Shown: positions 1 through 64,000, counted from the first letter of the stretch. The stretch is DNA of 64,000 bases from Clostridia bacterium (GCA_017505525.1 JAFVPB010000007.1:1-64000); one strand, 5' to 3'. The notes: generated from the sequence alone by a model not told the origin. A program made the numbers and translations.

Positions 1-436
1 AAATAACCCATTTATGGGTAGCAAGTAAAAAATGCATGGCTGGCAGGCCAACCCAAAAACGCACTTGTGCGTTGCCAGTAGCATTAGGGCTATGCCCGAA
101 AAGGAAAAACCACCCGCTATGCGGGTGGATAATTATTTAATTGCCATATCTCACAGTGGGCACTGTGAGCATCCCGTCCTACTGTTTTTGCGGGAGGGCA
201 CAGAGACCCTCCCCTACGATTAGCGTGTGTTCTTTACAGGAAGCGACCTGTGTGGCGCTTTGTTTTTTCGCATTTAGTGTTTGTAATTCCTACCGTAGGG
301 CGTGACGACCTCGGCACGCCGTTTTGCTGACGGTCTTCTATTTTGTAATATTTAATTTTTAAAAATAAAAAATTTCATATAACCAATAATATAATGGGAA
401 ATAAAAGTTATAAGCTTTTGCTTATAACTTTTATTT
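1..436. repeat. hairpin-rich non-coding repeat region
   Basis: No convincing gene is present. The stretch carries closely spaced perfect inverted repeats: CCACCCGC/GCGGGTGG around TAT at 110-128, CTCACAGTG/CACTGTGAG at 150-169 and GGGAGGG/CCCTCCC near 193-213. Their style suggests dispersed intergenic repeat families rather than RNA genes. The 63-codon open frame at 32-223 runs through the hairpins and has no ribosome binding site, so it is not called. Copy number elsewhere in the genome cannot be seen from here. Confidence 0.45.
403..432 (+). terminator. intrinsic terminator-like hairpin
   Basis: Inverted repeat AAAAGTTATAAG/CTTATAACTTTT with a 6-nt loop, followed by a T-rich stretch. It would isolate the downstream carboxylase operon from anything upstream of the window. 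Confidence 0.5.
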
Positions 437-467
437 AAATAAACAATAACCTAAAAAGTTGTTTTTG

Positions 468-496
468 TTGAAAATTGAAAAAATAAAAGATATAAT
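468..496 (+). promoter_or_regulatory. sigma-A promoter of decarboxylase operon
   Basis: TTGAAA (468-473), a 17-bp spacer and TATAAT (491-496) lie about 50 bp before the first gene of the operon, giving a leader of roughly 45 nt. No operator-like repeat is obvious around it. Confidence 0.75.
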
Positions 497-547
497 ATGA
501 TACAATAGGGGTAATTTGGTAAACCCAACAAAAGCAAGGAGGAATAT

Positions 548-2014
548 ATGATGAACTCTATTGAAAAATTAACCGAGCTCCTTCTTAAAAAATCAGAAAT
601 TGCCAAGGGCGGAGAGGGTAAGCTTAAAGATGGTGCACTCAGTGCGCGCACAAGAATAGCTATGCTTTTCGACGAAGGCAGCTTTATAGAACTCGGTGCA
701 TTTGTAACTGCAAGAGATAATTCTCTCGCATCAGACGGAGTAATAACAGGTTACGGCACCATCGACGGTCGCCTTGTTTATGCTTATTCACAGGACGAAA
801 CAGTTCTTAATGGTGCAATTGGCGAAATGAACGCTGAAAAAATTTGTAAAATATTTAAAATGGCATCCGAAATGGGCGCTCCGGTGGTTGGAATGCTTGA
901 TTCAAACGGAGTAAGATTACAAGAGGGTGCAATGGCACAGGCTGCTATGGGAAAAATCCTTAATGCAAGCGCATCTGTAAGCGGTGTTGTTCCAAATATC
1001 AGCATTGTATTTGGTAACTGCGCAGGCGGAAGTGCAATAGCTGCAGGAATGAGTGATTTCGTTATTATGAACGGAAAAAATGGCAGGCTTTTTGTTAACG
1101 GACCCGCTGTAACAGAGGCAACAACAGGAAAAACTTCTCCTGCTGATGCTAAAGCAAACGTAAACGAAAGCGGCAACGCGCATTTAATCGGCGCTGACGA
1201 CAGTGAGTGTATCGGTCTTGCAAGGCTTCTTCTCACATATCTTCCATCAAATAATCTCAGCGATGCTTTCGAATTTGAAACAGAAGACGACCTTAACAGA
1301 ACAAGCGACATTCTTTCTTCAGTTGATGATATAGCAGATGTTCGCGTAATCGTATCAGAAATTGCAGATGACAAAGCATATTTCGAGCTTCAGGAAGGCT
1401 ACGGAGAAGAGCTTTCCACAGGATTTATCCGCCTCAACGGTTCAAGCGTTGGCGTGGTGGCATCAAACGGAGAAGAGCTTACAGCAAATGCTGCTTCAAA
1501 ATGTGCAAGATTTGTTCGCTTCTGCGATGCTTTCAACATTCCTGTGTTAACAGTAACCGATGTTGATGGATTTAAGGTAAGCCGCGAGGAAGAACTTAAC
1601 GGACTTGTGAAAAAGTGTGCATCTCTCACTTATGCATTCAGCCAGGCTACCACAGCTAAGGTAAATCTTATTGTTAAAAAAGCATACGGCAGTGCAGGCG
1701 TAATGATGAACTCAAAGCAGCTTGGCGCTGATATCGTTCTTAGCTATCCTGCTGCTGAAATTGCTCCTTTAAATGCCCAGGCAGGTGCTGCAATGCTTTA
1801 TGCAGAAGACCTTAAGAGCGGAGCTTCAAGAGAAGATGTTTACGAAAAATACAAAGAAAACGAAGCTTCAGTATACAGTGCAGCAGCGCTCGGTGTTGTT
1901 GACGATGTTATCGACCCAAGGGAATCGCGCAGTCGTGTTATAGGTGCATTTGAAATGCTCAGAAGCAAAAGAGCAAGCATAGTAAACCGCAAGCACGACA
2001 ATATGCCGCTTTAA
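548..2014 (+). CDS. acyl-CoA carboxyltransferase subunit (MmdA/PccB-like)
   Basis: A 488-residue member of the biotin-dependent acyl-CoA carboxyltransferase family (methylmalonyl-CoA decarboxylase alpha, propionyl-CoA carboxylase beta, transcarboxylase 12S). It moves a carboxyl group between an acyl-CoA and carboxybiotin in the cytoplasm. Two crotonase-fold halves are visible; oxyanion-hole glycine stretches lie around NCAGGSAIAAG (about residues 157-167) and YGSAGVMMN (about 380-388). The C-terminus, KHDNMPL, is like that of PCC-beta relatives. An AAGGAGG site 7 nt upstream supports the ATG at 548; a second ATG follows immediately. First gene of a five-gene operon with OadG-, BCCP-, OadB- and OadA-like genes, so its partner is the carrier at 2400-2792. 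The acyl-CoA substrate cannot be fixed from sequence; methylmalonyl- or propionyl-CoA is most likely. Confidence 0.88.
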   Translation: MMNSIEKLTELLLKKSEIAKGGEGKLKDGALSARTRIAMLFDEGSFIELGAFVTARDNSLASDGVITGYGTIDGRLVYAYSQDETVLNGAIGEMNAEKICKIFKMASEMGAPVVGMLDSNGVRLQEGAMAQAAMGKILNASASVSGVVPNISIVFGNCAGGSAIAAGMSDFVIMNGKNGRLFVNGPAVTEATTGKTSPADAKANVNESGNAHLIGADDSECIGLARLLLTYLPSNNLSDAFEFETEDDLNRTSDILSSVDDIADVRVIVSEIADDKAYFELQEGYGEELSTGFIRLNGSSVGVVASNGEELTANAASKCARFVRFCDAFNIPVLTVTDVDGFKVSREEELNGLVKKCASLTYAFSQATTAKVNLIVKKAYGSAGVMMNSKQLGADIVLSYPAAEIAPLNAQAGAAMLYAEDLKSGASREDVYEKYKENEASVYSAAALGVVDDVIDPRESRSRVIGAFEMLRSKRASIVNRKHDNMPL

Positions 2015-2025
2015 GAGGTGAAGAT

Positions 2026-2385
2026 ATGTTTGACATGAAAGAACTTATACTCGAGGGTGTTGTATACACCATTATGGGTATAGTAATTGTATTTGCAATG
2101 CTTGTGGTTATAATGCTTGTAATCAAAGCAATGCAGCTTTTCAGCGGTGCAGAAGTTCCTGAAAAGAAAGAAGCTCCCGCACCTGTAAAGGAAGAACAAA
2201 TCCCCGTTGCGATAGAGAGTCAGCCTCAGGATAACAATGAAGAACTGATTGCCGTAATAACTGCGGCAGTTGCGGCGGCTATGGGAAAAAGCTCAAGCGG
2301 GCTTATCATCAGATCATATAAAAAGCTTTCGGGCAGCGAGTGGAATAAGGCTGGCCGCCGCGAAGCTCTTGATAACAGATTTTAA
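2026..2385 (+). CDS. OadG/MmdD-like small membrane subunit
   Basis: A 119-residue protein with one N-terminal transmembrane helix (about residues 9-34), a charged Pro/Ala/Glu-rich linker and a short C-terminal helical segment ending in RREALDNRF. This is the layout of the gamma/delta subunit of Na+-translocating decarboxylases, which ties the peripheral carboxyltransferase to the membrane pump. It starts 11 nt after the carboxyltransferase stop with GAGGTG as the ribosome binding site. Sequence conservation in this family is weak, so the call rests on topology and operon position. Confidence 0.75.
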   Translation: MFDMKELILEGVVYTIMGIVIVFAMLVVIMLVIKAMQLFSGAEVPEKKEAPAPVKEEQIPVAIESQPQDNNEELIAVITAAVAAAMGKSSSGLIIRSYKKLSGSEWNKAGRREALDNRF

Positions 2386-2399
2386 GGAGGATAATTACT

Positions 2400-2792
2400 A
2401 TGAGAAAATTTATAGTTAACGTAAACGGAAATTCATACGAGGTAGAAGTTGAAGAGGTTGGCGCAGTTTCAAGCCCTGTAGTGGCAGCAGCTCCCGCACC
2501 TGCAGCGGTAAGTGCTCCTGCAGCAGCCCCTGCACAGGCTCCCGCGGCAGCACCTGCTCCAAAGGCAGCAGCACCCGCTGGCGGCACACCTGTTAATGCT
2601 CCTATGCCCGGAACAATTGTTGATATTAAGGTTAGTAACGGCGCATCCGTTAAAAAGGGCGATTTACTCCTTATAATGGAAGCTATGAAAATGGAAAACG
2701 AAATATTCTCTCCTGCAGATGGCACAGTTACTGTTGTAACAAGCAAGGGTGCATCGGTTAACAGTGGCGACGTTTTGGTTACTCTTTCTTAA
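2400..2792 (+). CDS. biotin carboxyl carrier protein
   Basis: A 130-residue biotin carrier. A short N-terminal segment (1-25) is followed by an Ala/Pro-rich flexible linker (about 28-65) and a biotinyl domain (66-130) containing the canonical EAMKMEN motif; the biotinylated residue is Lys97. It carries CO2 as carboxybiotin between the two carboxyltransferases and the membrane decarboxylase encoded beside it. AAGGAGG precedes the start and the gene sits 14 nt after the OadG-like gene. It is the only biotinyl domain in the operon, because the OadA-like protein lacks its own. No biotin ligase gene is present in the window. Confidence 0.93.
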   Translation: MRKFIVNVNGNSYEVEVEEVGAVSSPVVAAAPAPAAVSAPAAAPAQAPAAAPAPKAAAPAGGTPVNAPMPGTIVDIKVSNGASVKKGDLLLIMEAMKMENEIFSPADGTVTVVTSKGASVNSGDVLVTLS

Positions 2793-2828
2793 AGAACTTT
2801 AAGAATACTTAAGAATGGAGTGATTTAA

Positions 2829-4064
2829 TTGTTAGAAAAATTAATGAACGGTTTTGCTTCATTTATTGCAAGCACCGGTATAGCCGATATGTTTGCCGAT
2901 ACAGGTGTTGTTTGGTGGAAAACCGTTTTGATGCTTGCTATTGCATGTGTGCTTTTATATCTTGCAATAGTTAAACAGTTCGAGCCCCTTTTACTTTTAC
3001 CGATTGCTTTCGGTATGCTTCTTGCAAACCTTCCTCTGGGAAATGTAATGCATCCCGAGCTTTTCCTCGGAAAATCAATTGACTATGGAAAAGTGCTGAA
3101 GGATGGAGGCTTGCTAGACATTTTGTATTTAGGTGTAAAGCTTGGTATATATCCTCCGCTTATTTTCCTTGGTATAGGATGTATGACAGACTTTGGTCCC
3201 CTTATAGCAAACCCCAAGAGTATTCTTCTGGGTGCAGCAGCACAGATTGGTGTGTTTATCACATTCCTTGGTGCAATTCTTCTTGGTGCTTTTCAGATTG
3301 GTGGATTCGGGGCAGACGGCTCAATGGAAACAATCTTTAAAGAAGCGGCATCCATAGGTATTATCGGCGGTGCCGATGGTCCTACGGCAATATTTGTTAC
3401 AAAAACACTTGCACCGTCCCTTTTAAGTGCAATTGCTGTTGCGGCATATTCTTATATGGCGCTTGTGCCGATTATTCAGCCGCCTATTATGAAAGCTCTT
3501 ACAACAAAAGAGGAAAGAATGATTGTAATGGAGCAGCTTCGCCCCGTTACAAAGCGCGAAAAAATTGTTTTCCCAATTGTTGTTACTTTAGTGGTTGTGC
3601 TTCTTATTCCCGATGCGGCACCGCTTGTTGGTATGCTTATGCTTGGTAACTTATTTAAGGAAAGCGGCGTTGTGGAAAGAATTTCAAAAGCTGCACAAAA
3701 CGAGCTTATGAATATCATCACAATATTCCTTGGAATTACAGTTGGTGCTACAGCCACTGCCGATACATTCCTCACACCGAAAACAATTCTTATAATCTGC
3801 CTTGGCCTTGTGGCTTTTGCCGTAAGCACCGCAGGCGGCGTGTTGTTTGGTAAAATTATGTGCAAGGCAACTGGCGGTAAGGTTAACCCTCTTATAGGAA
3901 GTGCGGGCGTTAGTGCCGTTCCTATGGCGGCAAGAGTTTCGCAAACAGTAGGACAGAAGGAAAATCCTTCAAACTTCCTTCTTATGCATGCTATGGGTCC
4001 AAACGTTGCAGGAGTTATCGGAAGTGCAGTTGCAGCCGGTGTATTCCTTGCGTTATTTAAGTAA
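2829..4064 (+). CDS. Na+-translocating decarboxylase beta subunit (OadB-like)
   Basis: An integral membrane protein of 411 residues with about ten hydrophobic segments, slightly longer than the usual 375-400. It decarboxylates carboxybiotin and couples this to Na+ export. Two conserved regions are visible: [12 protein letters not shown], containing the Asp known to be essential in OadB, and [16 protein letters not shown] near the C-terminus. The start is a TTG at 2829, 8 nt after a GGAG; no better ATG fits the frame. It lies between the biotin carrier and the OadA-like gene, completing a membrane-bound complex. Confidence 0.92.
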
Positions 4065-4076
4065 AGGAGAATTATT

Positions 4077-5483
4077 ATGGAAAATAAAAGACCTGTTAAA
4101 ATAACAGAAACCATTCTTCGAGATGCCCATCAATCACTCATCGCAACACGTATGACAACAGAAGAAATTCTTGGCGCAGTAGAGCTTCTTGATAAAGTTG
4201 GCTTTAATGCCCTTGAAGCGTGGGGTGGTGCAACGTTTGATAGTTGTCTTCGCTTTTTGAATGAAGACCCGTGGGAACGTCTTAGAAAAATTAAGGATAA
4301 AGCCAAGAACACTCCTCTCCAGATGCTTTTCAGAGGACAGAACATTCTTGGTTACCGCCACTATGGCGATGATGTTGTAAGCTATTTCGTGCAGAAATCA
4401 ATCGCAAACGGTATTGATATTATAAGAATTTTCGATGCTCTTAACGATGTTCGTAATCTTCGCACAGCAATAGAGGCAACTGTTAAAGAAAAAGGCCACG
4501 TTCAGGCGGCACTTTCTTATACTATCAGCCCTGTTCATACTAACGAAACATTTATCAAGCTTGCAAAAGAGCTTGAAGAAATGGGCGCAAATTCAATTTG
4601 TATTAAGGATATGGCAGGACTTTTAACTCCCTACAATGCTTACGAGCTTGTTTCGGGAATGAAAGAAACCGTTAAAATTCCTATCGAGCTTCACACTCAC
4701 TACACAAGCGGTGTAGCTTCGATGACATATCTTAAGGCTATCGAAGCAGGCGTTGATATTATCGACTGTGCAATGTCGCCTTTTGCTATGGGTACAAGCC
4801 AGCCGGCAACAGAGCCTATGGTTGCAACACTTAAGGATACACCTTACGACACAGGCTACGATCTTGATGTTTTAAGCGAAATTGCAGACTATTTCAGACC
4901 GCTTCGTGAAAAATATATTGAAAACGGAACGCTTAACCCCAAGGCGCTCGCAGTAGATGTAAACACACTTAAGTATCAGGTGCCGGGCGGTATGCTTTCA
5001 AATCTTATTTCTCAGCTTAAGCAGCTTGGTGCAGAGGATAAGTTCCAGGAAGTTCTTAAGGAAGTTCCCCGCGTGCGTGAAGATGCAGGATTCCCTCCTC
5101 TTGTAACTCCTTCAAGCCAGATCGTTGGAACACAGGCTGTGTTTAACGTGGTAACAGGCGAAAGATACAAGCAGGTTACAAAGGAATTCCGCGGACTTGT
5201 TAAAGGCGAGTACGGAGAAACTCCCGTTGAAATCAAAAAGGAATTTGCCGATAAAATCCTTGGTGGAGAAGAACGCATCACAGGAAGACCTGCAGATAGC
5301 ATTCCCAACGAGCTTGATAAATTCAGAAGCGAAATCGCAGAATACATCGAGCAGGATGAAGACGTTTTAAGCTATGCACTCTTTGGTCAGGTGGCAACAA
5401 AGTACTTTGAGTATCGTCAGGGACAGAAGTATAAAATAGACCCCGAGCTTGCGGATAGGGAAAACAAAATCCATCCAATGTGA
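4077..5483 (+). CDS. oxaloacetate decarboxylase alpha / PycB-like carboxyltransferase
   Basis: A 468-residue OadA-type carboxyltransferase (transcarboxylase 5S, pyruvate carboxylase subunit B family) acting on oxaloacetate/pyruvate with biotin. The TIM-barrel metal site is visible: ETILRDAHQSL near the N-terminus, CIKDMAGLL around residue 180 and ELHTHYTSG just after it. The conserved post-barrel PGGMLSNLI segment follows. It ends without the C-terminal biotinyl domain found in classical OadA, so it must use the separate carrier upstream. AGGAGA lies before the ATG. The last codons and the TGA stop fall inside a 26-bp sequence repeated at 5912-5937, so the native C-terminus may have been altered by an insertion. 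Confidence 0.9.
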   Translation: MENKRPVKITETILRDAHQSLIATRMTTEEILGAVELLDKVGFNALEAWGGATFDSCLRFLNEDPWERLRKIKDKAKNTPLQMLFRGQNILGYRHYGDDVVSYFVQKSIANGIDIIRIFDALNDVRNLRTAIEATVKEKGHVQAALSYTISPVHTNETFIKLAKELEEMGANSICIKDMAGLLTPYNAYELVSGMKETVKIPIELHTHYTSGVASMTYLKAIEAGVDIIDCAMSPFAMGTSQPATEPMVATLKDTPYDTGYDLDVLSEIADYFRPLREKYIENGTLNPKALAVDVNTLKYQVPGGMLSNLISQLKQLGAEDKFQEVLKEVPRVREDAGFPPLVTPSSQIVGTQAVFNVVTGERYKQVTKEFRGLVKGEYGETPVEIKKEFADKILGGEERITGRPADSIPNELDKFRSEIAEYIEQDEDVLSYALFGQVATKYFEYRQGQKYKIDPELADRENKIHPM

Positions 5484-5937
5484 TTGGGCGCGATAAAATG
5501 CACAGACCGCATAAAGGCGGAAATATAAAATATCAAATTAAGGTTGAAAAAATGAGGTTTTTCTGATTAACGTAGAAAAATCTCATTTTTCGATTTTTCT
5601 TTATTTATAAGCCTTTATGCTACGAATAAACTTCGCCTCTCGCACGTCGCAAGGCTCGCTAAGGTTTAAGTTTTTATAAAACTTAAACTTGCCGCTCGTT
5701 TGCTCCTTTTCCCCTTAAAGTCTTGCGACTTTCGGGGACCCCGAAAAGCAGACTATGCTTTTTGGGGAGAAGGAAAAATAAAGCATAGTGCGTAAGTTTT
5801 GCTTTTAAGCAAAACGAAGCATCGTCTGCTTTGTTTTGACGTTGTACGCCATCGGGTAACCCACGGCAAGCCGTGGCTCAGTTTGTCCGTTCTGCGCTAT
5901 TTTCTCTTTGCCCAATGTGATTGGGCGCGATAAAATG
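5475..5937. repeat. non-coding block bounded by 26-bp direct repeats
   Basis: A perfect 26-bp direct repeat occupies 5475-5500 and 5912-5937. Each copy contains the small palindrome CCAAT/ATTGG around GTG. Between them lie about 410 bp with no credible gene but many hairpins: 5547-5590, a palindrome around GTTTTGC/GCAAAAC near 5800-5815, and CACGGC/GCCGTG near 5862-5875. The left copy overlaps the oadA-like stop codon. This fits a REP/MITE-type insertion with target duplication, or recombination between repeat copies. Confidence 0.55.
5547..5590 (+). terminator. terminator-like hairpin after decarboxylase operon
   Basis: Imperfect inverted repeat of about 16 bp (AAAAATGAGGTTTTTCT with its complement), followed by CGATTTTTCTTTATTT. 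It lies about 65 nt after the last gene of the operon. Confidence 0.5.
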
Positions 5938-5975
5938 AAAAATTACAAAACATTGCAAAAAATTTAAAAATCTAC

Positions 5976-6004
5976 TTTAAAATTTAAAATGAGTGTGGTA
6001 TACT
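5976..6004 (+). promoter_or_regulatory. candidate promoter of DUF1846 gene
   Basis: A weak TTTAAA (5976-5981) is separated by 17 bp from a good TATACT (5999-6004), ahead of the start at 6038. It falls inside the artificial N-terminal extension of the longer reading frame, which supports the later start. Confidence 0.5.
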
Positions 6005-6037
6005 ATTCCTTGTGATTATTTTATCGAGGTGGAAGCA

Positions 6038-7522
6038 ATGAGTAAAGTTGGTTTTGACAATCAAAAATATCTTTCAATGCAATCTGAACAGATAAGGAAG
6101 CGTATCGCGCAGTTTGGCGGTAAGCTTTATCTGGAATTCGGAGGAAAACTGTTTGACGATTTTCATGCTTCCCGCGTTCTTCCGGGCTTCGAGCCTGACA
6201 GTAAGATGCGAATGCTTCAGCAGCTTAAAGATGATGTTGAAATTGTGATGGCGATAAACGCTGCTGATATAGAGGCTAATAAGATGCGCGCCGATCTTGG
6301 TATAACCTACGATATGGATGTGCTTCGCCTTATTGATACTTTCCGCGAGCTTGATTTATACGTTGGAAGCGTTGTAATCACACGATATAACGGACAAGCC
6401 AGTGCAAATGCTTTCTTAAAGCAGCTTACATCCCTTGGAATTAAATGCTATCGCCATTATACTATTCCGGGGTATCCTTCAGATGTTAAGCAGATTGTAA
6501 GTGATGAGGGACTTGGAAAGAACGACTATATCGAAACAAGCCGTTCTCTTGTTGTTATCACTGCGCCCGGTCCCGGAAGCGGAAAAATGGCAACGTGCCT
6601 CAGTCAGCTTTATCACGAATATAAAAGGGGTATAACGGCAGGCTATGCTAAGTTTGAAACATTCCCTATATGGAATCTTCCGCTTAAGCATCCCGTAAAC
6701 CTCGCTTACGAAGCTGCAACGGCAGACCTTAACGATGTTAATATGATAGACCCGTTCCACCTTGATGCTTACGGTGAAACGGCAGTAAACTATAACCGTG
6801 ATGTTGAAATTTTCCCTGTGCTCAGCGCAATGTTTGAATTGATTCAGGGGTCATCACCATATAAGTCGCCAACAGATATGGGCGTTAATATGGCGGGAAA
6901 CTGCATTGTTGACGATTTTGCATGCTGCGAGGCATCAAGAATGGAAATTTTAAGAAGATACTACACTGCAAGCGTGAACAAGCTTAAATCGTTCAGCGAC
7001 GGTGCCGATTTAACAAAGCTCGAGCTTTTAATGAATCAGGCAGGGATGACGCCCGATAAATGCCCGCTTGTTGCAACTGCACTTGAAAAGGAAAAGGAAA
7101 CGCAGGCACCTGCAGGTGCGATCGAGCTTCCCGACGGCACTATTGTTACGGGAAAAACATCGTCAACACTTGGTGCGGCATCTGCACTTCTGCTCAATGC
7201 ATTGAAAACTCTTGCAAATATAGATGACGAGCTTCTTTTAATCTCTGCCGACGTGCTCGAGCCTATCTGTAAGCTTAAAACAGAGTATCTTAAGCACAAA
7301 AATCCGCGTCTCCACACTGATGAGGTTTTAATGTCGCTTACTATATCAGCACTTTCAAATCCCATAGCAAACACGGCTAAGGAACAGCTTTCAAAGCTTC
7401 GCGGAAGCAATGCTCATTTCTCGGTTATAATCAGCGAGGAAGATATAAAAATTCTTCGCAGACTTGGAATAAATGTGAGCTGCGAAGCAAAATACGAGAT
7501 GAAAAAATTGTATCATAAATAA
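6038..7522 (+). CDS. DUF1846 (UPF0371) family protein
   Basis: A 494-residue cytoplasmic protein matching the DUF1846/UPF0371 family, widespread in Clostridia and lactic acid bacteria and about 490-500 residues long. Recognisable features are the N-terminal GGKLYLEFGGKLFDDFHASRV segment (family hallmark) and a glycine-rich TAPGPGSGKMATCLSQLYHE stretch that looks like a nucleotide- or phosphate-binding loop. The frame stays open back to 5993, but the ATG at 6038 has GAGGTGG upstream and begins at the family's usual MSKVGFD-type N-terminus. It is monocistronic: a long perfect palindromic terminator follows. Its biochemical role is not established. Confidence 0.88.
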   Translation: MSKVGFDNQKYLSMQSEQIRKRIAQFGGKLYLEFGGKLFDDFHASRVLPGFEPDSKMRMLQQLKDDVEIVMAINAADIEANKMRADLGITYDMDVLRLIDTFRELDLYVGSVVITRYNGQASANAFLKQLTSLGIKCYRHYTIPGYPSDVKQIVSDEGLGKNDYIETSRSLVVITAPGPGSGKMATCLSQLYHEYKRGITAGYAKFETFPIWNLPLKHPVNLAYEAATADLNDVNMIDPFHLDAYGETAVNYNRDVEIFPVLSAMFELIQGSSPYKSPTDMGVNMAGNCIVDDFACCEASRMEILRRYYTASVNKLKSFSDGADLTKLELLMNQAGMTPDKCPLVATALEKEKETQAPAGAIELPDGTIVTGKTSSTLGAASALLLNALKTLANIDDELLLISADVLEPICKLKTEYLKHKNPRLHTDEVLMSLTISALSNPIANTAKEQLSKLRGSNAHFSVIISEEDIKILRRLGINVSCEAKYEMKKLYHK

Positions 7523-7524
7523 AA

Positions 7525-7575
7525 ACAAAATAATGTGGTGTAAAAAACTCAGTTTTTTACACCACATTATTTTGT
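7525..7575. terminator. bidirectional terminator (51-bp perfect palindrome)
   Basis: Arms 7525-7549 and 7551-7575 are perfectly complementary around a single central base, with A/T runs at both ends. It serves the DUF1846 gene on one side and the reverse lipoprotein operon on the other. Its core resembles the terminators at 22905-22944 and 39379-39415. Confidence 0.8.
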
Positions 7576-7600
7576 TATAAAGGCGAACAGATTATTTTGA

Positions 7601-8035
7601 TTATTTCTCTTTGTTTTTTAAATATTCTTGCTTATCATATCTTTTAAACTCGAGCGTTGGCTTCTCTCCGTTAAAGATATTTTTATAGTCTTCCTGAACT
7701 TCTATTGTAAGTCTGTCCTCACCATAATTCACATGACCTTTAAAAACTGAAAATTCCTTTTGCTCCTGAATATCATTTGTATTCTTAGCTTCAGAAGTGT
7801 ATATCTTAATTAAAGGACCATAATTAGATTCGTGATATATATTTTCCTCAATCTTATTAATTGTAATCTTTCCTGCATTTCCTATTGTACTGCTCCAATA
7901 AAGTTCTATATAAGGAGATTCGCAAACCCACACATCTGTATCATTATATTCAGGTCTTAATTCCGCTTGATAAACACACCCGCATAAAACCAAAACTAAA
8001 TATAATAAAATTAAAATTATTTTTTTCATCAACAT
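7601..8035 (-). CDS. small lipoprotein, function unknown
   Basis: A 144-residue protein with a lysine-containing N-terminus, a hydrophobic stretch and a lipobox LVLCGC (lipidated Cys around residue 20). It should be exported and anchored to the outer face of the membrane. The mature part is acidic and Tyr-rich and is probably a small beta-rich domain; no known family is recognised. It lies 4 nt downstream of the C39-like gene and is the last gene of a reverse operon headed by an HTH repressor. Immunity or substrate-binding roles are possible but not supported by sequence. Confidence 0.65.
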   Translation of the reverse strand: MLMKKIILILLYLVLVLCGCVYQAELRPEYNDTDVWVCESPYIELYWSSTIGNAGKITINKIEENIYHESNYGPLIKIYTSEAKNTNDIQEQKEFSVFKGHVNYGEDRLTIEVQEDYKNIFNGEKPTLEFKRYDKQEYLKNKEK

Positions 8036-8039
8036 TCCC

Positions 8040-8507
8040 TCACTTTGAAATACAATGTACGGATAAAGGAATTTCTCTGTTTTCTAAAAGCTCATAAACA
8101 AAATTTGAAGTAATTTTGCTCTTATTGTCAGTTCTGCTTTCATAATTAAACAATTCATATTTACCGTCCTTGGTTCTTCTCATTGCAACAGTATGCAGTG
8201 CATCCATTACATTATCACTATTCCAGAAAGATAAAATATAGGCATCTGCTTTGGGCAATTTATCTTCCATAATTTTTTCTCCTTCAACTACCTTTACCTT
8301 ATAACCTTGTTTTTCAAAAAACTTTTTATTTGCATAAGGGTTTGTTCCAAAATACCCGTCAAGCATTTGACCGTCATTTTCAAAATAGTATGCAATATCT
8401 CGAAGGTCCTTTTGATTTCCAAGGACCTTCATAGTATTGTAAGCCGCTATAATCTCGCAACCGTTGTTGTTCATCGTGGTAGCACCAAATCTCAATTTGG
8501 ATACCAC
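8040..8507 (-). CDS. C39-like papain-fold protein, possibly 5'-truncated
   Basis: A 155-residue protein resembling the C39-like peptidase family: the nucleophile context NNNGCEIIAAYNTM (Cys17 from the GTG start), a later ALHTVAMRR with the candidate catalytic His, and ELFNYES with the candidate Asn. It has no signal peptide. The assigned GTG start at 8507 lies 8 nt after the HTH stop with only a weak GGGG site; the next ATG (8474) has no ribosome binding site. A strong hairpin (8476-8507) covers exactly this start region, so the gene may have lost its original 5' end or be controlled at translation. Substrate unknown. Confidence 0.6.
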   Translation of the reverse strand: MVSKLRFGATTMNNNGCEIIAAYNTMKVLGNQKDLRDIAYYFENDGQMLDGYFGTNPYANKKFFEKQGYKVKVVEGEKIMEDKLPKADAYILSFWNSDNVMDALHTVAMRRTKDGKYELFNYESRTDNKSKITSNFVYELLENREIPLSVHCISK

Positions 8508-8728
8508 CCCTGTATTTATTTGTTAATTTCAGGATTATTTGTGCGGCATAAAATATAGTCGATACTTACTTCATAAAAATCTGCAAGGCGAATGAGAGTG
8601 TCGGTTGGCGGAATGCGTTCACCATTTTCAAATTTAGATAACAATGCCTGTTCAATCCCTGTATGCATTTGTAATGCAATTTGTGTTAAACCTTTTTCTT
8701 TTCTTAAAACTTTTAAATTTGTTTTCAT
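8476..8728 (-). other. see hairpin at 8476-8507 (start region of C39-like gene)
   Basis: Stem GTGGTA/TACCAC with inner stem CCAAAT/ATTTGG at 8476-8507 covers the junction between the HTH stop and the C39-like start. On the reverse-strand transcript it would sequester the putative GTG start and its upstream G-rich site. It has no U-tract, so it is not a terminator. The coordinates of this entry run down the reverse strand from the HTH start to the end of the hairpin. Confidence 0.4.
8516..8728 (-). CDS. XRE-family HTH repressor
   Basis: A 70-residue DNA-binding protein made almost entirely of a Cro/CI-type helix-turn-helix: MKTNLKVLRKEKGLTQIALQ, then LLSKFENGERIPPTDTLIRL and DYILCR. The frame extends upstream to 8770, but the ATG at 8728 follows a GGTGG site and gives the normal family N-terminus. 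Two near-identical palindromes (8740-8754 and 8773-8787), centred 33 bp apart, sit between this gene and the divergent 9033 gene and overlap promoters in both directions. Autorepression and control of the divergent gene are therefore likely. First gene of the reverse operon with the C39-like and lipoprotein genes. Confidence 0.85.
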   Translation of the reverse strand: MKTNLKVLRKEKGLTQIALQMHTGIEQALLSKFENGERIPPTDTLIRLADFYEVSIDYILCRTNNPEINK

Positions 8729-8739
8729 AATACCACCTA

Positions 8740-8787
8740 ATGACATTATGTCATAAAAAGACCTTGACAATTATGACTATATGTCAT
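8740..8787. promoter_or_regulatory. paired operators of the XRE repressor
   Basis: Two 15-bp palindromes, ATGACATTATGTCAT (8740-8754) and ATGACTATATGTCAT (8773-8787), are centred 33 bp apart, about three helical turns. The first overlaps the reverse -10 region (TAATGT on the reverse strand; -35 TTGTCA at 8765-8770). The second lies in the spacer of the forward promoter 8764-8792. Confidence 0.7.
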
Positions 8788-8792
8788 ACAAT
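8764..8792 (+). promoter_or_regulatory. forward sigma-A promoter with operator in spacer
   Basis: TTGACA (8764-8769), 17-bp spacer, TACAAT (8787-8792). The spacer contains the second repressor palindrome. It points towards the repeat-protein gene at 9033, with a MITE-like element in between. Confidence 0.7.
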
Positions 8793-8801
8793 GAATGCAA
8801 T

Positions 8802-8975
8802 GGGGATGTGTCGCTTTCTGTTTGTTTTTTATTGACTGAACAAAAATAACCTGATATAATTGTTGCGGGAGATTTTAAATGGCATATCCAGGAGTGCTCT
8901 TGAATGCACAACGGGAATTTCACGAGGGACGATAATTAAAATTGTAAATAACTAAACAGAAAGTGATACGTTCCC
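8802..8975 (+). mobile_element. MITE-like element, 174 bp, carrying an outward promoter
   Basis: Terminal inverted repeats at 8802-8824 and about 8952-8975 match at 18 of 23 positions and begin GGG. Both contain the identical core CTTTCTGTTT when read inward. A short AAT may be the target duplication on each side. Inside are a perfect promoter (8832-8860), a GGGAG site and a 18-residue frame (8879-8935) that could be the stub of a deleted transposase or an unrelated leader. No transposase is present, so mobility would have to be in trans. The parent insertion sequence is not identified. Confidence 0.55.
8832..8860 (+). promoter_or_regulatory. strong sigma-A promoter within MITE-like element
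   Basis: TTGACT (8832-8837), exactly 17 bp, TATAAT (8855-8860). It reads into the secreted repeat-protein gene at 9033, giving a leader of about 165 nt. Confidence 0.75.
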
Positions 8976-9032
8976 AATATGGTTAAACACAACTCCAGAA
9001 TGTATATAAACAGACTGAAAGAAGGTATATAA

Positions 9033-11072
9033 ATGAAAAGAGGAGAAATAAAAAATTTCTTAATTATGATGCTGCTTATCGTTGCGATGATATTTCCTAC
9101 TGTTTGCGGTTTTGCATCCGATACAGTTACTATGTACGCTCCCGATGGCAGAACAGCGCAGGTTAAAATAAAAGATGTTGAAGCCTGGGAAAAAATTGGT
9201 TGGCATTTGCCATCCGATACATTTACTATGTACAATCTCGACGGCAGAACAGAACAGGTTAATATTAAAGATGTCGAAGCATGGAAAAAAGTTGGCTGGT
9301 ATTTGTCATCTGATACAGTTACTATGTACAATCTCGATGGCAGAACAGAACAGGTTAACATAAAAGATGTTGAAACCCGAAAAACCAATGGTTGGTATTT
9401 GTCATCCGATACAGTTACTATGTATGCTCCCGATGGCAGAACAGCGCAGGTTAAAATAAAAGATGTTGAAGCCTGGGAAAAAATTGGTTGGTATTTGTCA
9501 TCCGATGCAGTTACTATGTGCACTCTTGATGGCAGAACTGCGCACATTAATAAAAAGGATGTTAAGGCTTGGAAAAAAGTTGGTTGGTATTTGCCATCCG
9601 ATACATTTACTATGTACAATCTCGATGGCAGAACAGAACAGGTTAACATAAAAGATGTTGAAACCCGAAAAACCAATGGTTGGTATTTGTCATCTGATAC
9701 AGTTACTATGTACACTCTCGATGGCAGAACGGAACAGGTTAACATAAAAGATGTTAAGGCTTGGAAAAAAGTTGGTTGGTACTTGTCATCAGATGATGTT
9801 ACAATGTACACTCCCGATGGCAGAACAGAACAGGTTAACATAAAAGATGTTGAAACCCGAAAAACCAATGGTTGGTACTTGTCATCCGATACAGTTACAA
9901 TGTACGCTCCCGACGGCAGAACAGAGCAGGTTAATATAAAAAATGTTAAGGCTTGGAAAAACGTTGGTTGGTACTTGTCATCTGATACAATTACAATGTA
10001 CACTCCCGATGGCAGAACAGAGCAAGTCAATATAAAAAATGTTAAGGCTTGGAAAAACGTTGGTTGGTATTTGTCATCCGATACAGTTGCTATGTACGCT
10101 CCTGACGGCAGAGTAGTGCAAGTTAACATAAGAGAGGTTGAAGGTTGGGAATCCGATGGTTGGAATTTGTCATCAGATGATATTACAATGTACGCTCCTG
10201 ACGGCAGAACAGAACAGGTTGATACAAAATTTATTGAAGCCTGGAAAGCCGCTGGTTGGCATGATGTTCCGCTTGTTACGGTATATGCAGAAGATGGAAG
10301 ATCAATGGTGATAGAAGATAAGGATTTAGAAGCTTATAAAAATGTTGGTTGGTATTACGGCAGACCAATACGTGTTTATGCGCAAAATGGTTCAACAAAA
10401 CTTGTTGGAGAAAACGAGAACTACGAAAAACAGGGTTGGTATGATGAACCCGTTACTAAAATGTATTCTCCGTACGGAAACACTGAATATGTGAAAAATA
10501 GTTTAGTTGAAAAGTGGAGACAAGTTGGTTGGGAAACATATCCTACTGTCTATATTTATTCCCCATCAGGAGAAAGTAAACTTATTGCAAAAAGTGAAGC
10601 AGAGAAATGGTTTGAAAAAGGATGGTATAATTCTACAAGCATAATGATGTACGCTCCCGACGGCAGAACTGAACGGGTTAATATAAAGGATATCGATGCA
10701 TGGATTAAAGTCGGTTGGTATAAGGAGCCGGTGACAGAGATGTATTCAGTGTCAAATGGAGAGTGTAAAAAAATAACTGTTGTGAAATCAGATGTTCAAA
10801 AATACGAAAAAAAAGGTTGGAGACTACAATTTCCAAATAAGAAAATTGTTGACTATAAATATATTGATTGTTCTATCTGTGATGGGTTGGGGTATACATA
10901 TGAGCAAAAATATGTAGGAGGCTCGGATTATTCAAAAGTAAGTGGGCTTAGGACATACACTGGAGGAGCGGCAAGTCTATTATTATATCCATACAAAACT
11001 GTAAAAGAAGAGTGCGTTTTCTGTGATGGATTAGGACTGAAAAAACAACCGGTGTATTATTACTATTACTAA
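9033..11072 (+). CDS. secreted 32-residue-repeat protein with C-terminal CxxC knuckles
   Basis: A 679-residue exported protein. A signal peptide (about 1-29, ending CGFAS) is followed by 18 repeats of about 32 residues with consensus DTVTMYAPDGRTEQVNIK and ending V.GWYL. The first twelve units are exact 96-bp DNA repeats in register; the last six are diverged. Similar DGRT...GWY repeats occur in clostridial surface proteins, but no biochemical role is known. The C-terminus carries two CxxCxGLG motifs (CSICDGLG and CVFCDGLG) like DnaJ zinc knuckles, ending in five tyrosines. There is no membrane anchor or SLH domain. Two promoters precede it, one with the HTH operators and one in the MITE-like element. 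AAAGAAGG before the ATG is the ribosome binding site. Confidence 0.85.
   Translation: MKRGEIKNFLIMMLLIVAMIFPTVCGFASDTVTMYAPDGRTAQVKIKDVEAWEKIGWHLPSDTFTMYNLDGRTEQVNIKDVEAWKKVGWYLSSDTVTMYNLDGRTEQVNIKDVETRKTNGWYLSSDTVTMYAPDGRTAQVKIKDVEAWEKIGWYLSSDAVTMCTLDGRTAHINKKDVKAWKKVGWYLPSDTFTMYNLDGRTEQVNIKDVETRKTNGWYLSSDTVTMYTLDGRTEQVNIKDVKAWKKVGWYLSSDDVTMYTPDGRTEQVNIKDVETRKTNGWYLSSDTVTMYAPDGRTEQVNIKNVKAWKNVGWYLSSDTITMYTPDGRTEQVNIKNVKAWKNVGWYLSSDTVAMYAPDGRVVQVNIREVEGWESDGWNLSSDDITMYAPDGRTEQVDTKFIEAWKAAGWHDVPLVTVYAEDGRSMVIEDKDLEAYKNVGWYYGRPIRVYAQNGSTKLVGENENYEKQGWYDEPVTKMYSPYGNTEYVKNSLVEKWRQVGWETYPTVYIYSPSGESKLIAKSEAEKWFEKGWYNSTSIMMYAPDGRTERVNIKDIDAWIKVGWYKEPVTEMYSVSNGECKKITVVKSDVQKYEKKGWRLQFPNKKIVDYKYIDCSICDGLGYTYEQKYVGGSDYSKVSGLRTYTGGAASLLLYPYKTVKEECVFCDGLGLKKQPVYYYYY
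9117..10268 (+). repeat. twelve 96-bp tandem repeats within the repeat-protein gene
   Basis: Units start every 96 bp from 9117 (9117, 9213 ... 10173) without a single register break. Non-adjacent units share variants: units 1 and 4 both carry AQVKIKDVEAWEKIGW, and three units share VETRKTNGW. This indicates block duplication as well as unit slippage. The array is likely to vary in length between strains. Confidence 0.9.
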
Positions 11073-11147
11073 TATTCTGATTATGGATAAAGGATGTTCA
11101 CGATTTCATCAAAACAACACCTTAGTATATCTCATAATTGAAAACCC

Positions 11148-11183
11148 AAAATCGACATTCTTCGACAGAGGAATGTCGATTTT
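11148..11183 (+). terminator. terminator of repeat-protein gene
   Basis: Arms AAAATCGACATTC/GAATGTCGATTTT (13 bp) with a 10-nt loop, followed by TTTA. Confidence 0.7.
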
Positions 11184-11253
11184 ACTTATTGCCTATTCGC
11201 TGAAAATAGCCTTCGTTGATTTTGTGAGATAGAGAGTTGATAGAGTTGTGCTT

Positions 11254-11296
11254 AAAAAAGAAGATGTAAAAATATTTTTTTACATCTTCTTTTTTT
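11254..11296 (+). terminator. second terminator hairpin ahead of response regulator
   Basis: Nineteen-base arms (AAAAAAGAAGATGTAAAAA and its complement), ending in a T-run that merges with the next promoter. The 11073-11369 gap otherwise holds nothing recognisable. Confidence 0.7.
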
Positions 11297-11297
11297 G

Positions 11298-11326
11298 TTG
11301 AAATACTTTTTTGATAGTGATATAAT
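11298..11326 (+). promoter_or_regulatory. sigma-A promoter of two-component/hydrogenase-regulator operon
   Basis: TTGAAA (11298-11303), 17-bp spacer, TATAAT (11321-11326), 43 bp before the response-regulator ATG. Confidence 0.75.
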
Positions 11327-11369
11327 AAAGTAGATGAAGTGGATAATAAAACTGAAAGGGTTGATATAA

Positions 11370-12053
11370 ATGAAAATTTTGATTGTTGACGATGAAAAGC
11401 TCCTTGTAAAAGGTATAAAATTTAACCTTGAGCAAGACGGATATGAAACAGAGGTGGCATACGACGGGGAGGAAGCGCTTAAAATAGCAAGGGATAAAAG
11501 CATATCTCTTATAATCCTTGATGTTATGCTTCCGGGAATTGACGGACTTACAGTTTGCCAGAAGATAAGAGAATTTTCTTCTGTGCCCGTTATTATGCTC
11601 ACTGCAAAAACAGAGGATATGGATAAAATTCTCGGCCTTGAATACGGGGCAGACGACTATCTTACAAAGCCATTTAATATTCTTGAACTCAAGGCAAGAA
11701 TTAAGGCTATTTTAAGAAGATCAAACAGCCAGAGTGTTCAGACAGGAAAAAGCGTTGTTTCCGTTGGCGGAGTGGAGCTTGACTATAATCTTCGCAGAAT
11801 TAAAATCGGCAATCAGTCGATTGAATTAACTGCCAAGGAATTCGACCTTTGTGATTTGTTTGTTTCAAATCCCGGAAAGGTGTATTCAAGAGAAAATCTG
11901 CTCGATATTGTGTGGGGATACGACTACCCCGGCGATATAAGAACTGTTGACGTGCATGTAAGGCGTTTGCGCGAAAAGATTGAGCCTGATGCAGCAGTGC
12001 CCACATATATTTTAACTAAGTGGGGGGTAGGTTACTATTTTAAAGAAAATTAA
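11370..12053 (+). CDS. OmpR/PhoB-type response regulator
   Basis: A 227-residue two-component transcription factor. The receiver domain (1-115) has the acidic pair DDE at 7-9, phospho-acceptor Asp51 (ILDVMLPG), Thr78 and the conserved Lys100 (YLTKPF). The winged-helix DNA-binding domain (about 127-225) has the typical ELTAKEFDL and VDVHVRRLREKI motifs. It starts an uninterrupted same-strand run to 17527. The kinase follows with 1 nt spacing. Its position ahead of a sensory hydrogenase gene suggests, but does not prove, a link to hydrogen or redox control. Confidence 0.93.
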   Translation: MKILIVDDEKLLVKGIKFNLEQDGYETEVAYDGEEALKIARDKSISLIILDVMLPGIDGLTVCQKIREFSSVPVIMLTAKTEDMDKILGLEYGADDYLTKPFNILELKARIKAILRRSNSQSVQTGKSVVSVGGVELDYNLRRIKIGNQSIELTAKEFDLCDLFVSNPGKVYSRENLLDIVWGYDYPGDIRTVDVHVRRLREKIEPDAAVPTYILTKWGVGYYFKEN

Positions 12054-12054
12054 A

Positions 12055-13461
12055 ATGCAATCCCAGAGCATTCGCTGGCGACTGGTGCTCACATATTTTC
12101 TTATTATAGTTCTCACGCTTTCGCTTATTGGGGTTTACATTGTAAATTCAATGCAGCAGTATAGTGTTAACCAAAAGAAAATACAGATACTTTCACAAGC
12201 TAATGTTATAGCGGGTTATATATCAAGGTATCAGGATTTAAGTAAGGAAAGTATTAATTACCTTTTAGAGCAGCAGCAGGTGGCAAGCGATTGCAGAGTT
12301 CTTATGCTTAATAACGATGCTATTGTAACATATGATTCAAACAACGGCATAATGGAAGGAAAGTATATGCCTGTCCCCGTTATATTGGACGCTATCGCGG
12401 GCAACAACAGTGTTGAGGAAAGCGTGGTAAGTGATGATGATATGGTCATCTCGGCGGCTGTCCCCATAATAAAAGATAAAATATCTGTTGGTGTAATCTA
12501 TTACCGTGCATCTGCATCCGACACTGTTGGCCTTATGGGTCAGCTTTGGATAACAATTATGATGATTGCGGTGCTTGCAAGTCTTCTTGTAGGAGTTATA
12601 AGCTTTTTAATGGCAGGTATAATTACGGCGCCAATTACAAGACTTACCGAGCAACTTGAAAAAGCGGCGGATGAAAACGGAGACTTTATAATTGAAAAAA
12701 CCTCGGGTGGCGAAGTGGGACGACTTATAGAGTCGTATAATAAAATGGCAAAGAAGGTCCATCAGCAAGAGGAAAAACGGCAGGAGTTTGTTTCTAATGC
12801 ATCACACGAGTTAAAAACACCTCTCAGCTCAATAAAGCTGATATCAGATTCGCTTTTAAATGTGCAGGATGCTCCGCGTGAAATGGTTGAGGAATTTTTA
12901 ACCGATATGAATGTGCAGGTTGAGCGTCTTACAAGAATTGTGGATAAGCTTTTAACCCTTACAAGAATGGATAATCCCCAAAGTGTTTCAAGGATGGAAT
13001 TTCAGGTGGCGGATTTAACCGAATTATGCTCAAACATCACAAAAGCGCTCAGGCCGCTTGCCGAACAAAAGCATATAGAATTAGTGTATAATCCTCAGGG
13101 CACAATTTATTCAAAAATAGAGCGAGATCGCTTGTGGGAAGCTATTTACAACGTGGTGGATAACAGTATTAAGTATACAAAAGAGGGCGGAAAAGTTTTT
13201 CTTAACGTGTATAAGGACGAGACGAATGTTATCATAGAGATCAAGGATACGGGAATAGGAATAGCAAAGGACGAACTCTATAAAATTTTCGACAGATTTT
13301 ATAGAGTTGACAAAGCGCGTGCCCGCGAAACAGGAGGAACAGGACTTGGACTTTCTATAGCACTTACTGCTGTGGAGCTTCACGGAGGAAATATTAATGT
13401 TGAAAGTGAAGAAGGAGAGGGAAGCACATTCCGTATAATTATTCCCATAACCTTTAAATAA
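12055..13461 (+). CDS. membrane sensor histidine kinase
   Basis: A 468-residue kinase paired with the upstream regulator. It has a transmembrane helix (about 10-31), an extracytoplasmic sensor domain (about 32-162), a second helix (about 164-190), HAMP (191-245), a HisKA domain with phospho-acceptor His251 (SNASHELKTPLSS) and a HATPase domain with NVVDNSIKY, DTGIGI and GGTGLGLSI motifs. The sensor domain is of the PhoR/WalK-like extracytoplasmic type. The start codon lies 1 nt after the regulator stop with no clear ribosome binding site, so translational coupling is likely. The ligand is unknown. Confidence 0.92.
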   Translation: MQSQSIRWRLVLTYFLIIVLTLSLIGVYIVNSMQQYSVNQKKIQILSQANVIAGYISRYQDLSKESINYLLEQQQVASDCRVLMLNNDAIVTYDSNNGIMEGKYMPVPVILDAIAGNNSVEESVVSDDDMVISAAVPIIKDKISVGVIYYRASASDTVGLMGQLWITIMMIAVLASLLVGVISFLMAGIITAPITRLTEQLEKAADENGDFIIEKTSGGEVGRLIESYNKMAKKVHQQEEKRQEFVSNASHELKTPLSSIKLISDSLLNVQDAPREMVEEFLTDMNVQVERLTRIVDKLLTLTRMDNPQSVSRMEFQVADLTELCSNITKALRPLAEQKHIELVYNPQGTIYSKIERDRLWEAIYNVVDNSIKYTKEGGKVFLNVYKDETNVIIEIKDTGIGIAKDELYKIFDRFYRVDKARARETGGTGLGLSIALTAVELHGGNINVESEEGEGSTFRIIIPITFK

Positions 13462-13480
13462 TGTGAGGTAAGATGAGAAA

Positions 13481-14392
13481 ATGAAAAAGTTTATATCAAT
13501 TTTAGTTGTGGCAGTTTTGCTTCTTACTTTCTTTTCGGCGTGTGATAAGAAGGGCGACAACTACAATGTTTATTTTAAAAACAAACTGGAAAACAAGCTT
13601 TCAAGTGAGGAACGATTTGTAGGAAGCGGATTAAATGCGAAAGAAATAGCCAAGCTTTTAATTGCCGAAATGGAAAAGGGACCGCAGAGTGATAAAAATG
13701 AAAGATTGGTTCCCAAAGGAACAAAGCTTTTGTCTATCGCAATTAAAAACGAGGTTGCAACGATTAACTTTTCTAAAAATTATTCGAAAGTTGATGGAGT
13801 TGAAGCACTCCTTTTAAGATTTGCAGTTGTAAACACACTTTGTGGTATAGATGGAATTAAAGGCGTGGTAATTCAGGTGGAAGGTAAAGGCGAGGTGTCC
13901 TCCGTTACGGGAAAAGAAATAGGTGTTCTCACACTTTCTGATATTGCTCTTGACGTAAACGAAACCGAGCTGGGCAAAAAAGAAACCATAGTTTTATACT
14001 TCCCTTCAAAAGATGGCGATTCCCTTATAAAAGAAAGGCGCACCGTGGAAGTGGAAAACACCCTTTCAGCTGAAAAAACCGTGATAAACGAGCTTATGAA
14101 AGGCTCGAAAGACGAAAATTCCAAATCAGCTATTCCCGAAGGAACAAAGCTTTTAGGCATTGAAACAAAGGATAATGTTTGCTTTGTTAACCTTTCAAGC
14201 GATTTTATCAGCCGCGGCGGAACAAGCTCGCTTGAAACAACGCTCACGCTTTTCTCTGTAGTTAATTCTCTTTGTGAAATAGATAATGTAAAATCAGTTC
14301 AGATTCTTATAAACGGAGAAACAGGACTTGAATTTGGAAATTATGTGCTCGACATACCTTACGAGGCTAATTCCGATATAACGAAAGGATGA
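13481..14392 (+). CDS. lipoprotein with two GerMN domains
   Basis: A 303-residue lipoprotein: N-terminal hydrophobic segment with lipobox FFSAC (Cys21), then two tandem GerMN domains of about 120 residues each. Each contains PKGTKLLSIAIKNEVATINF- or PEGTKLLGIETKDNVCFVNL-type segments and a central VVN.LC.ID motif. GerMN domains are known from spore-germination/peptidoglycan-associated proteins such as Bacillus GerM. In Clostridia such genes often follow a two-component system, as here. It starts 19 nt after the kinase and overlaps the next open frame. It would act at the outer face of the membrane, perhaps feeding envelope status to the kinase (inference). Confidence 0.85.
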   Translation: MKKFISILVVAVLLLTFFSACDKKGDNYNVYFKNKLENKLSSEERFVGSGLNAKEIAKLLIAEMEKGPQSDKNERLVPKGTKLLSIAIKNEVATINFSKNYSKVDGVEALLLRFAVVNTLCGIDGIKGVVIQVEGKGEVSSVTGKEIGVLTLSDIALDVNETELGKKETIVLYFPSKDGDSLIKERRTVEVENTLSAEKTVINELMKGSKDENSKSAIPEGTKLLGIETKDNVCFVNLSSDFISRGGTSSLETTLTLFSVVNSLCEIDNVKSVQILINGETGLEFGNYVLDIPYEANSDITKG

Positions 14393-14397
14393 TAGAT

Positions 14398-14736
14398 ATG
14401 AAACTTTCAGATGTAAAAACAGTTCTTAGTGCAAATGTGCTTGCGTGCGAAAACCTGCTTGAAAACGAGGTTCATTCAGCTTGCGGCAGCGACCTTTTAA
14501 GCGATGTTTTGGCTTTTGTTAAAGATCAGGGATTGCTTCTTACAGGTCTTGTGAATTCTCAGGTTGTGAGAACTGCAGAAATGATGGATATTAAAGCTAT
14601 TGTATTTGTTCGCGGCAAAAAGCCCACAGATGATATTATAGAGCTTGCCGAGGAGTATGGAATAGTTGTATTTACCACAGAACTTCCTCTTTACAAGGCT
14701 TGCGGAGAGCTTTATCTTACAGGACTTGGAAAATAA
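14398..14736 (+). CDS. DRTGG-domain protein (first copy)
   Basis: A 112-residue cytoplasmic protein of the DRTGG-domain type that accompanies clostridial [FeFe] hydrogenase operons. Visible features are an N-terminal MKLSDVKTVLSANVL segment, the central DLLSDVLAFVKDQGLLLTG core and a C-terminal ELAEEYGIVVFTTELP strand-helix unit. An ATG at 14389 overlaps the previous stop, but AAAGG is correctly spaced for the ATG at 14398. A second DRTGG protein lies at 16509. The domain is thought to bind a small ligand; none is established for these proteins. Confidence 0.75.
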   Translation: MKLSDVKTVLSANVLACENLLENEVHSACGSDLLSDVLAFVKDQGLLLTGLVNSQVVRTAEMMDIKAIVFVRGKKPTDDIIELAEEYGIVVFTTELPLYKACGELYLTGLGK

Positions 14737-14754
14737 TTTTTTGGAGGTGTTTAT

Positions 14755-15189
14755 ATGGCTGAAAATGTAATGCGCCTCCACTATACTGTGAGTGATACGG
14801 ATTTTGCAGTTGCAGGAGAAGCGAGTAGTAGCGTTAAAAAGGTTTTAAAGCAACTCGGTGTTCCGGGAGAGATAATCCGCAAGGTTTCAATTGCTATGTA
14901 TGAATGCGAAATAAATATGGTAATTCATGCCGATGGCGGTGAAATAGATGTGGAAATCACTCCTGAAAAAATCAGGATGATACATAAGGACCGCGGTCCC
15001 GGTATAAAAGATATTGAAACAGCGATGCAGGAGGGATATTCTACTGCCGATGAAAATGTGCGGGAACTTGGGTTTGGTGCAGGAATGGGACTGCCCAATA
15101 TGAAAAGGTATACCGATGAAATGAATATCACCACAGTAATAGGAGAGGGAACAACCGTTGATATGACTGTGTATGTAAAGAATAAGTAA
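14755..15189 (+). CDS. anti-sigma-factor-like ATPase (HATPase, RsbT/RsbW type)
   Basis: A 144-residue GHKL ATPase-fold protein without a histidine-kinase dimerisation domain. The N box is AMYECEINMVIHA, the G1 box is KDRGPGIKD and the G2 region is ELGFGAGMGLPNMKRY. This matches the serine-kinase/anti-sigma RsbT/RsbW/SpoIIAB class. TTGGAGGTG precedes the ATG. In clostridial hydrogenase regulator loci such a protein regularly precedes the sensory hydrogenase, so a signalling role downstream of H2 or redox sensing is likely. No anti-sigma antagonist or sigma factor gene is nearby. Confidence 0.85.
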   Translation: MAENVMRLHYTVSDTDFAVAGEASSSVKKVLKQLGVPGEIIRKVSIAMYECEINMVIHADGGEIDVEITPEKIRMIHKDRGPGIKDIETAMQEGYSTADENVRELGFGAGMGLPNMKRYTDEMNITTVIGEGTTVDMTVYVKNK

Positions 15190-15213
15190 ATGCCTGAGAA
15201 ATAAGGTGAGAAA

Positions 15214-16500
15214 ATGAAAGAAAGAACACTTTACCATAGTGTGCGTCTTGAAGAAAGCGACTGTAAGGGTTGTACAACCTGTATAAGAATGTGTCCCACG
15301 CAGGCTATCAGGGTGCAGAATGGCAAAGCAAAAATAATAAAAGAACGTTGTATTGATTGTGGCGAATGCGTTAGAAGATGCCCGTATCACGCTAAAAAAG
15401 TTGTGAGCGACAGCTTTTGTGAGCTTAAAAATTATAAATATAATATAGCTCTTCCAGCACCCGCTTTCTATGGCCAGTTTTCAAAAGCAACGAATATAGA
15501 TGTGATTTTAACAGGCCTTAAAAAGATAGGGTTTGACGATGTTTTTGAGGTTGCCCGCGGTGCTGAGGTTATTTCGGCAAAGGTAAAAGAATTGCTCAAG
15601 GAAAAAGGGCTGAAGAAACCCCTTATTTCCTCGGCTTGCCCTGCCGTTGTGAGGCTTATCGCAGTGAGGTTCCCCTCGCTTTCAGAAAATGTTATTCCGC
15701 TTACTTCGCCTATGGAGGCAGCGGCACAGATGGCAAGGAAAGAGGCGCGCGAAAAAACGGGGCTTCCCGATAGCGACATAGGTGTATTTTTTATATCACC
15801 GTGCCCTGCCAAGGTAACGGCAGTAAAGCAGCCGTTAGCTCTTGATTCATCAGCCGTAAGCGGAGTTATATCAATAAAAGATGTGTATAAAGAACTTGCC
15901 CATAAAATTGGAAGCATTGATAAAATTGAAAAGCTTTCTGTTGCGGGCAAAAACGGGATAAGATGGGCACGAAGCGGCGGAGAAGCAGAATCACTGGGGA
16001 TAGACAACTACATAAGCGTTGACGGAATACACAACGTTATAAAAATACTTGAAGAACTGGAAGACGAAAAAATTAAAAATGTTGATTTTATAGAGGCGCT
16101 TGCCTGCGTAAGCGGATGCACGGGAGGCCCTCTGAATGTGGAAAACGATTTCATCGCAAATTCACGTGTGAGGATGCTTACCGATAAGCTTGGCTATAAG
16201 CTTGGGGAAATCGACCCTGAAATCAAGCTTTCGTGGGATAAGCAGATAGATTACGAGCCATTTTCCCCTCTTTCGGAAAACGTGGGAGAGGCTATGCGCA
16301 AAATGCAGCTGATTGAAGAAATCTATAGCCGTTTGCCACAGCTTGATTGCGGAAGCTGCGGAAGTCCCAATTGCCGCGAATTTGCTGAAGACATTGTGCG
16401 CGGCAAAGCACAGGAGCGCGATTGTATTTTCCGTCTGCGTGAGAAAATCGAGCTTCTTGCAAAGGAAATAACAGAAATCAGTAAACTTCTGGAACAGTAG
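15214..16500 (+). CDS. putative sensory [FeFe] hydrogenase (HydS-like)
   Basis: A 428-residue protein with two N-terminal [4Fe-4S] ferredoxin motifs (CKGCTTCIRMCPTQAI and CIDCGECVRRCPYHA, residues about 10-60) and a shortened H-cluster domain (about 75-370). It ends with a C-terminal 4Fe-4S domain (CGSCGSPNCREFAE with a fourth Cys further on, about 370-410). H-cluster loops read SSACP (Cys142), SPCPAK and ACVSGCTGG. The usual proton-relay Cys just before Cys142 is Ala. That substitution and the lack of electron-transfer domains are features of sensory, not catalytic, [FeFe] hydrogenases. It sits between the ATPase and the second DRTGG gene, upstream of the catalytic HydABC operon it probably regulates. 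Confidence 0.85.
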   Translation: MKERTLYHSVRLEESDCKGCTTCIRMCPTQAIRVQNGKAKIIKERCIDCGECVRRCPYHAKKVVSDSFCELKNYKYNIALPAPAFYGQFSKATNIDVILTGLKKIGFDDVFEVARGAEVISAKVKELLKEKGLKKPLISSACPAVVRLIAVRFPSLSENVIPLTSPMEAAAQMARKEAREKTGLPDSDIGVFFISPCPAKVTAVKQPLALDSSAVSGVISIKDVYKELAHKIGSIDKIEKLSVAGKNGIRWARSGGEAESLGIDNYISVDGIHNVIKILEELEDEKIKNVDFIEALACVSGCTGGPLNVENDFIANSRVRMLTDKLGYKLGEIDPEIKLSWDKQIDYEPFSPLSENVGEAMRKMQLIEEIYSRLPQLDCGSCGSPNCREFAEDIVRGKAQERDCIFRLREKIELLAKEITEISKLLEQ

Positions 16501-16508
16501 GTGAAAAA

Positions 16509-16838
16509 ATGAAAGTTAAAGATATAGCACAAAAACTTAACTTAACCATAATTTCAGGGGAAAGTAATCTGGAACGCGAGGCAGAAAACTGCTTCATAGG
16601 CGACCTTTTAAGCCATGTTATGAGCCACGCTCAATCGGGCGACGTGTGGATAACTGTTCAGGGAAATATAAATGTTATTGCAGTTGCATCGCTCACGGAT
16701 TGCGCTATGGTTATTATCTGCGAGGGGATGAAACTCGACGATGCTGCACTTAAAAAAGCGCATCTTGAAGAAATACCTGTGTTCGCATCGGAAAAAAGCG
16801 CGTATAATCTTGCGTGCGAGCTTAAAGAACTGCTATGA
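16509..16838 (+). CDS. DRTGG-domain protein (second copy)
   Basis: A 109-residue relative of the 14398 protein: MKVKDIAQKLNLTIISGE, a core with NCFIGDLLSHVMSHAQSGDVWITVQG, and a C-terminal LEEIPVFASEKSAYNLACEL. It lies 8 nt after the sensory hydrogenase gene and overlaps the PHP gene by 4 nt (ATGA), so the three are almost certainly co-translated. Keeping two DRTGG copies flanking the ATPase and HydS-like genes suggests heteromer or paired ligand sensing. Function unknown. Confidence 0.78.
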   Translation: MKVKDIAQKLNLTIISGESNLEREAENCFIGDLLSHVMSHAQSGDVWITVQGNINVIAVASLTDCAMVIICEGMKLDDAALKKAHLEEIPVFASEKSAYNLACELKELL

Positions 16839-17527
16839 AATACTTTTATGATTTTCACATCCATTCCTGCCTTTCTCCGTGCGCCGATATGGATATGACG
16901 CCGCATAGCATCGCAGGAATGAGCTACATAAACGGCCTTGATATCATAGCAGTTGCCGACCATAACACTGCAAGGAATGTTCGTGCAGTGAAAAAGGCTT
17001 GCGAAGAGTTTAATATTCTTCTGGTGCCTGCTATTGAGGCAGAAACGGCTGAAAACATACATCTTCTGTGTCTGTTTAAATCGGTTGAGGATGCTGAAAA
17101 TATGGGAAGCTTTTTGGAAGAACATCTTCCGCCCGTTAAAAACAGAAGCGAGATTTTTGGCAGGCAGGTTATAATGGACGAGTGCGATAACGAACAGGGC
17201 GAAATTGAAAAGCTACTTATAAACGCCACCGATATTCCTATTGAGGATATGAAGGCAAAAGTTGAAGCTCTTGGGGGAGTGTGTGTTGCCGCGCATATCG
17301 ACCGTGAGGCAAACGGAATTGTTGCAACACTCGGCACTGTGCCCGATTATCTTAATTTCAAAACGGTTGAGCTTTCAAACCACGCAGACGATGGTTATAA
17401 AAAGGAAGAAAAATTTAATTATATAAAAGATAGTGATGCCCATTATCTTACAGATATTTCAGAGAAAATCAATTGTATTGAGCTTGATGAAAAAAATCTT
17501 GAAAAAATCATTGAAAAACTGCGATAA
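16835..17527 (+). CDS. PHP-domain phosphoesterase
   Basis: A 230-residue metal-dependent phosphoesterase of the PHP superfamily. The metal-ligand motif DFHIHSCLSPCADMDM starts at residue 6, followed by AVADHNTA, a VPAIEAET acidic ligand and a late AAHIDREANG and SDAHYL with His ligands. It is expected to be cytoplasmic and to hydrolyse a phosphoester; trinuclear relatives act on nucleotides or sugar phosphates. Last gene of the regulator operon. In other Clostridia and Thermotoga PHP proteins also occur with HydS-like genes, so its product may feed into the signalling pathway (inference). Confidence 0.85.
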   Translation: MKYFYDFHIHSCLSPCADMDMTPHSIAGMSYINGLDIIAVADHNTARNVRAVKKACEEFNILLVPAIEAETAENIHLLCLFKSVEDAENMGSFLEEHLPPVKNRSEIFGRQVIMDECDNEQGEIEKLLINATDIPIEDMKAKVEALGGVCVAAHIDREANGIVATLGTVPDYLNFKTVELSNHADDGYKKEEKFNYIKDSDAHYLTDISEKINCIELDEKNLEKIIEKLR

Positions 17528-17552
17528 AACATAAAAAATATCGAAATATGTA

Positions 17553-17581
17553 TAGACAAAACCAAGCGTTGTTGATATAAT
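17553..17581 (+). promoter_or_regulatory. sigma-A promoter of hydABC operon
   Basis: TAGACA (17553-17558), 17 bp, TATAAT (17576-17581). It lies downstream of the PHP stop, so the catalytic operon has its own promoter. Confidence 0.75.
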
Positions 17582-17598
17582 AATAGATGGTTGTGTTT

Positions 17599-17620
17599 AA
17601 TCGATAAATTATTATCGATT
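17599..17620. promoter_or_regulatory. palindrome in hydABC leader, possible operator
   Basis: AATCGATAA (17599-17607) and TTATCGATT (17612-17620) form perfect 9-bp arms around ATTA, about 10 nt beyond the expected transcription start. It does not match the Rex consensus (TTGTGAA-N4-TTCACAA). It could bind the upstream response regulator or another repressor. Confidence 0.5.
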
Positions 17621-17666
17621 GATTAAGTGTATTAATTTATATTTTAATATTTTAGGAGGTAAAGAG

Positions 17667-18161
17667 ATGAGCAAAGAATCAGTTATTCCTTTCAAGGGAA
17701 CAGCGGAGCAGGAAAAACAGCTTATGGCTGTTATAGAAGAGCATAAGGGCGAAGATGGTGCTCTTATCCCAGTTCTTCACAAAGCTCAGGGAATTTACGG
17801 GTACCTTCCAATTGAGGTACAGAAGATGATTGCAGAGGGACTTGGAGTTTCACTTGCAGAGGTTTACGGTGTAGTAACATTCTACACACAGTTCTCGCTT
17901 AACCCCACAGGCGAATACAAGGTTGCAGTATGCCTTGGTACAGCTTGCTACGTTAAGGGAAGCGGAGATATTATCGACAAGATAAAGGAAATTCTTAAAA
18001 TTGATGTTGGCGGATGCACTCCCGACGGTAAGTTTTCACTTGAAGCAACACGTTGCATAGGTGCTTGCGGTCTTGCTCCCGTTTTAACAGTTAACGATGA
18101 TGTTTACGGCCGTCTTGTTGTAGATGATGTTGAAGGCATCTTAAAGAAGTATATGGACTGA
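17667..18161 (+). CDS. hydC: HydC / NuoE-like [2Fe-2S] hydrogenase subunit
   Basis: A 164-residue thioredoxin-fold [2Fe-2S] protein of the NuoE family, the gamma subunit of NAD(P)-linked, electron-bifurcating [FeFe] hydrogenase. Cluster ligands are seen in CLGTACYVKG and TRCIGACGLAP. A longer frame begins at 17619, but the ATG at 17667 follows an ideal AGGAGG site and gives the normal length. First gene of the catalytic operon; the accessory ATPase gene follows by 1 nt. Cytoplasmic. Confidence 0.93.
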   Translation: MSKESVIPFKGTAEQEKQLMAVIEEHKGEDGALIPVLHKAQGIYGYLPIEVQKMIAEGLGVSLAEVYGVVTFYTQFSLNPTGEYKVAVCLGTACYVKGSGDIIDKIKEILKIDVGGCTPDGKFSLEATRCIGACGLAPVLTVNDDVYGRLVVDDVEGILKKYMD

Positions 18162-18162
18162 T

Positions 18163-18714
18163 ATGCAGGAAATTAGCTTACACATACTTGACATTGCGCA
18201 GAACTCAATCCGTGCAGGGGCAAAGCTCATCGAAATAACAGTTACAGAGAATCTGAAAGAAGATGTATTCTCTTTTACGGTTAAAGATGATGGGTGCGGA
18301 ATGGATGAAGAGCTTTTAAAAAAAGTTACAGACCCTTTTGTTACAACGCGTACCACAAGGCGCGTAGGTCTTGGAATCCCTCTTTTAATAGCAGGTGCTG
18401 AGGCTACAGGCGGGAATGTAAAAATAAAAAGCAAAGTGGGAGTGGGAACAGAAATTTGTGCCACATACTCACATTCGCATATCGACCGTCAGCCTCTTGG
18501 CGATATTGCTTCCTGCATGATGTCTGTTATAAGTATGAATCCCGATATCGATTTTATATACACGCATTTTTATGAACAAAAATCATTCACTCTCGAAACA
18601 CGCGAGCTTAAAGCCGTTTTGGGAGATGTGAAACTCAGTGAGCCGAGCGTGGCTCTTTGGGTTAAAGAATATGTTAATGAAAACCTAACTGAAATTTATG
18701 GAGGTGCTTCGTAA
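18163..18714 (+). CDS. GHKL ATPase-domain protein in hydrogenase operon
   Basis: A 183-residue protein with an N-terminal HATPase domain: HILDIAQNSIRAGA (N box), VKDDGCGMD (G1), TRTTRRVGLGIPLL (lid/G2) and VGVGTEICATY. A C-terminal part (about 110-183) has no recognised fold. It lacks a HisKA domain and phospho-acceptor, so it is a stand-alone ATP-binding signalling protein. It lies between hydC and the [2Fe-2S] protein gene and overlaps that start by 1 nt. The same gene order occurs in other clostridial bifurcating-hydrogenase operons; its function there is not established. Confidence 0.82.
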   Translation: MQEISLHILDIAQNSIRAGAKLIEITVTENLKEDVFSFTVKDDGCGMDEELLKKVTDPFVTTRTTRRVGLGIPLLIAGAEATGGNVKIKSKVGVGTEICATYSHSHIDRQPLGDIASCMMSVISMNPDIDFIYTHFYEQKSFTLETRELKAVLGDVKLSEPSVALWVKEYVNENLTEIYGGAS

Positions 18715-19085
18715 TGAAAAGCATAGCTGAACTTGAAGCTATTAAAAAGAAAGTTCTTGATAATGTTAATCTTAGAAAAGAAAGAGAAGACGGTATAAGA
18801 GTTGTTGTAGGTATGGCAACTTGCGGTATTGCTGCAGGTGCCCGTCCTGTTATGACTGCTCTTTTAGAAGAAGTAAGCAAGCGTAATCTGGGTAACGTTG
18901 TTGTTGAACAAACAGGCTGCATTGGTATTTGCCGCCTCGAGCCTATCGTTGAAGTGTTTGTTCCCGGTGAAGAAAAGGTTACCTACGTTAAAATGTCTGC
19001 AGACAAGGTTGCAAAAATTGTAACAGAACATATCGTAAACGGTAATCCTGTAGTTGATTATACAATCGGAAAAGCCGAAAATTAA
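18714..19085 (+). CDS. small [2Fe-2S] thioredoxin-like ferredoxin
   Basis: A 123-residue protein with a thioredoxin-like [2Fe-2S] domain: MATCGIAAGARPVM carries the first part, and EQTGCIGICRLEP the second Cys pair. It resembles the N-terminal domain of HydB encoded next. The start ATG overlaps the previous stop (TAATG) and a GGAGGTG site precedes it. It probably adds an electron-transfer cluster to, or delivers electrons to, the HydABC complex in the cytoplasm. Confidence 0.85.
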   Translation: MKSIAELEAIKKKVLDNVNLRKEREDGIRVVVGMATCGIAAGARPVMTALLEEVSKRNLGNVVVEQTGCIGICRLEPIVEVFVPGEEKVTYVKMSADKVAKIVTEHIVNGNPVVDYTIGKAEN

Positions 19086-19102
19086 GAAGGGGAGTGTAGT
19101 TA

Positions 19103-20896
19103 ATGGATTTATACAGATCACACGTACTTATTTGCGGCGGTACAGGTTGTACATCATCAGGTGCTGAGCAGCTTATAGGCGAATTCGAAGCTCAGCTTGC
19201 CGCAAATGGTCTTGAAAAAGAAGTTAAAATCGTAAAAACAGGTTGCTTCGGTCTTTGTGCTCTTGGTCCTGTAGTTGTTGTTTACCCTGAGGGTGCATTC
19301 TACAGCATGGTTAAGAAGGAAGACGTTGCAGAAATAGTTACAGAGCATTTATTAAAGGGTAGAATCGTTAAACGCCTTGTGTATTCTGAAACAATCGAAG
19401 ACGATTCAATCAAATCTCTTAACGAAGTTGATTTCTATAAGAAGCAGCAGAGAGTTGCTCTTCGTAACTGCGGTGTTATTAACCCCGAAAATATTGAAGA
19501 ATATATTGCATTCGATGGCTATAAAGCTCTTGCTACTGCAATTACAGAGATGACTCCTCAGGAAGTTATCAACACAATTAAAGAGTCTGGTCTTCGTGGC
19601 CGTGGCGGCGGCGGTTTCCCAACAGGTCTTAAGTGGGAATTTGCTTCTAAGAGTGTTAACGAGCAAAAGTATGTTTGCTGTAACGCCGACGAAGGCGACC
19701 CCGGTGCATTTATGGACAGAAGTATTCTTGAAGGCGACCCACATAGCGTTCTTGAAGCTATGGCTATTGCAGGTTACGCAATTGGTGCAAACCAGGGTTA
19801 TATCTACATTCGTGCAGAGTATCCTATCGCAGTACAGCGTCTTGAAATTGCTATTAAGCAAGCTAAGGAATACGGACTTCTTGGCGAAAACATATTTGGA
19901 ACAGACTTCAGCTTCGATATCGGTCTCCGTCTTGGTGCGGGCGCATTCGTTTGCGGTGAAGAAACAGCTCTTATGACATCTATCGAGGGACACAGAGGTG
20001 AGCCTCGTCCTCGTCCTCCGTTCCCTGCAGTTAAGGGTCTTTGGGGCAAGCCCACAATTCTTAACAACGTTGAAACATATGCAAACATCCCTGTTATTAT
20101 TAACAATGGTGTTGAATGGTTTACAAAGATTGGTACAGAAAAGAGTAAGGGTACAAAGGTATTCGCATTAGGCGGAAAGATTAACAACACAGGTCTTGTT
20201 GAAGTTCCTATGGGTACTACAATGCGCGAAATCGTTGAAGAAATCGGCGGTGGCGTTCCCAACGGCAAGAAATTTAAGGCAGCACAGACAGGCGGTCCTT
20301 CGGGCGGATGTATCCCTGCTTCTCTTATTGATACACCTATCGATTACGATTCACTTATCTCAATCGGTTCAATGATGGGTAGTGGCGGTCTTATCGTAAT
20401 GGACGAAGACAACTGTATGGTTGATATTGCAAAATTCTTCCTTGAATTCACAGTTGATGAATCTTGTGGTAAGTGTTCTCCCTGCCGTATCGGTACAAAG
20501 CGTCTTTTGGAAATTCTTGATAAAATTACAAAGGGTAATGGTACTTTAGAAGACCTCGACCGTCTTGAGCTTCTTTGCAACAACATAAAGAATGCTTCAC
20601 TTTGCGGTCTTGGACAAACTGCTCCCAACCCTGTTCTTTCAACTCTCAGATATTTCCGCGACGAATATGTTGCGCACGTTGTTGATAAGAAGTGTCCTGC
20701 AGGCGTATGTAAGTCGCTTACAAACTTCGAAATCATCGCAGATAAATGTAAGGGTTGCTCAGCTTGTGCAAGAAAGTGCCCTGCTAATGCAATCACAGGC
20801 GAAATCAAGAAGCCATTTGTTATCGACAAAGAAAAATGTATTAAGTGCGGTGCCTGCATAGAAACATGTAAGTTCGGCGCTATTGTGAAAAGATAA
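19103..20896 (+). CDS. hydB: HydB / NuoF-like NAD(P)-binding hydrogenase subunit
   Basis: A 597-residue flavoprotein subunit of the bifurcating hydrogenase. It has an N-terminal thioredoxin-like [2Fe-2S] domain (about 1-90), an FMN/NAD(H)-binding core with GRGGGGFPTGLKWEF (about 165-180) and CNADEGDPGAFMDR, and an SLBB segment. A NuoF-type 4Fe-4S motif SCGKCSPCRIGTKR (about 453-466) and two C-terminal ferredoxin motifs (CKGCSACARKCPA and CIKCGACIETCKF) complete it. It would pass electrons between NADH, FMN and the iron-sulfur chain to HydA, with ferredoxin as second partner. Its length and domain order match HydB/HndC. Confidence 0.95.
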   Translation: MDLYRSHVLICGGTGCTSSGAEQLIGEFEAQLAANGLEKEVKIVKTGCFGLCALGPVVVVYPEGAFYSMVKKEDVAEIVTEHLLKGRIVKRLVYSETIEDDSIKSLNEVDFYKKQQRVALRNCGVINPENIEEYIAFDGYKALATAITEMTPQEVINTIKESGLRGRGGGGFPTGLKWEFASKSVNEQKYVCCNADEGDPGAFMDRSILEGDPHSVLEAMAIAGYAIGANQGYIYIRAEYPIAVQRLEIAIKQAKEYGLLGENIFGTDFSFDIGLRLGAGAFVCGEETALMTSIEGHRGEPRPRPPFPAVKGLWGKPTILNNVETYANIPVIINNGVEWFTKIGTEKSKGTKVFALGGKINNTGLVEVPMGTTMREIVEEIGGGVPNGKKFKAAQTGGPSGGCIPASLIDTPIDYDSLISIGSMMGSGGLIVMDEDNCMVDIAKFFLEFTVDESCGKCSPCRIGTKRLLEILDKITKGNGTLEDLDRLELLCNNIKNASLCGLGQTAPNPVLSTLRYFRDEYVAHVVDKKCPAGVCKSLTNFEIIADKCKGCSACARKCPANAITGEIKKPFVIDKEKCIKCGACIETCKFGAIVKR

Positions 20897-20913
20897 GGAA
20901 GGGGTGCAGAATA

Positions 20914-22656
20914 ATGGAAATGGTTAATTTAAAGATTAACGGTCAGGAAATAAGCGTTCCTGCCGGTACAACAGTTTTAGAGGCTGCACGCTCAGCAGGA
21001 ATTGAAATTCCCACACTTTGCTATTTAAAAGATGTCAGCCAGACAGGCTCTTGCAGAATGTGTCTTGTTGAAATAAAGGGCGGAAGAGCTCTTCAGGCAG
21101 CTTGTGTATACCCTGTAAGCGAAGGCTTAGAGGTTCTCACAAACACACCAAAGGTTAGAGAAGCAAGAAAGGTAACACTTGAACTTCTTCTTTCAAACCA
21201 CGACAGAAAGTGTCTTACTTGCGTAAGAAACCGTAACTGCGAGCTCCAGACTCTTGCAGATGAACTCGGAGTAACAGATATTGCTTTTGAAGGCGTTAGA
21301 AACGAATATGCAATCGACGAACTTTCTCCTTCAATCGTTCGCGACAACAACAAATGTATTCTTTGCCGCAGATGCGTGAATATGTGTAAGAACATTCAGA
21401 CGGTTGGCGCAATTGATACTATGGAGCGCGGATTCAAAACACAGGTTACATGTGCTTTTGAAAAGAGCCTCGGAGAAGTATCTTGCGTAAATTGCGGTCA
21501 GTGTATTGCAGTTTGTCCTGTTGGCGCACTTCGTGAAAAAGACGTTACAGACGATGTATGGGCAGCTATTGCCAACCCCGATATGCATGTTGTTGTTCAA
21601 ACAGCTCCTGCTGTAAGAGCAGCTCTCGGAGAAGAGTTTGGTCTTCCTATCGGCACAGCAGTAACAGGTAAAATGGCAGCAGCACTTCGCCGTCTTGGCT
21701 TTGATAAAGTATTCGATACAGACTTTGCAGCAGACCTTACAATTATGGAAGAAGGAACAGAGCTTCTTGAAAGAATTCAAAATGGTGGCAAGCTTCCTAT
21801 GATTACATCTTGCTCACCTGGCTGGATTAAGTTCTGTGAACACAACTTCCCCGATATGCTTGATAACCTTTCAAGCTGTAAGTCGCCTCACGAAATGTAT
21901 GGTGCAATTATTAAATCATACTATGCTGAAAAAATGGGTATCGACCCCAAGAGCATCTATGTTGTTTCAATTATGCCTTGTACAGCTAAGAAGTTTGAAG
22001 CTCAGCGTGATGAACTCAGCGTAAACGGCCTTCAGGATGTTGATACAGTTCTCACAACAAGAGAGCTTGCAAGAATGATTAAAGAAGCAGGTATCAGATT
22101 TACTCAGCTTCCTGATGAAAACTTTGATGATCCGTTCGGCGATCAGGCTACAGGCGCAGGCGTAATCTTCGGTGCTACAGGCGGTGTTATGGAAGCTGCT
22201 ATCAGAACAGTTGCCGATATTCTCGACAACACAAGCCACAGCGAAATTGAATATGAAGCAGTTCGTGGACTTGAGGGTATAAAGATTGCATCTGTTACTG
22301 CAGGCGGAAAAACAATTCGTGCAGCAGTTGCACACGGTCTTGGTAACGCACGTGAGCTTATCAACAAAGTAAGAAACGGCGAAATCGAGCTTGATTTCAT
22401 CGAAATCATGGCTTGCCCGGGCGGTTGCGTAAACGGTGGCGGTCAGCCTATCGTTCCTGCTAAGGTAAGAATGGATATGGATATCCGTACTGAAAGAGCA
22501 AAGGCTATCTACAACGAGGATAAAGCTCTTCCTCTCAGAAAGAGCCACGACAATCCTTATATCAAGAAGCTTTATGAAGAGTATCTTGGAAAGCCATGCG
22601 GACATAAGTCGCACGAGCTTTTACACACTCATTATATAGCAAGAGATAAACATTAA
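20914..22656 (+). CDS. hydA: HydA catalytic [FeFe] hydrogenase subunit
   Basis: A 580-residue catalytic subunit. It has an N-terminal plant-type [2Fe-2S] domain (1-80), a His-Cys3 4Fe-4S motif (NHDRKCLTCVRNRNCELQ), two 4Fe-4S motifs (CILCRRCVNMCKN and CVNCGQCIAVCP), the H-cluster domain (about 220-510) and a small-subunit-like tail (about 525-575). H-cluster loops are TSCSPGW (Cys300-Ser301), MPCTAKK (Cys356) and MACPGGCVNGGGQP (Cys501, Cys505). The first loop has Ser where the textbook motif has a second Cys. It makes or consumes H2 with HydB and HydC using NADH and ferredoxin. A perfect palindromic terminator follows at once. Confidence 0.95.
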   Translation: MEMVNLKINGQEISVPAGTTVLEAARSAGIEIPTLCYLKDVSQTGSCRMCLVEIKGGRALQAACVYPVSEGLEVLTNTPKVREARKVTLELLLSNHDRKCLTCVRNRNCELQTLADELGVTDIAFEGVRNEYAIDELSPSIVRDNNKCILCRRCVNMCKNIQTVGAIDTMERGFKTQVTCAFEKSLGEVSCVNCGQCIAVCPVGALREKDVTDDVWAAIANPDMHVVVQTAPAVRAALGEEFGLPIGTAVTGKMAAALRRLGFDKVFDTDFAADLTIMEEGTELLERIQNGGKLPMITSCSPGWIKFCEHNFPDMLDNLSSCKSPHEMYGAIIKSYYAEKMGIDPKSIYVVSIMPCTAKKFEAQRDELSVNGLQDVDTVLTTRELARMIKEAGIRFTQLPDENFDDPFGDQATGAGVIFGATGGVMEAAIRTVADILDNTSHSEIEYEAVRGLEGIKIASVTAGGKTIRAAVAHGLGNARELINKVRNGEIELDFIEIMACPGGCVNGGGQPIVPAKVRMDMDIRTERAKAIYNEDKALPLRKSHDNPYIKKLYEEYLGKPCGHKSHELLHTHYIARDKH

Positions 22657-22657
22657 A

Positions 22658-22697
22658 AAATTAAGGGGATGTTTCAATTGAAACATCCCCTTAATTT
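22658..22697. terminator. terminator of hydABC operon
   Basis: A 40-bp perfect palindrome (stem ATTAAGGGGATGTTTC and its complement) starting 2 nt after the hydA stop and ending in a T-rich run. Confidence 0.85.
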
Positions 22698-22755
22698 TAG
22701 TAATACGAAAGTTTTTGTGCATATTGCACAAAAATAAAAAAACAAAGTTGTGAAA

Positions 22756-22836
22756 TTAGTGAATGGCGTATATTGTAAAAAAATAAAATATAATGTAATA
22801 TATTAATGTACTCAGTGAGTACAAAACTTTTTTCAT
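22756..22836 (-). CDS. small hydrophobic peptide, 26 residues (tentative)
   Basis: A reverse-strand frame, too short for usual gene calling, has an ideal AAGGAGG 4 nt before the ATG at 22836. It encodes a peptide starting MKKVLYSLSTLIYYIIFYFF, a basic start followed by one long hydrophobic segment. This looks like a single-span membrane peptide of the kind seen in type I toxins or small regulators. A 17-bp perfect palindrome (TGTACTCAGTGAGTACA, 22807-22823), typical of TetR-type operators, lies within its coding frame. No promoter is certain and chance occurrence is possible. Confidence 0.35.
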   Translation of the reverse strand: MKKVLYSLSTLIYYIIFYFFTIYAIH

Positions 22837-22904
22837 TTTCCCTCCTTTTAGTGGCAGATAATTTGGTATCTGTCATTTTTTTTGCACAAAAATGTAGTAA
22901 TGTA

Positions 22905-22944
22905 AAAAAGGTGTTGTAAAACTTAGTTTTTACAACACCTTTTT
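22905..22944. terminator. terminator of thiT (reverse) with T-runs on both strands
   Basis: Seventeen-base arms (AAAAAGGTGTTGTAAAA and its complement) around CTTAGT, ending 13 nt after the thiT stop. The remaining part of the 22657-22957 gap holds the tentative small peptide and palindromes. Confidence 0.8.
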
Positions 22945-22957
22945 GGTTGTGCCTCAT

Positions 22958-23509
22958 TTAGGAAAGTTTTTGAAATACCTTGGAAAGCAGTGCTGCTGTA
23001 ATGGTGGATATAATGATTTCAGGAACCATATATGTACCATTATAGATAAGTGAGTACATCAGCACTGTCTGGCCTTCGGGGGCATACACGCCCCAGATAA
23101 GTAACCCTGAAAGAATGTGGCACACATAACGAAACGTGGTTACCACAAACGCTGAAACAGGCACGGCATACGCTTTTTTGCCAAGCATACTATAGATGTA
23201 GCCTGCAAGTCCCAAAACGCCATAGGCAAGCACATAGTCGAGCAAAATAACAAGTACAAAGCTTAAAAATGTTTGCGTTGGCGGGGGATAAAAGCCTGTC
23301 ATCATCTGCAAAACTGAATAAACAAGCGCCGAAAGTATACCCCATTTTCCACCAAGAATCACCGATGCAGCAATGATTGGAACCATGCTTGCTATTGTAA
23401 CAGAGCCACCTTGCAGCCATGGAGCAGGAAGAAGCTTTGAAACAAACATAAGCACAGTGGAAAGCGCTACCATAAGTGCACTGAAAGTAATTTTCTTTGT
23501 AGAGCTCAT
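22958..23509 (-). CDS. thiT: energy-coupled thiamine transporter ThiT (ECF S component)
   Basis: A 183-residue membrane protein with six predicted helices. It belongs to the ThiT family of substrate-binding (S) components for group II ECF transporters. The segment LLDYVLAYGVLGLAG and the aromatic helix 5-6 loop fit ThiT better than BioY. It imports thiamine together with a shared ECF module encoded elsewhere. AAAGGAGG precedes the ATG. Upstream on the same strand are a TPP riboswitch and a terminator, so expression is shut off when thiamine pyrophosphate is abundant. It is a single-gene unit. Confidence 0.9.
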   Translation of the reverse strand: MSSTKKITFSALMVALSTVLMFVSKLLPAPWLQGGSVTIASMVPIIAASVILGGKWGILSALVYSVLQMMTGFYPPPTQTFLSFVLVILLDYVLAYGVLGLAGYIYSMLGKKAYAVPVSAFVVTTFRYVCHILSGLLIWGVYAPEGQTVLMYSLIYNGTYMVPEIIISTITAALLSKVFQKLS

Positions 23510-23593
23510 TTTTCTGTCCTCCTTTCGTAGAATTAGTAGCTTGTATGACGCCCGTTAAGACCAATAAGCCTTACTGCACCATAAATTTGGACA

Positions 23594-23627
23594 GAAAAAA
23601 AGGTCATACTTTATAAAAAGAATGACC
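23594..23627 (-). terminator. riboswitch expression-platform terminator of thiT
   Basis: On the reverse strand a hairpin built on GGTCATTCTTT and AAGTATGACC is followed directly by a run of Ts. It lies between the TPP aptamer and thiT, in the right place to act as the ligand-controlled terminator. Confidence 0.8.
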
Positions 23628-23632
23628 TGAAT

Positions 23633-23746
23633 TAACTATTTTTCCCTACGTTGGCATTATCCAAATCAGGTCCGAGCACATAGTGCTTGTGGGTCAAAGC
23701 GCAATCACGCTTACTCTCAGCCTGCTTTGGCAAGCTCCCCAAGTTA
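23633..23746 (-). ncRNA. TPP (THI-box) riboswitch
   Basis: The reverse strand carries the conserved THI-box order: GGGGAGC near 23738, CTGAGAG near 23714, TGACCC near 23690, then ACCTGATTTGGATAATGCCA and CGTAGGGAA (about 23640-23672). The closing stem is TAACT/AGTTA. Upstream is a perfect promoter; downstream is a terminator and thiT. It is a cis-acting leader that senses thiamine pyrophosphate. Confidence 0.96.
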
Positions 23747-23762
23747 TTAAGCTACAAGAGGT

Positions 23763-23791
23763 ATTATAAACCTTATTACACCTTTTGTCAA
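23763..23791 (-). promoter_or_regulatory. consensus promoter of riboswitch-thiT transcript
   Basis: Reverse strand TTGACA (23786-23791), 17-bp spacer, TATAAT (23763-23768), just upstream of the aptamer. Confidence 0.85.
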
Positions 23792-23817
23792 ATTTTTTTT
23801 AAAATAATAAAAAAATG

Positions 23818-23846
23818 TTGACAAAAACAAGCTCGGGTGCTATAAT
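23818..23846 (+). promoter_or_regulatory. consensus promoter of tRNA-Glu
   Basis: TTGACA (23818-23823), 17 bp, TATAAT (23841-23846), placing the start about 10 nt before the mature tRNA. Confidence 0.88.
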
Positions 23847-23862
23847 TATAAAGTCCTAAGAC

Positions 23863-23938
23863 GGCCCCATAGTCTAGCGGCCTAGGACGTCGCCCTCTCA
23901 CGGCGAAGACCGGGGTTCGATTCCCCGTGGGGTCACCA
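23863..23938 (+). tRNA. tRNA-Glu (anticodon CTC)
   Basis: A 76-nt cloverleaf with encoded CCA. The acceptor stem GGCCCCA pairs with TGGGGTC (one G-U), the anticodon stem-loop is CGCCCTCTCACGGCG with CTC, and the T arm contains GGTTCGATTCC. It has its own promoter and a terminator, so it is a single-gene unit. It borders the accessory segment to its right. Confidence 0.95.
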
Positions 23939-23942
23939 TCTG

Positions 23943-23980
23943 AAAACGGCTTAACCAATAGGGTTAAGCCGTTTTTCTTT
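23943..23980 (+). terminator. tRNA-Glu terminator
   Basis: AAAACGGCTTAACC/GGTTAAGCCGTTTT (14-bp arms) around a short loop, then a T-run. Confidence 0.85.
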
Positions 23981-24066
23981 TTTTCGCTCTTTTTGCATTT
24001 TGACTGACTTTTGACTAACATTTGACTGACTGTTATAGTTTATTATGGTCAAATTACAGCATTAAA

Positions 24067-24417
24067 TCAATCCAATTTATCAACCAATGAATGGTCCTGA
24101 CCGATCAGATACATAAGTTTTTTTGCAGTAGGAGTTGGAGTAGATTTGCCACATTCCCACGCTTCAACAGTGCGGCAGGAAACACCAAGGATGTTAGCGA
24201 AGGCCTTTTGTGTCATAGAAAGGGATTTTCTTATTTCCTGAACATTCACCTGAGGAAGAGAGCTTTTTCTTGCATAAGTTTCTGCGCTCGCTTTACCTTT
24301 TTCGTAGGCAAGTGCTTCATTTAATCCTTCCATAATCCCGGAAAAAAAGTCAATGCCTTCAAAATTCTTTTCAATTTCATCAGTTGTTAAAGAAGATTCA
24401 AAACGAATTTCACTCAT
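24067..24417 (-). CDS. HigA-type antitoxin with HTH domain
   Basis: A 116-residue protein whose C-terminal half is an XRE-type helix-turn-helix (NVQEIRKSLSMTQKAFANIL, then VEAWECGKSTP), as in HigA/MqsA-like antitoxins. The N-terminal half would wrap the toxin. It starts 4 nt after the toxin stop, giving the toxin-first order of higBA-type modules. It should bind the twin palindromes at 24778-24826 and repress the pair. Confidence 0.85.
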   Translation of the reverse strand: MSEIRFESSLTTDEIEKNFEGIDFFSGIMEGLNEALAYEKGKASAETYARKSSLPQVNVQEIRKSLSMTQKAFANILGVSCRTVEAWECGKSTPTPTAKKLMYLIGQDHSLVDKLD

Positions 24418-24421
24418 AGTA

Positions 24422-24751
24422 TCACTCCTTCTTTATGGCATCAATCAGTGCACGAATAGCAGCTTTTTGTTCTTCCGATAAATTTTCCTGTACATTCTTA
24501 GGATATGCGAAAAGCAAGTATAATTTTTCTTTTTCAAATACATCAAGATAAATTACACGGCCACCGCCACTTTTTCCGCGTCCGTCGAGTTGTATTCTCA
24601 TTTTTCTTGCTCCGCCTGTTCCCTGAATAACTTCTCCAATTTGAGGATTATCAAGCAGTATGCGTTCCAAGATTTTTAAATGGTCGTTATTTAAACCCAT
24701 TGCTTTCCAACAATTTAGAAACGGTTTTGTATAAATAAATTCTCTTGTCAT
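24422..24751 (-). CDS. RelE/HigB-type toxin
   Basis: A 109-residue member of the RelE/ParE-fold toxin superfamily: MTREFIYTKPFLNCWKAMGL, then a GTGGARKMRIQLDGRGKSGG basic core and VIYLDVFEKEKLYLLFAYPK beta-strand region. Such toxins cut mRNA on the ribosome. The frame extends to 24928, but the ATG at 24751 is preceded by AGAAGTG and follows the promoter and operators, so the shorter start is correct. It pairs with the HTH antitoxin encoded next. Confidence 0.83.
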   Translation of the reverse strand: MTREFIYTKPFLNCWKAMGLNNDHLKILERILLDNPQIGEVIQGTGGARKMRIQLDGRGKSGGGRVIYLDVFEKEKLYLLFAYPKNVQENLSEEQKAAIRALIDAIKKE

Positions 24752-24777
24752 TATTTCACTTCTTTTGCAAAATATTA

Positions 24778-24832
24778 TACGATAATATCGTACCTCCAAT
24801 AACAGTATATACGATATTATCGTATATGTCAA
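24778..24832 (-). promoter_or_regulatory. toxin-antitoxin promoter with twin palindromic operators
   Basis: Reverse strand TTGACA (24827-24832), 17-bp spacer, TATACT (24804-24809). A perfect palindrome (24808-24826, core TACGATATTATCGTA) fills the spacer. A second, TACGATAATATCGTA (24778-24792), lies 32 bp away, three helical turns, over the early transcript. This is a classic autoregulatory layout. Confidence 0.85.
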
Positions 24833-24869
24833 TGTTTTATTTAGTATAATAGCTTTGAAAAAGTAATTT

Positions 24870-25946
24870 TTATAGCTCACACCATTCCTCATACAGATCC
24901 AATGGTGTTGGAATATACCCGTGGTCAAAGAGTTTTACCGCCTCGCTTGTTACGGTTACATAACTGGTGTCTATATTAGAGAGCATCCAAAGCATACGGT
25001 TAAAGACCTTTTTGTTCATACATTTTTTGTGCATTGAAATTGCCTTTGCTGCACTTCTGAAATGGTTGGAATACTCTATAAATTCTTTTAGCAGCTCTGT
25101 GTTTTCAGGCTTGTATTCTCCCATTTCAATTCTTTTCAAAGCCACTGAAAGAGTGCAGATTTTTCCATCGTTGCATATCCTTGATAGATAGTATCTGAAT
25201 AGATAGTCGCCAATCTCTTGTGATGACTCCATAAAATCTCTGATACTTTTCAAATTGAATTTCTTCTTTAATTCGCTGACTTTACCCTCCATACAACGGA
25301 TTTCAATGCGGACAATATTTTCGGCTTTCTTTATTTCTGATTTAGGGAAGACAGTTTTATTTTTGCCCTTTTGCTCTTTTATCATCTGCCGCTGCTTGTT
25401 GTATATTGAGATTGCAACATAGTGGTCGTTATATACTGTAAAATCATCCTTCATAGGCTTTGTTCTTTTTGCCTTTTCATCGTATGTTTCGTATAACTGT
25501 AGGTGATTTGGAATATTTGCTCGTTTCATTGTCTTTATATAAGCCTTCACCTGCTCCTGATTATCAAGCTCCGCATTAATACAAAAGTCAATTCTTCTCA
25601 TTGTACATTCTTTAAGTGTAGGGAGTAGCTTACATTTATAGTGGAGAAGAGAATCCACTTCTTTTTCTAATTCTTCATAATCGTCTGTATCAAAAAGCCC
25701 GACAAAGTCATCATTATCTATGACTCGTCGGGCTGATATTCTATATATGATATTGTAGGTAAAATAGTCTTTCTTTCGGGTTATAAACATTTTAATCAGA
25801 ATGCCTTTATCAGAAAGTCCCCAATAGCTCATTCCATTTGATGCTTTTGCCCATTTTGATGGATCAGCATTTTTAAGCTTCTCTTGAATGAAATAGTACT
25901 CATCTCCGGGAACAGAGCAGGTTACTTCAAATGTATGTATAGTCAT
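24870..25946 (-). CDS. replication-initiation-like protein (plasmid/phage type)
   Basis: A 358-residue protein resembling replication initiators of small plasmids and filamentous phages. It has a TMRRIDFCINAELDN segment (His/Asp-type strand typical of these Reps), a Tyr-containing NDHYVAISIYNKQRQMIKEQ and a VRIEIRCMEGKVSELKKKF stretch, then a helical C-terminal half. The longer frame starts at 25994, but GGAGG before the ATG at 25946 fixes the start. It lies in an accessory segment next to a toxin-antitoxin module, and an AT-rich inverted-repeat region immediately upstream could be its origin. The family assignment is by resemblance only. Confidence 0.55.
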   Translation of the reverse strand: MTIHTFEVTCSVPGDEYYFIQEKLKNADPSKWAKASNGMSYWGLSDKGILIKMFITRKKDYFTYNIIYRISARRVIDNDDFVGLFDTDDYEELEKEVDSLLHYKCKLLPTLKECTMRRIDFCINAELDNQEQVKAYIKTMKRANIPNHLQLYETYDEKAKRTKPMKDDFTVYNDHYVAISIYNKQRQMIKEQKGKNKTVFPKSEIKKAENIVRIEIRCMEGKVSELKKKFNLKSIRDFMESSQEIGDYLFRYYLSRICNDGKICTLSVALKRIEMGEYKPENTELLKEFIEYSNHFRSAAKAISMHKKCMNKKVFNRMLWMLSNIDTSYVTVTSEAVKLFDHGYIPTPLDLYEEWCEL

Positions 25947-26012
25947 TGTAAATACCTCCATGAATTCATTTGTAATAATATATTTTATACGCATTTTTAT
26001 TTATGTAATAAT

Positions 26013-26132
26013 ATGATTTATAATCAGTAATCTATAGCTATAATTAATATTTATCACTTCGTTATTTGTCCACTCCCAAGCTTATATAGCTTATATCAGG
26101 AGTACCCGCCTTTTCAGAGGATTATAAATCAT
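26013..26132. other. AT-rich inverted-repeat region, possible replication origin
   Basis: ATGATTTATAATC (26013-26025) and its exact complement (26120-26132) enclose 94 nt containing further short palindromes (AAGCTTATATAGCTT). It directly precedes the Rep-like gene on the reverse strand. The rest of 25947-26419 is AT-rich and holds no gene, only the promoter elements listed. Confidence 0.35.
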
Positions 26133-26244
26133 TATTATATTTATGTTATATAATTTTAAAATTATATTTTATATAAAGCAATTTCATATAATGGATTATC
26201 TTGTGTTACAAATAAATTTGATTACTAGATATAGTACTGTTTTC

Positions 26245-26293
26245 TTGACAAATGACAGAGGGGTTGCTATAATTTATTTAATATAAATTATAG
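26245..26293 (+). promoter_or_regulatory. promoter and palindromic operator of ceramidase-like gene
   Basis: TTGACA (26245-26250), 17 bp, TATAAT (26268-26273). A palindrome with perfect 11-bp arms (CTATAATTTAT/ATAAATTATAG, 26267-26293) covers the -10 box and start site, as an operator would. A second possible promoter (TTGACA at 26330, TAAACT at 26352, 16-bp spacer) lies closer to the gene. Confidence 0.65.
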
Positions 26294-26419
26294 GTAAATA
26301 GTTTATTATATTAGCTTTTTATTCCTGTCTTGACAAAATCATAATAAGTTATAAACTAACAATTGTTTTGGGATTTAATTTGACAAAAAATATTATATGA
26401 TAAAAAGGAGTTTTGTTCA

Positions 26420-27763
26420 ATGAAAACAGGATTTGCAAAGAAATGTATCACACCACCAATGGGCTTCCCTGTAAGAGGCTACTATAAGGAAAGATTTGCC
26501 AAAGGAATTTTGGAAGACCTTTATGTAAGAGCACTTGCTTTTTGTGATGGTGAGAATAGTTCGGTTATACTAAGTGCCGAAATATCTCTTTTAACAACTG
26601 AGCAGTGCGATGAATTCAGAAAGGCTATATCCGATTTTTGCGGATTGCCTTTTGAAGCGGTATTTATTACATTTTCTCATACACATACCGGACCGTATGT
26701 TAAACCTACAGAGCAGATTGAAACGGACATAGAGCGTTTGTATTATGAAAAACTTAAAATTAGTTTTAGAGATGCGGCGTTTTTAGCGCTTGGAGATTTG
26801 AAGGAGTCAAAATTCTACACAGCTGCAGGAATAGCAAAAAATATTTCTTTTATCCGAAGATTTAGAATGAAGGATGGTTCGGTACAAACAAATCCGGGAG
26901 TTTTAAATCAGGACATTGATTATCCCTTGGGCGAGCCGAATGAAACGGTAAAACTTTTAAAGATAACAAGAGAGAATGCAGAAGATATTTTCCTTGTTAA
27001 TTTTGGAACTCATCCTGATACAATTGGTGGTGAGCTTATCAGTCCGGATTATCCCGGATATATTTGTAACATAGTAGAAAATGCTCTTCCGGGAGTTAAG
27101 TGTATGTTTCTGTTAGGTGCACAAGGTGATGTGAATCATATAAATGTAAATCCCACCAAGGGAGAACAAGCAATTACAAAAATTGATTTTGATAATGTGC
27201 CTCGTGGGATTGAACAATCAATGCATATGGCAAGAGTTATTGCAGGAAGTGTGCTTTCAATTTGCACAACGGCAGAAGAATTAGCCGTGGATAAAATTGC
27301 CTGCTTATCTAAAGAAATTGTTATCCCATCATATCAAGAAAATGATAAAATAGTTGAAGCTCAAAAAATAGAAGAGCTTTATAAAACTGGTAAAACGGAT
27401 GAACTTCCATATAAAGGAATGGAGCTTACAACTAAAATAGCAGAGGCGATGAGAATAATTTCTTTGCAGAATGGTCCTGAAAGCTATGCATTTAAGTTGT
27501 CTGCTGTGCGTATTGGAAATATTGTTTTCGCTGGAGTACCGGGCGAACCTTTTGTTGAGATTGGTGATAGAATATGTAAAAAATCTCCTTTTGAAACAAC
27601 GATTCTTTGTTGCTTGGCAAATGGAGGCGATTCGTATTTTCCGACAAGGACGGCATATGATGAAGGCGGATATGAAGCCAAAACATCCAGGCTTGCTCCC
27701 GGAGGAGACGAAATTCTTGTTAATGGGATGTTAGAATTACTTAATGAAGTTAAATCAATTTAA
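26420..27763 (+). CDS. neutral-ceramidase-like metallohydrolase, substrate unknown
   Basis: A 447-residue protein resembling the N-terminal catalytic domain of neutral/alkaline ceramidases. The zinc-site motif SHTHTGPY (His87, His89) and a NFGTHPD segment (His198) are present. The family hexapeptide that carries the catalytic Ser (GDVSPN) reads GDVNHI here (237-242), so the Ser is Asn. No signal peptide, so it is cytoplasmic. It is therefore probably a related zinc hydrolase of other specificity, perhaps acting on an amide or glycoside. AAAAGGAG precedes the ATG. It is followed 23 nt later by the 27787 gene, its likely operon partner. Confidence 0.7.
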   Translation: MKTGFAKKCITPPMGFPVRGYYKERFAKGILEDLYVRALAFCDGENSSVILSAEISLLTTEQCDEFRKAISDFCGLPFEAVFITFSHTHTGPYVKPTEQIETDIERLYYEKLKISFRDAAFLALGDLKESKFYTAAGIAKNISFIRRFRMKDGSVQTNPGVLNQDIDYPLGEPNETVKLLKITRENAEDIFLVNFGTHPDTIGGELISPDYPGYICNIVENALPGVKCMFLLGAQGDVNHINVNPTKGEQAITKIDFDNVPRGIEQSMHMARVIAGSVLSICTTAEELAVDKIACLSKEIVIPSYQENDKIVEAQKIEELYKTGKTDELPYKGMELTTKIAEAMRIISLQNGPESYAFKLSAVRIGNIVFAGVPGEPFVEIGDRICKKSPFETTILCCLANGGDSYFPTRTAYDEGGYEAKTSRLAPGGDEILVNGMLELLNEVKSI

Positions 27764-27786
27764 ACTAAACAGAGAGGCTAATAAAT

Positions 27787-28659
27787 ATGAAAGCAGAATA
27801 TATTTCAAAAATAAAAGACGGTAGACAAGATGGTGCTATCAGTAAGGGTTATTTATTTAGTTTCAACCATAAGGGTGAATGTACAGTATATCAAACGAAA
27901 TCTCTTGAAAGCATAAAAAATGGTGAAGCTGAGGTTTTTGCAGAGTTTACCCTTGATAAAAATGATATAATTATGCCTCATAGCAATTCTGTAATGTTTG
28001 GAAAAGAATATTATGACGAAAAAGATGAATTTCCGTTACTCTATACCAACATATACAATAATTATGCTAATGCTGACAATAAATTAAAAGGTGTGTGCCT
28101 GGTTTATAGATTGCAAAGAAATGAAAGAGAGTTTACCTCAACACTTGTTCAAATCATTCAAATAGGATTTGTTGAAGATGAAAACCTTTGGAAGTCTGCG
28201 GGAGAAAATGAGGATGCAAGACCGTACGGCAATTTTACGATTGATGCAGAACAAGGTGTTTTATATGCTTTTACAATGAGAGATAATACTAATTCTACAA
28301 GATATTTTTCTTTTGAACTGCCTAAGGTGAATCAGGGTAAAATATGTGAAAAATATAATGTGAAAAAGGTTGTTTTAACTCAAGCCGACATTATACAATA
28401 TTTTGACTGCGATTATCACCATTTTGTTCAGGGTGCAAGTTGCCATAATGGAAAAATATATTCTTTGGAAGGATTCACAGACAGCGTGGAGAATCCACCT
28501 GCTATTCGTATTATTGATGCCAATCTTAAAAAAGAGATTGTTTATAAACAGTTTAAAGAGCTTGGGAGCAATATTGAACCGGAAATGATTGATTTTGATG
28601 ATGATATTTGTTATTATATCGATCATAATGGCAATGTGTACAAATTGTTTTTTGAATAA
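27787..28659 (+). CDS. hypothetical protein, possibly beta-propeller-like
   Basis: A 290-residue protein with no recognised family. It is rich in short beta-strand segments with aromatic and Asn/Gly turns (for example SCHNGKIYSLEGF and DICYYIDHNGNVYKL), which suggests a beta-propeller-like fold. No signal peptide or membrane segment. A GAGAGG site precedes the ATG, 23 nt after the ceramidase-like gene, so the two are probably one transcript. A hairpin terminator lies at 28838-28865. Confidence 0.6.
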   Translation: MKAEYISKIKDGRQDGAISKGYLFSFNHKGECTVYQTKSLESIKNGEAEVFAEFTLDKNDIIMPHSNSVMFGKEYYDEKDEFPLLYTNIYNNYANADNKLKGVCLVYRLQRNEREFTSTLVQIIQIGFVEDENLWKSAGENEDARPYGNFTIDAEQGVLYAFTMRDNTNSTRYFSFELPKVNQGKICEKYNVKKVVLTQADIIQYFDCDYHHFVQGASCHNGKIYSLEGFTDSVENPPAIRIIDANLKKEIVYKQFKELGSNIEPEMIDFDDDICYYIDHNGNVYKLFFE

Positions 28660-28837
28660 AGTGGGACGGTTCTGATATATTTTTACTTGTGTCAAGTCAA
28701 TATAATTTAAAAGATTAGTTTGCCGATTTTGATATTTACATATACTATCGGGAGCGAGAAAATCCAGTATTCTCGCAGGTTATAGAGAAAAGAGTTAAAG
28801 GAAAAACAGTTGGAAAAAGTAGAAAAACACCAGTTAA

Positions 28838-28865
28838 AGAGCGTTGCGGTAATCCGCAACGCTCT
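28838..28865 (+). terminator. terminator of ceramidase-like operon
   Basis: Perfect AGAGCGTTGCGG/CCGCAACGCTCT hairpin with a 4-nt loop, then TATCTTTTT. The 28660-28837 stretch before it contains no gene. Confidence 0.75.
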
Positions 28866-28958
28866 TATCTTTTTACCTTTCTTTTACAAATTCCAACACC
28901 TTATATCCAGGGACATACATCCTTATAGCAGATACGTTGAGGGATTCCCCATATACAA

Positions 28959-29153
28959 TTATTCTTTCTTATTCTTGTTAACGCTTTTATCTATGTATTT
29001 ATCAAGTTCTTTGCGTGGTATTTTCCAGGTTCTCCCTATGCGGAAAGCTCCCAGTTCACCGCTTTTTAAAAGGCGATATATTGAGTTTTCTCCTATGCCT
29101 AAATAATCCATAGCTTTATATGCCGTCAGTACATCGTAATCATTGTTGAACAT
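28959..29153 (-). CDS. excisionase-family HTH DNA-binding protein
   Basis: A 64-residue winged-HTH protein of the MerR/excisionase type: DVLTAYKAMDYLGIGENSIYRLLKSGELGAFRIGRTWKIPRKELDKYID, the standard layout of Xis-like proteins. A GGAGACTTTTC sequence precedes the ATG. No integrase gene accompanies it, so it may be a leftover of an integrated element or a domesticated regulator. Confidence 0.8.
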   Translation of the reverse strand: MFNNDYDVLTAYKAMDYLGIGENSIYRLLKSGELGAFRIGRTWKIPRKELDKYIDKSVNKNKKE

Positions 29154-29271
29154 TATGAAAAGTCTCCTTTCGGTTAGTATAATTAAATGTTATTGTTTTT
29201 CAGTTTTATTCAGTTTCAAACACTCTGGAAATATATATTATATCTATGAAAATATATAAGGAGGTAAGATA

Positions 29272-29379
29272 ATGCTTGTCGCAATGCTCGAAATAGCAAT
29301 GGAGCTGCTGAATAAAAAGGAAAAAGAATGGTTAGATAGGGGCAAAAAATTAATATTATGTAAAAAAGCAAGGCCTTGA
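29272..29379 (+). CDS. small ORF, 35 residues (tentative)
   Basis: An ideal AAGGAGG lies 7 nt before the ATG at 29272. The product, starting MLVAMLEIAMELLNKKEKEW, is a short amphipathic helix with a basic tail; no family is recognised. A perfect 14-bp-arm hairpin (AGGCCTTGAGATTT and its complement, about 29371-29402) overlaps the stop. It may be a real small protein of the accessory segment or the stub of a deleted gene. Confidence 0.35.
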   Translation: MLVAMLEIAMELLNKKEKEWLDRGKKLILCKKARP

Positions 29380-29558
29380 GATTTCCAAAATCTCAAGGCC
29401 TCAAGGTGATGACTTATAACATGATCGCGCTTGTATTAGGCAGAGCAAAAAAAGCGTAGAACAATCGCAACAGAAAGCATTGCACAGAGCGGTAAAAATG
29501 TATTTGTAAAATTTGTAACAAGACAAGAACAAAAGCAGAGATACAAGAATACTCTATA

Positions 29559-29716
29559 GGTTTTTCTTTTTGAATTCCCTGGGAGTCACACCCGTTATTT
29601 TTGAAATTACGATAGAAGGTTGAAAAATCAGTATATCCACAAAGTCCGTAAATGGCGGTTATTTTATAACTGTCTTTTATATATTCTGTGGCTTTTTTAT
29701 TCGGCAGATGTTTAGA
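29559..29716 (-). pseudogene. AraC-family regulator remnant (C-terminal HTH)
   Basis: Reverse-strand translation gives a clear AraC C-terminal signature: LPNKKATEYIKDSYKITAIY, then GYTDFSTFYRNFK. A frameshift in an A-run near 29605 is followed by ITGVTPREFKKK in another frame. The N-terminal part and start are missing, so it is a dead fragment. The rest of 29380-29775 shows no gene. Confidence 0.75.
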
Positions 29717-29775
29717 TAACTGTTAAGGAAATGTCCAGTAATGGTTGTCTTTTTTATTGTTAAGTAATCGTTGTT

Positions 29776-29955
29776 GGTAATTCATGTATCAACTTAGGTG
29801 AACTTACTACAAATAAGGGATTTTTAATTAAAACAGATGAAAATGGAATTACTGTTTACGGTCATGATGTGCGCGGAATTAGACAGGGTGTTTTTATATA
29901 GAGGATTTGATGACGTTTGAGCATGCCTATGTGAGTTCTCCAAAGCGATTGAGAA
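29776..29955 (+). pseudogene. glycoside-hydrolase N-terminal domain remnant
   Basis: Forward translation reads GELTTNKGFLIKTDENGITV, then YGHDVRGIRQGVF, followed after a one-base shift by YIEDLMTFEHAY. This matches the zincin-like N-terminal domain that precedes GH20/GH67-type catalytic barrels. There is no start and the barrel is absent. From 29956 to 30052 nothing further is recognisable. Confidence 0.6.
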
Positions 29956-30052
29956 ATGTAGTGACTTTTTAATCAGTCATCAGTCAGCCAGAACAAAAAA
30001 TGTTGAGATACTCACAAGAATACTCCATTTAATAAGTTTATCGACTCCTTGT

Positions 30053-30796
30053 TTATTTAAACACACGATTATATACCTCGTAAAAAAACGACATATTATT
30101 AAACCCTGCTACATACGCTGCTTCGCTGATTGAAAACTCTTCCGAATCGACCATATTCTTAACCTGATAAATGCGGATAAGATTTCGATATTCTACTGGG
30201 GAAGTTCCCGTATACTCCCTGAAAAGCTTACGGAAATTGGATTCAGACATATTGCACATATCTGCATAATAACTAACCTTGTGATTTTCGAAATAATGCT
30301 TTTTTATATCCACAATAGCAGGGAGTATTTTAGAATATTTATTTGCCGAAGATGTATCTGGCTTTTCAAGAATATATAGAAGATCGTATATTCTGGCATA
30401 AATGAAAGTCGGATTTTGAATATCAACCCCTGAAATGGCGTATAATTGTTGTGATTGCTTTGGCACCTTTCTTAAAACAGGTTTTTTTAGATGGTCTGGA
30501 GTTTTATCTTCGGGAATATCAAACAAAAAAATGCTTATAGTTGTATTATCTTCAAGATAGGTGGCATTATAAGGAGTTTTTTGGGGTATATACAAAAGTT
30601 GTCCCTTATTAACAACAACTTTTTCTTCTGAATCAAAAAAGTTATACATCATCGACCCGTTTTCAACAATTACCACACAATGAACATCCTTACCGTATTT
30701 ATAAGGAAATTCAAAATCCTTATTACGGACTACTTTTGTATATCCAATATTCCCTATAGCATAACCAAGATTCCCGAAATTTTGTACAAGCTTCAT
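30053..30796 (-). CDS. AraC-family regulator of the glucuronate cluster
   Basis: A 247-residue regulator with an N-terminal cupin-like sensor domain (about 1-120) and a C-terminal double HTH (about 155-247). The first HTH is recognisable in KVSYYADMCNMSESNFRKLF and the second in SISEAAYVAGFNNMSFFYEV. The second HTH ends abruptly after YNRVFK, without the usual GxSPxxYR tail, so the C-terminus is slightly short. It diverges from uxaC, and 120 bp separate the two starts, so it probably responds to a uronate and controls that operon. Confidence 0.87.
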   Translation of the reverse strand: MKLVQNFGNLGYAIGNIGYTKVVRNKDFEFPYKYGKDVHCVVIVENGSMMYNFFDSEEKVVVNKGQLLYIPQKTPYNATYLEDNTTISIFLFDIPEDKTPDHLKKPVLRKVPKQSQQLYAISGVDIQNPTFIYARIYDLLYILEKPDTSSANKYSKILPAIVDIKKHYFENHKVSYYADMCNMSESNFRKLFREYTGTSPVEYRNLIRIYQVKNMVDSEEFSISEAAYVAGFNNMSFFYEVYNRVFK

Positions 30797-30847
30797 ACCA
30801 TCACTCCATTATTAATCGAATACCATACAAATATGTTAGTTAGTGGA

Positions 30848-30876
30848 TTGTTATATTGTTTATTGAATTATATACT
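30848..30876 (+). promoter_or_regulatory. promoter of glucuronate operon
   Basis: TTGTTA (30848-30853), 17-bp spacer, TATACT (30871-30876), 40 bp before the uxaC ATG. The weak -35 box suits an activator-dependent promoter, consistent with the divergent AraC gene. Confidence 0.6.
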
Positions 30877-30916
30877 AAAAGCATAGAAGAGTCAATATTA
30901 AATATAGGAGTAATAT

Positions 30917-32251
30917 ATGAAAGATAGCTTTTTAATCAACAACTCATACGGCAAAAGTCTATACAGTAAAATTAAAGATTTGTCAATAATCGATTACCAT
31001 AACCACTTATCGCTTGAAGCCTTGAAAAAAAACACGGCTTTTACCGATATATATGATTTGTGGATTGCACCTGATCCATACAAGCACCGCGCAATGAGAA
31101 TGTGCGGTGTGGAAGAAAAATATATTACTGGCAATGCAGATTGTCGTGATAAATTTTTAAAATGGTGTGAAACACTTCCAAAGCTAGTTGGAGGGCCGCT
31201 TTATCATTGGAGTAGGATGGAAATTGAGTTTCTTCTGGGCAGCGAAGATTTTTCGTGGAATGATGATGATCTTTACGAGCGCCTGAATACACATCTTCAA
31301 AAAAACAATGTAACCCCCAGAAGCTTGCTTAATAAATTCAATGTTCAGTTCAACTGCCCTTGTGCATCCTTGATTGACGATATTTCCTTCTGCACAGAGA
31401 ATCCCTCCCTTGCTCCATCTTTGCGTGGTGATGATATTGTTTGTCCGTCTTTGGATTTTATAAATAAGCTTGAAAGAATCACAAACATAAAAATATCAGA
31501 CCTTGCATCTTTTGAAAAAGCAGTTCAGGCACGGCTTAATGATTTCTACAAAATTGGCTGCCGTTTCACCGACCACGCACTTGACAACGGTTTTACATAT
31601 TTTGAAGATGATGGTTTAAATAATACAAGATTTATAAATCTGCTTTCAGGAAAAATCATTCATAACGACATGGAGCGTCTTTCTTCCCATATACTAGTAA
31701 AGCTTGCTGAAAACTACTCCCGCGTGGGATTTGTGATGCAGTTGCATATCGGTGCTCAGCGGGCAACAAGCACACGCCTCAGAGATGTTGCCGGCAAAGC
31801 TGGTGGCTATGCCGCAATCGGAAACAGCGTGGATATTAATTCCCTTACTAAATTTCTTGATGATGTGGATTTGTCCTACAAGCTTCCAAAAATTGTACTT
31901 TTCACACTTAACCCTTCCGATAATGCTATGATTTCTGTTCTTGCAGGTTCCTACTCACAAGACGGCGTAAAAGGACTTATTACCCAGGGGCCCGCATGGT
32001 GGTGGTGCGACCATAAACAAGGAATTGAAAATATGCTTGAAAACTGGAGTTCTTTTGGAGTATTTTCGAATTTTATTGGTATGACAACTGATTCAAGAAG
32101 CTTTCTTTCTTTTGTGCGTCACGATTATTTCAGGCGGATTCTTTGCAACTGGCTTGGAGAAAAGAAAGAAAAAGGAGAAATATTTGAAAATGAAAAAGAA
32201 CTTTATTTAATCGCAGAAAAAATATGCTATATTAATGCAAAGGAGATATAA
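30917..32251 (+). CDS. uxaC: uronate isomerase UxaC
   Basis: A 444-residue amidohydrolase-superfamily isomerase converting D-glucuronate to D-fructuronate (and galacturonate to tagaturonate). The metal-site motif IDYHNHLS (about 24-31), the family signature WIAPDPYKHRAMRMCGV and the later VGFVMQLHIGAQR are all visible. The length is a little below the usual 465. TAGGAG precedes the ATG. First gene of the operon; the SDR gene follows by 2 nt. Cytoplasmic. Confidence 0.94.
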   Translation: MKDSFLINNSYGKSLYSKIKDLSIIDYHNHLSLEALKKNTAFTDIYDLWIAPDPYKHRAMRMCGVEEKYITGNADCRDKFLKWCETLPKLVGGPLYHWSRMEIEFLLGSEDFSWNDDDLYERLNTHLQKNNVTPRSLLNKFNVQFNCPCASLIDDISFCTENPSLAPSLRGDDIVCPSLDFINKLERITNIKISDLASFEKAVQARLNDFYKIGCRFTDHALDNGFTYFEDDGLNNTRFINLLSGKIIHNDMERLSSHILVKLAENYSRVGFVMQLHIGAQRATSTRLRDVAGKAGGYAAIGNSVDINSLTKFLDDVDLSYKLPKIVLFTLNPSDNAMISVLAGSYSQDGVKGLITQGPAWWWCDHKQGIENMLENWSSFGVFSNFIGMTTDSRSFLSFVRHDYFRRILCNWLGEKKEKGEIFENEKELYLIAEKICYINAKEI

Positions 32252-32253
32252 AG

Positions 32254-33096
32254 ATGGATTTCACAAATAAGGTTGCTGTTGTTACAGGAGCTGGCGGAAC
32301 GCTTTGCTCTCAAATTGCAAAAGACCTTGCCTCTTACGGAGCAAAGGTGGTTCTTGTAGGAAGAACAGAGGAAAAGCTTTTAAAGGTATATGATGAAATA
32401 ACTTCCCTTGGCGGAAAGGCGATGGCTTTCCCATGCGACGTTACAGATACTGCTTCTGTTGAAAAGCTTGCTCTTGCAGTTAAAGAAACTTTCGGCAACT
32501 GCGATATGCTCATTAACGGTGCAGGCGGCAACAACATAAAAGCAATGCCTACAATCACCAAATTTGACAAACGCGAGCTGACAAATGATCTTCCCGAGGG
32601 AGAAAGAGGTCTGTATGACATTGACCTTGCTGCGTTCAGAAGCGTTCTTGATATAAACACAATGGGAACAGTTATTCCTACTATGACATTTGCAAAGCAA
32701 ATGATTGAAAACGGAGGCGGAAGCATTATCAACTTTGCTTCTATGAATAGCTACTGCCCCCTCACAAGATGCTTTGCCTATGCAATGAGCAAGGCAGCTA
32801 TAACAAATCTCACTCAATCGTTTGCAGCATATTATGCACCTGCAAATATTCGTATCAACGCGATTGCTCCGGGATTTATGGTAAACGAGAGAAGTAAAAA
32901 CTACCTTGGAACAGTTGAAGACGGGCTTACCGCAAGAGGTACTGCCGTCATTACACACACTCCTATGGGAAGATTTGGAGAAGCATCCGATTTATCGGGT
33001 TGTGTAAAATGGCTTCTTGATACTGATGCGTCGGCATTTGTAACAGGCACCACTATCCCAGTTGACGGTGGATTTCTGACGTTAGGCGGTGTATAA
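32254..33096 (+). CDS. SDR fructuronate reductase (mannonate oxidoreductase)
   Basis: A 280-residue short-chain dehydrogenase/reductase: NAD(P)-binding TGAGGTLCSQIA (about 11-22), NGAGG motif, active-site Ser in NFASMNSY and the YAMSKAA Tyr-Lys pair, then a C-terminal PVDGGFLTLGGV. The inserted segment after NGAGGNN containing LPEGERGLYDID is typical of the SDR-type D-mannonate oxidoreductases of Firmicutes. Placed between uxaC and uxuA it would reduce fructuronate to D-mannonate. Its stop falls 1 nt before the ATG of the next gene. Confidence 0.88.
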   Translation: MDFTNKVAVVTGAGGTLCSQIAKDLASYGAKVVLVGRTEEKLLKVYDEITSLGGKAMAFPCDVTDTASVEKLALAVKETFGNCDMLINGAGGNNIKAMPTITKFDKRELTNDLPEGERGLYDIDLAAFRSVLDINTMGTVIPTMTFAKQMIENGGGSIINFASMNSYCPLTRCFAYAMSKAAITNLTQSFAAYYAPANIRINAIAPGFMVNERSKNYLGTVEDGLTARGTAVITHTPMGRFGEASDLSGCVKWLLDTDASAFVTGTTIPVDGGFLTLGGV

Positions 33097-33097
33097 T

Positions 33098-34039
33098 ATG
33101 ATACTGACCGATTATTTTCGCAGCAAAAAGGATTTAACGTGGGATATAGCAAAACAGTGCGGTGTGGAAAAAGGAGTTATCCGTCTTCCCGAAGACAATA
33201 ATTTCGATTTAACAGACAAATCACACTGGCAAACAGTATACGATAATTTTATAAACTACGGAATAAAACCAATAATAATTGAGCCTATGCCAAACGAAGT
33301 GCACGACCATATAAAAGCGGGCGACGAAATGCGTGATGAATGCGTTGAAAAGGTTATTAAAATGCTTCCTATAATGCGCCATTTCGGGATTGATACAATA
33401 TGCTTTAACTGGATGGCTCATATCGGTTGGCTACGCACATCAAGCGATTATCCCGAGCGAGGAGGCGCTACTGTAACAGGCTTTGAAAAAAAAGATTTTA
33501 AGCCTGACGACAAGGCAATTACTCACGAAGAACTTTGGAATAACTACGAATATTTTTTAAAAGCAATAATTCCTGAGGCTGAAAAAAATGAAATCAAGCT
33601 TGCTCTCCACCCCGATGACCCGCCGCTTCCTTATCTTGGAAATGTGGGCAGAATTATGACAAGCTATGAAAGCATAAAAAAAGCAATTTACAACATTTGC
33701 CCAAGCGATATGCTTGGTGTTACAATGTGCCAGGCAACTTTCTATATTATGGGAGAGAAGCTTGAAAAAATCATTCCCGAGCTTCGCGATAAAATTTTCT
33801 TTATACATTTCAGAAATATAAAAGGAACAATAGAAAGCTTTCGTGAAACCTTTCACGACAATGGGGCTCTTGATATGGCGCATCTTATGAAGCTATACAA
33901 AGAGCTTCAAATAGATGTTCCCATACGTGTTGACCACGTTCCCACAATGAAGGATGAAAATACTGATATGGCTGGCTATGCCGCACTTGGCAGGTATTTT
34001 GCAATCGGTTACTTAAAAGGTCTTATTGAATGTTGTTAA
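33098..34039 (+). CDS. uxuA: mannonate dehydratase UxuA
   Basis: A 313-residue dehydratase converting D-mannonate to 2-keto-3-deoxygluconate. Family motifs seen are CFNWMAHIGWLRTSSDYPERGG, ALHPDDPP (metal-binding His) and IHFRNIKG. It is shorter than the usual 350-390 residues. A GTG at 33089 in frame would overlap the SDR gene by 8 nt, but the ATG at 33098 sits just after the stop and gives a natural start. Third step of the glucuronate branch; no KDG kinase or aldolase follows. Confidence 0.88.
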   Translation: MILTDYFRSKKDLTWDIAKQCGVEKGVIRLPEDNNFDLTDKSHWQTVYDNFINYGIKPIIIEPMPNEVHDHIKAGDEMRDECVEKVIKMLPIMRHFGIDTICFNWMAHIGWLRTSSDYPERGGATVTGFEKKDFKPDDKAITHEELWNNYEYFLKAIIPEAEKNEIKLALHPDDPPLPYLGNVGRIMTSYESIKKAIYNICPSDMLGVTMCQATFYIMGEKLEKIIPELRDKIFFIHFRNIKGTIESFRETFHDNGALDMAHLMKLYKELQIDVPIRVDHVPTMKDENTDMAGYAALGRYFAIGYLKGLIECC

Positions 34040-34090
34040 AAATAGGATATTCATATGAAATTTATAAAAAGATAGAAATGAGGTAATTTT

Positions 34091-35074
34091 ATGAAAGACA
34101 AACTGGTAGCATTTATGCTTTATCTGGGAGAAAATCAATGGGACGACTCTCCTATCCGTATAAATGCTCGCGGAAGCCGCTATCAGCCTAAGCTCACTAC
34201 CGATAGAAAAGTATGGAGAGAGATTACTGATTTTGCAGTGGAGCAAGGATTTAATGCCATCCAAATTCCCACAGTTGACGGCGTAAAGTATAAATCTCAT
34301 CCCGAAATCGCTATTGATGGCGCATGGGAGGTTGAAGAACTCCGCGAGGAACTTTGTCGTCTTCGCGAGATAGGTCTTACTCCTATTCCCGAACTCAATT
34401 TTTCAACAGGACACGATATATGGCTCGGGGAATATTCAAGAATGGTATCAACGCCTATTTACTATGAGGTTGTGCGCGACTTAATTCACGAGAACATTGA
34501 AATATTTGACACTCCCGAATTTTTTATGATGGATCAGGATGAAGAGACTCACATTGTTCAAAGAAGAATGGACTTTGTTTGTTTCCGCCAGAACGACTTA
34601 TTGTGGCATGATATTGAGTTTATGCATAACTGCATGAGAGAAAAAGGGGTTCGTCCGATAATGGCAGTTGATTTGTTTGCCAACCACAAGGAAGATTTCT
34701 TAAAACACGTAAAAAAAGATGTTGTCATAATGCCGTGGTATTATCTGACACTTCAGGAAGATGCCAAGGAGAAGCTTCCCAAACTTAATGACCCTGCCGA
34801 TTGGGAAAACTACAACAAATTTTTGATTTCTAAAATAGAAAGCTATTCAGAGCTTCCCAAACTTGGTTATGACGTTTTTCCAATGGTTTCAGATTGTTAC
34901 AAGGACTTTGGCATAGACCACTCAATAAAGCATATTGCAAATGATGTTCCTGAAGATAAGCTTCTGGGAGTTACCGTTGCACCATGGTTTGGTTGCACCA
35001 CCGAGGAACATAAATATGCTATTATGGATTCACTTGTTTCAACTCAGGAAGCAATAAACAAACATTGGAAATAA
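34091..35074 (+). CDS. uncharacterised protein, TIM-barrel-like (paralogue A)
   Basis: A 327-residue soluble protein with no function I can assign. Conserved with the next gene are DGVKYKSHPEIAIDGAWEVE, LNFSTGHDIWLGEYSRMVST and FDTPEFFMMDQDEE. The alternating helix-strand pattern and acidic clusters suggest a TIM barrel acting on sugars, perhaps a glycoside-hydrolase or epimerase relative. GAGG precedes the ATG. Located in the uronate operon between uxuA and its paralogue. Confidence 0.65.
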   Translation: MKDKLVAFMLYLGENQWDDSPIRINARGSRYQPKLTTDRKVWREITDFAVEQGFNAIQIPTVDGVKYKSHPEIAIDGAWEVEELREELCRLREIGLTPIPELNFSTGHDIWLGEYSRMVSTPIYYEVVRDLIHENIEIFDTPEFFMMDQDEETHIVQRRMDFVCFRQNDLLWHDIEFMHNCMREKGVRPIMAVDLFANHKEDFLKHVKKDVVIMPWYYLTLQEDAKEKLPKLNDPADWENYNKFLISKIESYSELPKLGYDVFPMVSDCYKDFGIDHSIKHIANDVPEDKLLGVTVAPWFGCTTEEHKYAIMDSLVSTQEAINKHWK

Positions 35075-35098
35075 AATAATAAGGGAGGGTATATTTTA

Positions 35099-36103
35099 AT
35101 GGTTAATAACTATATGTTTCACTTATATCTTGGCGATAATGTTGCAGACGACTCTGTAAACAGCTTGAATGTACATGGAAGAAATTTTTCCACAAAGCTC
35201 AATACCGATAAATCTGTGTGGGATGAAATCGTTGATAAAGCGGCTGAGTTTGGGTTTAACAGCATCCTTATTGAACTTGCAGACGGTGTGCGCTACAAAT
35301 CACATCCCGAACTTGCAGTTGAGGGTGCATGGGAAGTTGAAGAATTAAAAGCAGAACTTCAGCGCCTTCGCGAAAAAGGAATCACCCCCTATCCCAAGCT
35401 GAATTTTTCGGCGGCACACGATGCATGGTTTGGCATATATTCAAGAATGGTTTCTACCCGATATTATTATGCCGCTGCAAAAGAACTCATCAATGAGGTT
35501 ATTGATATTTTTGATACACCTGAAATGTTTAACTTTGGCTTTGACGATGAAAACCGCTGGTATCAGGCTCGCTACGACTTTATCTGCTATCGTCAATGTG
35601 AATTATACTGGCACGATTATCGTTTCTTTATCGACACAATAAGAGAAAGAGGAGTTCGTCCCTGGGTGTTTGTTGATCCTTATATTGTTGACAGCGAAAG
35701 ATTCCTTGAAGAAACCGACAAGGATGTTGTAATAAGCCCCAACTATTATCGTTCAAGCATATACGAAGACAATACTACAAAACAGCCTCTTGGAAATGAA
35801 GACGCTATGAAAAATCTTGCAAGCTTCAAAGAGCTTCCCGAATTGGGTTACGAAATTATACCTTTTTGTTCAACCTATATTCATCAATTCAATATAAAGC
35901 AGACTGTTAAATATGTTAACGAGGATATTCCTAACGATAAGGTTAAAGCAATTCTTGTTTCTGCGCTTCAGCGCACAGTAAAGCAAAAGAAATTTAAGCA
36001 CTTTGATGTCTTAAATTTAACAAAATTCGCAAGAAACTCTCTTGGTAATGGAGAAATTCTCGGATATAGGAGGAAATCAGACTATGGCAAAAAGCTACGT
36101 TAA
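35099..36103 (+). CDS. uncharacterised protein, TIM-barrel-like (paralogue B)
   Basis: A 334-residue paralogue of the preceding protein, with roughly half the residues identical across the first 150. It keeps DGVRYKSHPELAVEGAWEVE, LNFSAAHDAWFGIYSRMVST and FDTPEMFNFGFDDE. It extends with a different C-terminal tail that overlaps the start of the GH39 gene by 20 nt. AAGGGAGGG precedes the ATG. The tandem pair may form a heterodimer or split substrate specificity (inference). Confidence 0.65.
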   Translation: MVNNYMFHLYLGDNVADDSVNSLNVHGRNFSTKLNTDKSVWDEIVDKAAEFGFNSILIELADGVRYKSHPELAVEGAWEVEELKAELQRLREKGITPYPKLNFSAAHDAWFGIYSRMVSTRYYYAAAKELINEVIDIFDTPEMFNFGFDDENRWYQARYDFICYRQCELYWHDYRFFIDTIRERGVRPWVFVDPYIVDSERFLEETDKDVVISPNYYRSSIYEDNTTKQPLGNEDAMKNLASFKELPELGYEIIPFCSTYIHQFNIKQTVKYVNEDIPNDKVKAILVSALQRTVKQKKFKHFDVLNLTKFARNSLGNGEILGYRRKSDYGKKLR

Positions 36104-37589
36104 TGCAAATATAATTATCAAAAAGCAAAAGAATTTCTGGAACAACTTTCTTTTTCACCCCACAGACGGAGTAGAGGATGACTGGGGCTACGAAATACTA
36201 AAACAAATTTCCAAAGACAAAGCATCAAACAGGGTAAGAATCTATTCTATGTTCGAGGACATCGTTTCAATAGATGAAATCGGAAAGCTATGCTATGATT
36301 TCACCTTGAACGACATCAGGATCGACAGATTACTTGAATTCGGCTTTATACCTCTTATTGCCTATTGCGGTATTCCTGAATGTATTGCCAAGGATCCTGA
36401 AATGAACAATACAAATTCACACGGTTGGCTGCGTTATAAAGGCAAAAAATTTATAACTTCCATGCCAAAGGACATCGCCCTTTGGGAAGAAATCTGTTAT
36501 GAATACACAAAGCATATTGTAGAAAAATATGGTATGGAAGAGGTTTCAAAATGGTATTTCACCTGCCTTAATGAGCCCGACTCGCCCGGTTATTTTTTAC
36601 CTTATGAAGAAAACGAGGTTAAAAGAGCTTCATATAATAAGATGTATGACGCCTTTGCAAGAGGGGTAAACAGAGTCAGCAGCGATTTAAAGATTGGTGG
36701 CCCCACTGTTTCAGGTGAGGAAGATATTGGTCTTCTTGAGGCTTTCCTTAAGCATATAAAAGAAAGTAACACAAGGCTAAGCTTTGTCTCAGTACATGCT
36801 TATGGAACTACACCGTGGGAAATTCGTGATGGAAGCAGACCTTTCACCATTCAAAATCATTTCGACCGCATTCACGTATATCGTGATGTAATAAACAAGT
36901 ACTATCCCAATGGGATAGAATTTGTGGTTGACGAGTGGGGTGCTTGCACTAACGGTTATAGTCAGAAATCTGAATATCCCGAGCTTAATTTCCGCGAAAC
37001 TCCGCAGTTTGCGGCATATTTTGCAAATATGATAGCTCAGTATATTTACAAAGAATCACTTATTCCAAGCATTTTAATGATTTGCCTTTCAGGCCAGCAC
37101 ACTATGAAAGCAGAGTTTGAAGGATTCAGAAATTTCTTTTCTCTTAATTTTATCAGAAAACCGATATATAACGCCTATATATTAATGAATAAGCTTCACG
37201 AAAATATTCTGGAATCGCAGACCGACATTGAAAACCTTACCTTGATTCCCACAAAAGCCGAGGATGATTCTCTTGCTGTTATTCTTTCCCATGCATCAGA
37301 AGATTTCAAGGATGATATGCCCACTATAAACGATACTCTTGTTATAGATGGAGTTAATGGTGACAAGAAAATCACTGTGTGGACTATTGACGACAACAAC
37401 ACTTTCCCTTACGGTGAAATGCTTAAGAAAGGCTACTGCGAGCCTCTTACAAAAGAACAGATTGAGTATTTAAAGGATGTTTCAATGCTCAAACCAAAAA
37501 CATATACCGCAAAAGCTTCAGGCAAGCTTTCAGTTGATATTGAACTTGCGGGAAATGGAATAATTCTTGTTGAAGTTACCAACTCCTGA
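36084..37589 (+). CDS. GH39-family glycosidase
   Basis: A 501-residue clan-A glycosidase of the GH39 type (beta-xylosidase / alpha-L-iduronidase family). The acid/base is in FTCLNEPD (Glu164) and the nucleophile in FVVDEWGA (Glu284); SFVSVHAYGTT and an N-terminal DDWGYEILKQI also fit. A C-terminal beta-sandwich follows. No signal peptide, so it acts on imported oligosaccharides. The frame begins at 36042, but AGGAGG lies just before the ATG at 36084. It overlaps the end of the preceding gene. Substrate could be a xyloside or a uronic-acid glycoside. Confidence 0.85.
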   Translation: MAKSYVNANIIIKKQKNFWNNFLFHPTDGVEDDWGYEILKQISKDKASNRVRIYSMFEDIVSIDEIGKLCYDFTLNDIRIDRLLEFGFIPLIAYCGIPECIAKDPEMNNTNSHGWLRYKGKKFITSMPKDIALWEEICYEYTKHIVEKYGMEEVSKWYFTCLNEPDSPGYFLPYEENEVKRASYNKMYDAFARGVNRVSSDLKIGGPTVSGEEDIGLLEAFLKHIKESNTRLSFVSVHAYGTTPWEIRDGSRPFTIQNHFDRIHVYRDVINKYYPNGIEFVVDEWGACTNGYSQKSEYPELNFRETPQFAAYFANMIAQYIYKESLIPSILMICLSGQHTMKAEFEGFRNFFSLNFIRKPIYNAYILMNKLHENILESQTDIENLTLIPTKAEDDSLAVILSHASEDFKDDMPTINDTLVIDGVNGDKKITVWTIDDNNTFPYGEMLKKGYCEPLTKEQIEYLKDVSMLKPKTYTAKASGKLSVDIELAGNGIILVEVTNS

Positions 37590-37597
37590 AGGAAAGG

Positions 37598-38515
37598 ATG
37601 AAAAAAATGAATTTTAATGTGAAAGAAGAAGTAATCGCACTTACCCCCCATTGGAAAGGCGAAAGACTTCCCGACGGAAGACCTAAGGTAGATGAAAAAT
37701 ACCTGAAAGCACTTAAGACCCTCACACTTGAAGAGGTGTGGAAACCTATATTTGTTAAAGGATATGAAAGCCAGTTCGAGGGAAGGCTTCACACCCTGCA
37801 CGACGATGGCAGAAAGCTTATTGGCCGTGCCGTTACTGCAACCTATTGTCCATTCCGCCCCGACCTTGATGAAGTTACAAAAGGAATCGGCAAAAGCGAA
37901 GGCAGAACGGGAACATATAACCAATGGGTTATCGATAATCTTATGGAATACGATGTGCCTGTAATAGATATGTATGATAAGATTTACAAGGGCACCTATC
38001 TTGGCGGCAACCTTACAACAGCACTGAAAAATAAAACGAAGAACGAAAACGGTGGTGCTGTAATCTGGGGTGGTATACGCGATACCGAGCAGATGAAAAA
38101 AGTAGAAGACACTCAGGTTTACTACCGCGGAATTGATCCTACTCCCATACGTGATTTTATTATGACAGGCTACAACACAACCACGCGAATTGGAAACGCC
38201 GTATGTCTTCCGGGAGACGTTGTGTTCGGTGCAGGCGGAGGTGTCCTTTTTATTCCCTCTCACCTTGTTGAAGAGGTTGTGGGAGGTGCTGCTAAAACGC
38301 AGGTTAAGGATATGTTCGGCTTTGAAATGATTTCACTTAACAAGTTCACAACAGCGCAAATCGATAAAAACACCTGGACAAAAGATATGCTCGACCTTCT
38401 TTTAGACTGGATTGAAAAGGATGACCGTGCGGCACAGTATCGCGGACTTGATTGGTCACACGAATACGACCTTGCAATTAACGGAGACCCCAACGATACA
38501 CAATCTGCTTTATAA
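37598..38515 (+). CDS. RraA-like family protein (HMG aldolase fold)
   Basis: A 305-residue protein of the RraA-like / class II HMG-CHA aldolase family, longer than typical RraA (about 160-230) because of N- and C-terminal extensions. The family core GGAVIWGGIRDTEQMKK and GNAVCLPGDVVFGAGGGVLF is present, including the Arg-Asp pair that binds substrate and metal. In this setting it could act as a 2-keto acid aldolase or decarboxylase, which is inference. Either of two ATGs (37598, 37607) may be used; AAGGAAAGG fits the second better. M55 peptidase gene follows by 11 nt. Confidence 0.8.
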   Translation: MKKMNFNVKEEVIALTPHWKGERLPDGRPKVDEKYLKALKTLTLEEVWKPIFVKGYESQFEGRLHTLHDDGRKLIGRAVTATYCPFRPDLDEVTKGIGKSEGRTGTYNQWVIDNLMEYDVPVIDMYDKIYKGTYLGGNLTTALKNKTKNENGGAVIWGGIRDTEQMKKVEDTQVYYRGIDPTPIRDFIMTGYNTTTRIGNAVCLPGDVVFGAGGGVLFIPSHLVEEVVGGAAKTQVKDMFGFEMISLNKFTTAQIDKNTWTKDMLDLLLDWIEKDDRAAQYRGLDWSHEYDLAINGDPNDTQSAL

Positions 38516-38526
38516 GGAGAATCATT

Positions 38527-39309
38527 ATGAATGTTTTTATCCTGACAGACCTTGAGGGCATTCCATATGTTGATGATATAGAATGTATGGACAGAGGTAC
38601 CGACAAATATCTCGATGCCTGCCGTTATCTTACAGACGCACTTAATCTTGCAATTAAGACCTGCTTTGAAAACGGAGCTGACAATGTATACTACCTTGAT
38701 GGTCATGGTGGCGGCGGAAATGTTAATCCTGACGATATCGACCCCCGCAGCAAAAAATGTTCAATTGCCGAGTGGCAAAATCTTTTGCAAAACGGAATGG
38801 TAGATTGCCAGATAGAGCTCGGCTCCCACGCAAGGGCCGGCACACTGTATGGCTTTCTCGACCATACACTGACTTCAAAAGAGTGGTTTTCACACAAGGT
38901 AAATACAATTGAAATGAGCGAGCTTTCACTTCATGCGCTTTTGTGTTCACAATATTCTGTTCCCATCATTGCCTGTATAGGAGATGAGACTGCCTGCAAA
39001 CAGGCAAAGGAGTATATTCCAAACATATATACAGGTGCAGTAAAAAAAGCTGAGAAACGCAATGTTTCACAAACTTACAAAAACTGTGAGGATATTATTG
39101 TAGACACCGTTAAAAAAGCCCTTGAAAACTATAACGGCGTCAGCCTTTTTAATACACATTTTCCTGCATCAATTGAACTGACTTTCTACAGAACAGATAT
39201 GTGCGACGAGGTTTACGAAAAAGCACAGAAGAATGTGGAAAGAGTAAACGCACGTACTTTGAGAAAAACCATAGAGAAGCTTTCGTTCTACGAAGATTTA
39301 AAGTTTTAA
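38527..39309 (+). CDS. M55-family D-aminopeptidase (DppA-like)
   Basis: A 260-residue metallopeptidase of family M55: N-terminal FILTDLEGIPYV (metal-binding Asp/Glu), YYLDGHGGGGN (His) and LGSHARAGT plus a later IGDETA. DppA-type enzymes are zinc D-aminopeptidases, and the family also occurs in sugar clusters with unknown substrates. Cytoplasmic. TAAGGAGA precedes the ATG. Last gene of the uronate operon, followed by a strong terminator. Confidence 0.85.
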   Translation: MNVFILTDLEGIPYVDDIECMDRGTDKYLDACRYLTDALNLAIKTCFENGADNVYYLDGHGGGGNVNPDDIDPRSKKCSIAEWQNLLQNGMVDCQIELGSHARAGTLYGFLDHTLTSKEWFSHKVNTIEMSELSLHALLCSQYSVPIIACIGDETACKQAKEYIPNIYTGAVKKAEKRNVSQTYKNCEDIIVDTVKKALENYNGVSLFNTHFPASIELTFYRTDMCDEVYEKAQKNVERVNARTLRKTIEKLSFYEDLKF

Positions 39310-39378
39310 AGAGCGAGTGCATTGAAAATAGAACAAAGCTACGGTTTCAGAAAAAATATGTCTTTTTTTAGATAGTCT

Positions 39379-39415
39379 AAGGGGTGTAAAAAAACTTAGT
39401 TTTTTTACACCCCTT
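39379..39415. terminator. bidirectional terminator between the two sugar clusters
   Basis: Eighteen-base perfect arms (AAGGGGTGTAAAAAAACT and its complement) around one central base, with A/T runs. Serves the M55 gene and the convergent GH30 gene. Confidence 0.85.
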
Positions 39416-39425
39416 TTTGTTAAGC

Positions 39426-40751
39426 TTATATATTATTAGGAAAAATATAGGTGGCAATTGAATGTGGTTCTATTTTTGATGATACTATCTTTCCCATAAT
39501 CCTAAAAGAAAAATCATACTCATTATCTGTTGAGTTAAGAACAACAGAAACAATATTCCCATCAGGATTTTTAAAGGATATAGTATCAATTTGAGAAATC
39601 CATTTACTGCTGGCAATTCGCTTTGCGCCTTGCCTTACAAATTTACTGAAATGTCCTATGTAATAATAGGAATCATGAATGTGCAGAATATTATTTTTTG
39701 TGTCTGCCATAATAGGGGAATCGCAATAATTGCCCACATGATTTGGACCGCCGTCTTCATTTAAAAGAATATTCCAATCATAAAATGCGTTGCATCCGTT
39801 GTTAAAGTTGCCTATGATATCGTGCGCATATTTCTCTCCGATTTGTGTTGTGCATGATTTTCCAAGGCTATATTCATAACACCCTTCGGAAAAAATGAGC
39901 TGTTTATCTGGATATAGCTTTTTGAAAATATCAAGCTGCTCAAAATGATCTCCGCTATACCAATGAAAAGCAATTCCCTTAACATATTTTGATGCTTCAT
40001 CATCTTTTAACATACAGGTAGCTCTTTCAATAATGCGCTCTTTATTATGATCCCAAAAATACAAATCGATTCCAAGATTTTGCATTTTTCTTCCCAAATG
40101 ATTTTTTATAAAGTTCTTTTCTTCTTCAGCAGTATAAACACAGGAATCCCAGATTTGCGTTGCTTTAGGTTCGTTTTGAACGCTTATTGCACTGATGGAA
40201 ACCCCCTCTTTTTTATATTCCTCAATAAATTTTACAAAATAATCCGACCAAAGCTCGTAAAACTCTTTTTTGAGCTTTCCGCCATTATTCATTTGACCAT
40301 TTGTTTTCATAAATGCAGGGGGACTCCAAGGAGAAGCAAAAATGCTAATGTCGGTATATTTCTGTGCTGCCTTTATCATGGGGATAACAAATTTTTTATC
40401 TCTTTTAATATTAAAAGACTTAAGAGAAACATCGTTTTCTTCTATACAACTATAGTTTCCCAAAGAAAAATCGCAACTGTTAATGTGTATTCTGCCACAT
40501 GTATATCCAATACCCTCTTGCTTGTCAAAATAGAGCTTTAACAATTTCTCTTGGTTGCTTTTAGATAATTGACTGAAGGTTGAGGCAGCCGCCTCTGTAA
40601 AAGCACCACCAAAGCCTGATACTTCCTGATATTCAACTTCTGGGAAAATACAGATAAGATTGTTTTCGGTAATGTCGTCATTAGTAACATTAAGGTACTC
40701 CAATTTCATTGGAGATTGTCCTTGTATGGTCTTTATTACAGATACTTTCAT
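39426..40751 (-). CDS. GH30-family glycosidase
   Basis: A 441-residue clan-A glycosidase matching GH30 (glucosylceramidase / xylanase / beta-glycosidase family). Acid/base Glu194 is in SVQNEP and nucleophile Glu289 in IFSEGCYEY; the N-terminal GFGGAFTEAAA and ASPWSPPAFMKTNG are hallmark segments. A C-terminal beta-domain ends at HSIATYIFP. No signal peptide, so it is intracellular. AGGAGG before the ATG at 40751 overrides the longer frame at 40787. Last gene of the reverse cluster, starting 1 nt after the GNAT_C gene stop. Confidence 0.9.
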   Translation of the reverse strand: MKVSVIKTIQGQSPMKLEYLNVTNDDITENNLICIFPEVEYQEVSGFGGAFTEAAASTFSQLSKSNQEKLLKLYFDKQEGIGYTCGRIHINSCDFSLGNYSCIEENDVSLKSFNIKRDKKFVIPMIKAAQKYTDISIFASPWSPPAFMKTNGQMNNGGKLKKEFYELWSDYFVKFIEEYKKEGVSISAISVQNEPKATQIWDSCVYTAEEEKNFIKNHLGRKMQNLGIDLYFWDHNKERIIERATCMLKDDEASKYVKGIAFHWYSGDHFEQLDIFKKLYPDKQLIFSEGCYEYSLGKSCTTQIGEKYAHDIIGNFNNGCNAFYDWNILLNEDGGPNHVGNYCDSPIMADTKNNILHIHDSYYYIGHFSKFVRQGAKRIASSKWISQIDTISFKNPDGNIVSVVLNSTDNEYDFSFRIMGKIVSSKIEPHSIATYIFPNNI

Positions 40752-40752
40752 T

Positions 40753-41979
40753 TTATTCCTCCTGAAAATAGTAGCCGTGCATTTCATAAATTGCTTTATT
40801 ATTCATATAGTGCTCCTTAAGAGCTCTTTCAAGCCTTGTTCTTTCAGGCAATATTGTGATTGGAGGCTCTGTGTTCAGGGGCTGATTAAAAATAAAGTAA
40901 AAAACACCACGACCTGCACTTTTTGCGCCTATTCGGTTAAAGCGTTTTCCAAAGTTTACAATGTTTGATTCGTCGCCTAAAAGACCTTCTAACTGCGGGT
41001 CCATAAGCCAACTATAGCAAACAACTGCCTTATAATCAAAATCGGGAAAATATTGTTTTATAAAGCACTTTGCCTCTTCAAGTGTTTCGTCTATATCTTT
41101 TTCAGTAAAAGATGTTTTACTGGGGATATGCAAGCTTAGAACGCTATCACCGTGTGAGAGCACTTTTTTCCATTCTTTTTTTGATAAAGAAACCTTACTA
41201 GAAGCAAGGAAACCTCTTTCGTTGAATGGATATCCAACCCAATCAGCATCTGTTTCTGAAATTGTGGCAGTAAAGGAGTCGGATTCGTCTTCAAAATATT
41301 TTGCTCCTAACGGGAATCCATCTTTATGGAATTCCATATTATCTGCCAAAGCTATGTATTCGCCATTTTGGTTTTTGTAAACAGTTGCACTTGCCCAGAA
41401 AGATGAGAAGAGTTCAATTTCTAAATGCTTTATTCTGAAAAGTCTTCCATCTATTGATAATTGAAACCAACCTAAAAGATGAAAACCGTATGCTCCGTTG
41501 TGGCGCTTCTTATACTCATCTATACCAAGCTCGGGAGTTTTCATAACAGATGAGATTATTTCTTCCGGAAGATTTCGAGATTTTAATTTTTTGTAGCAAT
41601 AAGGGTAGAGGGAACATATAGCAAGAAAAGGAAGCATATCGTATGCCAGTGCTGGCTTGCCATCCGGAGATTCAGGTAAAACAAGCTCGCTCACATCTTG
41701 ACGGGCATACTCTCTGTTTTGAAGAGCATAGCAAAGCAGGGCGAGAAATGCACTGAGATATTCGTTTTTACTTATTTGCTTAGCAGTTTCTTTGCATATC
41801 TCAAGGTGATTTACCAAAATTCCATATTCTTTGCTTAAATTATCATAATAAGAAATATCAAGCAGAAGAGACCCGTTTGTATAAAAGTCGTCCATTGCAT
41901 TATTATAAATACTATGCCATCTTTCCGGAAAATTTTTACAGTTAACTTCCTGCATCAGTTCGTCTATCGATAAACGCAT
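40753..41979 (-). CDS. acyltransferase-domain protein (GNAT_C type)
   Basis: A 408-residue protein resembling the clostridial acyltransferase-domain family with NAT_N and GNAT_C domains. The C-terminal half contains SLHIPSKTSFTEKDIDETLE and CYSWLMDPQLEGLLGDESNI, typical of GNAT_C. The N-terminal half is helical. Its reaction is not known; such proteins turn up in carbohydrate operons. GGAG precedes the ATG at 41979, just 4 nt after the creatininase stop; the longer frame to 42072 overlaps that gene and is not used. Confidence 0.7.
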   Translation of the reverse strand: MRLSIDELMQEVNCKNFPERWHSIYNNAMDDFYTNGSLLLDISYYDNLSKEYGILVNHLEICKETAKQISKNEYLSAFLALLCYALQNREYARQDVSELVLPESPDGKPALAYDMLPFLAICSLYPYCYKKLKSRNLPEEIISSVMKTPELGIDEYKKRHNGAYGFHLLGWFQLSIDGRLFRIKHLEIELFSSFWASATVYKNQNGEYIALADNMEFHKDGFPLGAKYFEDESDSFTATISETDADWVGYPFNERGFLASSKVSLSKKEWKKVLSHGDSVLSLHIPSKTSFTEKDIDETLEEAKCFIKQYFPDFDYKAVVCYSWLMDPQLEGLLGDESNIVNFGKRFNRIGAKSAGRGVFYFIFNQPLNTEPPITILPERTRLERALKEHYMNNKAIYEMHGYYFQEE

Positions 41980-41983
41980 AATT

Positions 41984-42856
41984 TTATCTCCATCTATGTT
42001 CGTTTTGCCAATCTGAAAGAAGAGTATCTTCCTTAAATGCCTTAAATGCTTTTGCAGCATGCTCGGCTTCAATCCTTAAAGCGGCTTTACCAATGCGCTC
42101 GTTACAACCAATTGGATCATCTCCGGAATAAGCGTTTGGATAATTGAATTCCCAACCATTACTTCTTAATCTTAATCCGGCTTCAATTAAATGATCAGCC
42201 TTGTGCAGGTTTTGTCCGCTTTCTATTCCAAGCCTGTCGAGATGTACAGACTCAGGGGAAATTCCCATCATATAAGCAGTTTCTCCAAAACAACCATGCC
42301 CAATAAGCATATTTTCGTTGTGATATTTAATGATGAGCTCTTCGTCTTCTTTTGTTAATTCAGGAATAGAGCCCGAGCCTTCCTTTTCAAGAATTTCAGC
42401 CATTATGTGTGGCGCAGGCAAGCCCACAGAATATACTGTAACTACAAAATCGTAATCTTTGTTGCATAAATTCCTTAAAAAAGCAGGAAGCCATAAATTG
42501 TTGCCGCCATGTGCATTGAATATGATTATTTTTTTGAAGCCGTTATCACTGATTTGCACGCAAAGCTGCTCTAAAAGAAGCATTTGTGTTTCAAGTGGAA
42601 TACATATATCGCCGTATGGTGCACTGTATGGCACCTTTCCGGGAACATCGCCAAAAATAAAATCAGGAAAAACACAAACTGTCTCAAGCTGAGATGCCAT
42701 ATATGTAAGGTGACTGGCTTGAATAATGTCCTGACCGAGAGGAAGATGCAAACCATGCTTCTCAACACATCCCATAGGAATGACACAAGTTTTTTCTGCT
42801 GCCTCACACAGTTTGGGTAAAGTTTCGCTAGTGTTATACAACCAACGTGTTTCCAT
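41984..42856 (-). CDS. creatininase-family amidohydrolase (copy 1)
   Basis: A 290-residue member of the creatininase / creatinine amidohydrolase family. Metal-site motifs are PMGCVEKHGLHLPLGQD (Glu and His ligands), NAHGGNN and a later GHGCFGETAYM. Family members hydrolyse cyclic or linear amides, including formamide intermediates; here the substrate may be a sugar-acid-derived lactam or lactone, which is inference. It is about 85% identical in protein sequence to the copy at 43093 and arose by tandem duplication. It is preceded by a truncated SDR remnant. Confidence 0.88.
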   Translation of the reverse strand: METRWLYNTSETLPKLCEAAEKTCVIPMGCVEKHGLHLPLGQDIIQASHLTYMASQLETVCVFPDFIFGDVPGKVPYSAPYGDICIPLETQMLLLEQLCVQISDNGFKKIIIFNAHGGNNLWLPAFLRNLCNKDYDFVVTVYSVGLPAPHIMAEILEKEGSGSIPELTKEDEELIIKYHNENMLIGHGCFGETAYMMGISPESVHLDRLGIESGQNLHKADHLIEAGLRLRSNGWEFNYPNAYSGDDPIGCNERIGKAALRIEAEHAAKAFKAFKEDTLLSDWQNEHRWR

Positions 42857-42957
42857 AATATCAAAACCTTTCTGTTTAATTTACAATAAATATATCACTT
42901 TATATAATCTGAATCAAAACAATTCTTGTGAAATAATAAACAAATCTTGCAAAATTA

Positions 42958-43087
42958 TTTCTCGTTGGGAATGATTGGGTAGAACTGAATTGTGTGCCAC
43001 CATCAACAGTGAGTTCTGCTCCGGTTGTGGTTTTTGAAAGATCACTACCGAAATAACAGGCATCATTTTCAATATCTTCAAAATCTG
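42958..43087 (-). pseudogene. 3' fragment of SDR gene left by tandem duplication
   Basis: Reverse translation gives ADFEDIENDACYFGSDLSKT, then TTGAELTVDGG, matching the C-terminus of the intact SDR at 44070-44840. A 1-bp deletion breaks the frame. It lies between the two creatininase copies and marks the duplication boundary. Confidence 0.85.
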
Positions 43088-43092
43088 CTATA

Positions 43093-43971
43093 TTATCTAC
43101 ACTTCCAACGGCGAGAATCAGAAAATTCTGTAAGAGTATTATCTTCTTTGAAGAGTTTAAATATTTTTGCCAAACGTTCTGCTTCAATTCTTAAAGCAGC
43201 TTTTCCGATACGTTCGTTGCAACCAATTGGATCATCGGCTGAGTAGGCATTGGGATAGTTTATATCCCAACCATTGCTTGCCAATCGTATTCCGGCTTTA
43301 AGTAAGTGGTCAGCTTTGTGGGTGGATTGTCCGCTTTCAATTCCAAGCCTGTCGAGATGTACAGACTCAGGGGAAATTCCCATCATATATGCTGTTTCAC
43401 CCATACAACCATGCCCAATAATCATATCCTGCTTGTGATATTTTATAATAAGCTCTTCATCTTCCTGGGTTAATTCGGGAATAGAGCCTGAGCCTTCCTT
43501 TTCAAGAATTTCAGCCATTATGTGTGGAGCGGGCAAATCCACATATGTTGTAGCAAAAACAAAATCATAATCCTTATAGTAAAGCTTTCTTGAGAAAGTG
43601 GGAAGCCATAAATTATTTCCGCCATGTGCATTGAGAACAAGTATTTTTTTGAAACCATTGTCGCTAATCTGTTCGCAAAGTTGCTCTAAAAGAAGCATTT
43701 GTGTATCGAGCGGTACACATATACTGCCGTATGGTACACTATATGGCACTTTTCCCGGGGTATCGCCAAATGTGAAGTCGGGGAAAACACATACCGTTTC
43801 AAGCTGAGATGCCATATATGTAAGGTGGCTGCCCTGAATAATATCCTGACCAAGAGGTAAATGAAGACCGTGCTTTTCAACACATCCCATAGGGATTACA
43901 CAAGTTTTTTCTGCTGCTTCGCACAACTTGGGTAATGTTTCGCTAGTGTTATACAACCAACGTGTTTCCAT
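43093..43971 (-). CDS. creatininase-family amidohydrolase (copy 2)
   Basis: A 292-residue paralogue of the 41984 protein with the same motifs PMGCVEKHGLHLPLGQD, NAHGGNN and GHGCMGETAYM. Differences cluster in residues 108-160 (strand and loop after NAHGGNN) and at the C-terminus, so substrate preference may differ. The upstream 100 bp is nearly identical to that of copy 1. A GAAAGG site lies before the ATG. Metal-dependent hydrolase, cytoplasmic. Confidence 0.88.
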   Translation of the reverse strand: METRWLYNTSETLPKLCEAAEKTCVIPMGCVEKHGLHLPLGQDIIQGSHLTYMASQLETVCVFPDFTFGDTPGKVPYSVPYGSICVPLDTQMLLLEQLCEQISDNGFKKILVLNAHGGNNLWLPTFSRKLYYKDYDFVFATTYVDLPAPHIMAEILEKEGSGSIPELTQEDEELIIKYHKQDMIIGHGCMGETAYMMGISPESVHLDRLGIESGQSTHKADHLLKAGIRLASNGWDINYPNAYSADDPIGCNERIGKAALRIEAERLAKIFKLFKEDNTLTEFSDSRRWKCR

Positions 43972-44069
43972 AATATCAAAACCTTTCTGTTTAATTTACA
44001 ATAAATATATCACTTTATATAATCTGAATCAAAACAATTCTTGTGAAATAATTAACAAATCTTGCAAAA

Positions 44070-44840
44070 TTATTTCTCGTTGGGAATGATTGGATAGAGC
44101 TGAATTGTGTTGCCACCATCAACAGTGAGTTCTGCTCCGGTTGTGTTTTTTGAAAGATTGCTCCCGAAATAATATGCAGCGTTAGCAATGTCTTCAAAAT
44201 CTGCTATATCACCTATAGGTGTATAAGCAGATGGCGCACTTTGAATATTTCCGGTGTTATTTTGCCATCTGTCGGTTTTTATCATCCCCGGAAGAACTGC
44301 ATTGACTCTTATATTATATTTTCCAAGGTCAAAAGCAAGGGCACGCATTAAGCCAAGAGCACCGCTTTTTGAGGCACTGTATGAAATCCTGTTTGGAATG
44401 CAACGATAAGCTGTGTTGGAATTTATAAAGACAATGCTTCCGCCGCCTTTTTTAATCATTTGCTTAGCGGCAAGTCGGGAAAGAAGAAAATTCCAACCGA
44501 TATTTATATTTATTACATCCATAAAATCCTCAACGCTAACAGAGAAAAAATCTTGGTTTATACCTAAGTTTGCTGCGTTAAGAACAATACAGTCGAGTAA
44601 ATAACCTGAACTTTCTATATCGTTGAATACTTTAACTAAGTTTTCCTCGCGTAATGAACCTTCCATTTCGTAGCCTTTTGAAAATACATTATATTTTTTT
44701 GAAATTTTTTCTGCGGCTTCTTTGGCTTCTTTTCCAGAGCGACTGGTAAGAAAAACAGTATAATTGTTTTCAGCAAATTTTTCAGCAATACCAAACCCTG
44801 TGTTAACTGCCGCACCTGTAATTAATACACATTTATTCAT
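44070..44840 (-). CDS. SDR-family oxidoreductase
   Basis: A 256-residue short-chain dehydrogenase: LITGAAVNTGFGIAEKFAEN with the cofactor glycine motif, a NAANLG segment in place of NNAG, active-site IVFINSNTAY and YSASKSGALG (Tyr-Lys), and a C-terminal LTVDGG. It probably oxidises or reduces a sugar or sugar acid in this cluster. AGAAAGG before the ATG at 44840 fixes the start (the frame extends to 44972). The 3' third was duplicated, leaving a fragment at 42958-43087. Confidence 0.88.
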   Translation of the reverse strand: MNKCVLITGAAVNTGFGIAEKFAENNYTVFLTSRSGKEAKEAAEKISKKYNVFSKGYEMEGSLREENLVKVFNDIESSGYLLDCIVLNAANLGINQDFFSVSVEDFMDVININIGWNFLLSRLAAKQMIKKGGGSIVFINSNTAYRCIPNRISYSASKSGALGLMRALAFDLGKYNIRVNAVLPGMIKTDRWQNNTGNIQSAPSAYTPIGDIADFEDIANAAYYFGSNLSKNTTGAELTVDGGNTIQLYPIIPNEK

Positions 44841-44853
44841 TTTATTTTCCTTT

Positions 44854-46014
44854 CTAAAAATAGAATTCCGTTTTAGCGGGACGAATATCTGTAAGTGCTC
44901 CGGTATAATGACGGAGAGTGTGGGGGGTATAGGGGTGCTCGAGACATTTTTCTTCATCAATCTCAATTCCAAGGCCGGGCTTGTCGGGAATAGTTATATA
45001 TCCGTCTTCATACTCAAGACTTTCATTTGTAACATCTTTTCTCCACGTTACGTCTGAATACATTATCTCGAGAATTTCAAAGTTTGGAAGTGTTGCTGCA
45101 AGCTGAAGTGTTGCTGCATTTGCAACAGGACCTGAAGGGTTGTGAGGAGCAAACGCGATATATCGGCATTCTGCTTCAGCGGCTAATTTCTTTAGCTCCA
45201 TAATTCCGCCGGCATGAGAAATATCGGGCTGAATGTAGTCTGCTGCCATAAGGTCAAACATCTTTTTATAGTCCCATCTTGTGTATAAGCGCTCTCCGGC
45301 TGAAATGGCAACAGGAGATTTGTCTTTTACTGCCTTAAGTGCATCGAGATTATCAGGTGGAACTGGCTCCTCAAATAACATTGGTTTAAACTGTTCAAGC
45401 TCCTTTGCTATTTTCGTGGCGGTAGGGATGTTAAATCTTCCATGTCCCTCAATCAAAAGGTCTACATCGTTTCCGACTGCTTCGCGAACTGCTGCAACGC
45501 ATCTTAAAGCCTTGTCAAGCTCTTTGTTGGATATGTTGAGATAGTTCTTGCCAAATGGGTCCCATTTCATTGCAGTTATTCCTCTTTGTACTGCAATTTT
45601 TGCTTTTTCTCCGAATTCGTGAGGCTCCTTTGCACCTGCAAACCAACCGTTAACATATATTCTCACTTTTTCATTGACTTTTCCGCCAAGCAGCTGATAT
45701 ACGGGAACATTAAGTGATTTCCCTAAAATGTCCCAAAGAGCAGTTTCAACGGCTGAAAGAGCAGACATTAACACGGCTCCTCCGCGCCAGTAAGCATCAC
45801 GGTAAATTGCATGCCAATGTTTTTCAATGTCAAGAGGATTTTTTCCTACGAGGTATTCTTTAATATGCTCTACCGCACCAATAAGCGCTTTTTCCTTGTA
45901 TTCAAGCGTTGCCTCGCCAACGCCATCAATACCCTCGTCAGTATATACTTTTACAAATACCCAATTTGTTCTGAAACAATCAACAGCAAATGTTTTTATA
46001 TCTGTTACCTTCAT
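44854..46014 (-). CDS. galactonate-dehydratase-like enolase-superfamily enzyme
   Basis: A 386-residue mandelate racemase/enolase-superfamily dehydratase most like D-galactonate dehydratase. Metal ligands lie in LLIEGHGRF, LFEEPVPP and ISAGERLYT; acid-base elements are KWDPFG and the C-terminal His in FAPHNPSGPV. It would dehydrate a sugar acid such as galactonate to a 2-keto-3-deoxy acid. AAGGAGAT precedes the ATG. Followed 13 nt later by the SDR gene. The precise sugar acid cannot be settled from sequence. Confidence 0.85.
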   Translation of the reverse strand: MKVTDIKTFAVDCFRTNWVFVKVYTDEGIDGVGEATLEYKEKALIGAVEHIKEYLVGKNPLDIEKHWHAIYRDAYWRGGAVLMSALSAVETALWDILGKSLNVPVYQLLGGKVNEKVRIYVNGWFAGAKEPHEFGEKAKIAVQRGITAMKWDPFGKNYLNISNKELDKALRCVAAVREAVGNDVDLLIEGHGRFNIPTATKIAKELEQFKPMLFEEPVPPDNLDALKAVKDKSPVAISAGERLYTRWDYKKMFDLMAADYIQPDISHAGGIMELKKLAAEAECRYIAFAPHNPSGPVANAATLQLAATLPNFEILEIMYSDVTWRKDVTNESLEYEDGYITIPDKPGLGIEIDEEKCLEHPYTPHTLRHYTGALTDIRPAKTEFYF

Positions 46015-46026
46015 TATTCCATCTCC

Positions 46027-46701
46027 TTATAATATAATTTCTTCATATATTACGGGAACAACTTTATTTGCAGGTAAGAAGTTGTTCATATCAATATCGT
46101 CGAATAATCCGCAGTGCAGCGGAACAACCTTTCCGGGATTTATTTTTTCGCTGAATCTGGCAGCATCATCCATATTCATATTGTTTCCAACTCCGTTTAC
46201 AGGAAGGAACAATACGTCAATATGCGGAGGAATATCCTCAAAAATATCTGTGTTATATAATGTATCCCCCGTTATATAATAACGCTTTTTTCCATCTTCT
46301 ATAATAACTCCTATCGGGTGTTCGTCAGTGTGTTCGGCAAGTACTGCTTTGAAAAGAATGCCTTGATAAGTAAACTCTGTGTGGCGGTTGAAACGTATGT
46401 AATTGTGGGGGCCACCAAACTTTCTAACCTCTTGCCATGCCGATTGAGGCGCCAATACCAAAACACTTTTTTCATCTTTAAGATAATGGCAAAGCGTGTC
46501 GGGGTCAGTATGGTCGAGATGATTATGCGTGCATATTATCACATCAGGAGATATATCTAAAAATTTTTCGTTCACAGGGATTCTGCGTGTGTTTTTGGGG
46601 TTTATTTTACTGACACTATCGGATAAATAAGGGTCTATAAGAATAGTAAGTCCATCTTTTTCAAACAGTAGTCCTGCCTGACCAAGCCAAGTTATTTTCA
46701 T
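46027..46701 (-). CDS. metallo-beta-lactamase-fold hydrolase (UlaG-like)
   Basis: A 224-residue MBL-fold hydrolase: ITWLGQAGLLFE start, metal motif CTHNHLDHTD, AEHTDEHPIGVII, YYITGDTLY and a C-terminal VVPLHCG. The pattern resembles UlaG-like L-ascorbate-6-phosphate lactonases, so a lactonase step on a sugar lactone is plausible in this cluster. AGAAAGGA precedes the ATG, with the dehydratase gene 12 nt downstream. Confidence 0.85.
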   Translation of the reverse strand: MKITWLGQAGLLFEKDGLTILIDPYLSDSVSKINPKNTRRIPVNEKFLDISPDVIICTHNHLDHTDPDTLCHYLKDEKSVLVLAPQSAWQEVRKFGGPHNYIRFNRHTEFTYQGILFKAVLAEHTDEHPIGVIIEDGKKRYYITGDTLYNTDIFEDIPPHIDVLFLPVNGVGNNMNMDDAARFSEKINPGKVVPLHCGLFDDIDMNNFLPANKVVPVIYEEIIL

Positions 46702-46719
46702 AGCTTTATTCCTTTCTGC

Positions 46720-48126
46720 TTATTCAAAGTCTCCGCACATAATCATCATAGGGTAATCCTTGATGGGAAGATGCAAGATCCTGTAAGTTCCAAATTCATC
46801 TTTCTCATACATATCTTCCGGCAATTCATATATACTGCCATCCATCAAATCAACGATTTTTGGTACCTTATCAAAGCAAGCTATCTCAAGAGACATTGTT
46901 GATTCGTAATCTGTGGTCATAATGTTTGTGGGGCTCCAATATACAAAAGCGTAAGAACCATTGTTTTTTCTGAATCCCTGATATTTTACGTTGAGAGTAT
47001 TTACATCGTTTTCAAAAATTCTCGGCGAATATTCAGGATGCATAATAACGGGCACATCGTATAAATATATATCCTCGCAAAACAGAGAGGCAATAACCTG
47101 AAGTGCTCTGTATGAAAGCTTTGGGGTATAGGTGCCTGTTGCATGCCCGTCTTCATCAAAATCTGCCCCAAGAACGCCGAAGTAGCCAAAATCTTTATAA
47201 CTGTCGGGATTATCTACTGTGCCGTTAAGGGCTTCAAACATATCCATACAAGAAAAATATGATGTAAATTTAACGTCAGCTGATAAATCAGCGATAGCAT
47301 GCCTTAAAAGCTGCTTTGCCTGTTTAAGCTGTGTCCACGCTCCTGTATGTACGGCACCACAACCACCGCTTCTTGATTGAGAACCTGATTCCCCCTGAAC
47401 AATTTCAAGCTTTTTTCCGTAGGAAGAAGCAAGACTTTTATAGGAAGCTACAGTCTGGCAAACCGATGATTCATCTGCAGTGTATTCATGAAAAGAAATC
47501 GCATCAAGATTATCTGCTAATCCTGCCTTCAAGGCTTCGTTAAGGTAGGTAAGTTGCTTTTCACACATAACCCCGCCAATAACATACGCATTCTTATTAA
47601 CTTCTTTTATATAACGGGATGTTTTTGAAGTAAATATACCAAGCTCAGTTGCATTTACGCCTGTTTTCCAGCACCACACACCGTCAGGCTCATTCCATAT
47701 TTCAAAGGTATCTATTTTGCCTTCGTAATGATTTACTGTTGCTTTAACATAGTTTTCCCATGCTTTTTCTGCCTCCGGCGTATTTATCGGAGGAACCCCG
47801 ACAGCACCAAAAGTTTGTGCGGCAAGTTCAGAATATAATCCATTTCCGTAGCAGAGGCACATCCAAGGCTTTAATCCGTGTTCTATAAGCGAATCCACAA
47901 TAGTATCAAGCCAGGAAAAATCGTAAACTCCTTTTTCTTTTTCTGTTTTTGCCCATCCTGATTGTATGCGTGCCCATTTAACGCCAAGTGCCGAAATTTT
48001 ATCGTAACACTTTGATGGGTCGAACGCATCGCGGTCGAGCTTTTCAAATCCTAAACCAATTTTAGAAAACTTAATATCTTTTGAATTTTTTTGAGATATT
48101 TCTCCAATCTTTATCAAACGTTCCAT
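46720..48126 (-). CDS. clan-A glycosidase, GH39-like
   Basis: A 468-residue TIM-barrel glycosidase. Acid/base Glu146 is in FEIWNEPDG and the likely nucleophile Glu246 is in EIVQGESGSQ. The N-terminal ISALGVKWARIQSGW and VYDFSWLDTIVDSLIEHGLKPW are typical of GH39-like barrels. A C-terminal beta-domain ends at MIMCGDFE. No signal peptide. It heads the reverse cluster, with AGGAGGT before the ATG, and is divergent from the AraC gene at 48266. Substrate unknown; a beta-xyloside or related glycoside is likely. Confidence 0.82.
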   Translation of the reverse strand: MERLIKIGEISQKNSKDIKFSKIGLGFEKLDRDAFDPSKCYDKISALGVKWARIQSGWAKTEKEKGVYDFSWLDTIVDSLIEHGLKPWMCLCYGNGLYSELAAQTFGAVGVPPINTPEAEKAWENYVKATVNHYEGKIDTFEIWNEPDGVWCWKTGVNATELGIFTSKTSRYIKEVNKNAYVIGGVMCEKQLTYLNEALKAGLADNLDAISFHEYTADESSVCQTVASYKSLASSYGKKLEIVQGESGSQSRSGGCGAVHTGAWTQLKQAKQLLRHAIADLSADVKFTSYFSCMDMFEALNGTVDNPDSYKDFGYFGVLGADFDEDGHATGTYTPKLSYRALQVIASLFCEDIYLYDVPVIMHPEYSPRIFENDVNTLNVKYQGFRKNNGSYAFVYWSPTNIMTTDYESTMSLEIACFDKVPKIVDLMDGSIYELPEDMYEKDEFGTYRILHLPIKDYPMMIMCGDFE

Positions 48127-48159
48127 ATTCTACCTCCTGAGTAGTGATAATACTCTTTA

Positions 48160-48188
48160 TTGACAAATAATTTGTCTAATGTTATAAT
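48160..48188 (+). promoter_or_regulatory. promoter of AraC gene with palindrome in spacer
   Basis: TTGACA (48160-48165), 17 bp, TATAAT (48183-48188). The perfect palindrome GACAAATAATTTGTC (48162-48176) covers the -35 box and spacer, between two divergent transcripts, so it may control both. Confidence 0.7.
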
Positions 48189-48265
48189 GACACAACAGTA
48201 GTGGAAAGTCTATACAAAATATTACTTTTTATTTAGAAATCTTATCCTCAAAGGGCGTGTGAGCG

Positions 48266-49075
48266 ATGAGCAAACTAACGGAATTTAACGTATTAAGTGC
48301 AGGAAGTTTCGACAGCAGATATGCTTTCGGTGGAGAAAGTGGCTATATTACAAAAGAAAGATGTCTCTCAAATTATGAACTGGAATTTTTTACAGAAAAC
48401 GGTGGAGAAACATTTATTGACGGAGAATCCTACGATATATCCAGAGGAAAGGTTCTGGTGGGAAAGCCCGGGCAAAAACGCCACAGTAAACTGCATTTTA
48501 AGGCGTGTTTTATTCATCTGGATATAAAAGAAGGTTATCTCAGGCAATGCATTGACGAATTGCCCGATTTTTTTGAAGCACAGAATAACAGAGTTTATGA
48601 GGAAATATTCCTGCGGATTACAGAACTTAATGAAGGCGATTTTGATGGAAAAGAACTTTACATCGTCTCTAAAATCTACGAACTTGTAAGTGAAATGTAT
48701 AAGGATGCTAACACAGCTAAGGTACAGATAGGGGAGCTGAATGAAAAAAAACTGGAAAGTGCAAGAGTATTTATTGAAGAAAATCACAATACTCCAATAA
48801 AACTTAAAGATATTTCAGAATTTGTGAATTTAAGCTCTGTTTACTTTCATAAGATATTTAAAAAACGTTATGGCGAAAGTCCTAATGAATATTTGCAGAG
48901 TGTAAGGCTTCTTAAAGCGAAAAATTATCTTGCCACCACAGACTGTACTGCAGAAGAAATTGCTTTTGCATGTGGATTTTCTTCACAATCATATTTCAAT
49001 TATTTTTTCAAACAAAAGGTTGGAATTCCTCCACTTCAATATAGAAGAGAAGCTCTTGGAAAATATAAAATTTAA
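48266..49075 (+). CDS. AraC-family regulator, divergent from the GH39-like cluster
   Basis: A 269-residue regulator: N-terminal cupin-like sensing domain (about 1-160) and a C-terminal double HTH with PIKLKDISEFVNLSSVYFHK and CTAEEIAFACGFSSQSYFNY, ending in the standard GIPPLQYRR. GGGCGTG precedes the ATG. It faces away from the GH39-like to GH30 cluster and probably regulates it. Its stop lies at the edge of a terminator shared with the next, convergent AraC gene. Confidence 0.9.
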   Translation: MSKLTEFNVLSAGSFDSRYAFGGESGYITKERCLSNYELEFFTENGGETFIDGESYDISRGKVLVGKPGQKRHSKLHFKACFIHLDIKEGYLRQCIDELPDFFEAQNNRVYEEIFLRITELNEGDFDGKELYIVSKIYELVSEMYKDANTAKVQIGELNEKKLESARVFIEENHNTPIKLKDISEFVNLSSVYFHKIFKKRYGESPNEYLQSVRLLKAKNYLATTDCTAEEIAFACGFSSQSYFNYFFKQKVGIPPLQYRREALGKYKI

Positions 49076-49107
49076 GGCGACTAAATTATTAGTCGCCTGT
49101 TTTTTTT
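49075..49107. terminator. shared terminator of convergent AraC genes
   Basis: AGGCGACTAA/TTAGTCGCCT with a 4-nt loop and a T-run to 49107. Both genes' stop codons lie within it. Confidence 0.8.
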
Positions 49108-49919
49108 CTGTATTGAAGCGGGGTAAACCCTGTATCCTGTTTAAATACTCTGTCGAAATCTACAAGACTGCTGAAGCCACACTGCATTGCAATATCTGTG
49201 AGGGGAATATCTGAGGATGAAAGCATTTGTTTTGCGTGAATAATGCGTATGGTTTTAAGATATTTTGGTATTGAAAGTCCCGTAATCGAATTGAATTTTC
49301 GCGAAATAGTGTATGGATCAAGAAAGAATTCCTTGGATAATAAATCCAACGTTATTTTAGATGTGTAGTTTTTTTCTATATACTTAATAATTTCAAAAAA
49401 AGTATCGTCGATGCTATGGTTTTCGTCCGGCTCAACATTGCTGCCAAGAAGAAGGAGTAATTCGCAAAGCCGTATTAATGAAACGGAAAGATATTTAGGA
49501 GAGTTTGTTTTTTCGAGTGTCTTGTTTTCCAAAGAGAAAATGCAATTTTTAAAATCCTCATAAAATTTATTCACTGGTATTATCGGGGAGCTCGATTTAA
49601 AGCATGCCGTAAGGCTTATAGGAATGCATTTTTGGATTCCCTCGATAAATTCAGGACGAAAGTTAATGCACGCACGACTTTGCGGAAGAAGCTCTCCCGA
49701 AATTGTCATATGTGGAATATAGGGAGGGATAACTGCCACACAACTTTTATCGAGCGTATATTCGTTGTCTCCGATTTTGAGTATTCTTGAGTTTTCATAC
49801 ACATACAAAATCTCATAATGGTGGTGATAATGAGATTGAGGCATTACTTTTTTATTTCTGTATGTTCTGAATTCTGCATCGTATGTAAGAGAGGCAGAGG
49901 TGAAGTTTTCATTAAACAT
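49089..49919 (-). CDS. AraC-family regulator, divergent from the SLH operon
   Basis: A 276-residue regulator: N-terminal cupin-like domain (NKKVMPQSHYHHHYEILYVY with the typical His cluster) and a C-terminal double HTH with KITLDLLSKEFFLDPYTISR and PLTDIAMQCGFSSLVDFDRV, ending GFTPLQYRKK. The frame extends to 49952, but GAGGG before the ATG at 49919 marks the likely start. It diverges from the 50204 gene, so it probably controls the S-layer operon. The gap to that gene (49920-50203) is AT-rich with no other gene. Confidence 0.88.
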   Translation of the reverse strand: MFNENFTSASLTYDAEFRTYRNKKVMPQSHYHHHYEILYVYENSRILKIGDNEYTLDKSCVAVIPPYIPHMTISGELLPQSRACINFRPEFIEGIQKCIPISLTACFKSSSPIIPVNKFYEDFKNCIFSLENKTLEKTNSPKYLSVSLIRLCELLLLLGSNVEPDENHSIDDTFFEIIKYIEKNYTSKITLDLLSKEFFLDPYTISRKFNSITGLSIPKYLKTIRIIHAKQMLSSSDIPLTDIAMQCGFSSLVDFDRVFKQDTGFTPLQYRKKTGD

Positions 49920-50203
49920 AGTTAATCCCTCTTTATAGCTGAGTTGTGGCAAAAATTGTTAAAATCAAAATTTAAATATTTCAAAATGAGAAAAGTTGCC
50001 AAAATGCGGATTTACTCATATAAATTAAGTTTAACATAAGGATGTAAAAAAGTCAACAAGCATCTTCAGGTAAAAAATTACAATTAAGAAAATGAAAAAT
50101 AAATGCAAGAATTGTTTAAAAATACTCAATAATTGTGTAGTATGATATTAAAAATAGGAGTAAAATTATATTGAGAAAGAAGTCGGTTGGGAGGGTGAAT
50201 GAT

Positions 50204-51898
50204 ATGAAAGACATCGCCGATTTAAGACTGAAAATGTCGACTAACAGATTTTATGAAAATTGTGAATCGTATGATGAAAGCACAGGACTTATATTTGGAC
50301 CAGACGGAAAAACGCATCCTACAAGAAAAAATGCAGCGTTTGTTCAAAATGTTTTTGCTTTTAAAAGTGAAAGCCACTACGCCATTGCACGAAACATACT
50401 GTATAAGTTATGTATGCTGCAAGACAGGAATCCAGAAAGCCCTACGTATGGGCTGTGGCCTACAAGCTTTGAGGAAAATCTTGCAGATATATCTTTCCCG
50501 GATTTTAATTTTGCAGATTTTATTTCATCTTCTCTTATTGGAATTTTAGAAAAGTATAGGGAATATCTTGATGAAGAATTAATAAAAGAAACGGAAAAGT
50601 CGCTTGAGCTTGCGGCATATTGTTCGATAAAAAGGCATGTTGGTCTTGATTATACAAATGTGATTTGTATGAGCTGCTTTACAATAATCAAAGCAGGAGA
50701 AATATTAAATAATCAGGAAATTTTTAATTCAGGAAAGGCTGAACTTAAAAGATTTCTTGAATACACAAGGGTGTGCGGTGCTTTTTCGGAATATAACAGT
50801 CCTAACTATATTGTTGTCGCTGCCGGAGCTATTGAAAATATGATTAAATATTTTGAAGACGAAGAATGCAGGGACATGGCTCTTGAACTCAATGATTATT
50901 TGTGGGAAATGGGAGCAAAGCACTATAGTAGTACGTTTGATGAATATACCCCGCCATACATAAGAAATTATTCTGATTTGGATAATGGAAGAGATGCCTT
51001 ATTTATCTGGTGCGTAACTGACGGAGAATACGGAAAACTGCCTGCCAAACTAAGCGGCGGTGGATTAGATACAATAAGATGCCCCAAAAAGTTTTTCCAT
51101 TTATTCGATAAAGATTTCTGGGAAGAAATCACGTATTACAGAAAAAACAATATCAGAAAAAGTGATGAGGACTTAACAATAGTAAGAAATTTAGATAGTC
51201 CCGACCTTGTTCTTTATTCATATAAAACAAAAGAATATTTGTTCGGAGCTTTTCAAAAAACTGACCTTTGGGGGCAAAGAAGAAACCTGATGCTTATTTG
51301 GAATCCCCTTTGCAAGAAATTTTTAAAGCTTTGTGCGTTAAAGGATGGCGTAGATTTCTCATCTGCTATGGCATACACTGTTCAAAATAAAGGAGAATCG
51401 TTAACGCTCCTTGGATTTGCAACAGATAATGGCGATAAGCATTACATAGTTGATCCGTTAACAGATGGAAAATTCAAAGCAAAAAAACTTTCGTTTATGA
51501 TTAAAACGGGGGGAGAAAAAAAGCTTCTCTTTGAAAAACATGGAAGTGAATTTATTCTTAGGGATGGAAAGTTCTTTGTAAGCATAAGAATAGATGATTG
51601 GTGTTTTGACGGAAAAAAAGGAGAAATCAGATTAACGGATGATGGAATTGAGTTAATCTGTTTCGAATCAGATACTCCGCGTGAAGTTAATTTGTATGAG
51701 CTTGGTATGTCATATGGTGTTATAAGTCTTTGCGTGAATGACCAGGCAAAAGCAACGGAAATAAAAACAGATGGAGAAAGAATAATGGTGAAAAATGAAA
51801 CAGGCTCCATCGAGGGCTATAATACCCCTCAAAAATATAACGATTGCATAATAAATACTTCGGTAAACAAACCGAAAGAAAAACAGGAGGAAGGATAA
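50204..51898 (+). CDS. uncharacterised intracellular protein, helical-toroid-like
   Basis: A 564-residue protein without a signal peptide. Its first 300 residues are mostly amphipathic helices with aromatic motifs (CGAFSEYNSPNYIVVAAGA, TPPYIRNYSDLDNGRDALFI), which suggests an (alpha/alpha) toroid as in many glycan lyases and hydrolases. The remainder is beta-rich. No catalytic family is recognised. A TTG at 50171 with GGAG is possible, but GGGAGGG before the ATG at 50204 is better. It overlaps the next start (TAATG), so it is co-translated with the secreted SLH protein. Confidence 0.6.
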   Translation: MKDIADLRLKMSTNRFYENCESYDESTGLIFGPDGKTHPTRKNAAFVQNVFAFKSESHYAIARNILYKLCMLQDRNPESPTYGLWPTSFEENLADISFPDFNFADFISSSLIGILEKYREYLDEELIKETEKSLELAAYCSIKRHVGLDYTNVICMSCFTIIKAGEILNNQEIFNSGKAELKRFLEYTRVCGAFSEYNSPNYIVVAAGAIENMIKYFEDEECRDMALELNDYLWEMGAKHYSSTFDEYTPPYIRNYSDLDNGRDALFIWCVTDGEYGKLPAKLSGGGLDTIRCPKKFFHLFDKDFWEEITYYRKNNIRKSDEDLTIVRNLDSPDLVLYSYKTKEYLFGAFQKTDLWGQRRNLMLIWNPLCKKFLKLCALKDGVDFSSAMAYTVQNKGESLTLLGFATDNGDKHYIVDPLTDGKFKAKKLSFMIKTGGEKKLLFEKHGSEFILRDGKFFVSIRIDDWCFDGKKGEIRLTDDGIELICFESDTPREVNLYELGMSYGVISLCVNDQAKATEIKTDGERIMVKNETGSIEGYNTPQKYNDCIINTSVNKPKEKQEEG

Positions 51899-54492
51899 TG
51901 AAAATGAAGAGAATCTTATTGATGCTGGTAGCAGTAACTATACTTGTAACATCAGCAACAAACGGCATTGGCTTTTCTGCGCAGGCGGAAGATGGCTATG
52001 TTGCAACCGCAGGGGAGCAGAGAGCGCAAAAACTGTTGAAAATTGGCGCAATATATAATGATGCAGATGCAATGGTGCTCACAAGGAGCATAAAAAGAGG
52101 CGAATTTGCAAAAATTCTTATTAAGTTCATAGGGCATAATAAGATGGTACCCAATCAGGTAACACAGAAGCCTTTTATGGATGTGGACCTCGATCATCCC
52201 TACATAAGAGAAATAAAGCAGATGAAGGATTTGGGAATTGTTACCGATGCCAAGCTTTTAAAGTTCAGGCCGGATGATTACATAACTGTTTTCGAAGCTG
52301 CAAATATGCTTGATGCGGCTTTAGGCTACAGAAAATTAGCAAATAAAACATACTCGGCAAAACTCAATATAGTTGATGGCGTTAAGAAATCTGATGTTGC
52401 AGTTGCAACTCTTGATGATATTTATGTAATGCTTGAAAACTGTCTTGGAATAACAATTTTTGAGCCTGAGCTTTGGGAAGTTGCTAATGGCACAACAAAG
52501 GAAACAGTAATAGAAAGATATTATAAGCTTGAAAAGCGCAGAGGTATTGTAACGGCAAATTCTATCAGTGGTATTTCAGAAGCTGACAAGCATTCGGCAA
52601 AAGGATATTTGGAAATTGATGGTGTTCATTTCAAATCACAGGATCCCGAATATGAAAAATATCTTGGATATACAGTTGATTTCTATATTGATAAATCCAA
52701 TAATGAAATTTACTATATTATTCCCCATACAACTAATCAAACTTTAACTATTGATTCAGATGATATTTTGCCGGGAAATCAAAATACTATTTACTATAAG
52801 AACGATAAAGAAAACACAAAGAAGGTAACTGTAAGAAATTATGATGTTATCTATAATAAAAAAGCTTATAGCGGATACGGAAATCTTAACACAGTATTTT
52901 CGAATATAGACGGAGAGATTACTCTTCTCGACAGAAACGGAGATAAGGTGTATGATGTTATCTTTGTTGATTCTTATACTTATCATTATATCACGGCAGT
53001 TGATATGCAGTTTAAATACATCTATGATGAAGAAACAAACACACGTATCGACCTTTCTGATGAAGAGAATACCTTAATTTATAAGGCCGACGGCACTCGC
53101 ATAAAAATGGCGGGAATTCCAACAGATGTTTTAGCTTCGGTGGCTGAAAGCAAAAATACCAAAGGCGATAAAATAACAACTGTATACCTCAGCGATGCAG
53201 CAATTGAGGGTAAGATAGATGAAATATCAGAGGAAGAAATAGTTATAAACGGCACAGCATATAAGTGTGTTGATAGCATTTATAACAAAGCTTCACTTGG
53301 TCTTTACGGCAATTTCTACATTGGAAAAACTGGTAAAATTGTAAAATTTATTCCTCTTGCAGAATCCGTATGGAATTTGGGCATAGTTCATTCTAAGGAT
53401 GGCGGAGACGGAACCTTCTCAAATCCGAAGGTAAGAATTTTCACTTCTGATGGTGAATTTAAGGTTTACAATATATTACAAAATGCCCGTGCTGATAAAA
53501 CAATGGAGTATACAAACGGAATCAAAGGCGATGCAGAAATTTGTGATGCTCTTGTAGTTGGCAGTGTTGTAAGATATCAGCTTAATGATAACGAAGAAAT
53601 TAAAAGAGTACAGATTACCGATACGGGAAGTGGCTCAGGACAAAGCAAGCTTTATGCAAACGATACAGGCTTAAGACTTCTTAAGAGCGGCAATTCCTTC
53701 CATTACTATAATAATATGTATGCAACTTCTTTTGGTACAAACACCAATACTAAGTTCTTTATTATACCCACTGAGGAAAACTGGCTGAATGAAGAGGAAT
53801 TTTCAGCAAAGACTGTGACATTCCAGAACGACAGAGATATTAAATATTATTATGAAGCATATACCTTTGGAAAAAAAGATTTACCAATTGCGGATGTTAT
53901 GGTTATAAAGGGCGGCTCGGCAGCAACCGTTAAAACAAACGACTATATGTTTGTTTTAAATAAGATTCGCGGAGTTATAGAAAATGGAGAAGAAATGTTC
54001 AGCCTTTCGGGAATAAGTAAAGGTAAGAGTGTAAGCTTTTTATCAGCGGATAATCCGAAGACCAAATACAATGTAGAAGAGGGAGATATCCTTATTGTAC
54101 ATACAAAGGCTGACGGCACCGTGGCTGACATAATTAAGGTGTTTACGCCAAATAAGCTTAATGACTCAGATGCTTATATAAGGCCTGGCGTGAATGATTT
54201 TAATCTGGGAATGACTGCAACAAGAGCAACTGGTGCGTATGTTTATGTTTACGCAACCGTTACAGGAGTAACGGGAGAAGGTATTTCCTTTGAATATATA
54301 GAACCAGGCACAGGTAACACAGTAGAAAGATTTGGATTCTTAAGCGGTACTACATTTGCACGTTACAATATTAATGAGACTGATATTGAAGCAGTAGCGG
54401 GAAGTGTTTACGATATTGTTATCGGAGATAAAGTTCTTATTTTGACAAACTACGCTAAACCCAATCAGATTGTAGTATTTAAAAACAGATAA
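51898..54492 (+). CDS. secreted SLH-type protein, 865 residues
   Basis: Signal peptide (about 1-30, ending FSAQA), then a degenerate SLH-like region (about 32-160: RAQKLLKIGAIYNDADAMVL, SIKRGEFAKILIKF, YIREIKQMKDLGIV) and a long beta-rich, Asn/Asp/Lys-rich C-terminal part with no recognised fold. SLH domains bind pyruvylated cell-wall polymer, so it is probably cell-wall attached. The longer frame starts at 51844, but AGGAGGAAGG precedes the ATG at 51898, which overlaps the previous stop. It may be a structural surface or binding protein. Confidence 0.75.
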   Translation: MKMKRILLMLVAVTILVTSATNGIGFSAQAEDGYVATAGEQRAQKLLKIGAIYNDADAMVLTRSIKRGEFAKILIKFIGHNKMVPNQVTQKPFMDVDLDHPYIREIKQMKDLGIVTDAKLLKFRPDDYITVFEAANMLDAALGYRKLANKTYSAKLNIVDGVKKSDVAVATLDDIYVMLENCLGITIFEPELWEVANGTTKETVIERYYKLEKRRGIVTANSISGISEADKHSAKGYLEIDGVHFKSQDPEYEKYLGYTVDFYIDKSNNEIYYIIPHTTNQTLTIDSDDILPGNQNTIYYKNDKENTKKVTVRNYDVIYNKKAYSGYGNLNTVFSNIDGEITLLDRNGDKVYDVIFVDSYTYHYITAVDMQFKYIYDEETNTRIDLSDEENTLIYKADGTRIKMAGIPTDVLASVAESKNTKGDKITTVYLSDAAIEGKIDEISEEEIVINGTAYKCVDSIYNKASLGLYGNFYIGKTGKIVKFIPLAESVWNLGIVHSKDGGDGTFSNPKVRIFTSDGEFKVYNILQNARADKTMEYTNGIKGDAEICDALVVGSVVRYQLNDNEEIKRVQITDTGSGSGQSKLYANDTGLRLLKSGNSFHYYNNMYATSFGTNTNTKFFIIPTEENWLNEEEFSAKTVTFQNDRDIKYYYEAYTFGKKDLPIADVMVIKGGSAATVKTNDYMFVLNKIRGVIENGEEMFSLSGISKGKSVSFLSADNPKTKYNVEEGDILIVHTKADGTVADIIKVFTPNKLNDSDAYIRPGVNDFNLGMTATRATGAYVYVYATVTGVTGEGISFEYIEPGTGNTVERFGFLSGTTFARYNINETDIEAVAGSVYDIVIGDKVLILTNYAKPNQIVVFKNR

Positions 54493-54503
54493 GGAGGAGA
54501 ACT

Positions 54504-56144
54504 ATGAAAAAGATATTTATTTGTTTGCTTGCCTTTGTTTTTTCAGTAAACACATTGGTTTTAGCAACTGATATAAGTGTGGATTTCAGCCTGAGAACAG
54601 TTAATGTAACAGTTACAGATAATCTGGGCGTGGAAAATCCAACACTGCAGCTTTTTACTGCGAATAAAACAGAGCTGTTATACGCGGATGAGGGCACAAA
54701 AAATGAAGACGGAAGCTACAGTTTTGATTCTTTCAAAATGAGAGATGATGCTGTAAGCGGAGATTATGTTGTAAGAATCGGTGAAAACGGAAAGCTTACC
54801 GAAAAAACAGTTTATTATCCATCCAAAGGCGAAATGGTGGCAATGATTAATTTCATTAAATCAGAAGATTTCAGTGCTGCAGGCCTTGTAAGCACGTATC
54901 ACAGAATTCTGGGAATTGAAAGTAATCTTTTAGAAAATGCTGATAAGTTGTGGATTGGAAAAATAGAAACAGAAATCAAAAAGCTTTCATTAGATAATAC
55001 TACCGATGAAGCAATAATTAATGGAAGAACAGACGTAAAAGATACTTTAGTTTTATGGACAGACATAATCAAGCTTTATACTGCAAAGGATAAGGACTCG
55101 CTTGATGAGGCAATAGCAAAAGTTGGCGGTCTTGATTTAAAATACTACAAATATATTACCGATTACGAGCACATAGGTAAGGCAATGAGCAGCGTTGAGA
55201 TTGATATGGAAACACTTACAAAAAGTGATGTTTCTGATTTATTCGACGGAGCAATCCTTACAGGAGCTATAATTCAGAACGACTGGGAAACTGCAAGAGA
55301 TGTTTTAAAATACTATGTTGAGAAGGAGCTTCTCTCGGTTAAGAGCACATATCTTAAGGCAGGAGCAACAGTTTATAAAGACCTTCAATCTAAGAATATT
55401 ATAGACTACACTAAGCTTAGTGATGAACTTGAAGATAGCTACAAGGATAAAAATCAGGGAGGAAGCGACGGCGGTTCAGGCGGCTCAGGCGGCTCTTCGG
55501 GAGGAACTGTAGTTCCCTCTGATAAAACTATCATATCTGGCGTAACCAATTCGCAGGCTGAAGAGGTTGTAAATAATCAAAACAATGCAGTTTCAATGTT
55601 TAACGATATTTCATCTCATCCATGGGCACAGGAAGCTATTATTGAGCTTGCAAGAATGGGCGCAATTAACGGAAAGAGCGAAAAAACATTTGCCCCTAAC
55701 GACAATATAACGAGAGCAGAATTCGTTAAAATAATCGTTAATACATTTAAGCTTAATGATAATTCGGCAACTGTAAGCTTTGCAGATGTAAATGCAAACC
55801 ACTGGTATTACAACGCGGTGGCATCAGCAAGCAAGCTTGGATTAGTAAACGGCATGAATGAAAATAACTTTGGAGCACTTGAAAATATTTCAAGAGAAGA
55901 TATGGCAGTTATTGCATCACGCCTTATCGAACTCTTAAATATAAAGAAAGCAGAAAACAAAGTGGAATTCAGTGATAAAAACGACATAGCAGATTATGCT
56001 GCCGAGGCAATTGATACTCTTTCAGGTCTTGGTATTATAAACGGTATGGGAGATGGAACATTTTCTCCGAAGACCAACGTTACAAGAGCGCAGGGCGCAA
56101 AGGTTATATACGAATTACACAAAATTTCGAGGAGGGCTGAATAA
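54504..56144 (+). CDS. secreted protein with three C-terminal SLH domains
   Basis: A 546-residue exported protein: signal peptide (about 1-21), an N-terminal beta-domain (22-120), a helical middle (120-315), a Gly/Ser-rich linker (about 318-335) and three SLH modules (about 368-546: HPWAQEAIIELARMGAINGK, VNANHWYYNAVASASKLGLV, NDIADYAAEAIDTLSGLGII). The SLH region anchors it to the wall while the helical part projects outward. AAGGAGG precedes the ATG; the stop overlaps the next start (TAATG). Role unknown. Confidence 0.85.
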   Translation: MKKIFICLLAFVFSVNTLVLATDISVDFSLRTVNVTVTDNLGVENPTLQLFTANKTELLYADEGTKNEDGSYSFDSFKMRDDAVSGDYVVRIGENGKLTEKTVYYPSKGEMVAMINFIKSEDFSAAGLVSTYHRILGIESNLLENADKLWIGKIETEIKKLSLDNTTDEAIINGRTDVKDTLVLWTDIIKLYTAKDKDSLDEAIAKVGGLDLKYYKYITDYEHIGKAMSSVEIDMETLTKSDVSDLFDGAILTGAIIQNDWETARDVLKYYVEKELLSVKSTYLKAGATVYKDLQSKNIIDYTKLSDELEDSYKDKNQGGSDGGSGGSGGSSGGTVVPSDKTIISGVTNSQAEEVVNNQNNAVSMFNDISSHPWAQEAIIELARMGAINGKSEKTFAPNDNITRAEFVKIIVNTFKLNDNSATVSFADVNANHWYYNAVASASKLGLVNGMNENNFGALENISREDMAVIASRLIELLNIKKAENKVEFSDKNDIADYAAEAIDTLSGLGIINGMGDGTFSPKTNVTRAQGAKVIYELHKISRRAE

Positions 56145-59100
56145 TGAAAAAAATAAGCTTATTTGTTGCTATTGTAATGTTATTTAGCCTTATTCCCACA
56201 ATGGGAATTAATGCTGCTGACGGAATAGTGGCAAACTCAACCTTTAACGAAGGCTCAAACGGCTGGAGAGGCTCAGGCGGAACCTTTGTTCTTGAAAATG
56301 ACGATGCTTTGGGAATTCAGGGCGGTAAGTCATACAGAACAAAGTATTCAACCACAAATACTGAATTTCGTTGCCTTAACGTAAATCTCACTCCCGGAAG
56401 ATTATACGAGCTTCAGTTTTATGCAAAGTCGGATACAGTAGGCGCTGAAATCCAGGGAATCAGAACATACAGAAGCGATGGTGTGTATTACTTTGATAAT
56501 ATTGCACTTACTAAAAGCTGGAAAAAATACAGTGTTGAATTTGTTGCTCCCACAAGAACAAATCACGGTGCAGAAGCAACTGTTGATGGAGATATGTATT
56601 TCCGTCTTATGACGCCCGGTTCATCAGTATGGCTTGACGAGGTTTACTTTATAGACCCCACTGTAGTTGAAGAAGAAAAGATAGAGTACAGTGAACCCTA
56701 TGAAGAATATAAATATTCAGCCTCTGCAAATGCAATTAATATGGATGGCTTTGCAGATACTAAGGGGCATTGGGCAGAATTAACAATAACACTTATGAAA
56801 AACGAAAATGTTGTTTCAGGTGTTGGCAACGGAATGTTCCTTCCCAATAAAAAAGTAACGCGCGCAGAATTCTTAAAGATGCTTACTGCAAAGCTTAATG
56901 TTGAAGAGCGTGAATATAAGGGTGCTTATGCAGATGTTAAAGCAGAAAAATGGTACAGCGGCATTGTGCAAAATGCAATTGAAATGGGAATTATTTCACC
57001 TGTGCTTATTGAAAACGGAAACTTCAAGCCCGATAGTGAAGTAAGCCGTGAGGATGCTGCCGTATTTGTAAGCAGCTATGTAGATTATATTGGTCTTGGC
57101 GATAAAGAAAGTGCCAATATGTTCACAGATGACAGTGCAATAGATGCGCAAAAGAAGGAAAGCGTATACAATGCTGTGAAAAAAGGTGTGATAAACGGCT
57201 ACACAGACGGAAGCTTTTCTCCCAAAAAGATATTAACAAGAGCAGAAGCCGTGCAGATTATCCGTAATATATTGGAATATGACGGGCCGATGGCAGTTTA
57301 TGTTAATCAAAAAACGGGTAAGAAAGGTAACCCCGGTACGATTGAAGCACCGTTTAAAAATCTTGAAGAGGCAACAGAATATATAGACGCACATAACGAC
57401 AAAATGGACCATCATCTTTATGTTCTTATGCAAGGCGAAATTTTTGTTGATGAAACAATTGCACTTACCCCAAAAGACACAGGAAATGGTGCATATAGCG
57501 TAATATATTCATCCTACGGAAATGAGCAGGCGTTAATTTCAGGCGGTAAGCATTTCAAAGGCGGCTGGGAAGACGATAATACCGCACTTGGAATTAAAAA
57601 GCTCTTTGTTGGAGAAGGCGTTAAAACACGCCAGATGTTTGTAAATGGTATGCGTATGACACGTGCGAAAACCGATACAGGCTTTAAAAATCCATCCTAT
57701 ATCACAGATGATAAGGCAGGATACTATACAGAGGATATGTATTTTGCAAATCACAGAGACATAGACGATTTAGAATTTGTATGGCTTGTTACATGGACAG
57801 AGCCGAGAGTAACAGCTACCAAGGTTGAACCTATGGGCGAGGGCCTTAAAATAACGATGGAGCAGCCCGGTTTCAAATATGCAGTAAACAAAGGTCATTT
57901 AGCAGTCGATCTGCCCGACCATTTTGAAAATCAGTATGAATTTATTGATGAGCCCGGAGAATGGTATCTGGATAAAGAAGGCTGGCTTTACTATATTCCT
58001 TACGATTTTATAGATTTACAAACAGCAGATATTGTACTTCCCGTAACAGAGAAGCTTATAACTGTTTATGGAACTAAAGAAAACAAAGCTAAGAATATTT
58101 CGTTTATAAACGTTGGTTTTGGATATAACACATGGCTTCGTCCAAGCGGAGAGAACGGTTTTTCAGATGCTCAGGGCGGAAGATTCCGTGAGGGTGCAGA
58201 CCATATCCCCGATTCATCAGTTTGGGTACAGTATACAGATAATGTTACGTTTAAAGATTGTACCTTCTCAAAGCTTGGAAGTACAGCACTTAACGTAACT
58301 GATAATGTTACCGATGTTAATATTATAGGTAACCATATTTATGATATTTCAGGATGCGGAATGTATATAGGTAACCATAATGCCGATGGTAAAACTGTTT
58401 TCGGTGCAGCAAATGAAGATTATCCTTCTGAAAGAATAGCAATACAAAATAACTACATACACGATTACGGTGTTGAATATGGCTCGTCAGACGGTATTGA
58501 GACTATGGCTGCAAGCTATGTAAACATATCGAATAATGAAGTGTACAACGGAAGATATTCGGGTATCGTTGTAGGCTATGGTAAAAACAGAGCAGCAGGC
58601 TATAAATATGCAATTGATGTAGAGAAAAACTACGTTCACGATGTGCTGAACGGTCATGTTTACGATGGCGGCGCAATATACGTTACTGAAATGACGGATG
58701 GTACATTCGACCGTTACAACACAATTCAGTATAACTATCTTGAAAATCAGCGCAATTATTCAGCTGTGCTGTATCTTGATAACAGCTCAAGCTTCTGGAA
58801 TGTTAACCATAACGTTGTAGATACAAGGAGAATGCCCCTGTGGCACAGAAATCGCCAGACGGCACTTAAGCCTCCTATCTGGTTCTCATCAGGCGGTTGG
58901 GACAACAACCCAGTCGATTATAACTACATATCAATCGAATCGCAGAGCGAAAACCATCATGGCGGCGACTACACAAATCCCGAGGGCGAAGCAGCAACCT
59001 TTGGCGAGCATATCTACTATATTGATTTAGAAAAAGAACAGTGGCCTGACGAGGCAAAGGGTATCATACAAAATGCAGGACTTACACAGGAATACCTTGC

Positions 59101-60316
59101 AAAATTCAAGGAAGATAATGTTCAGTATCTTGAAATCGATACCTACACAAAGCACTACCTTAAAGCAGGCGAATCGCTTAATGCTTACGAGGCTGCAGGT
59201 ATCAGAGGCTACGGAAGAAAGAGCGAGGAAAGATCGCTTGAGAACGAAAAGATATACTTTACAACAGACCGTCCTGATTTAATAAAAGTAGAACCCGATG
59301 GAACAGTTACAAGCCTTGCAACAGGACTTGCAAACGTAAGAGTTATACATATAAAGGACGATATTGTAAGAATAAAAACATTCCAGGTTTCATCTGCCGA
59401 TGAATACGACCACGCAGAGCTTGATATGAATGAAATGAACATCTATGTTGGAAATACATATAACATAGGTACAAAGGCATTTACAAAGCTTGGCGATGAA
59501 ATTGAAGATATAAGCATTACTTATAAAACGGACGATGAAAGTGTTGCAACAGTTGATGAAAACGGTAATGTAACTGCAAAGGGCGAGGGAACTACGAAGC
59601 TTCACGTTTATACAGACTGCCTTGATGTTAAGGAAGAGCTTGTAATCCCCGTAAACGTTAAGAACAGACCTAAGAGCGATACATTTGATTTAAGCGAATA
59701 TTTCGTTGTTGATTTCGAGGGTGCAAAGGCAGAAAACTGGGATAAATGGTTCACTCCTGTTGTGGGAGACCAGGCAGTTGCCTACGAGGACGGAGTTAAG
59801 CTTATTCCCCCAAGAAGAGTTGCTTCATATACGAAATACAACTGCGACGAGCTTCTCAGAATGAAGGTCACAATGAATCATACAACAAAGTGGCAGAGCC
59901 TTAACCTCAGAGCAACAGACCATACAAAACAGTATGATGAGGTTGGCATAAGTAACTATATGATAAGCTTTGCTCAGGACAAAGGACCTGCAATTGAACG
60001 TTTTGCTTACGACCTTGCCTACAGCAAGATGGACCGTACAGGATCAAACAGGAATGGACAGAAGTATGTTGACTTCGATTTCCAGAATGGTAAGGAATAC
60101 GAAATGATTCTCGGTTGTGTTACTTATGACGATTACACAGATGTTATCGTAGTAGTAGATGGTCAGCTTGTGGGCAGATGGAAAGACACAGGCGAGCAGT
60201 ATAACACTACAACAGGTGAAGTAGCGCGCGAAAACCTGAATATTAAACAAAAGGGTTGCTTCCAGGTACATTCACGTGCCCGTGACGCAAGCGTTGTTCT
60301 TAAACCTGCAGACTGA
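56144..60316 (+). CDS. SLH-anchored beta-helix protein, glycan-active enzyme-like
   Basis: A 1390-residue exported protein: signal peptide (1-24), a CBM-like jelly-roll (about 27-180), three SLH modules (about 200-375), a right-handed parallel beta-helix (about 382-960), two bacterial Ig-like (BIG2) modules (about 1030-1170) and a C-terminal lectin-like domain (about 1185-1390). The entry to the helix, with IYVN-type start, GTIEAPFKNLEEA and RQMFVNGMRMTRAK, resembles GH120/GH141-type beta-helix glycosidases. HDYGVEYGSSDGIE and GAIYVTEMTDG carry candidate acidic residues. It is probably a wall-attached enzyme for a plant or host polysaccharide. Confidence 0.82.
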   Translation: MKKISLFVAIVMLFSLIPTMGINAADGIVANSTFNEGSNGWRGSGGTFVLENDDALGIQGGKSYRTKYSTTNTEFRCLNVNLTPGRLYELQFYAKSDTVGAEIQGIRTYRSDGVYYFDNIALTKSWKKYSVEFVAPTRTNHGAEATVDGDMYFRLMTPGSSVWLDEVYFIDPTVVEEEKIEYSEPYEEYKYSASANAINMDGFADTKGHWAELTITLMKNENVVSGVGNGMFLPNKKVTRAEFLKMLTAKLNVEEREYKGAYADVKAEKWYSGIVQNAIEMGIISPVLIENGNFKPDSEVSREDAAVFVSSYVDYIGLGDKESANMFTDDSAIDAQKKESVYNAVKKGVINGYTDGSFSPKKILTRAEAVQIIRNILEYDGPMAVYVNQKTGKKGNPGTIEAPFKNLEEATEYIDAHNDKMDHHLYVLMQGEIFVDETIALTPKDTGNGAYSVIYSSYGNEQALISGGKHFKGGWEDDNTALGIKKLFVGEGVKTRQMFVNGMRMTRAKTDTGFKNPSYITDDKAGYYTEDMYFANHRDIDDLEFVWLVTWTEPRVTATKVEPMGEGLKITMEQPGFKYAVNKGHLAVDLPDHFENQYEFIDEPGEWYLDKEGWLYYIPYDFIDLQTADIVLPVTEKLITVYGTKENKAKNISFINVGFGYNTWLRPSGENGFSDAQGGRFREGADHIPDSSVWVQYTDNVTFKDCTFSKLGSTALNVTDNVTDVNIIGNHIYDISGCGMYIGNHNADGKTVFGAANEDYPSERIAIQNNYIHDYGVEYGSSDGIETMAASYVNISNNEVYNGRYSGIVVGYGKNRAAGYKYAIDVEKNYVHDVLNGHVYDGGAIYVTEMTDGTFDRYNTIQYNYLENQRNYSAVLYLDNSSSFWNVNHNVVDTRRMPLWHRNRQTALKPPIWFSSGGWDNNPVDYNYISIESQSENHHGGDYTNPEGEAATFGEHIYYIDLEKEQWPDEAKGIIQNAGLTQEYLAKFKEDNVQYLEIDTYTKHYLKAGESLNAYEAAGIRGYGRKSEERSLENEKIYFTTDRPDLIKVEPDGTVTSLATGLANVRVIHIKDDIVRIKTFQVSSADEYDHAELDMNEMNIYVGNTYNIGTKAFTKLGDEIEDISITYKTDDESVATVDENGNVTAKGEGTTKLHVYTDCLDVKEELVIPVNVKNRPKSDTFDLSEYFVVDFEGAKAENWDKWFTPVVGDQAVAYEDGVKLIPPRRVASYTKYNCDELLRMKVTMNHTTKWQSLNLRATDHTKQYDEVGISNYMISFAQDKGPAIERFAYDLAYSKMDRTGSNRNGQKYVDFDFQNGKEYEMILGCVTYDDYTDVIVVVDGQLVGRWKDTGEQYNTTTGEVARENLNIKQKGCFQVHSRARDASVVLKPAD

Positions 60317-60380
60317 TTAAGAATTTCAGCATCGGCGGATTCTTCCGCCGATGCAAAGAAAAATATAAAAGGGTGATGTG

Positions 60381-63300
60381 ATGAAGAAAATAAGTTTTGT
60401 ACTGATTTTCGCCATTATGGTTAATCTCTTGCCGATGCAGCTTGTTACTGCAACAACACAAGAGGATTGGCTTCGTCCTGATATGAATATAGATTTAAGC
60501 GGTTTTTCAGATACAGAGGATCACTGGATAAATGAAACAGCAGTTCTTTTGAAAAACGAAGGAATTGCATTAGCTGATGAAGACGGAAATTTCAATCCTG
60601 AAGAAAAAATTACAAGAGGGGAATTTATAGAATTTCTGCTTGCAAAGGAAATTAATGAAAGCAGCAGCTACAGTGTTTCCTACACTGATATTGATGAAAC
60701 CGACAGAGTTTATCCATATATACAGGCAGCGTGCGAAAATGGTTATATAGATCCGATTTTGATTGTGGATAATAAATTTTTACCCGATCATTCTCTTACA
60801 AGAGAAGAGGCTTGCGTGTTTATTGCAAAATATGCAGAAAAGAAAGGCTTTGCAAATTCAGTGAAGCTGAATACGTTTAAAGACGACAGAGCAATTCATT
60901 CCTGCTATAAAAATGCAGTATACAGTGCGGTTAAAAAGGGATTTATTGAAGGCTACACAGATGGGTATATTCGCCCGAGAGAGTATATGACAAAGGCAGA
61001 GGCTCTTGAGTGCGTAAGAAAAATTTATGAATATTATGTTCCTCTTGCAATTTATGTAGACGGAGAAAACGGAAGTGATACGTATGACGGAACTATTGAA
61101 AATCCCGTTAAAACACTTCAAAAAGCAACCGATATTGCAGGAGAATACAAGAATTATATTGATACAAATAAAATTGACCACAACCTTAATATGAATATAA
61201 GGTTGCAAAATGAAATATTTGTGGAAAACACTTTAGCTCTCGACAGCACAGATTCGCCATTAGGTGACAGTCAGTTAATCTATTCTTCTTATGGGGAAGA
61301 GCAGGCTGTTATTTCCGGAGGAAGGCATTTCAAAGGAAACTGGCAGGATTCGGGCGACAGAGGCATTAAAAAGCTTTATGTTGGCACAGATATAAAAACA
61401 CGCCAGATGTTTGTAAATGGTATGAGAATGACTCGTGCAAGAACAGAATCAGGCTTCAAAGAAGCTTCCTATTTAATAAAGGAAGAAAAAGCATACTACA
61501 CGGAAGACGATATTTTTGTATCGGCTGAAGATGTAGCGGGGCTTGAAATGGTATTCCTTGTTACATGGACAGAGCCGAGGATTACGGCAGTTTCCAAGGA
61601 AATATCGGGAGACGGATGTATTTTGAATATGCAAACAGGCTTTAACAGTCTGATTAATAAAAATCATCTTTCGGTAAATATGCCCGACCATTTCGAGAAT
61701 ATGTATGAATTTCTCGATGAACCTGGCGAGTGGTATCTCGATAACGACGGATGGCTTTACTACTGGCCATACGATTTTGTAAATCTCAGCACCGCTGATA
61801 TTGTGCTTCCCGTAACAGACGGCTTGGTTACCGTGATAGGAGAGGCAGATAATCAGGTAAAGAATATCGCGTTTGTTGATGTTGCATTTAAGTATTCCTC
61901 ATGGATGCTCCCAAGCGGAGAAAGAGGATATTCAGATGCACAGGGCGGCAGAATCCGTCACACGCGCGACCATATCCCGGGCGCTTCGGTTTGGGTAAGA
62001 TTTGCTGATAATATAACAATTGAGGATTGCACGTTCTCCAAGCTTGGCGCAAGCGGACTTAACGCAACCGATAACGTAACCGATATACGCATTTACGGAA
62101 ACCATATATATGATATTTCAGGATGCGGAATGTATGTGGGAAATCACGGCGCAGAGGGATATACCATTCCTACAGGCGGAGTTGCTTACGACCCATATTT
62201 ATCTGAAAGAATTATCATATCGAATAACTTTATTCACGACTATGGCATTGAATACGGCTCTTCCGACGGACTTGAAGTGATGGCGGCATCTTATGTTGAG
62301 GTAAGTCATAACGAGGTTGCTCACGGAAGATATTCCGGTATAGTTGTGGGCTATGGTAAAAATGGCGCTAAAAAGGATTCAAGCGGAAACAAAATTGCAG
62401 AAGCAGGATATAAATATGCAATCGATGTGGAAAACAACTACGTTCACGATGTGCTTAACGGCCATATTTATGATGGCGGTTCGATATATGTTACAGAATT
62501 GACAGACGGAACATTTGACCGTTACAACACAATTCAGAACAACTATCTTGAAAATCAGCGTAACAGAACATCCATATTATATCTTGATAACAGCTCAAGC
62601 TTCTGGAATGTTAACCATAATGTGGTTGATACAAGAAGAATGCCATTATGGCATAGAAACCGTCAGTCTATTCTTCTACCTCCTATGTGGTTTTCATCAG
62701 GTGGATGGGATAACAACCCCGTTGACTATAACTACATTTCAAAAGAATCTGAAAATGAAAGCCATAAGGGCGGCGACTACACAAATCCTGAGGGAGAAGC
62801 GGCAACCTTTGGAGAGCATATCTACTATGTCGATTTAGAAAACGAAGAATGGCCAAGCGAGGCAAAGAGCATTATACAAAATGCAGGTCTTACACAAGAG
62901 TATCTTGAAAAATATTCTTATGCATATCCAATGCTTGAGATTGACACATACTCTGTACATTATATAGAGGAAGGAAATACCTTAAATATTCCAAGTGCAG
63001 CAGGTAATTACACAAGCAACGTGAAAAGCTACGGAAGAAAATATGCTGAGGCACAAAGCAATGATTATTCAGTTTACTATTCTACCGATAAACCTGATGT
63101 TGTTTCTGTAAGCAGCGCAGGTGTGGTTACACCGCTCGGTCAGGGAACTGCCAATGTAAGAATTATGCAGAAAACAGGAGACGTACTCAGAGTAAAAAGC
63201 GTACCTGTTGTAACCGATGATGTGTTTACCTACGTGGAAACAGATGTTGACGATATGTATATGTATGTGGGTAACAACTACGATATTGGCCACACTGCAT

Positions 63301-64000
63301 ACACGGTAAGTGGAAAAGAAATCGATTCAACGGCAACATATCAGAGTACAGATACCTCGATTGCCACAGTTGACACGCAGGGCAGCGTTACGGCAGTAAA
63401 AGCGGGGGAAACCTATGTTACTGTGAATGTAACGGCAGAAAATAAAACTGTTTCAAAAACAGTGCTTGTTCACGTTAAGGATCGACCAACATCAGAAGGT
63501 ATTAACTTAGATGAGTACCACGTTGTTGATTTTGAAGGTGCAAGAGCAGAAAACTTCGGAATGTGGTATAACGGCGACAGTAACAATCCCGCTACAGCTT
63601 TTGGCAAAGGCATTCGAATAGCACCTATGTGGTATGCATCAGCCTATAAAAAATATAACTGCGACGAGCTTTTAAAATTTAATATGAAGGTTAATAAAAC
63701 GGGGGATAATCCCGTTTGGCTGGAATTAAAAGCCTCTAATCATAAAGAAGCTTATGATGCAGAAAATCAAAGCCACTATTTTATTCAGTTCAGAGAAGGA
63801 GAACCATTCTTAGTTACACGATACGAAACGGGCGTGAAGAGTGATGGCAACCGTCATAATGGGCCTGTTCAGAGCTTGGTTGACTTTAAATACGGAACAG
63901 AATACGAGGTTATAGTGGGTTGCGTTGAAAACGGATATTCCACCGAAGTAATAATGCTGATGAGGGAAGCGGGAACGGATGATGAATTTGCCACTGCAAT
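60381..64000 (+). CDS. second SLH-anchored beta-helix protein (partial, runs off the end)
   Basis: A paralogue of the preceding protein, open for over 1200 codons to the end of the window without a stop. Signal peptide (about 1-26), three SLH modules directly after it (about 38-215; no CBM-like domain), a beta-helix (about 220-870) with RQMFVNGMRMTRAR, HDYGIEYGSSDGLE and GSIYVTELTDG, two BIG2-type modules (about 890-1040) and the start of the same C-terminal domain. GGGTGATG precedes the ATG. Much of the helix is strongly similar to the neighbour, so this is a tandem gene duplication. Confidence 0.85.
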   Translation, partial: MKKISFVLIFAIMVNLLPMQLVTATTQEDWLRPDMNIDLSGFSDTEDHWINETAVLLKNEGIALADEDGNFNPEEKITRGEFIEFLLAKEINESSSYSVSYTDIDETDRVYPYIQAACENGYIDPILIVDNKFLPDHSLTREEACVFIAKYAEKKGFANSVKLNTFKDDRAIHSCYKNAVYSAVKKGFIEGYTDGYIRPREYMTKAEALECVRKIYEYYVPLAIYVDGENGSDTYDGTIENPVKTLQKATDIAGEYKNYIDTNKIDHNLNMNIRLQNEIFVENTLALDSTDSPLGDSQLIYSSYGEEQAVISGGRHFKGNWQDSGDRGIKKLYVGTDIKTRQMFVNGMRMTRARTESGFKEASYLIKEEKAYYTEDDIFVSAEDVAGLEMVFLVTWTEPRITAVSKEISGDGCILNMQTGFNSLINKNHLSVNMPDHFENMYEFLDEPGEWYLDNDGWLYYWPYDFVNLSTADIVLPVTDGLVTVIGEADNQVKNIAFVDVAFKYSSWMLPSGERGYSDAQGGRIRHTRDHIPGASVWVRFADNITIEDCTFSKLGASGLNATDNVTDIRIYGNHIYDISGCGMYVGNHGAEGYTIPTGGVAYDPYLSERIIISNNFIHDYGIEYGSSDGLEVMAASYVEVSHNEVAHGRYSGIVVGYGKNGAKKDSSGNKIAEAGYKYAIDVENNYVHDVLNGHIYDGGSIYVTELTDGTFDRYNTIQNNYLENQRNRTSILYLDNSSSFWNVNHNVVDTRRMPLWHRNRQSILLPPMWFSSGGWDNNPVDYNYISKESENESHKGGDYTNPEGEAATFGEHIYYVDLENEEWPSEAKSIIQNAGLTQEYLEKYSYAYPMLEIDTYSVHYIEEGNTLNIPSAAGNYTSNVKSYGRKYAEAQSNDYSVYYSTDKPDVVSVSSAGVVTPLGQGTANVRIMQKTGDVLRVKSVPVVTDDVFTYVETDVDDMYMYVGNNYDIGHTAYTVSGKEIDSTATYQSTDTSIATVDTQGSVTAVKAGETYVTVNVTAENKTVSKTVLVHVKDRPTSEGINLDEYHVVDFEGARAENFGMWYNGDSNNPATAFGKGIRIAPMWYASAYKKYNCDELLKFNMKVNKTGDNPVWLELKASNHKEAYDAENQSHYFIQFREGEPFLVTRYETGVKSDGNRHNGPVQSLVDFKYGTEYEVIVGCVENGYSTEVIMLMREAGTDDEFATA

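Follow-up and report, generated by a model that had tools for sequence, protein, structure and literature searches.

The window analysed here is a 64,000-nucleotide stretch of DNA from a Clostridia bacterium, corresponding to positions 1-64000 of an 86,074-base contig in a 2.4-Mb genome of 71 contigs that is 95% complete. Positions 50204-64000 form a single plus-strand operon of five co-directional genes, with gaps of -1, 11, -1, and 61 nt at the junctions and a GGAGG-type ribosome site preceding most of the genes (Table 1). A sequence-only reading of this DNA had described an operon encoding one helical intracellular protein and four exported proteins, and the five genes are indeed there, at the place it gave and on one strand. 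The first product, HelA, is cytoplasmic, as had been proposed, while signal-peptide-like N termini were judged by eye for S864, S546, GH141a, and GH141b. A promoter scan of the region gave results at chance level, with 48 found and 52 expected.

Table 1 Features of the operon and of the clusters upstream of it, in contig positions.
Feature	Position	Strand	Basis
Uronate catabolism: UxaC isomerase, SDR dehydrogenase, UxuA mannonate dehydratase	30917-34039	+	
GH39, RraA-like, and M55 peptidase, downstream of uronate genes	36042-39309	+	
GH30 enzyme, no signal peptide seen	39426-40787	-	
Mandelate-racemase-type sugar-acid dehydratase	44854-46014	-	Best NCBIfam: galactonate dehydratase, above cut-off
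GH39-like glycosidase, first gene of neighbouring minus-strand cluster	46720-48126	-	
Second AraC-family regulator	48266-49075	+	
AraC-family regulator with sugar-binding cupin, divergent from operon	49089-49952	-	
HelA, 564-aa cytoplasmic protein	50204-51898	+	Fold model, family alignment
S864, secreted 864-aa protein	51898-54492	+	Family profile; multi-copy unnamed family
S546, secreted 546-aa SLH protein	54504-56144	+	PF00395, E 7e-41
GH141a, 1390-aa SLH-anchored GH141-like beta-helix enzyme	56144-60316	+	Pfam, PDB sequence match
GH141b, 1240-aa SLH-anchored GH141-like beta-helix enzyme	60378-64000 (ends at contig position 64100)	+	Pfam

The strand array extends past the window to the end of the contig and comprises 20 plus-strand genes, with gaps of -34 to 161 nt. 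GH141b is followed by genes for two secreted CBM_4_9 proteins and a GH88-family enzyme, and then by genes for an ABC binding protein and two permeases at contig positions 71166-74652, on the same strand and in an unbroken array. The binding protein and first permease of this importer were identified by Pfam, and the second permease by sequence and position. The earlier statement that the system is without ABC uptake genes was thus mistaken: these genes lie 7 kb past the end of the window, and they seemed to be absent because the window stops before them. Further genes in the array encode two GH20 enzymes, a BcrAD/ROK-type kinase, a SIS protein, a DUF4838/GH67N protein, an FAD oxidoreductase, and a GH20C enzyme. 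The end of the array (contig positions 76001-86074), with its GH20C, SIS (GKRP-like), BcrAD kinase, and DUF4838/GH67N genes, points to amino-sugar use.

The last two genes of the operon encode large beta-helix proteins, as the sequence-only reading had recognized, with matches to the Pfam models SLH, Beta_helix, GH141_M, and Big_2. GH141a and GH141b each contain three SLH repeats, a GH141 insertion domain, a right-handed beta-helix, and Big_2 domains, with PF21231 and PF13229 exceeding the Pfam cut-off in both. The two proteins are 52% identical over 1223 aa, and therefore look like the result of a tandem duplication. Their best solved relative is the GH141 fucosidase BT_1002 (PDB 5mqp, E 3.5e-27), in which the aspartates D523 and D564 are essential (PMC12786026). 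These residues align with D841 and D879 in GH141a and with D699 and D737 in GH141b, so that both catalytic positions are kept; the offset in PDB chain numbering used for this alignment was inferred from the 41-residue spacing. Characterized GH141 members, including the fucosidase BT1002, the xylanase Xyn141E, and the Wf141 endo-fucanases, act on fucosides, xylan, or fucoidan (PMC12786026). Because members of the family cut such different glycans, the substrate of GH141a and GH141b is not predictable from family membership. The combination of GH141-like enzymes with SLH repeats supports the earlier proposal of a glycan-degradation operon with S-layer anchoring.

Upstream of the operon, the clusters for UxaC, UxuA, SDR, GH39, GH30, the sugar-acid dehydratase, and creatininases can process hexuronates. 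These clusters, together with a GH88/GH105 enzyme in the same operon as HelA, bear out the link to uronate metabolism that had been suggested. The genome also contains KduI-family matches and three GH88 genes, two of which are within S864 operons. Coupling of the operon to the upstream uronate clusters is plausible from their shared theme and position, and the clusters may serve substrates other than those of the operon. Several further features were observed in this region. Two creatininase-family genes on the minus strand (41984-42856 and 43093-43971) form a tandem pair with a 300-nt core that is 80% identical, indicating a recent duplication, and an SDR-like C-terminal fragment lies between them. 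A perfect sigma-70 consensus promoter, TTGACA-17-TATAAT with an extended TG, is found at 48160-48188 on the plus strand, where the GH39 cluster and the AraC gene at 48266 diverge. Four proteins encoded beside the uronate genes (26420-28659 and 34091-36103, both plus strand) have no convincing Pfam match, and one of them has a weak match to alkaline ceramidase.

The sequence-only reading had assigned SLH domains to all four exported proteins. Pfam SLH is present in three of them, whereas for S864 the assignment holds only through family-level evidence. In S546, three canonical SLH repeats at the C terminus follow an N-terminal part of no assigned kind. S864, the 865-residue protein of that reading, is 864 aa long when counted from its ATG. 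It has no Pfam match and no NCBIfam match above cut-off, and a curated model did not find SLH repeats in it. Positions 1-149 of its family profile nevertheless match the SLH regions of other proteins, which covers about the first 140 residues of S864 and indicates diverged repeats, and paralogues in contigs C49 and C26 carry Pfam SLH in the N-terminal region. Beyond this SLH-like part is a long beta-rich remainder; a structure prediction from three alignment rows gave a pLDDT of 39 and was not used. Within a surface complex, the protein could serve to bind glycan or act as a spacer.

S864 is the second unnamed family at the locus, besides HelA. The statement that these two proteins have no recognized family stands in that neither has a Pfam or NCBIfam name above cut-off, but both belong to large families. 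There are nine full-length copies of S864 in this genome (E below 1e-190) and two partial ones, and relatives occur in about 57 of 196 genomes of the class (best E below 1e-100, among the matches listed). A larger tally of 123 of 196 was discarded as a count of full S864 proteins; it also takes in matches confined to SLH repeats. Of the nine full-length copies, eight adjoin an SLH gene on the same strand, and for the ninth this gene is one gene away. Across 19 loci in this genome and its family, the S864 and SLH genes are adjacent in 14 and within two genes of each other in 16. By our own estimate from 39 SLH-encoding frames in a genome of roughly 2,200 genes, such adjacency is expected by chance in about 3-4% of cases. 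Genes around the S864 copies encode importers, CBM_4_9, pectate lyase, Lyase_8, Hepar_II_III_C, GH88, GH36, and GH38 proteins. HelA and S864 occur together in one strand array at three further Clostridia loci, and a fourth locus has HelA flanked by an ABC importer and an SLH protein. This genome also contains a sister locus (L204; G000 contig C26, 18001-38000) with genes for a pectate-lyase-2 protein, S864, an SLH protein, GH88, and a probable importer, all in one strand array.

HelA has no Pfam family (E up to 0.1), no NCBIfam match above cut-off, and no PDB sequence match. A first search for relatives with the single sequence found none. A search of 291 genomes of the class gave a few distant copies, three of which were aligned with HelA as the next query. 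With this four-sequence alignment, a pattern-restricted search of 84,980 species genomes gave 529 stretches encoding relatives, with E-values that are relative to the candidates only, and 80 of these loci were kept for analysis. The 80 come from Clostridia, Paenibacillus, Planctomycetota, Verrucomicrobiota, Chloroflexota, Armatimonadota, Omnitrophota, and Spirochaetota, and with 34-44% identity shared over some 500 residues their kinship with one another is hardly in doubt. The window sequence is 22-33% identical to its relatives and is the most divergent row of the alignment, differing at 43 of the 101 best-conserved columns; in a tree it sits on a very long branch and its placement is unsure. 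It keeps N152, E196, N198, S199, P200, Y202, R254, Y256, W356, Q358, D384, and H413, of which N152, Y202, R254, Y256, and H413 are candidate catalytic residues. Signal-like hydrophobic segments open most of the relatives from Planctomycetota and Verrucomicrobiota but not those from Bacillota, as expected for an enzyme acting behind an import step. A second, more distant HelA-like branch of about 620-660 aa (loci L003-L007 and L010) shares the Asn, E-x-x-S-x-x-Y, and GP-x-x-R-x-Y motifs, with a Pfam match in none of four proteins scanned. In nine HelA relatives the Hepar_II_III, Alginate_lyase, and Lyase_8 models gave no match (E up to 1 or 10). A glyoxalase match of HelA and DUF5346, TPR, and DUF3471 matches of its relatives were below cut-offs and were dismissed as chance. 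Neither the HelA family nor the S864 family was found described in a literature search conducted largely outside subscription journals. A CAZy family without a Pfam model may already cover HelA, which is the main doubt about its novelty.

An AlphaFold model of HelA calculated from 67 alignment rows has a pLDDT of 90.9 and a pTM of 0.90. The description of the protein as helical applies to an alpha-toroid at residues 2-302, but the other half of the model is an antiparallel beta domain (305-555). In a Foldseek search the top match was human dermatan-sulfate epimerase 1 (5e-9), followed by the PL35 GAGase VII (1.9e-7), with a chondroitinase and PL17, PL15, PL33, PL12, and PL8 enzymes among the other top matches. 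A VIA-align comparison with heparinase III gave the highest Z, 13.3, and an rmsd of 8.6 with 426 residues aligned. TM-scores for the fold matches are modest (0.31-0.46) and the rmsd is high, and therefore the match is at the level of the fold and not that of a close relative. Matches to complement C3d and terpene cyclase were set aside: they cover the toroid only, at a Z of 11-12, a level at which caution is advised for helical folds. PL26 and PL27 were likewise rejected, with no Pfam match of any kind and, for PL27, the opposite domain order.

The predicted active site of HelA can be compared with those of the lyases. Calculated from the residue numbers of published work, the catalytic Asn and Tyr are 53-60 residues apart in PL12, PL17, PL33, PL35, PL39, and PL40 (PMC12088678, PMC11848413, PMC12915356). 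In HelA, N152 and Y202 are 50 residues apart, each opening a toroid helix, and are found in 66 and 67 of the 67 alignment rows, respectively. A Hepar_II_III protein found in this analysis (L158) has the same spacing of 50 between N200 and Y250 and the motif E-x-x-S-P-x-Y, which equals E196-YNSPN-Y202 of HelA. Blind to this motif, hhalign paired N152 and Y202 with the Asn and Tyr of L158, with a score that was not significant. Profile comparisons of HelA with lyases gave E-values of 0.24 and 0.0043, and a GH88 control fell in between at 0.07. Because of that hhalign score and the position of the control, sequence kinship of HelA with known lyase families is unproven. For the catalytic His that known lyases carry in the beta domain, HelA has no certain counterpart: H413 is invariant among the HelA rows but is 211 residues after the Tyr, compared with 114-180 in known lyases, and at position 380 the window sequence has Lys where 54 of 67 rows have His. 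The Hepar_II_III_N and Alginate_lyase models have no match in this genome.

The genes around HelA bear on its function. GH88/GH105 unsaturated uronyl hydrolases are encoded on the same strand in 18 of the 80 loci, mostly by the adjacent gene, and PL22 oligogalacturonate lyases in 12 of 80, mostly by the next gene; 28 of 80 loci, spread over Bacillota, Spirochaetota, and Verrucomicrobiota, have one or the other near HelA. Other recurrent same-strand neighbours are importers, GH3, and AraC/Cache regulators. GH88/GH105 and PL22 enzymes act on 4,5-unsaturated uronyl ends or on precursors of them, and such ends are products of beta-elimination. Because of these neighbours and the fold, the best reading is that HelA would be an oligosaccharide lyase that works inside the cell and belongs to an undescribed family. 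The best Foldseek match, human dermatan-sulfate epimerase 1, raises the alternative that HelA is a uronate C5-epimerase or dehydratase-like enzyme, which would abstract the same C5 proton and then re-protonate without cleavage, and work on PL33 notes a common fold and catalytic apparatus in lyases and epimerases. No epimerase would make the unsaturated products on which the enzymes at those 28 loci act, however, and we consider this alternative quite improbable. Many (alpha/alpha) barrels are hydrolases. HelA could accordingly be a glycoside hydrolase, for example a glucuronidase, built on a toroid scaffold and acting alongside GH88/GH105 on the same oligosaccharides, and the appearance of GH146 and GH76 lower in the fold list and the conserved acids E91, E196, and D384 would suit such an enzyme. 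The proteins that match both domains over more than 400 residues are lyases and an epimerase, however, and together with the placement of the Asn and Tyr this makes a hydrolase unlikely, if somewhat less so than an epimerase.

Gram-positive polysaccharide-utilization loci (gpPULs) were defined in 2016, and the definition requires a transporter (Sheridan, PMC5320581). The sequence-only reading had called the system a Gram-positive counterpart of such loci, and with the transporter found past the window end this description fits. Degrading enzymes are represented by GH141-like, GH88, and GH20 domains, carbohydrate transport by the ABC importer, and transcriptional regulation by the two AraC genes at 48266 and 49089. 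Gene order, protein families, the predicted HelA fold, the retained residues, and the recurrent neighbours were obtained by computation, whereas the choice of a lyase over an epimerase or hydrolase, the substrate, and co-regulation are inferred. We think it somewhat probable that the locus is a gpPUL for a uronate-containing glycan with HelA as the internal lyase. In this process, SLH-anchored GH141-like enzymes would cut the glycan outside the cell, where S864, S546, and the two CBM_4_9 proteins would help hold it at the surface, and the binding protein and two permeases would import the oligosaccharides. Inside the cell, HelA would cleave these by beta-elimination at uronic acid, the GH88/GH105 enzyme would take off the unsaturated uronyl group, and the GH20 enzymes and kinase would process amino sugars. 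The acids would pass to central metabolism through the uronate cluster that lies 11-20 kb upstream. In combination with the uronate enzymes, the GH20, kinase, and SIS genes would be in keeping with a hexosamine-uronate glycan (a glycosaminoglycan, for example), for which we have a weak preference that falls short of a prediction, and the partnership with PL22 in Paenibacillus points to pectin for other HelA members. The GH20, BcrAD kinase, and SIS genes could instead recycle wall amino sugars in a module for cell-surface maintenance or cell-wall glycan, with the SLH proteins as parts of the S-layer, as the 39 SLH-encoding frames in the genome and the M55 D-aminopeptidase upstream might suggest. 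The ABC importer, GH88/GH105, GH141, CBM_4_9, and AraC genes together have the make-up of a catabolic locus, however, and S864 copies elsewhere are near pectate lyase, Lyase_8, and GH88 genes, so that a wall module appears improbable.

As a gpPUL the locus is of a known kind, and what is new is its two unnamed protein families, HelA and S864, and its S-layer architecture. To our knowledge, Clostridia lack the SusC/SusD pair that serves as a locus marker in Bacteroidota. Tentatively, and with more doubt than confidence, HelA could found an undescribed family of polysaccharide or oligosaccharide lyases spanning many phyla and S864 could be a recurring marker of S-layer-anchored loci in Clostridia, in the manner of SusC/SusD. 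Should HelA prove to be a lyase, this would give a function to a family that Pfam and NCBIfam do not name and that reaches across Bacillota, Planctomycetota, Verrucomicrobiota, Chloroflexota, and others, and the ability of Gram-positive gut and soil bacteria to cleave acidic oligosaccharides in the cytoplasm could be predicted from their genomes. If S864 marks surface-anchored utilization loci, it provides a means to find and count them in Clostridia.

The components of the locus both resemble and depart from known systems. HelA shares a two-domain fold over more than 400 residues, a near-equal Asn/Tyr spacing, and uronate-linked neighbours with the toroid and beta-sheet uronate lyases (PL8, 12, 15, 17, 21, 33, 35, 39, and 40) and dermatan-sulfate epimerase. 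Unlike those lyases, it has no detectable sequence family match, its candidate beta-domain His is placed differently, it is cytoplasmic in Bacillota, and at 564 aa it is shorter than most. GH141a and GH141b agree with GH141 in their beta-helix, insertion domain above the Pfam cut-off, and two aligned essential Asp residues, but differ from characterized members in carrying SLH in front and Big_2 behind, with lengths of about 1240-1390 aa. With three canonical repeats each, S546, GH141a, and GH141b are alike as SLH-domain surface proteins, while S864 differs in combining only diverged SLH repeats with a beta-rich part of no named family. The locus as a whole has degrading enzymes, an ABC importer, and an AraC regulator in one place, as do gpPULs, and differs from gpPULs as described in the accessible sections of their definition (PMC5320581) in its SLH-held enzymes, its S864 and S546 proteins, and the presence of HelA.
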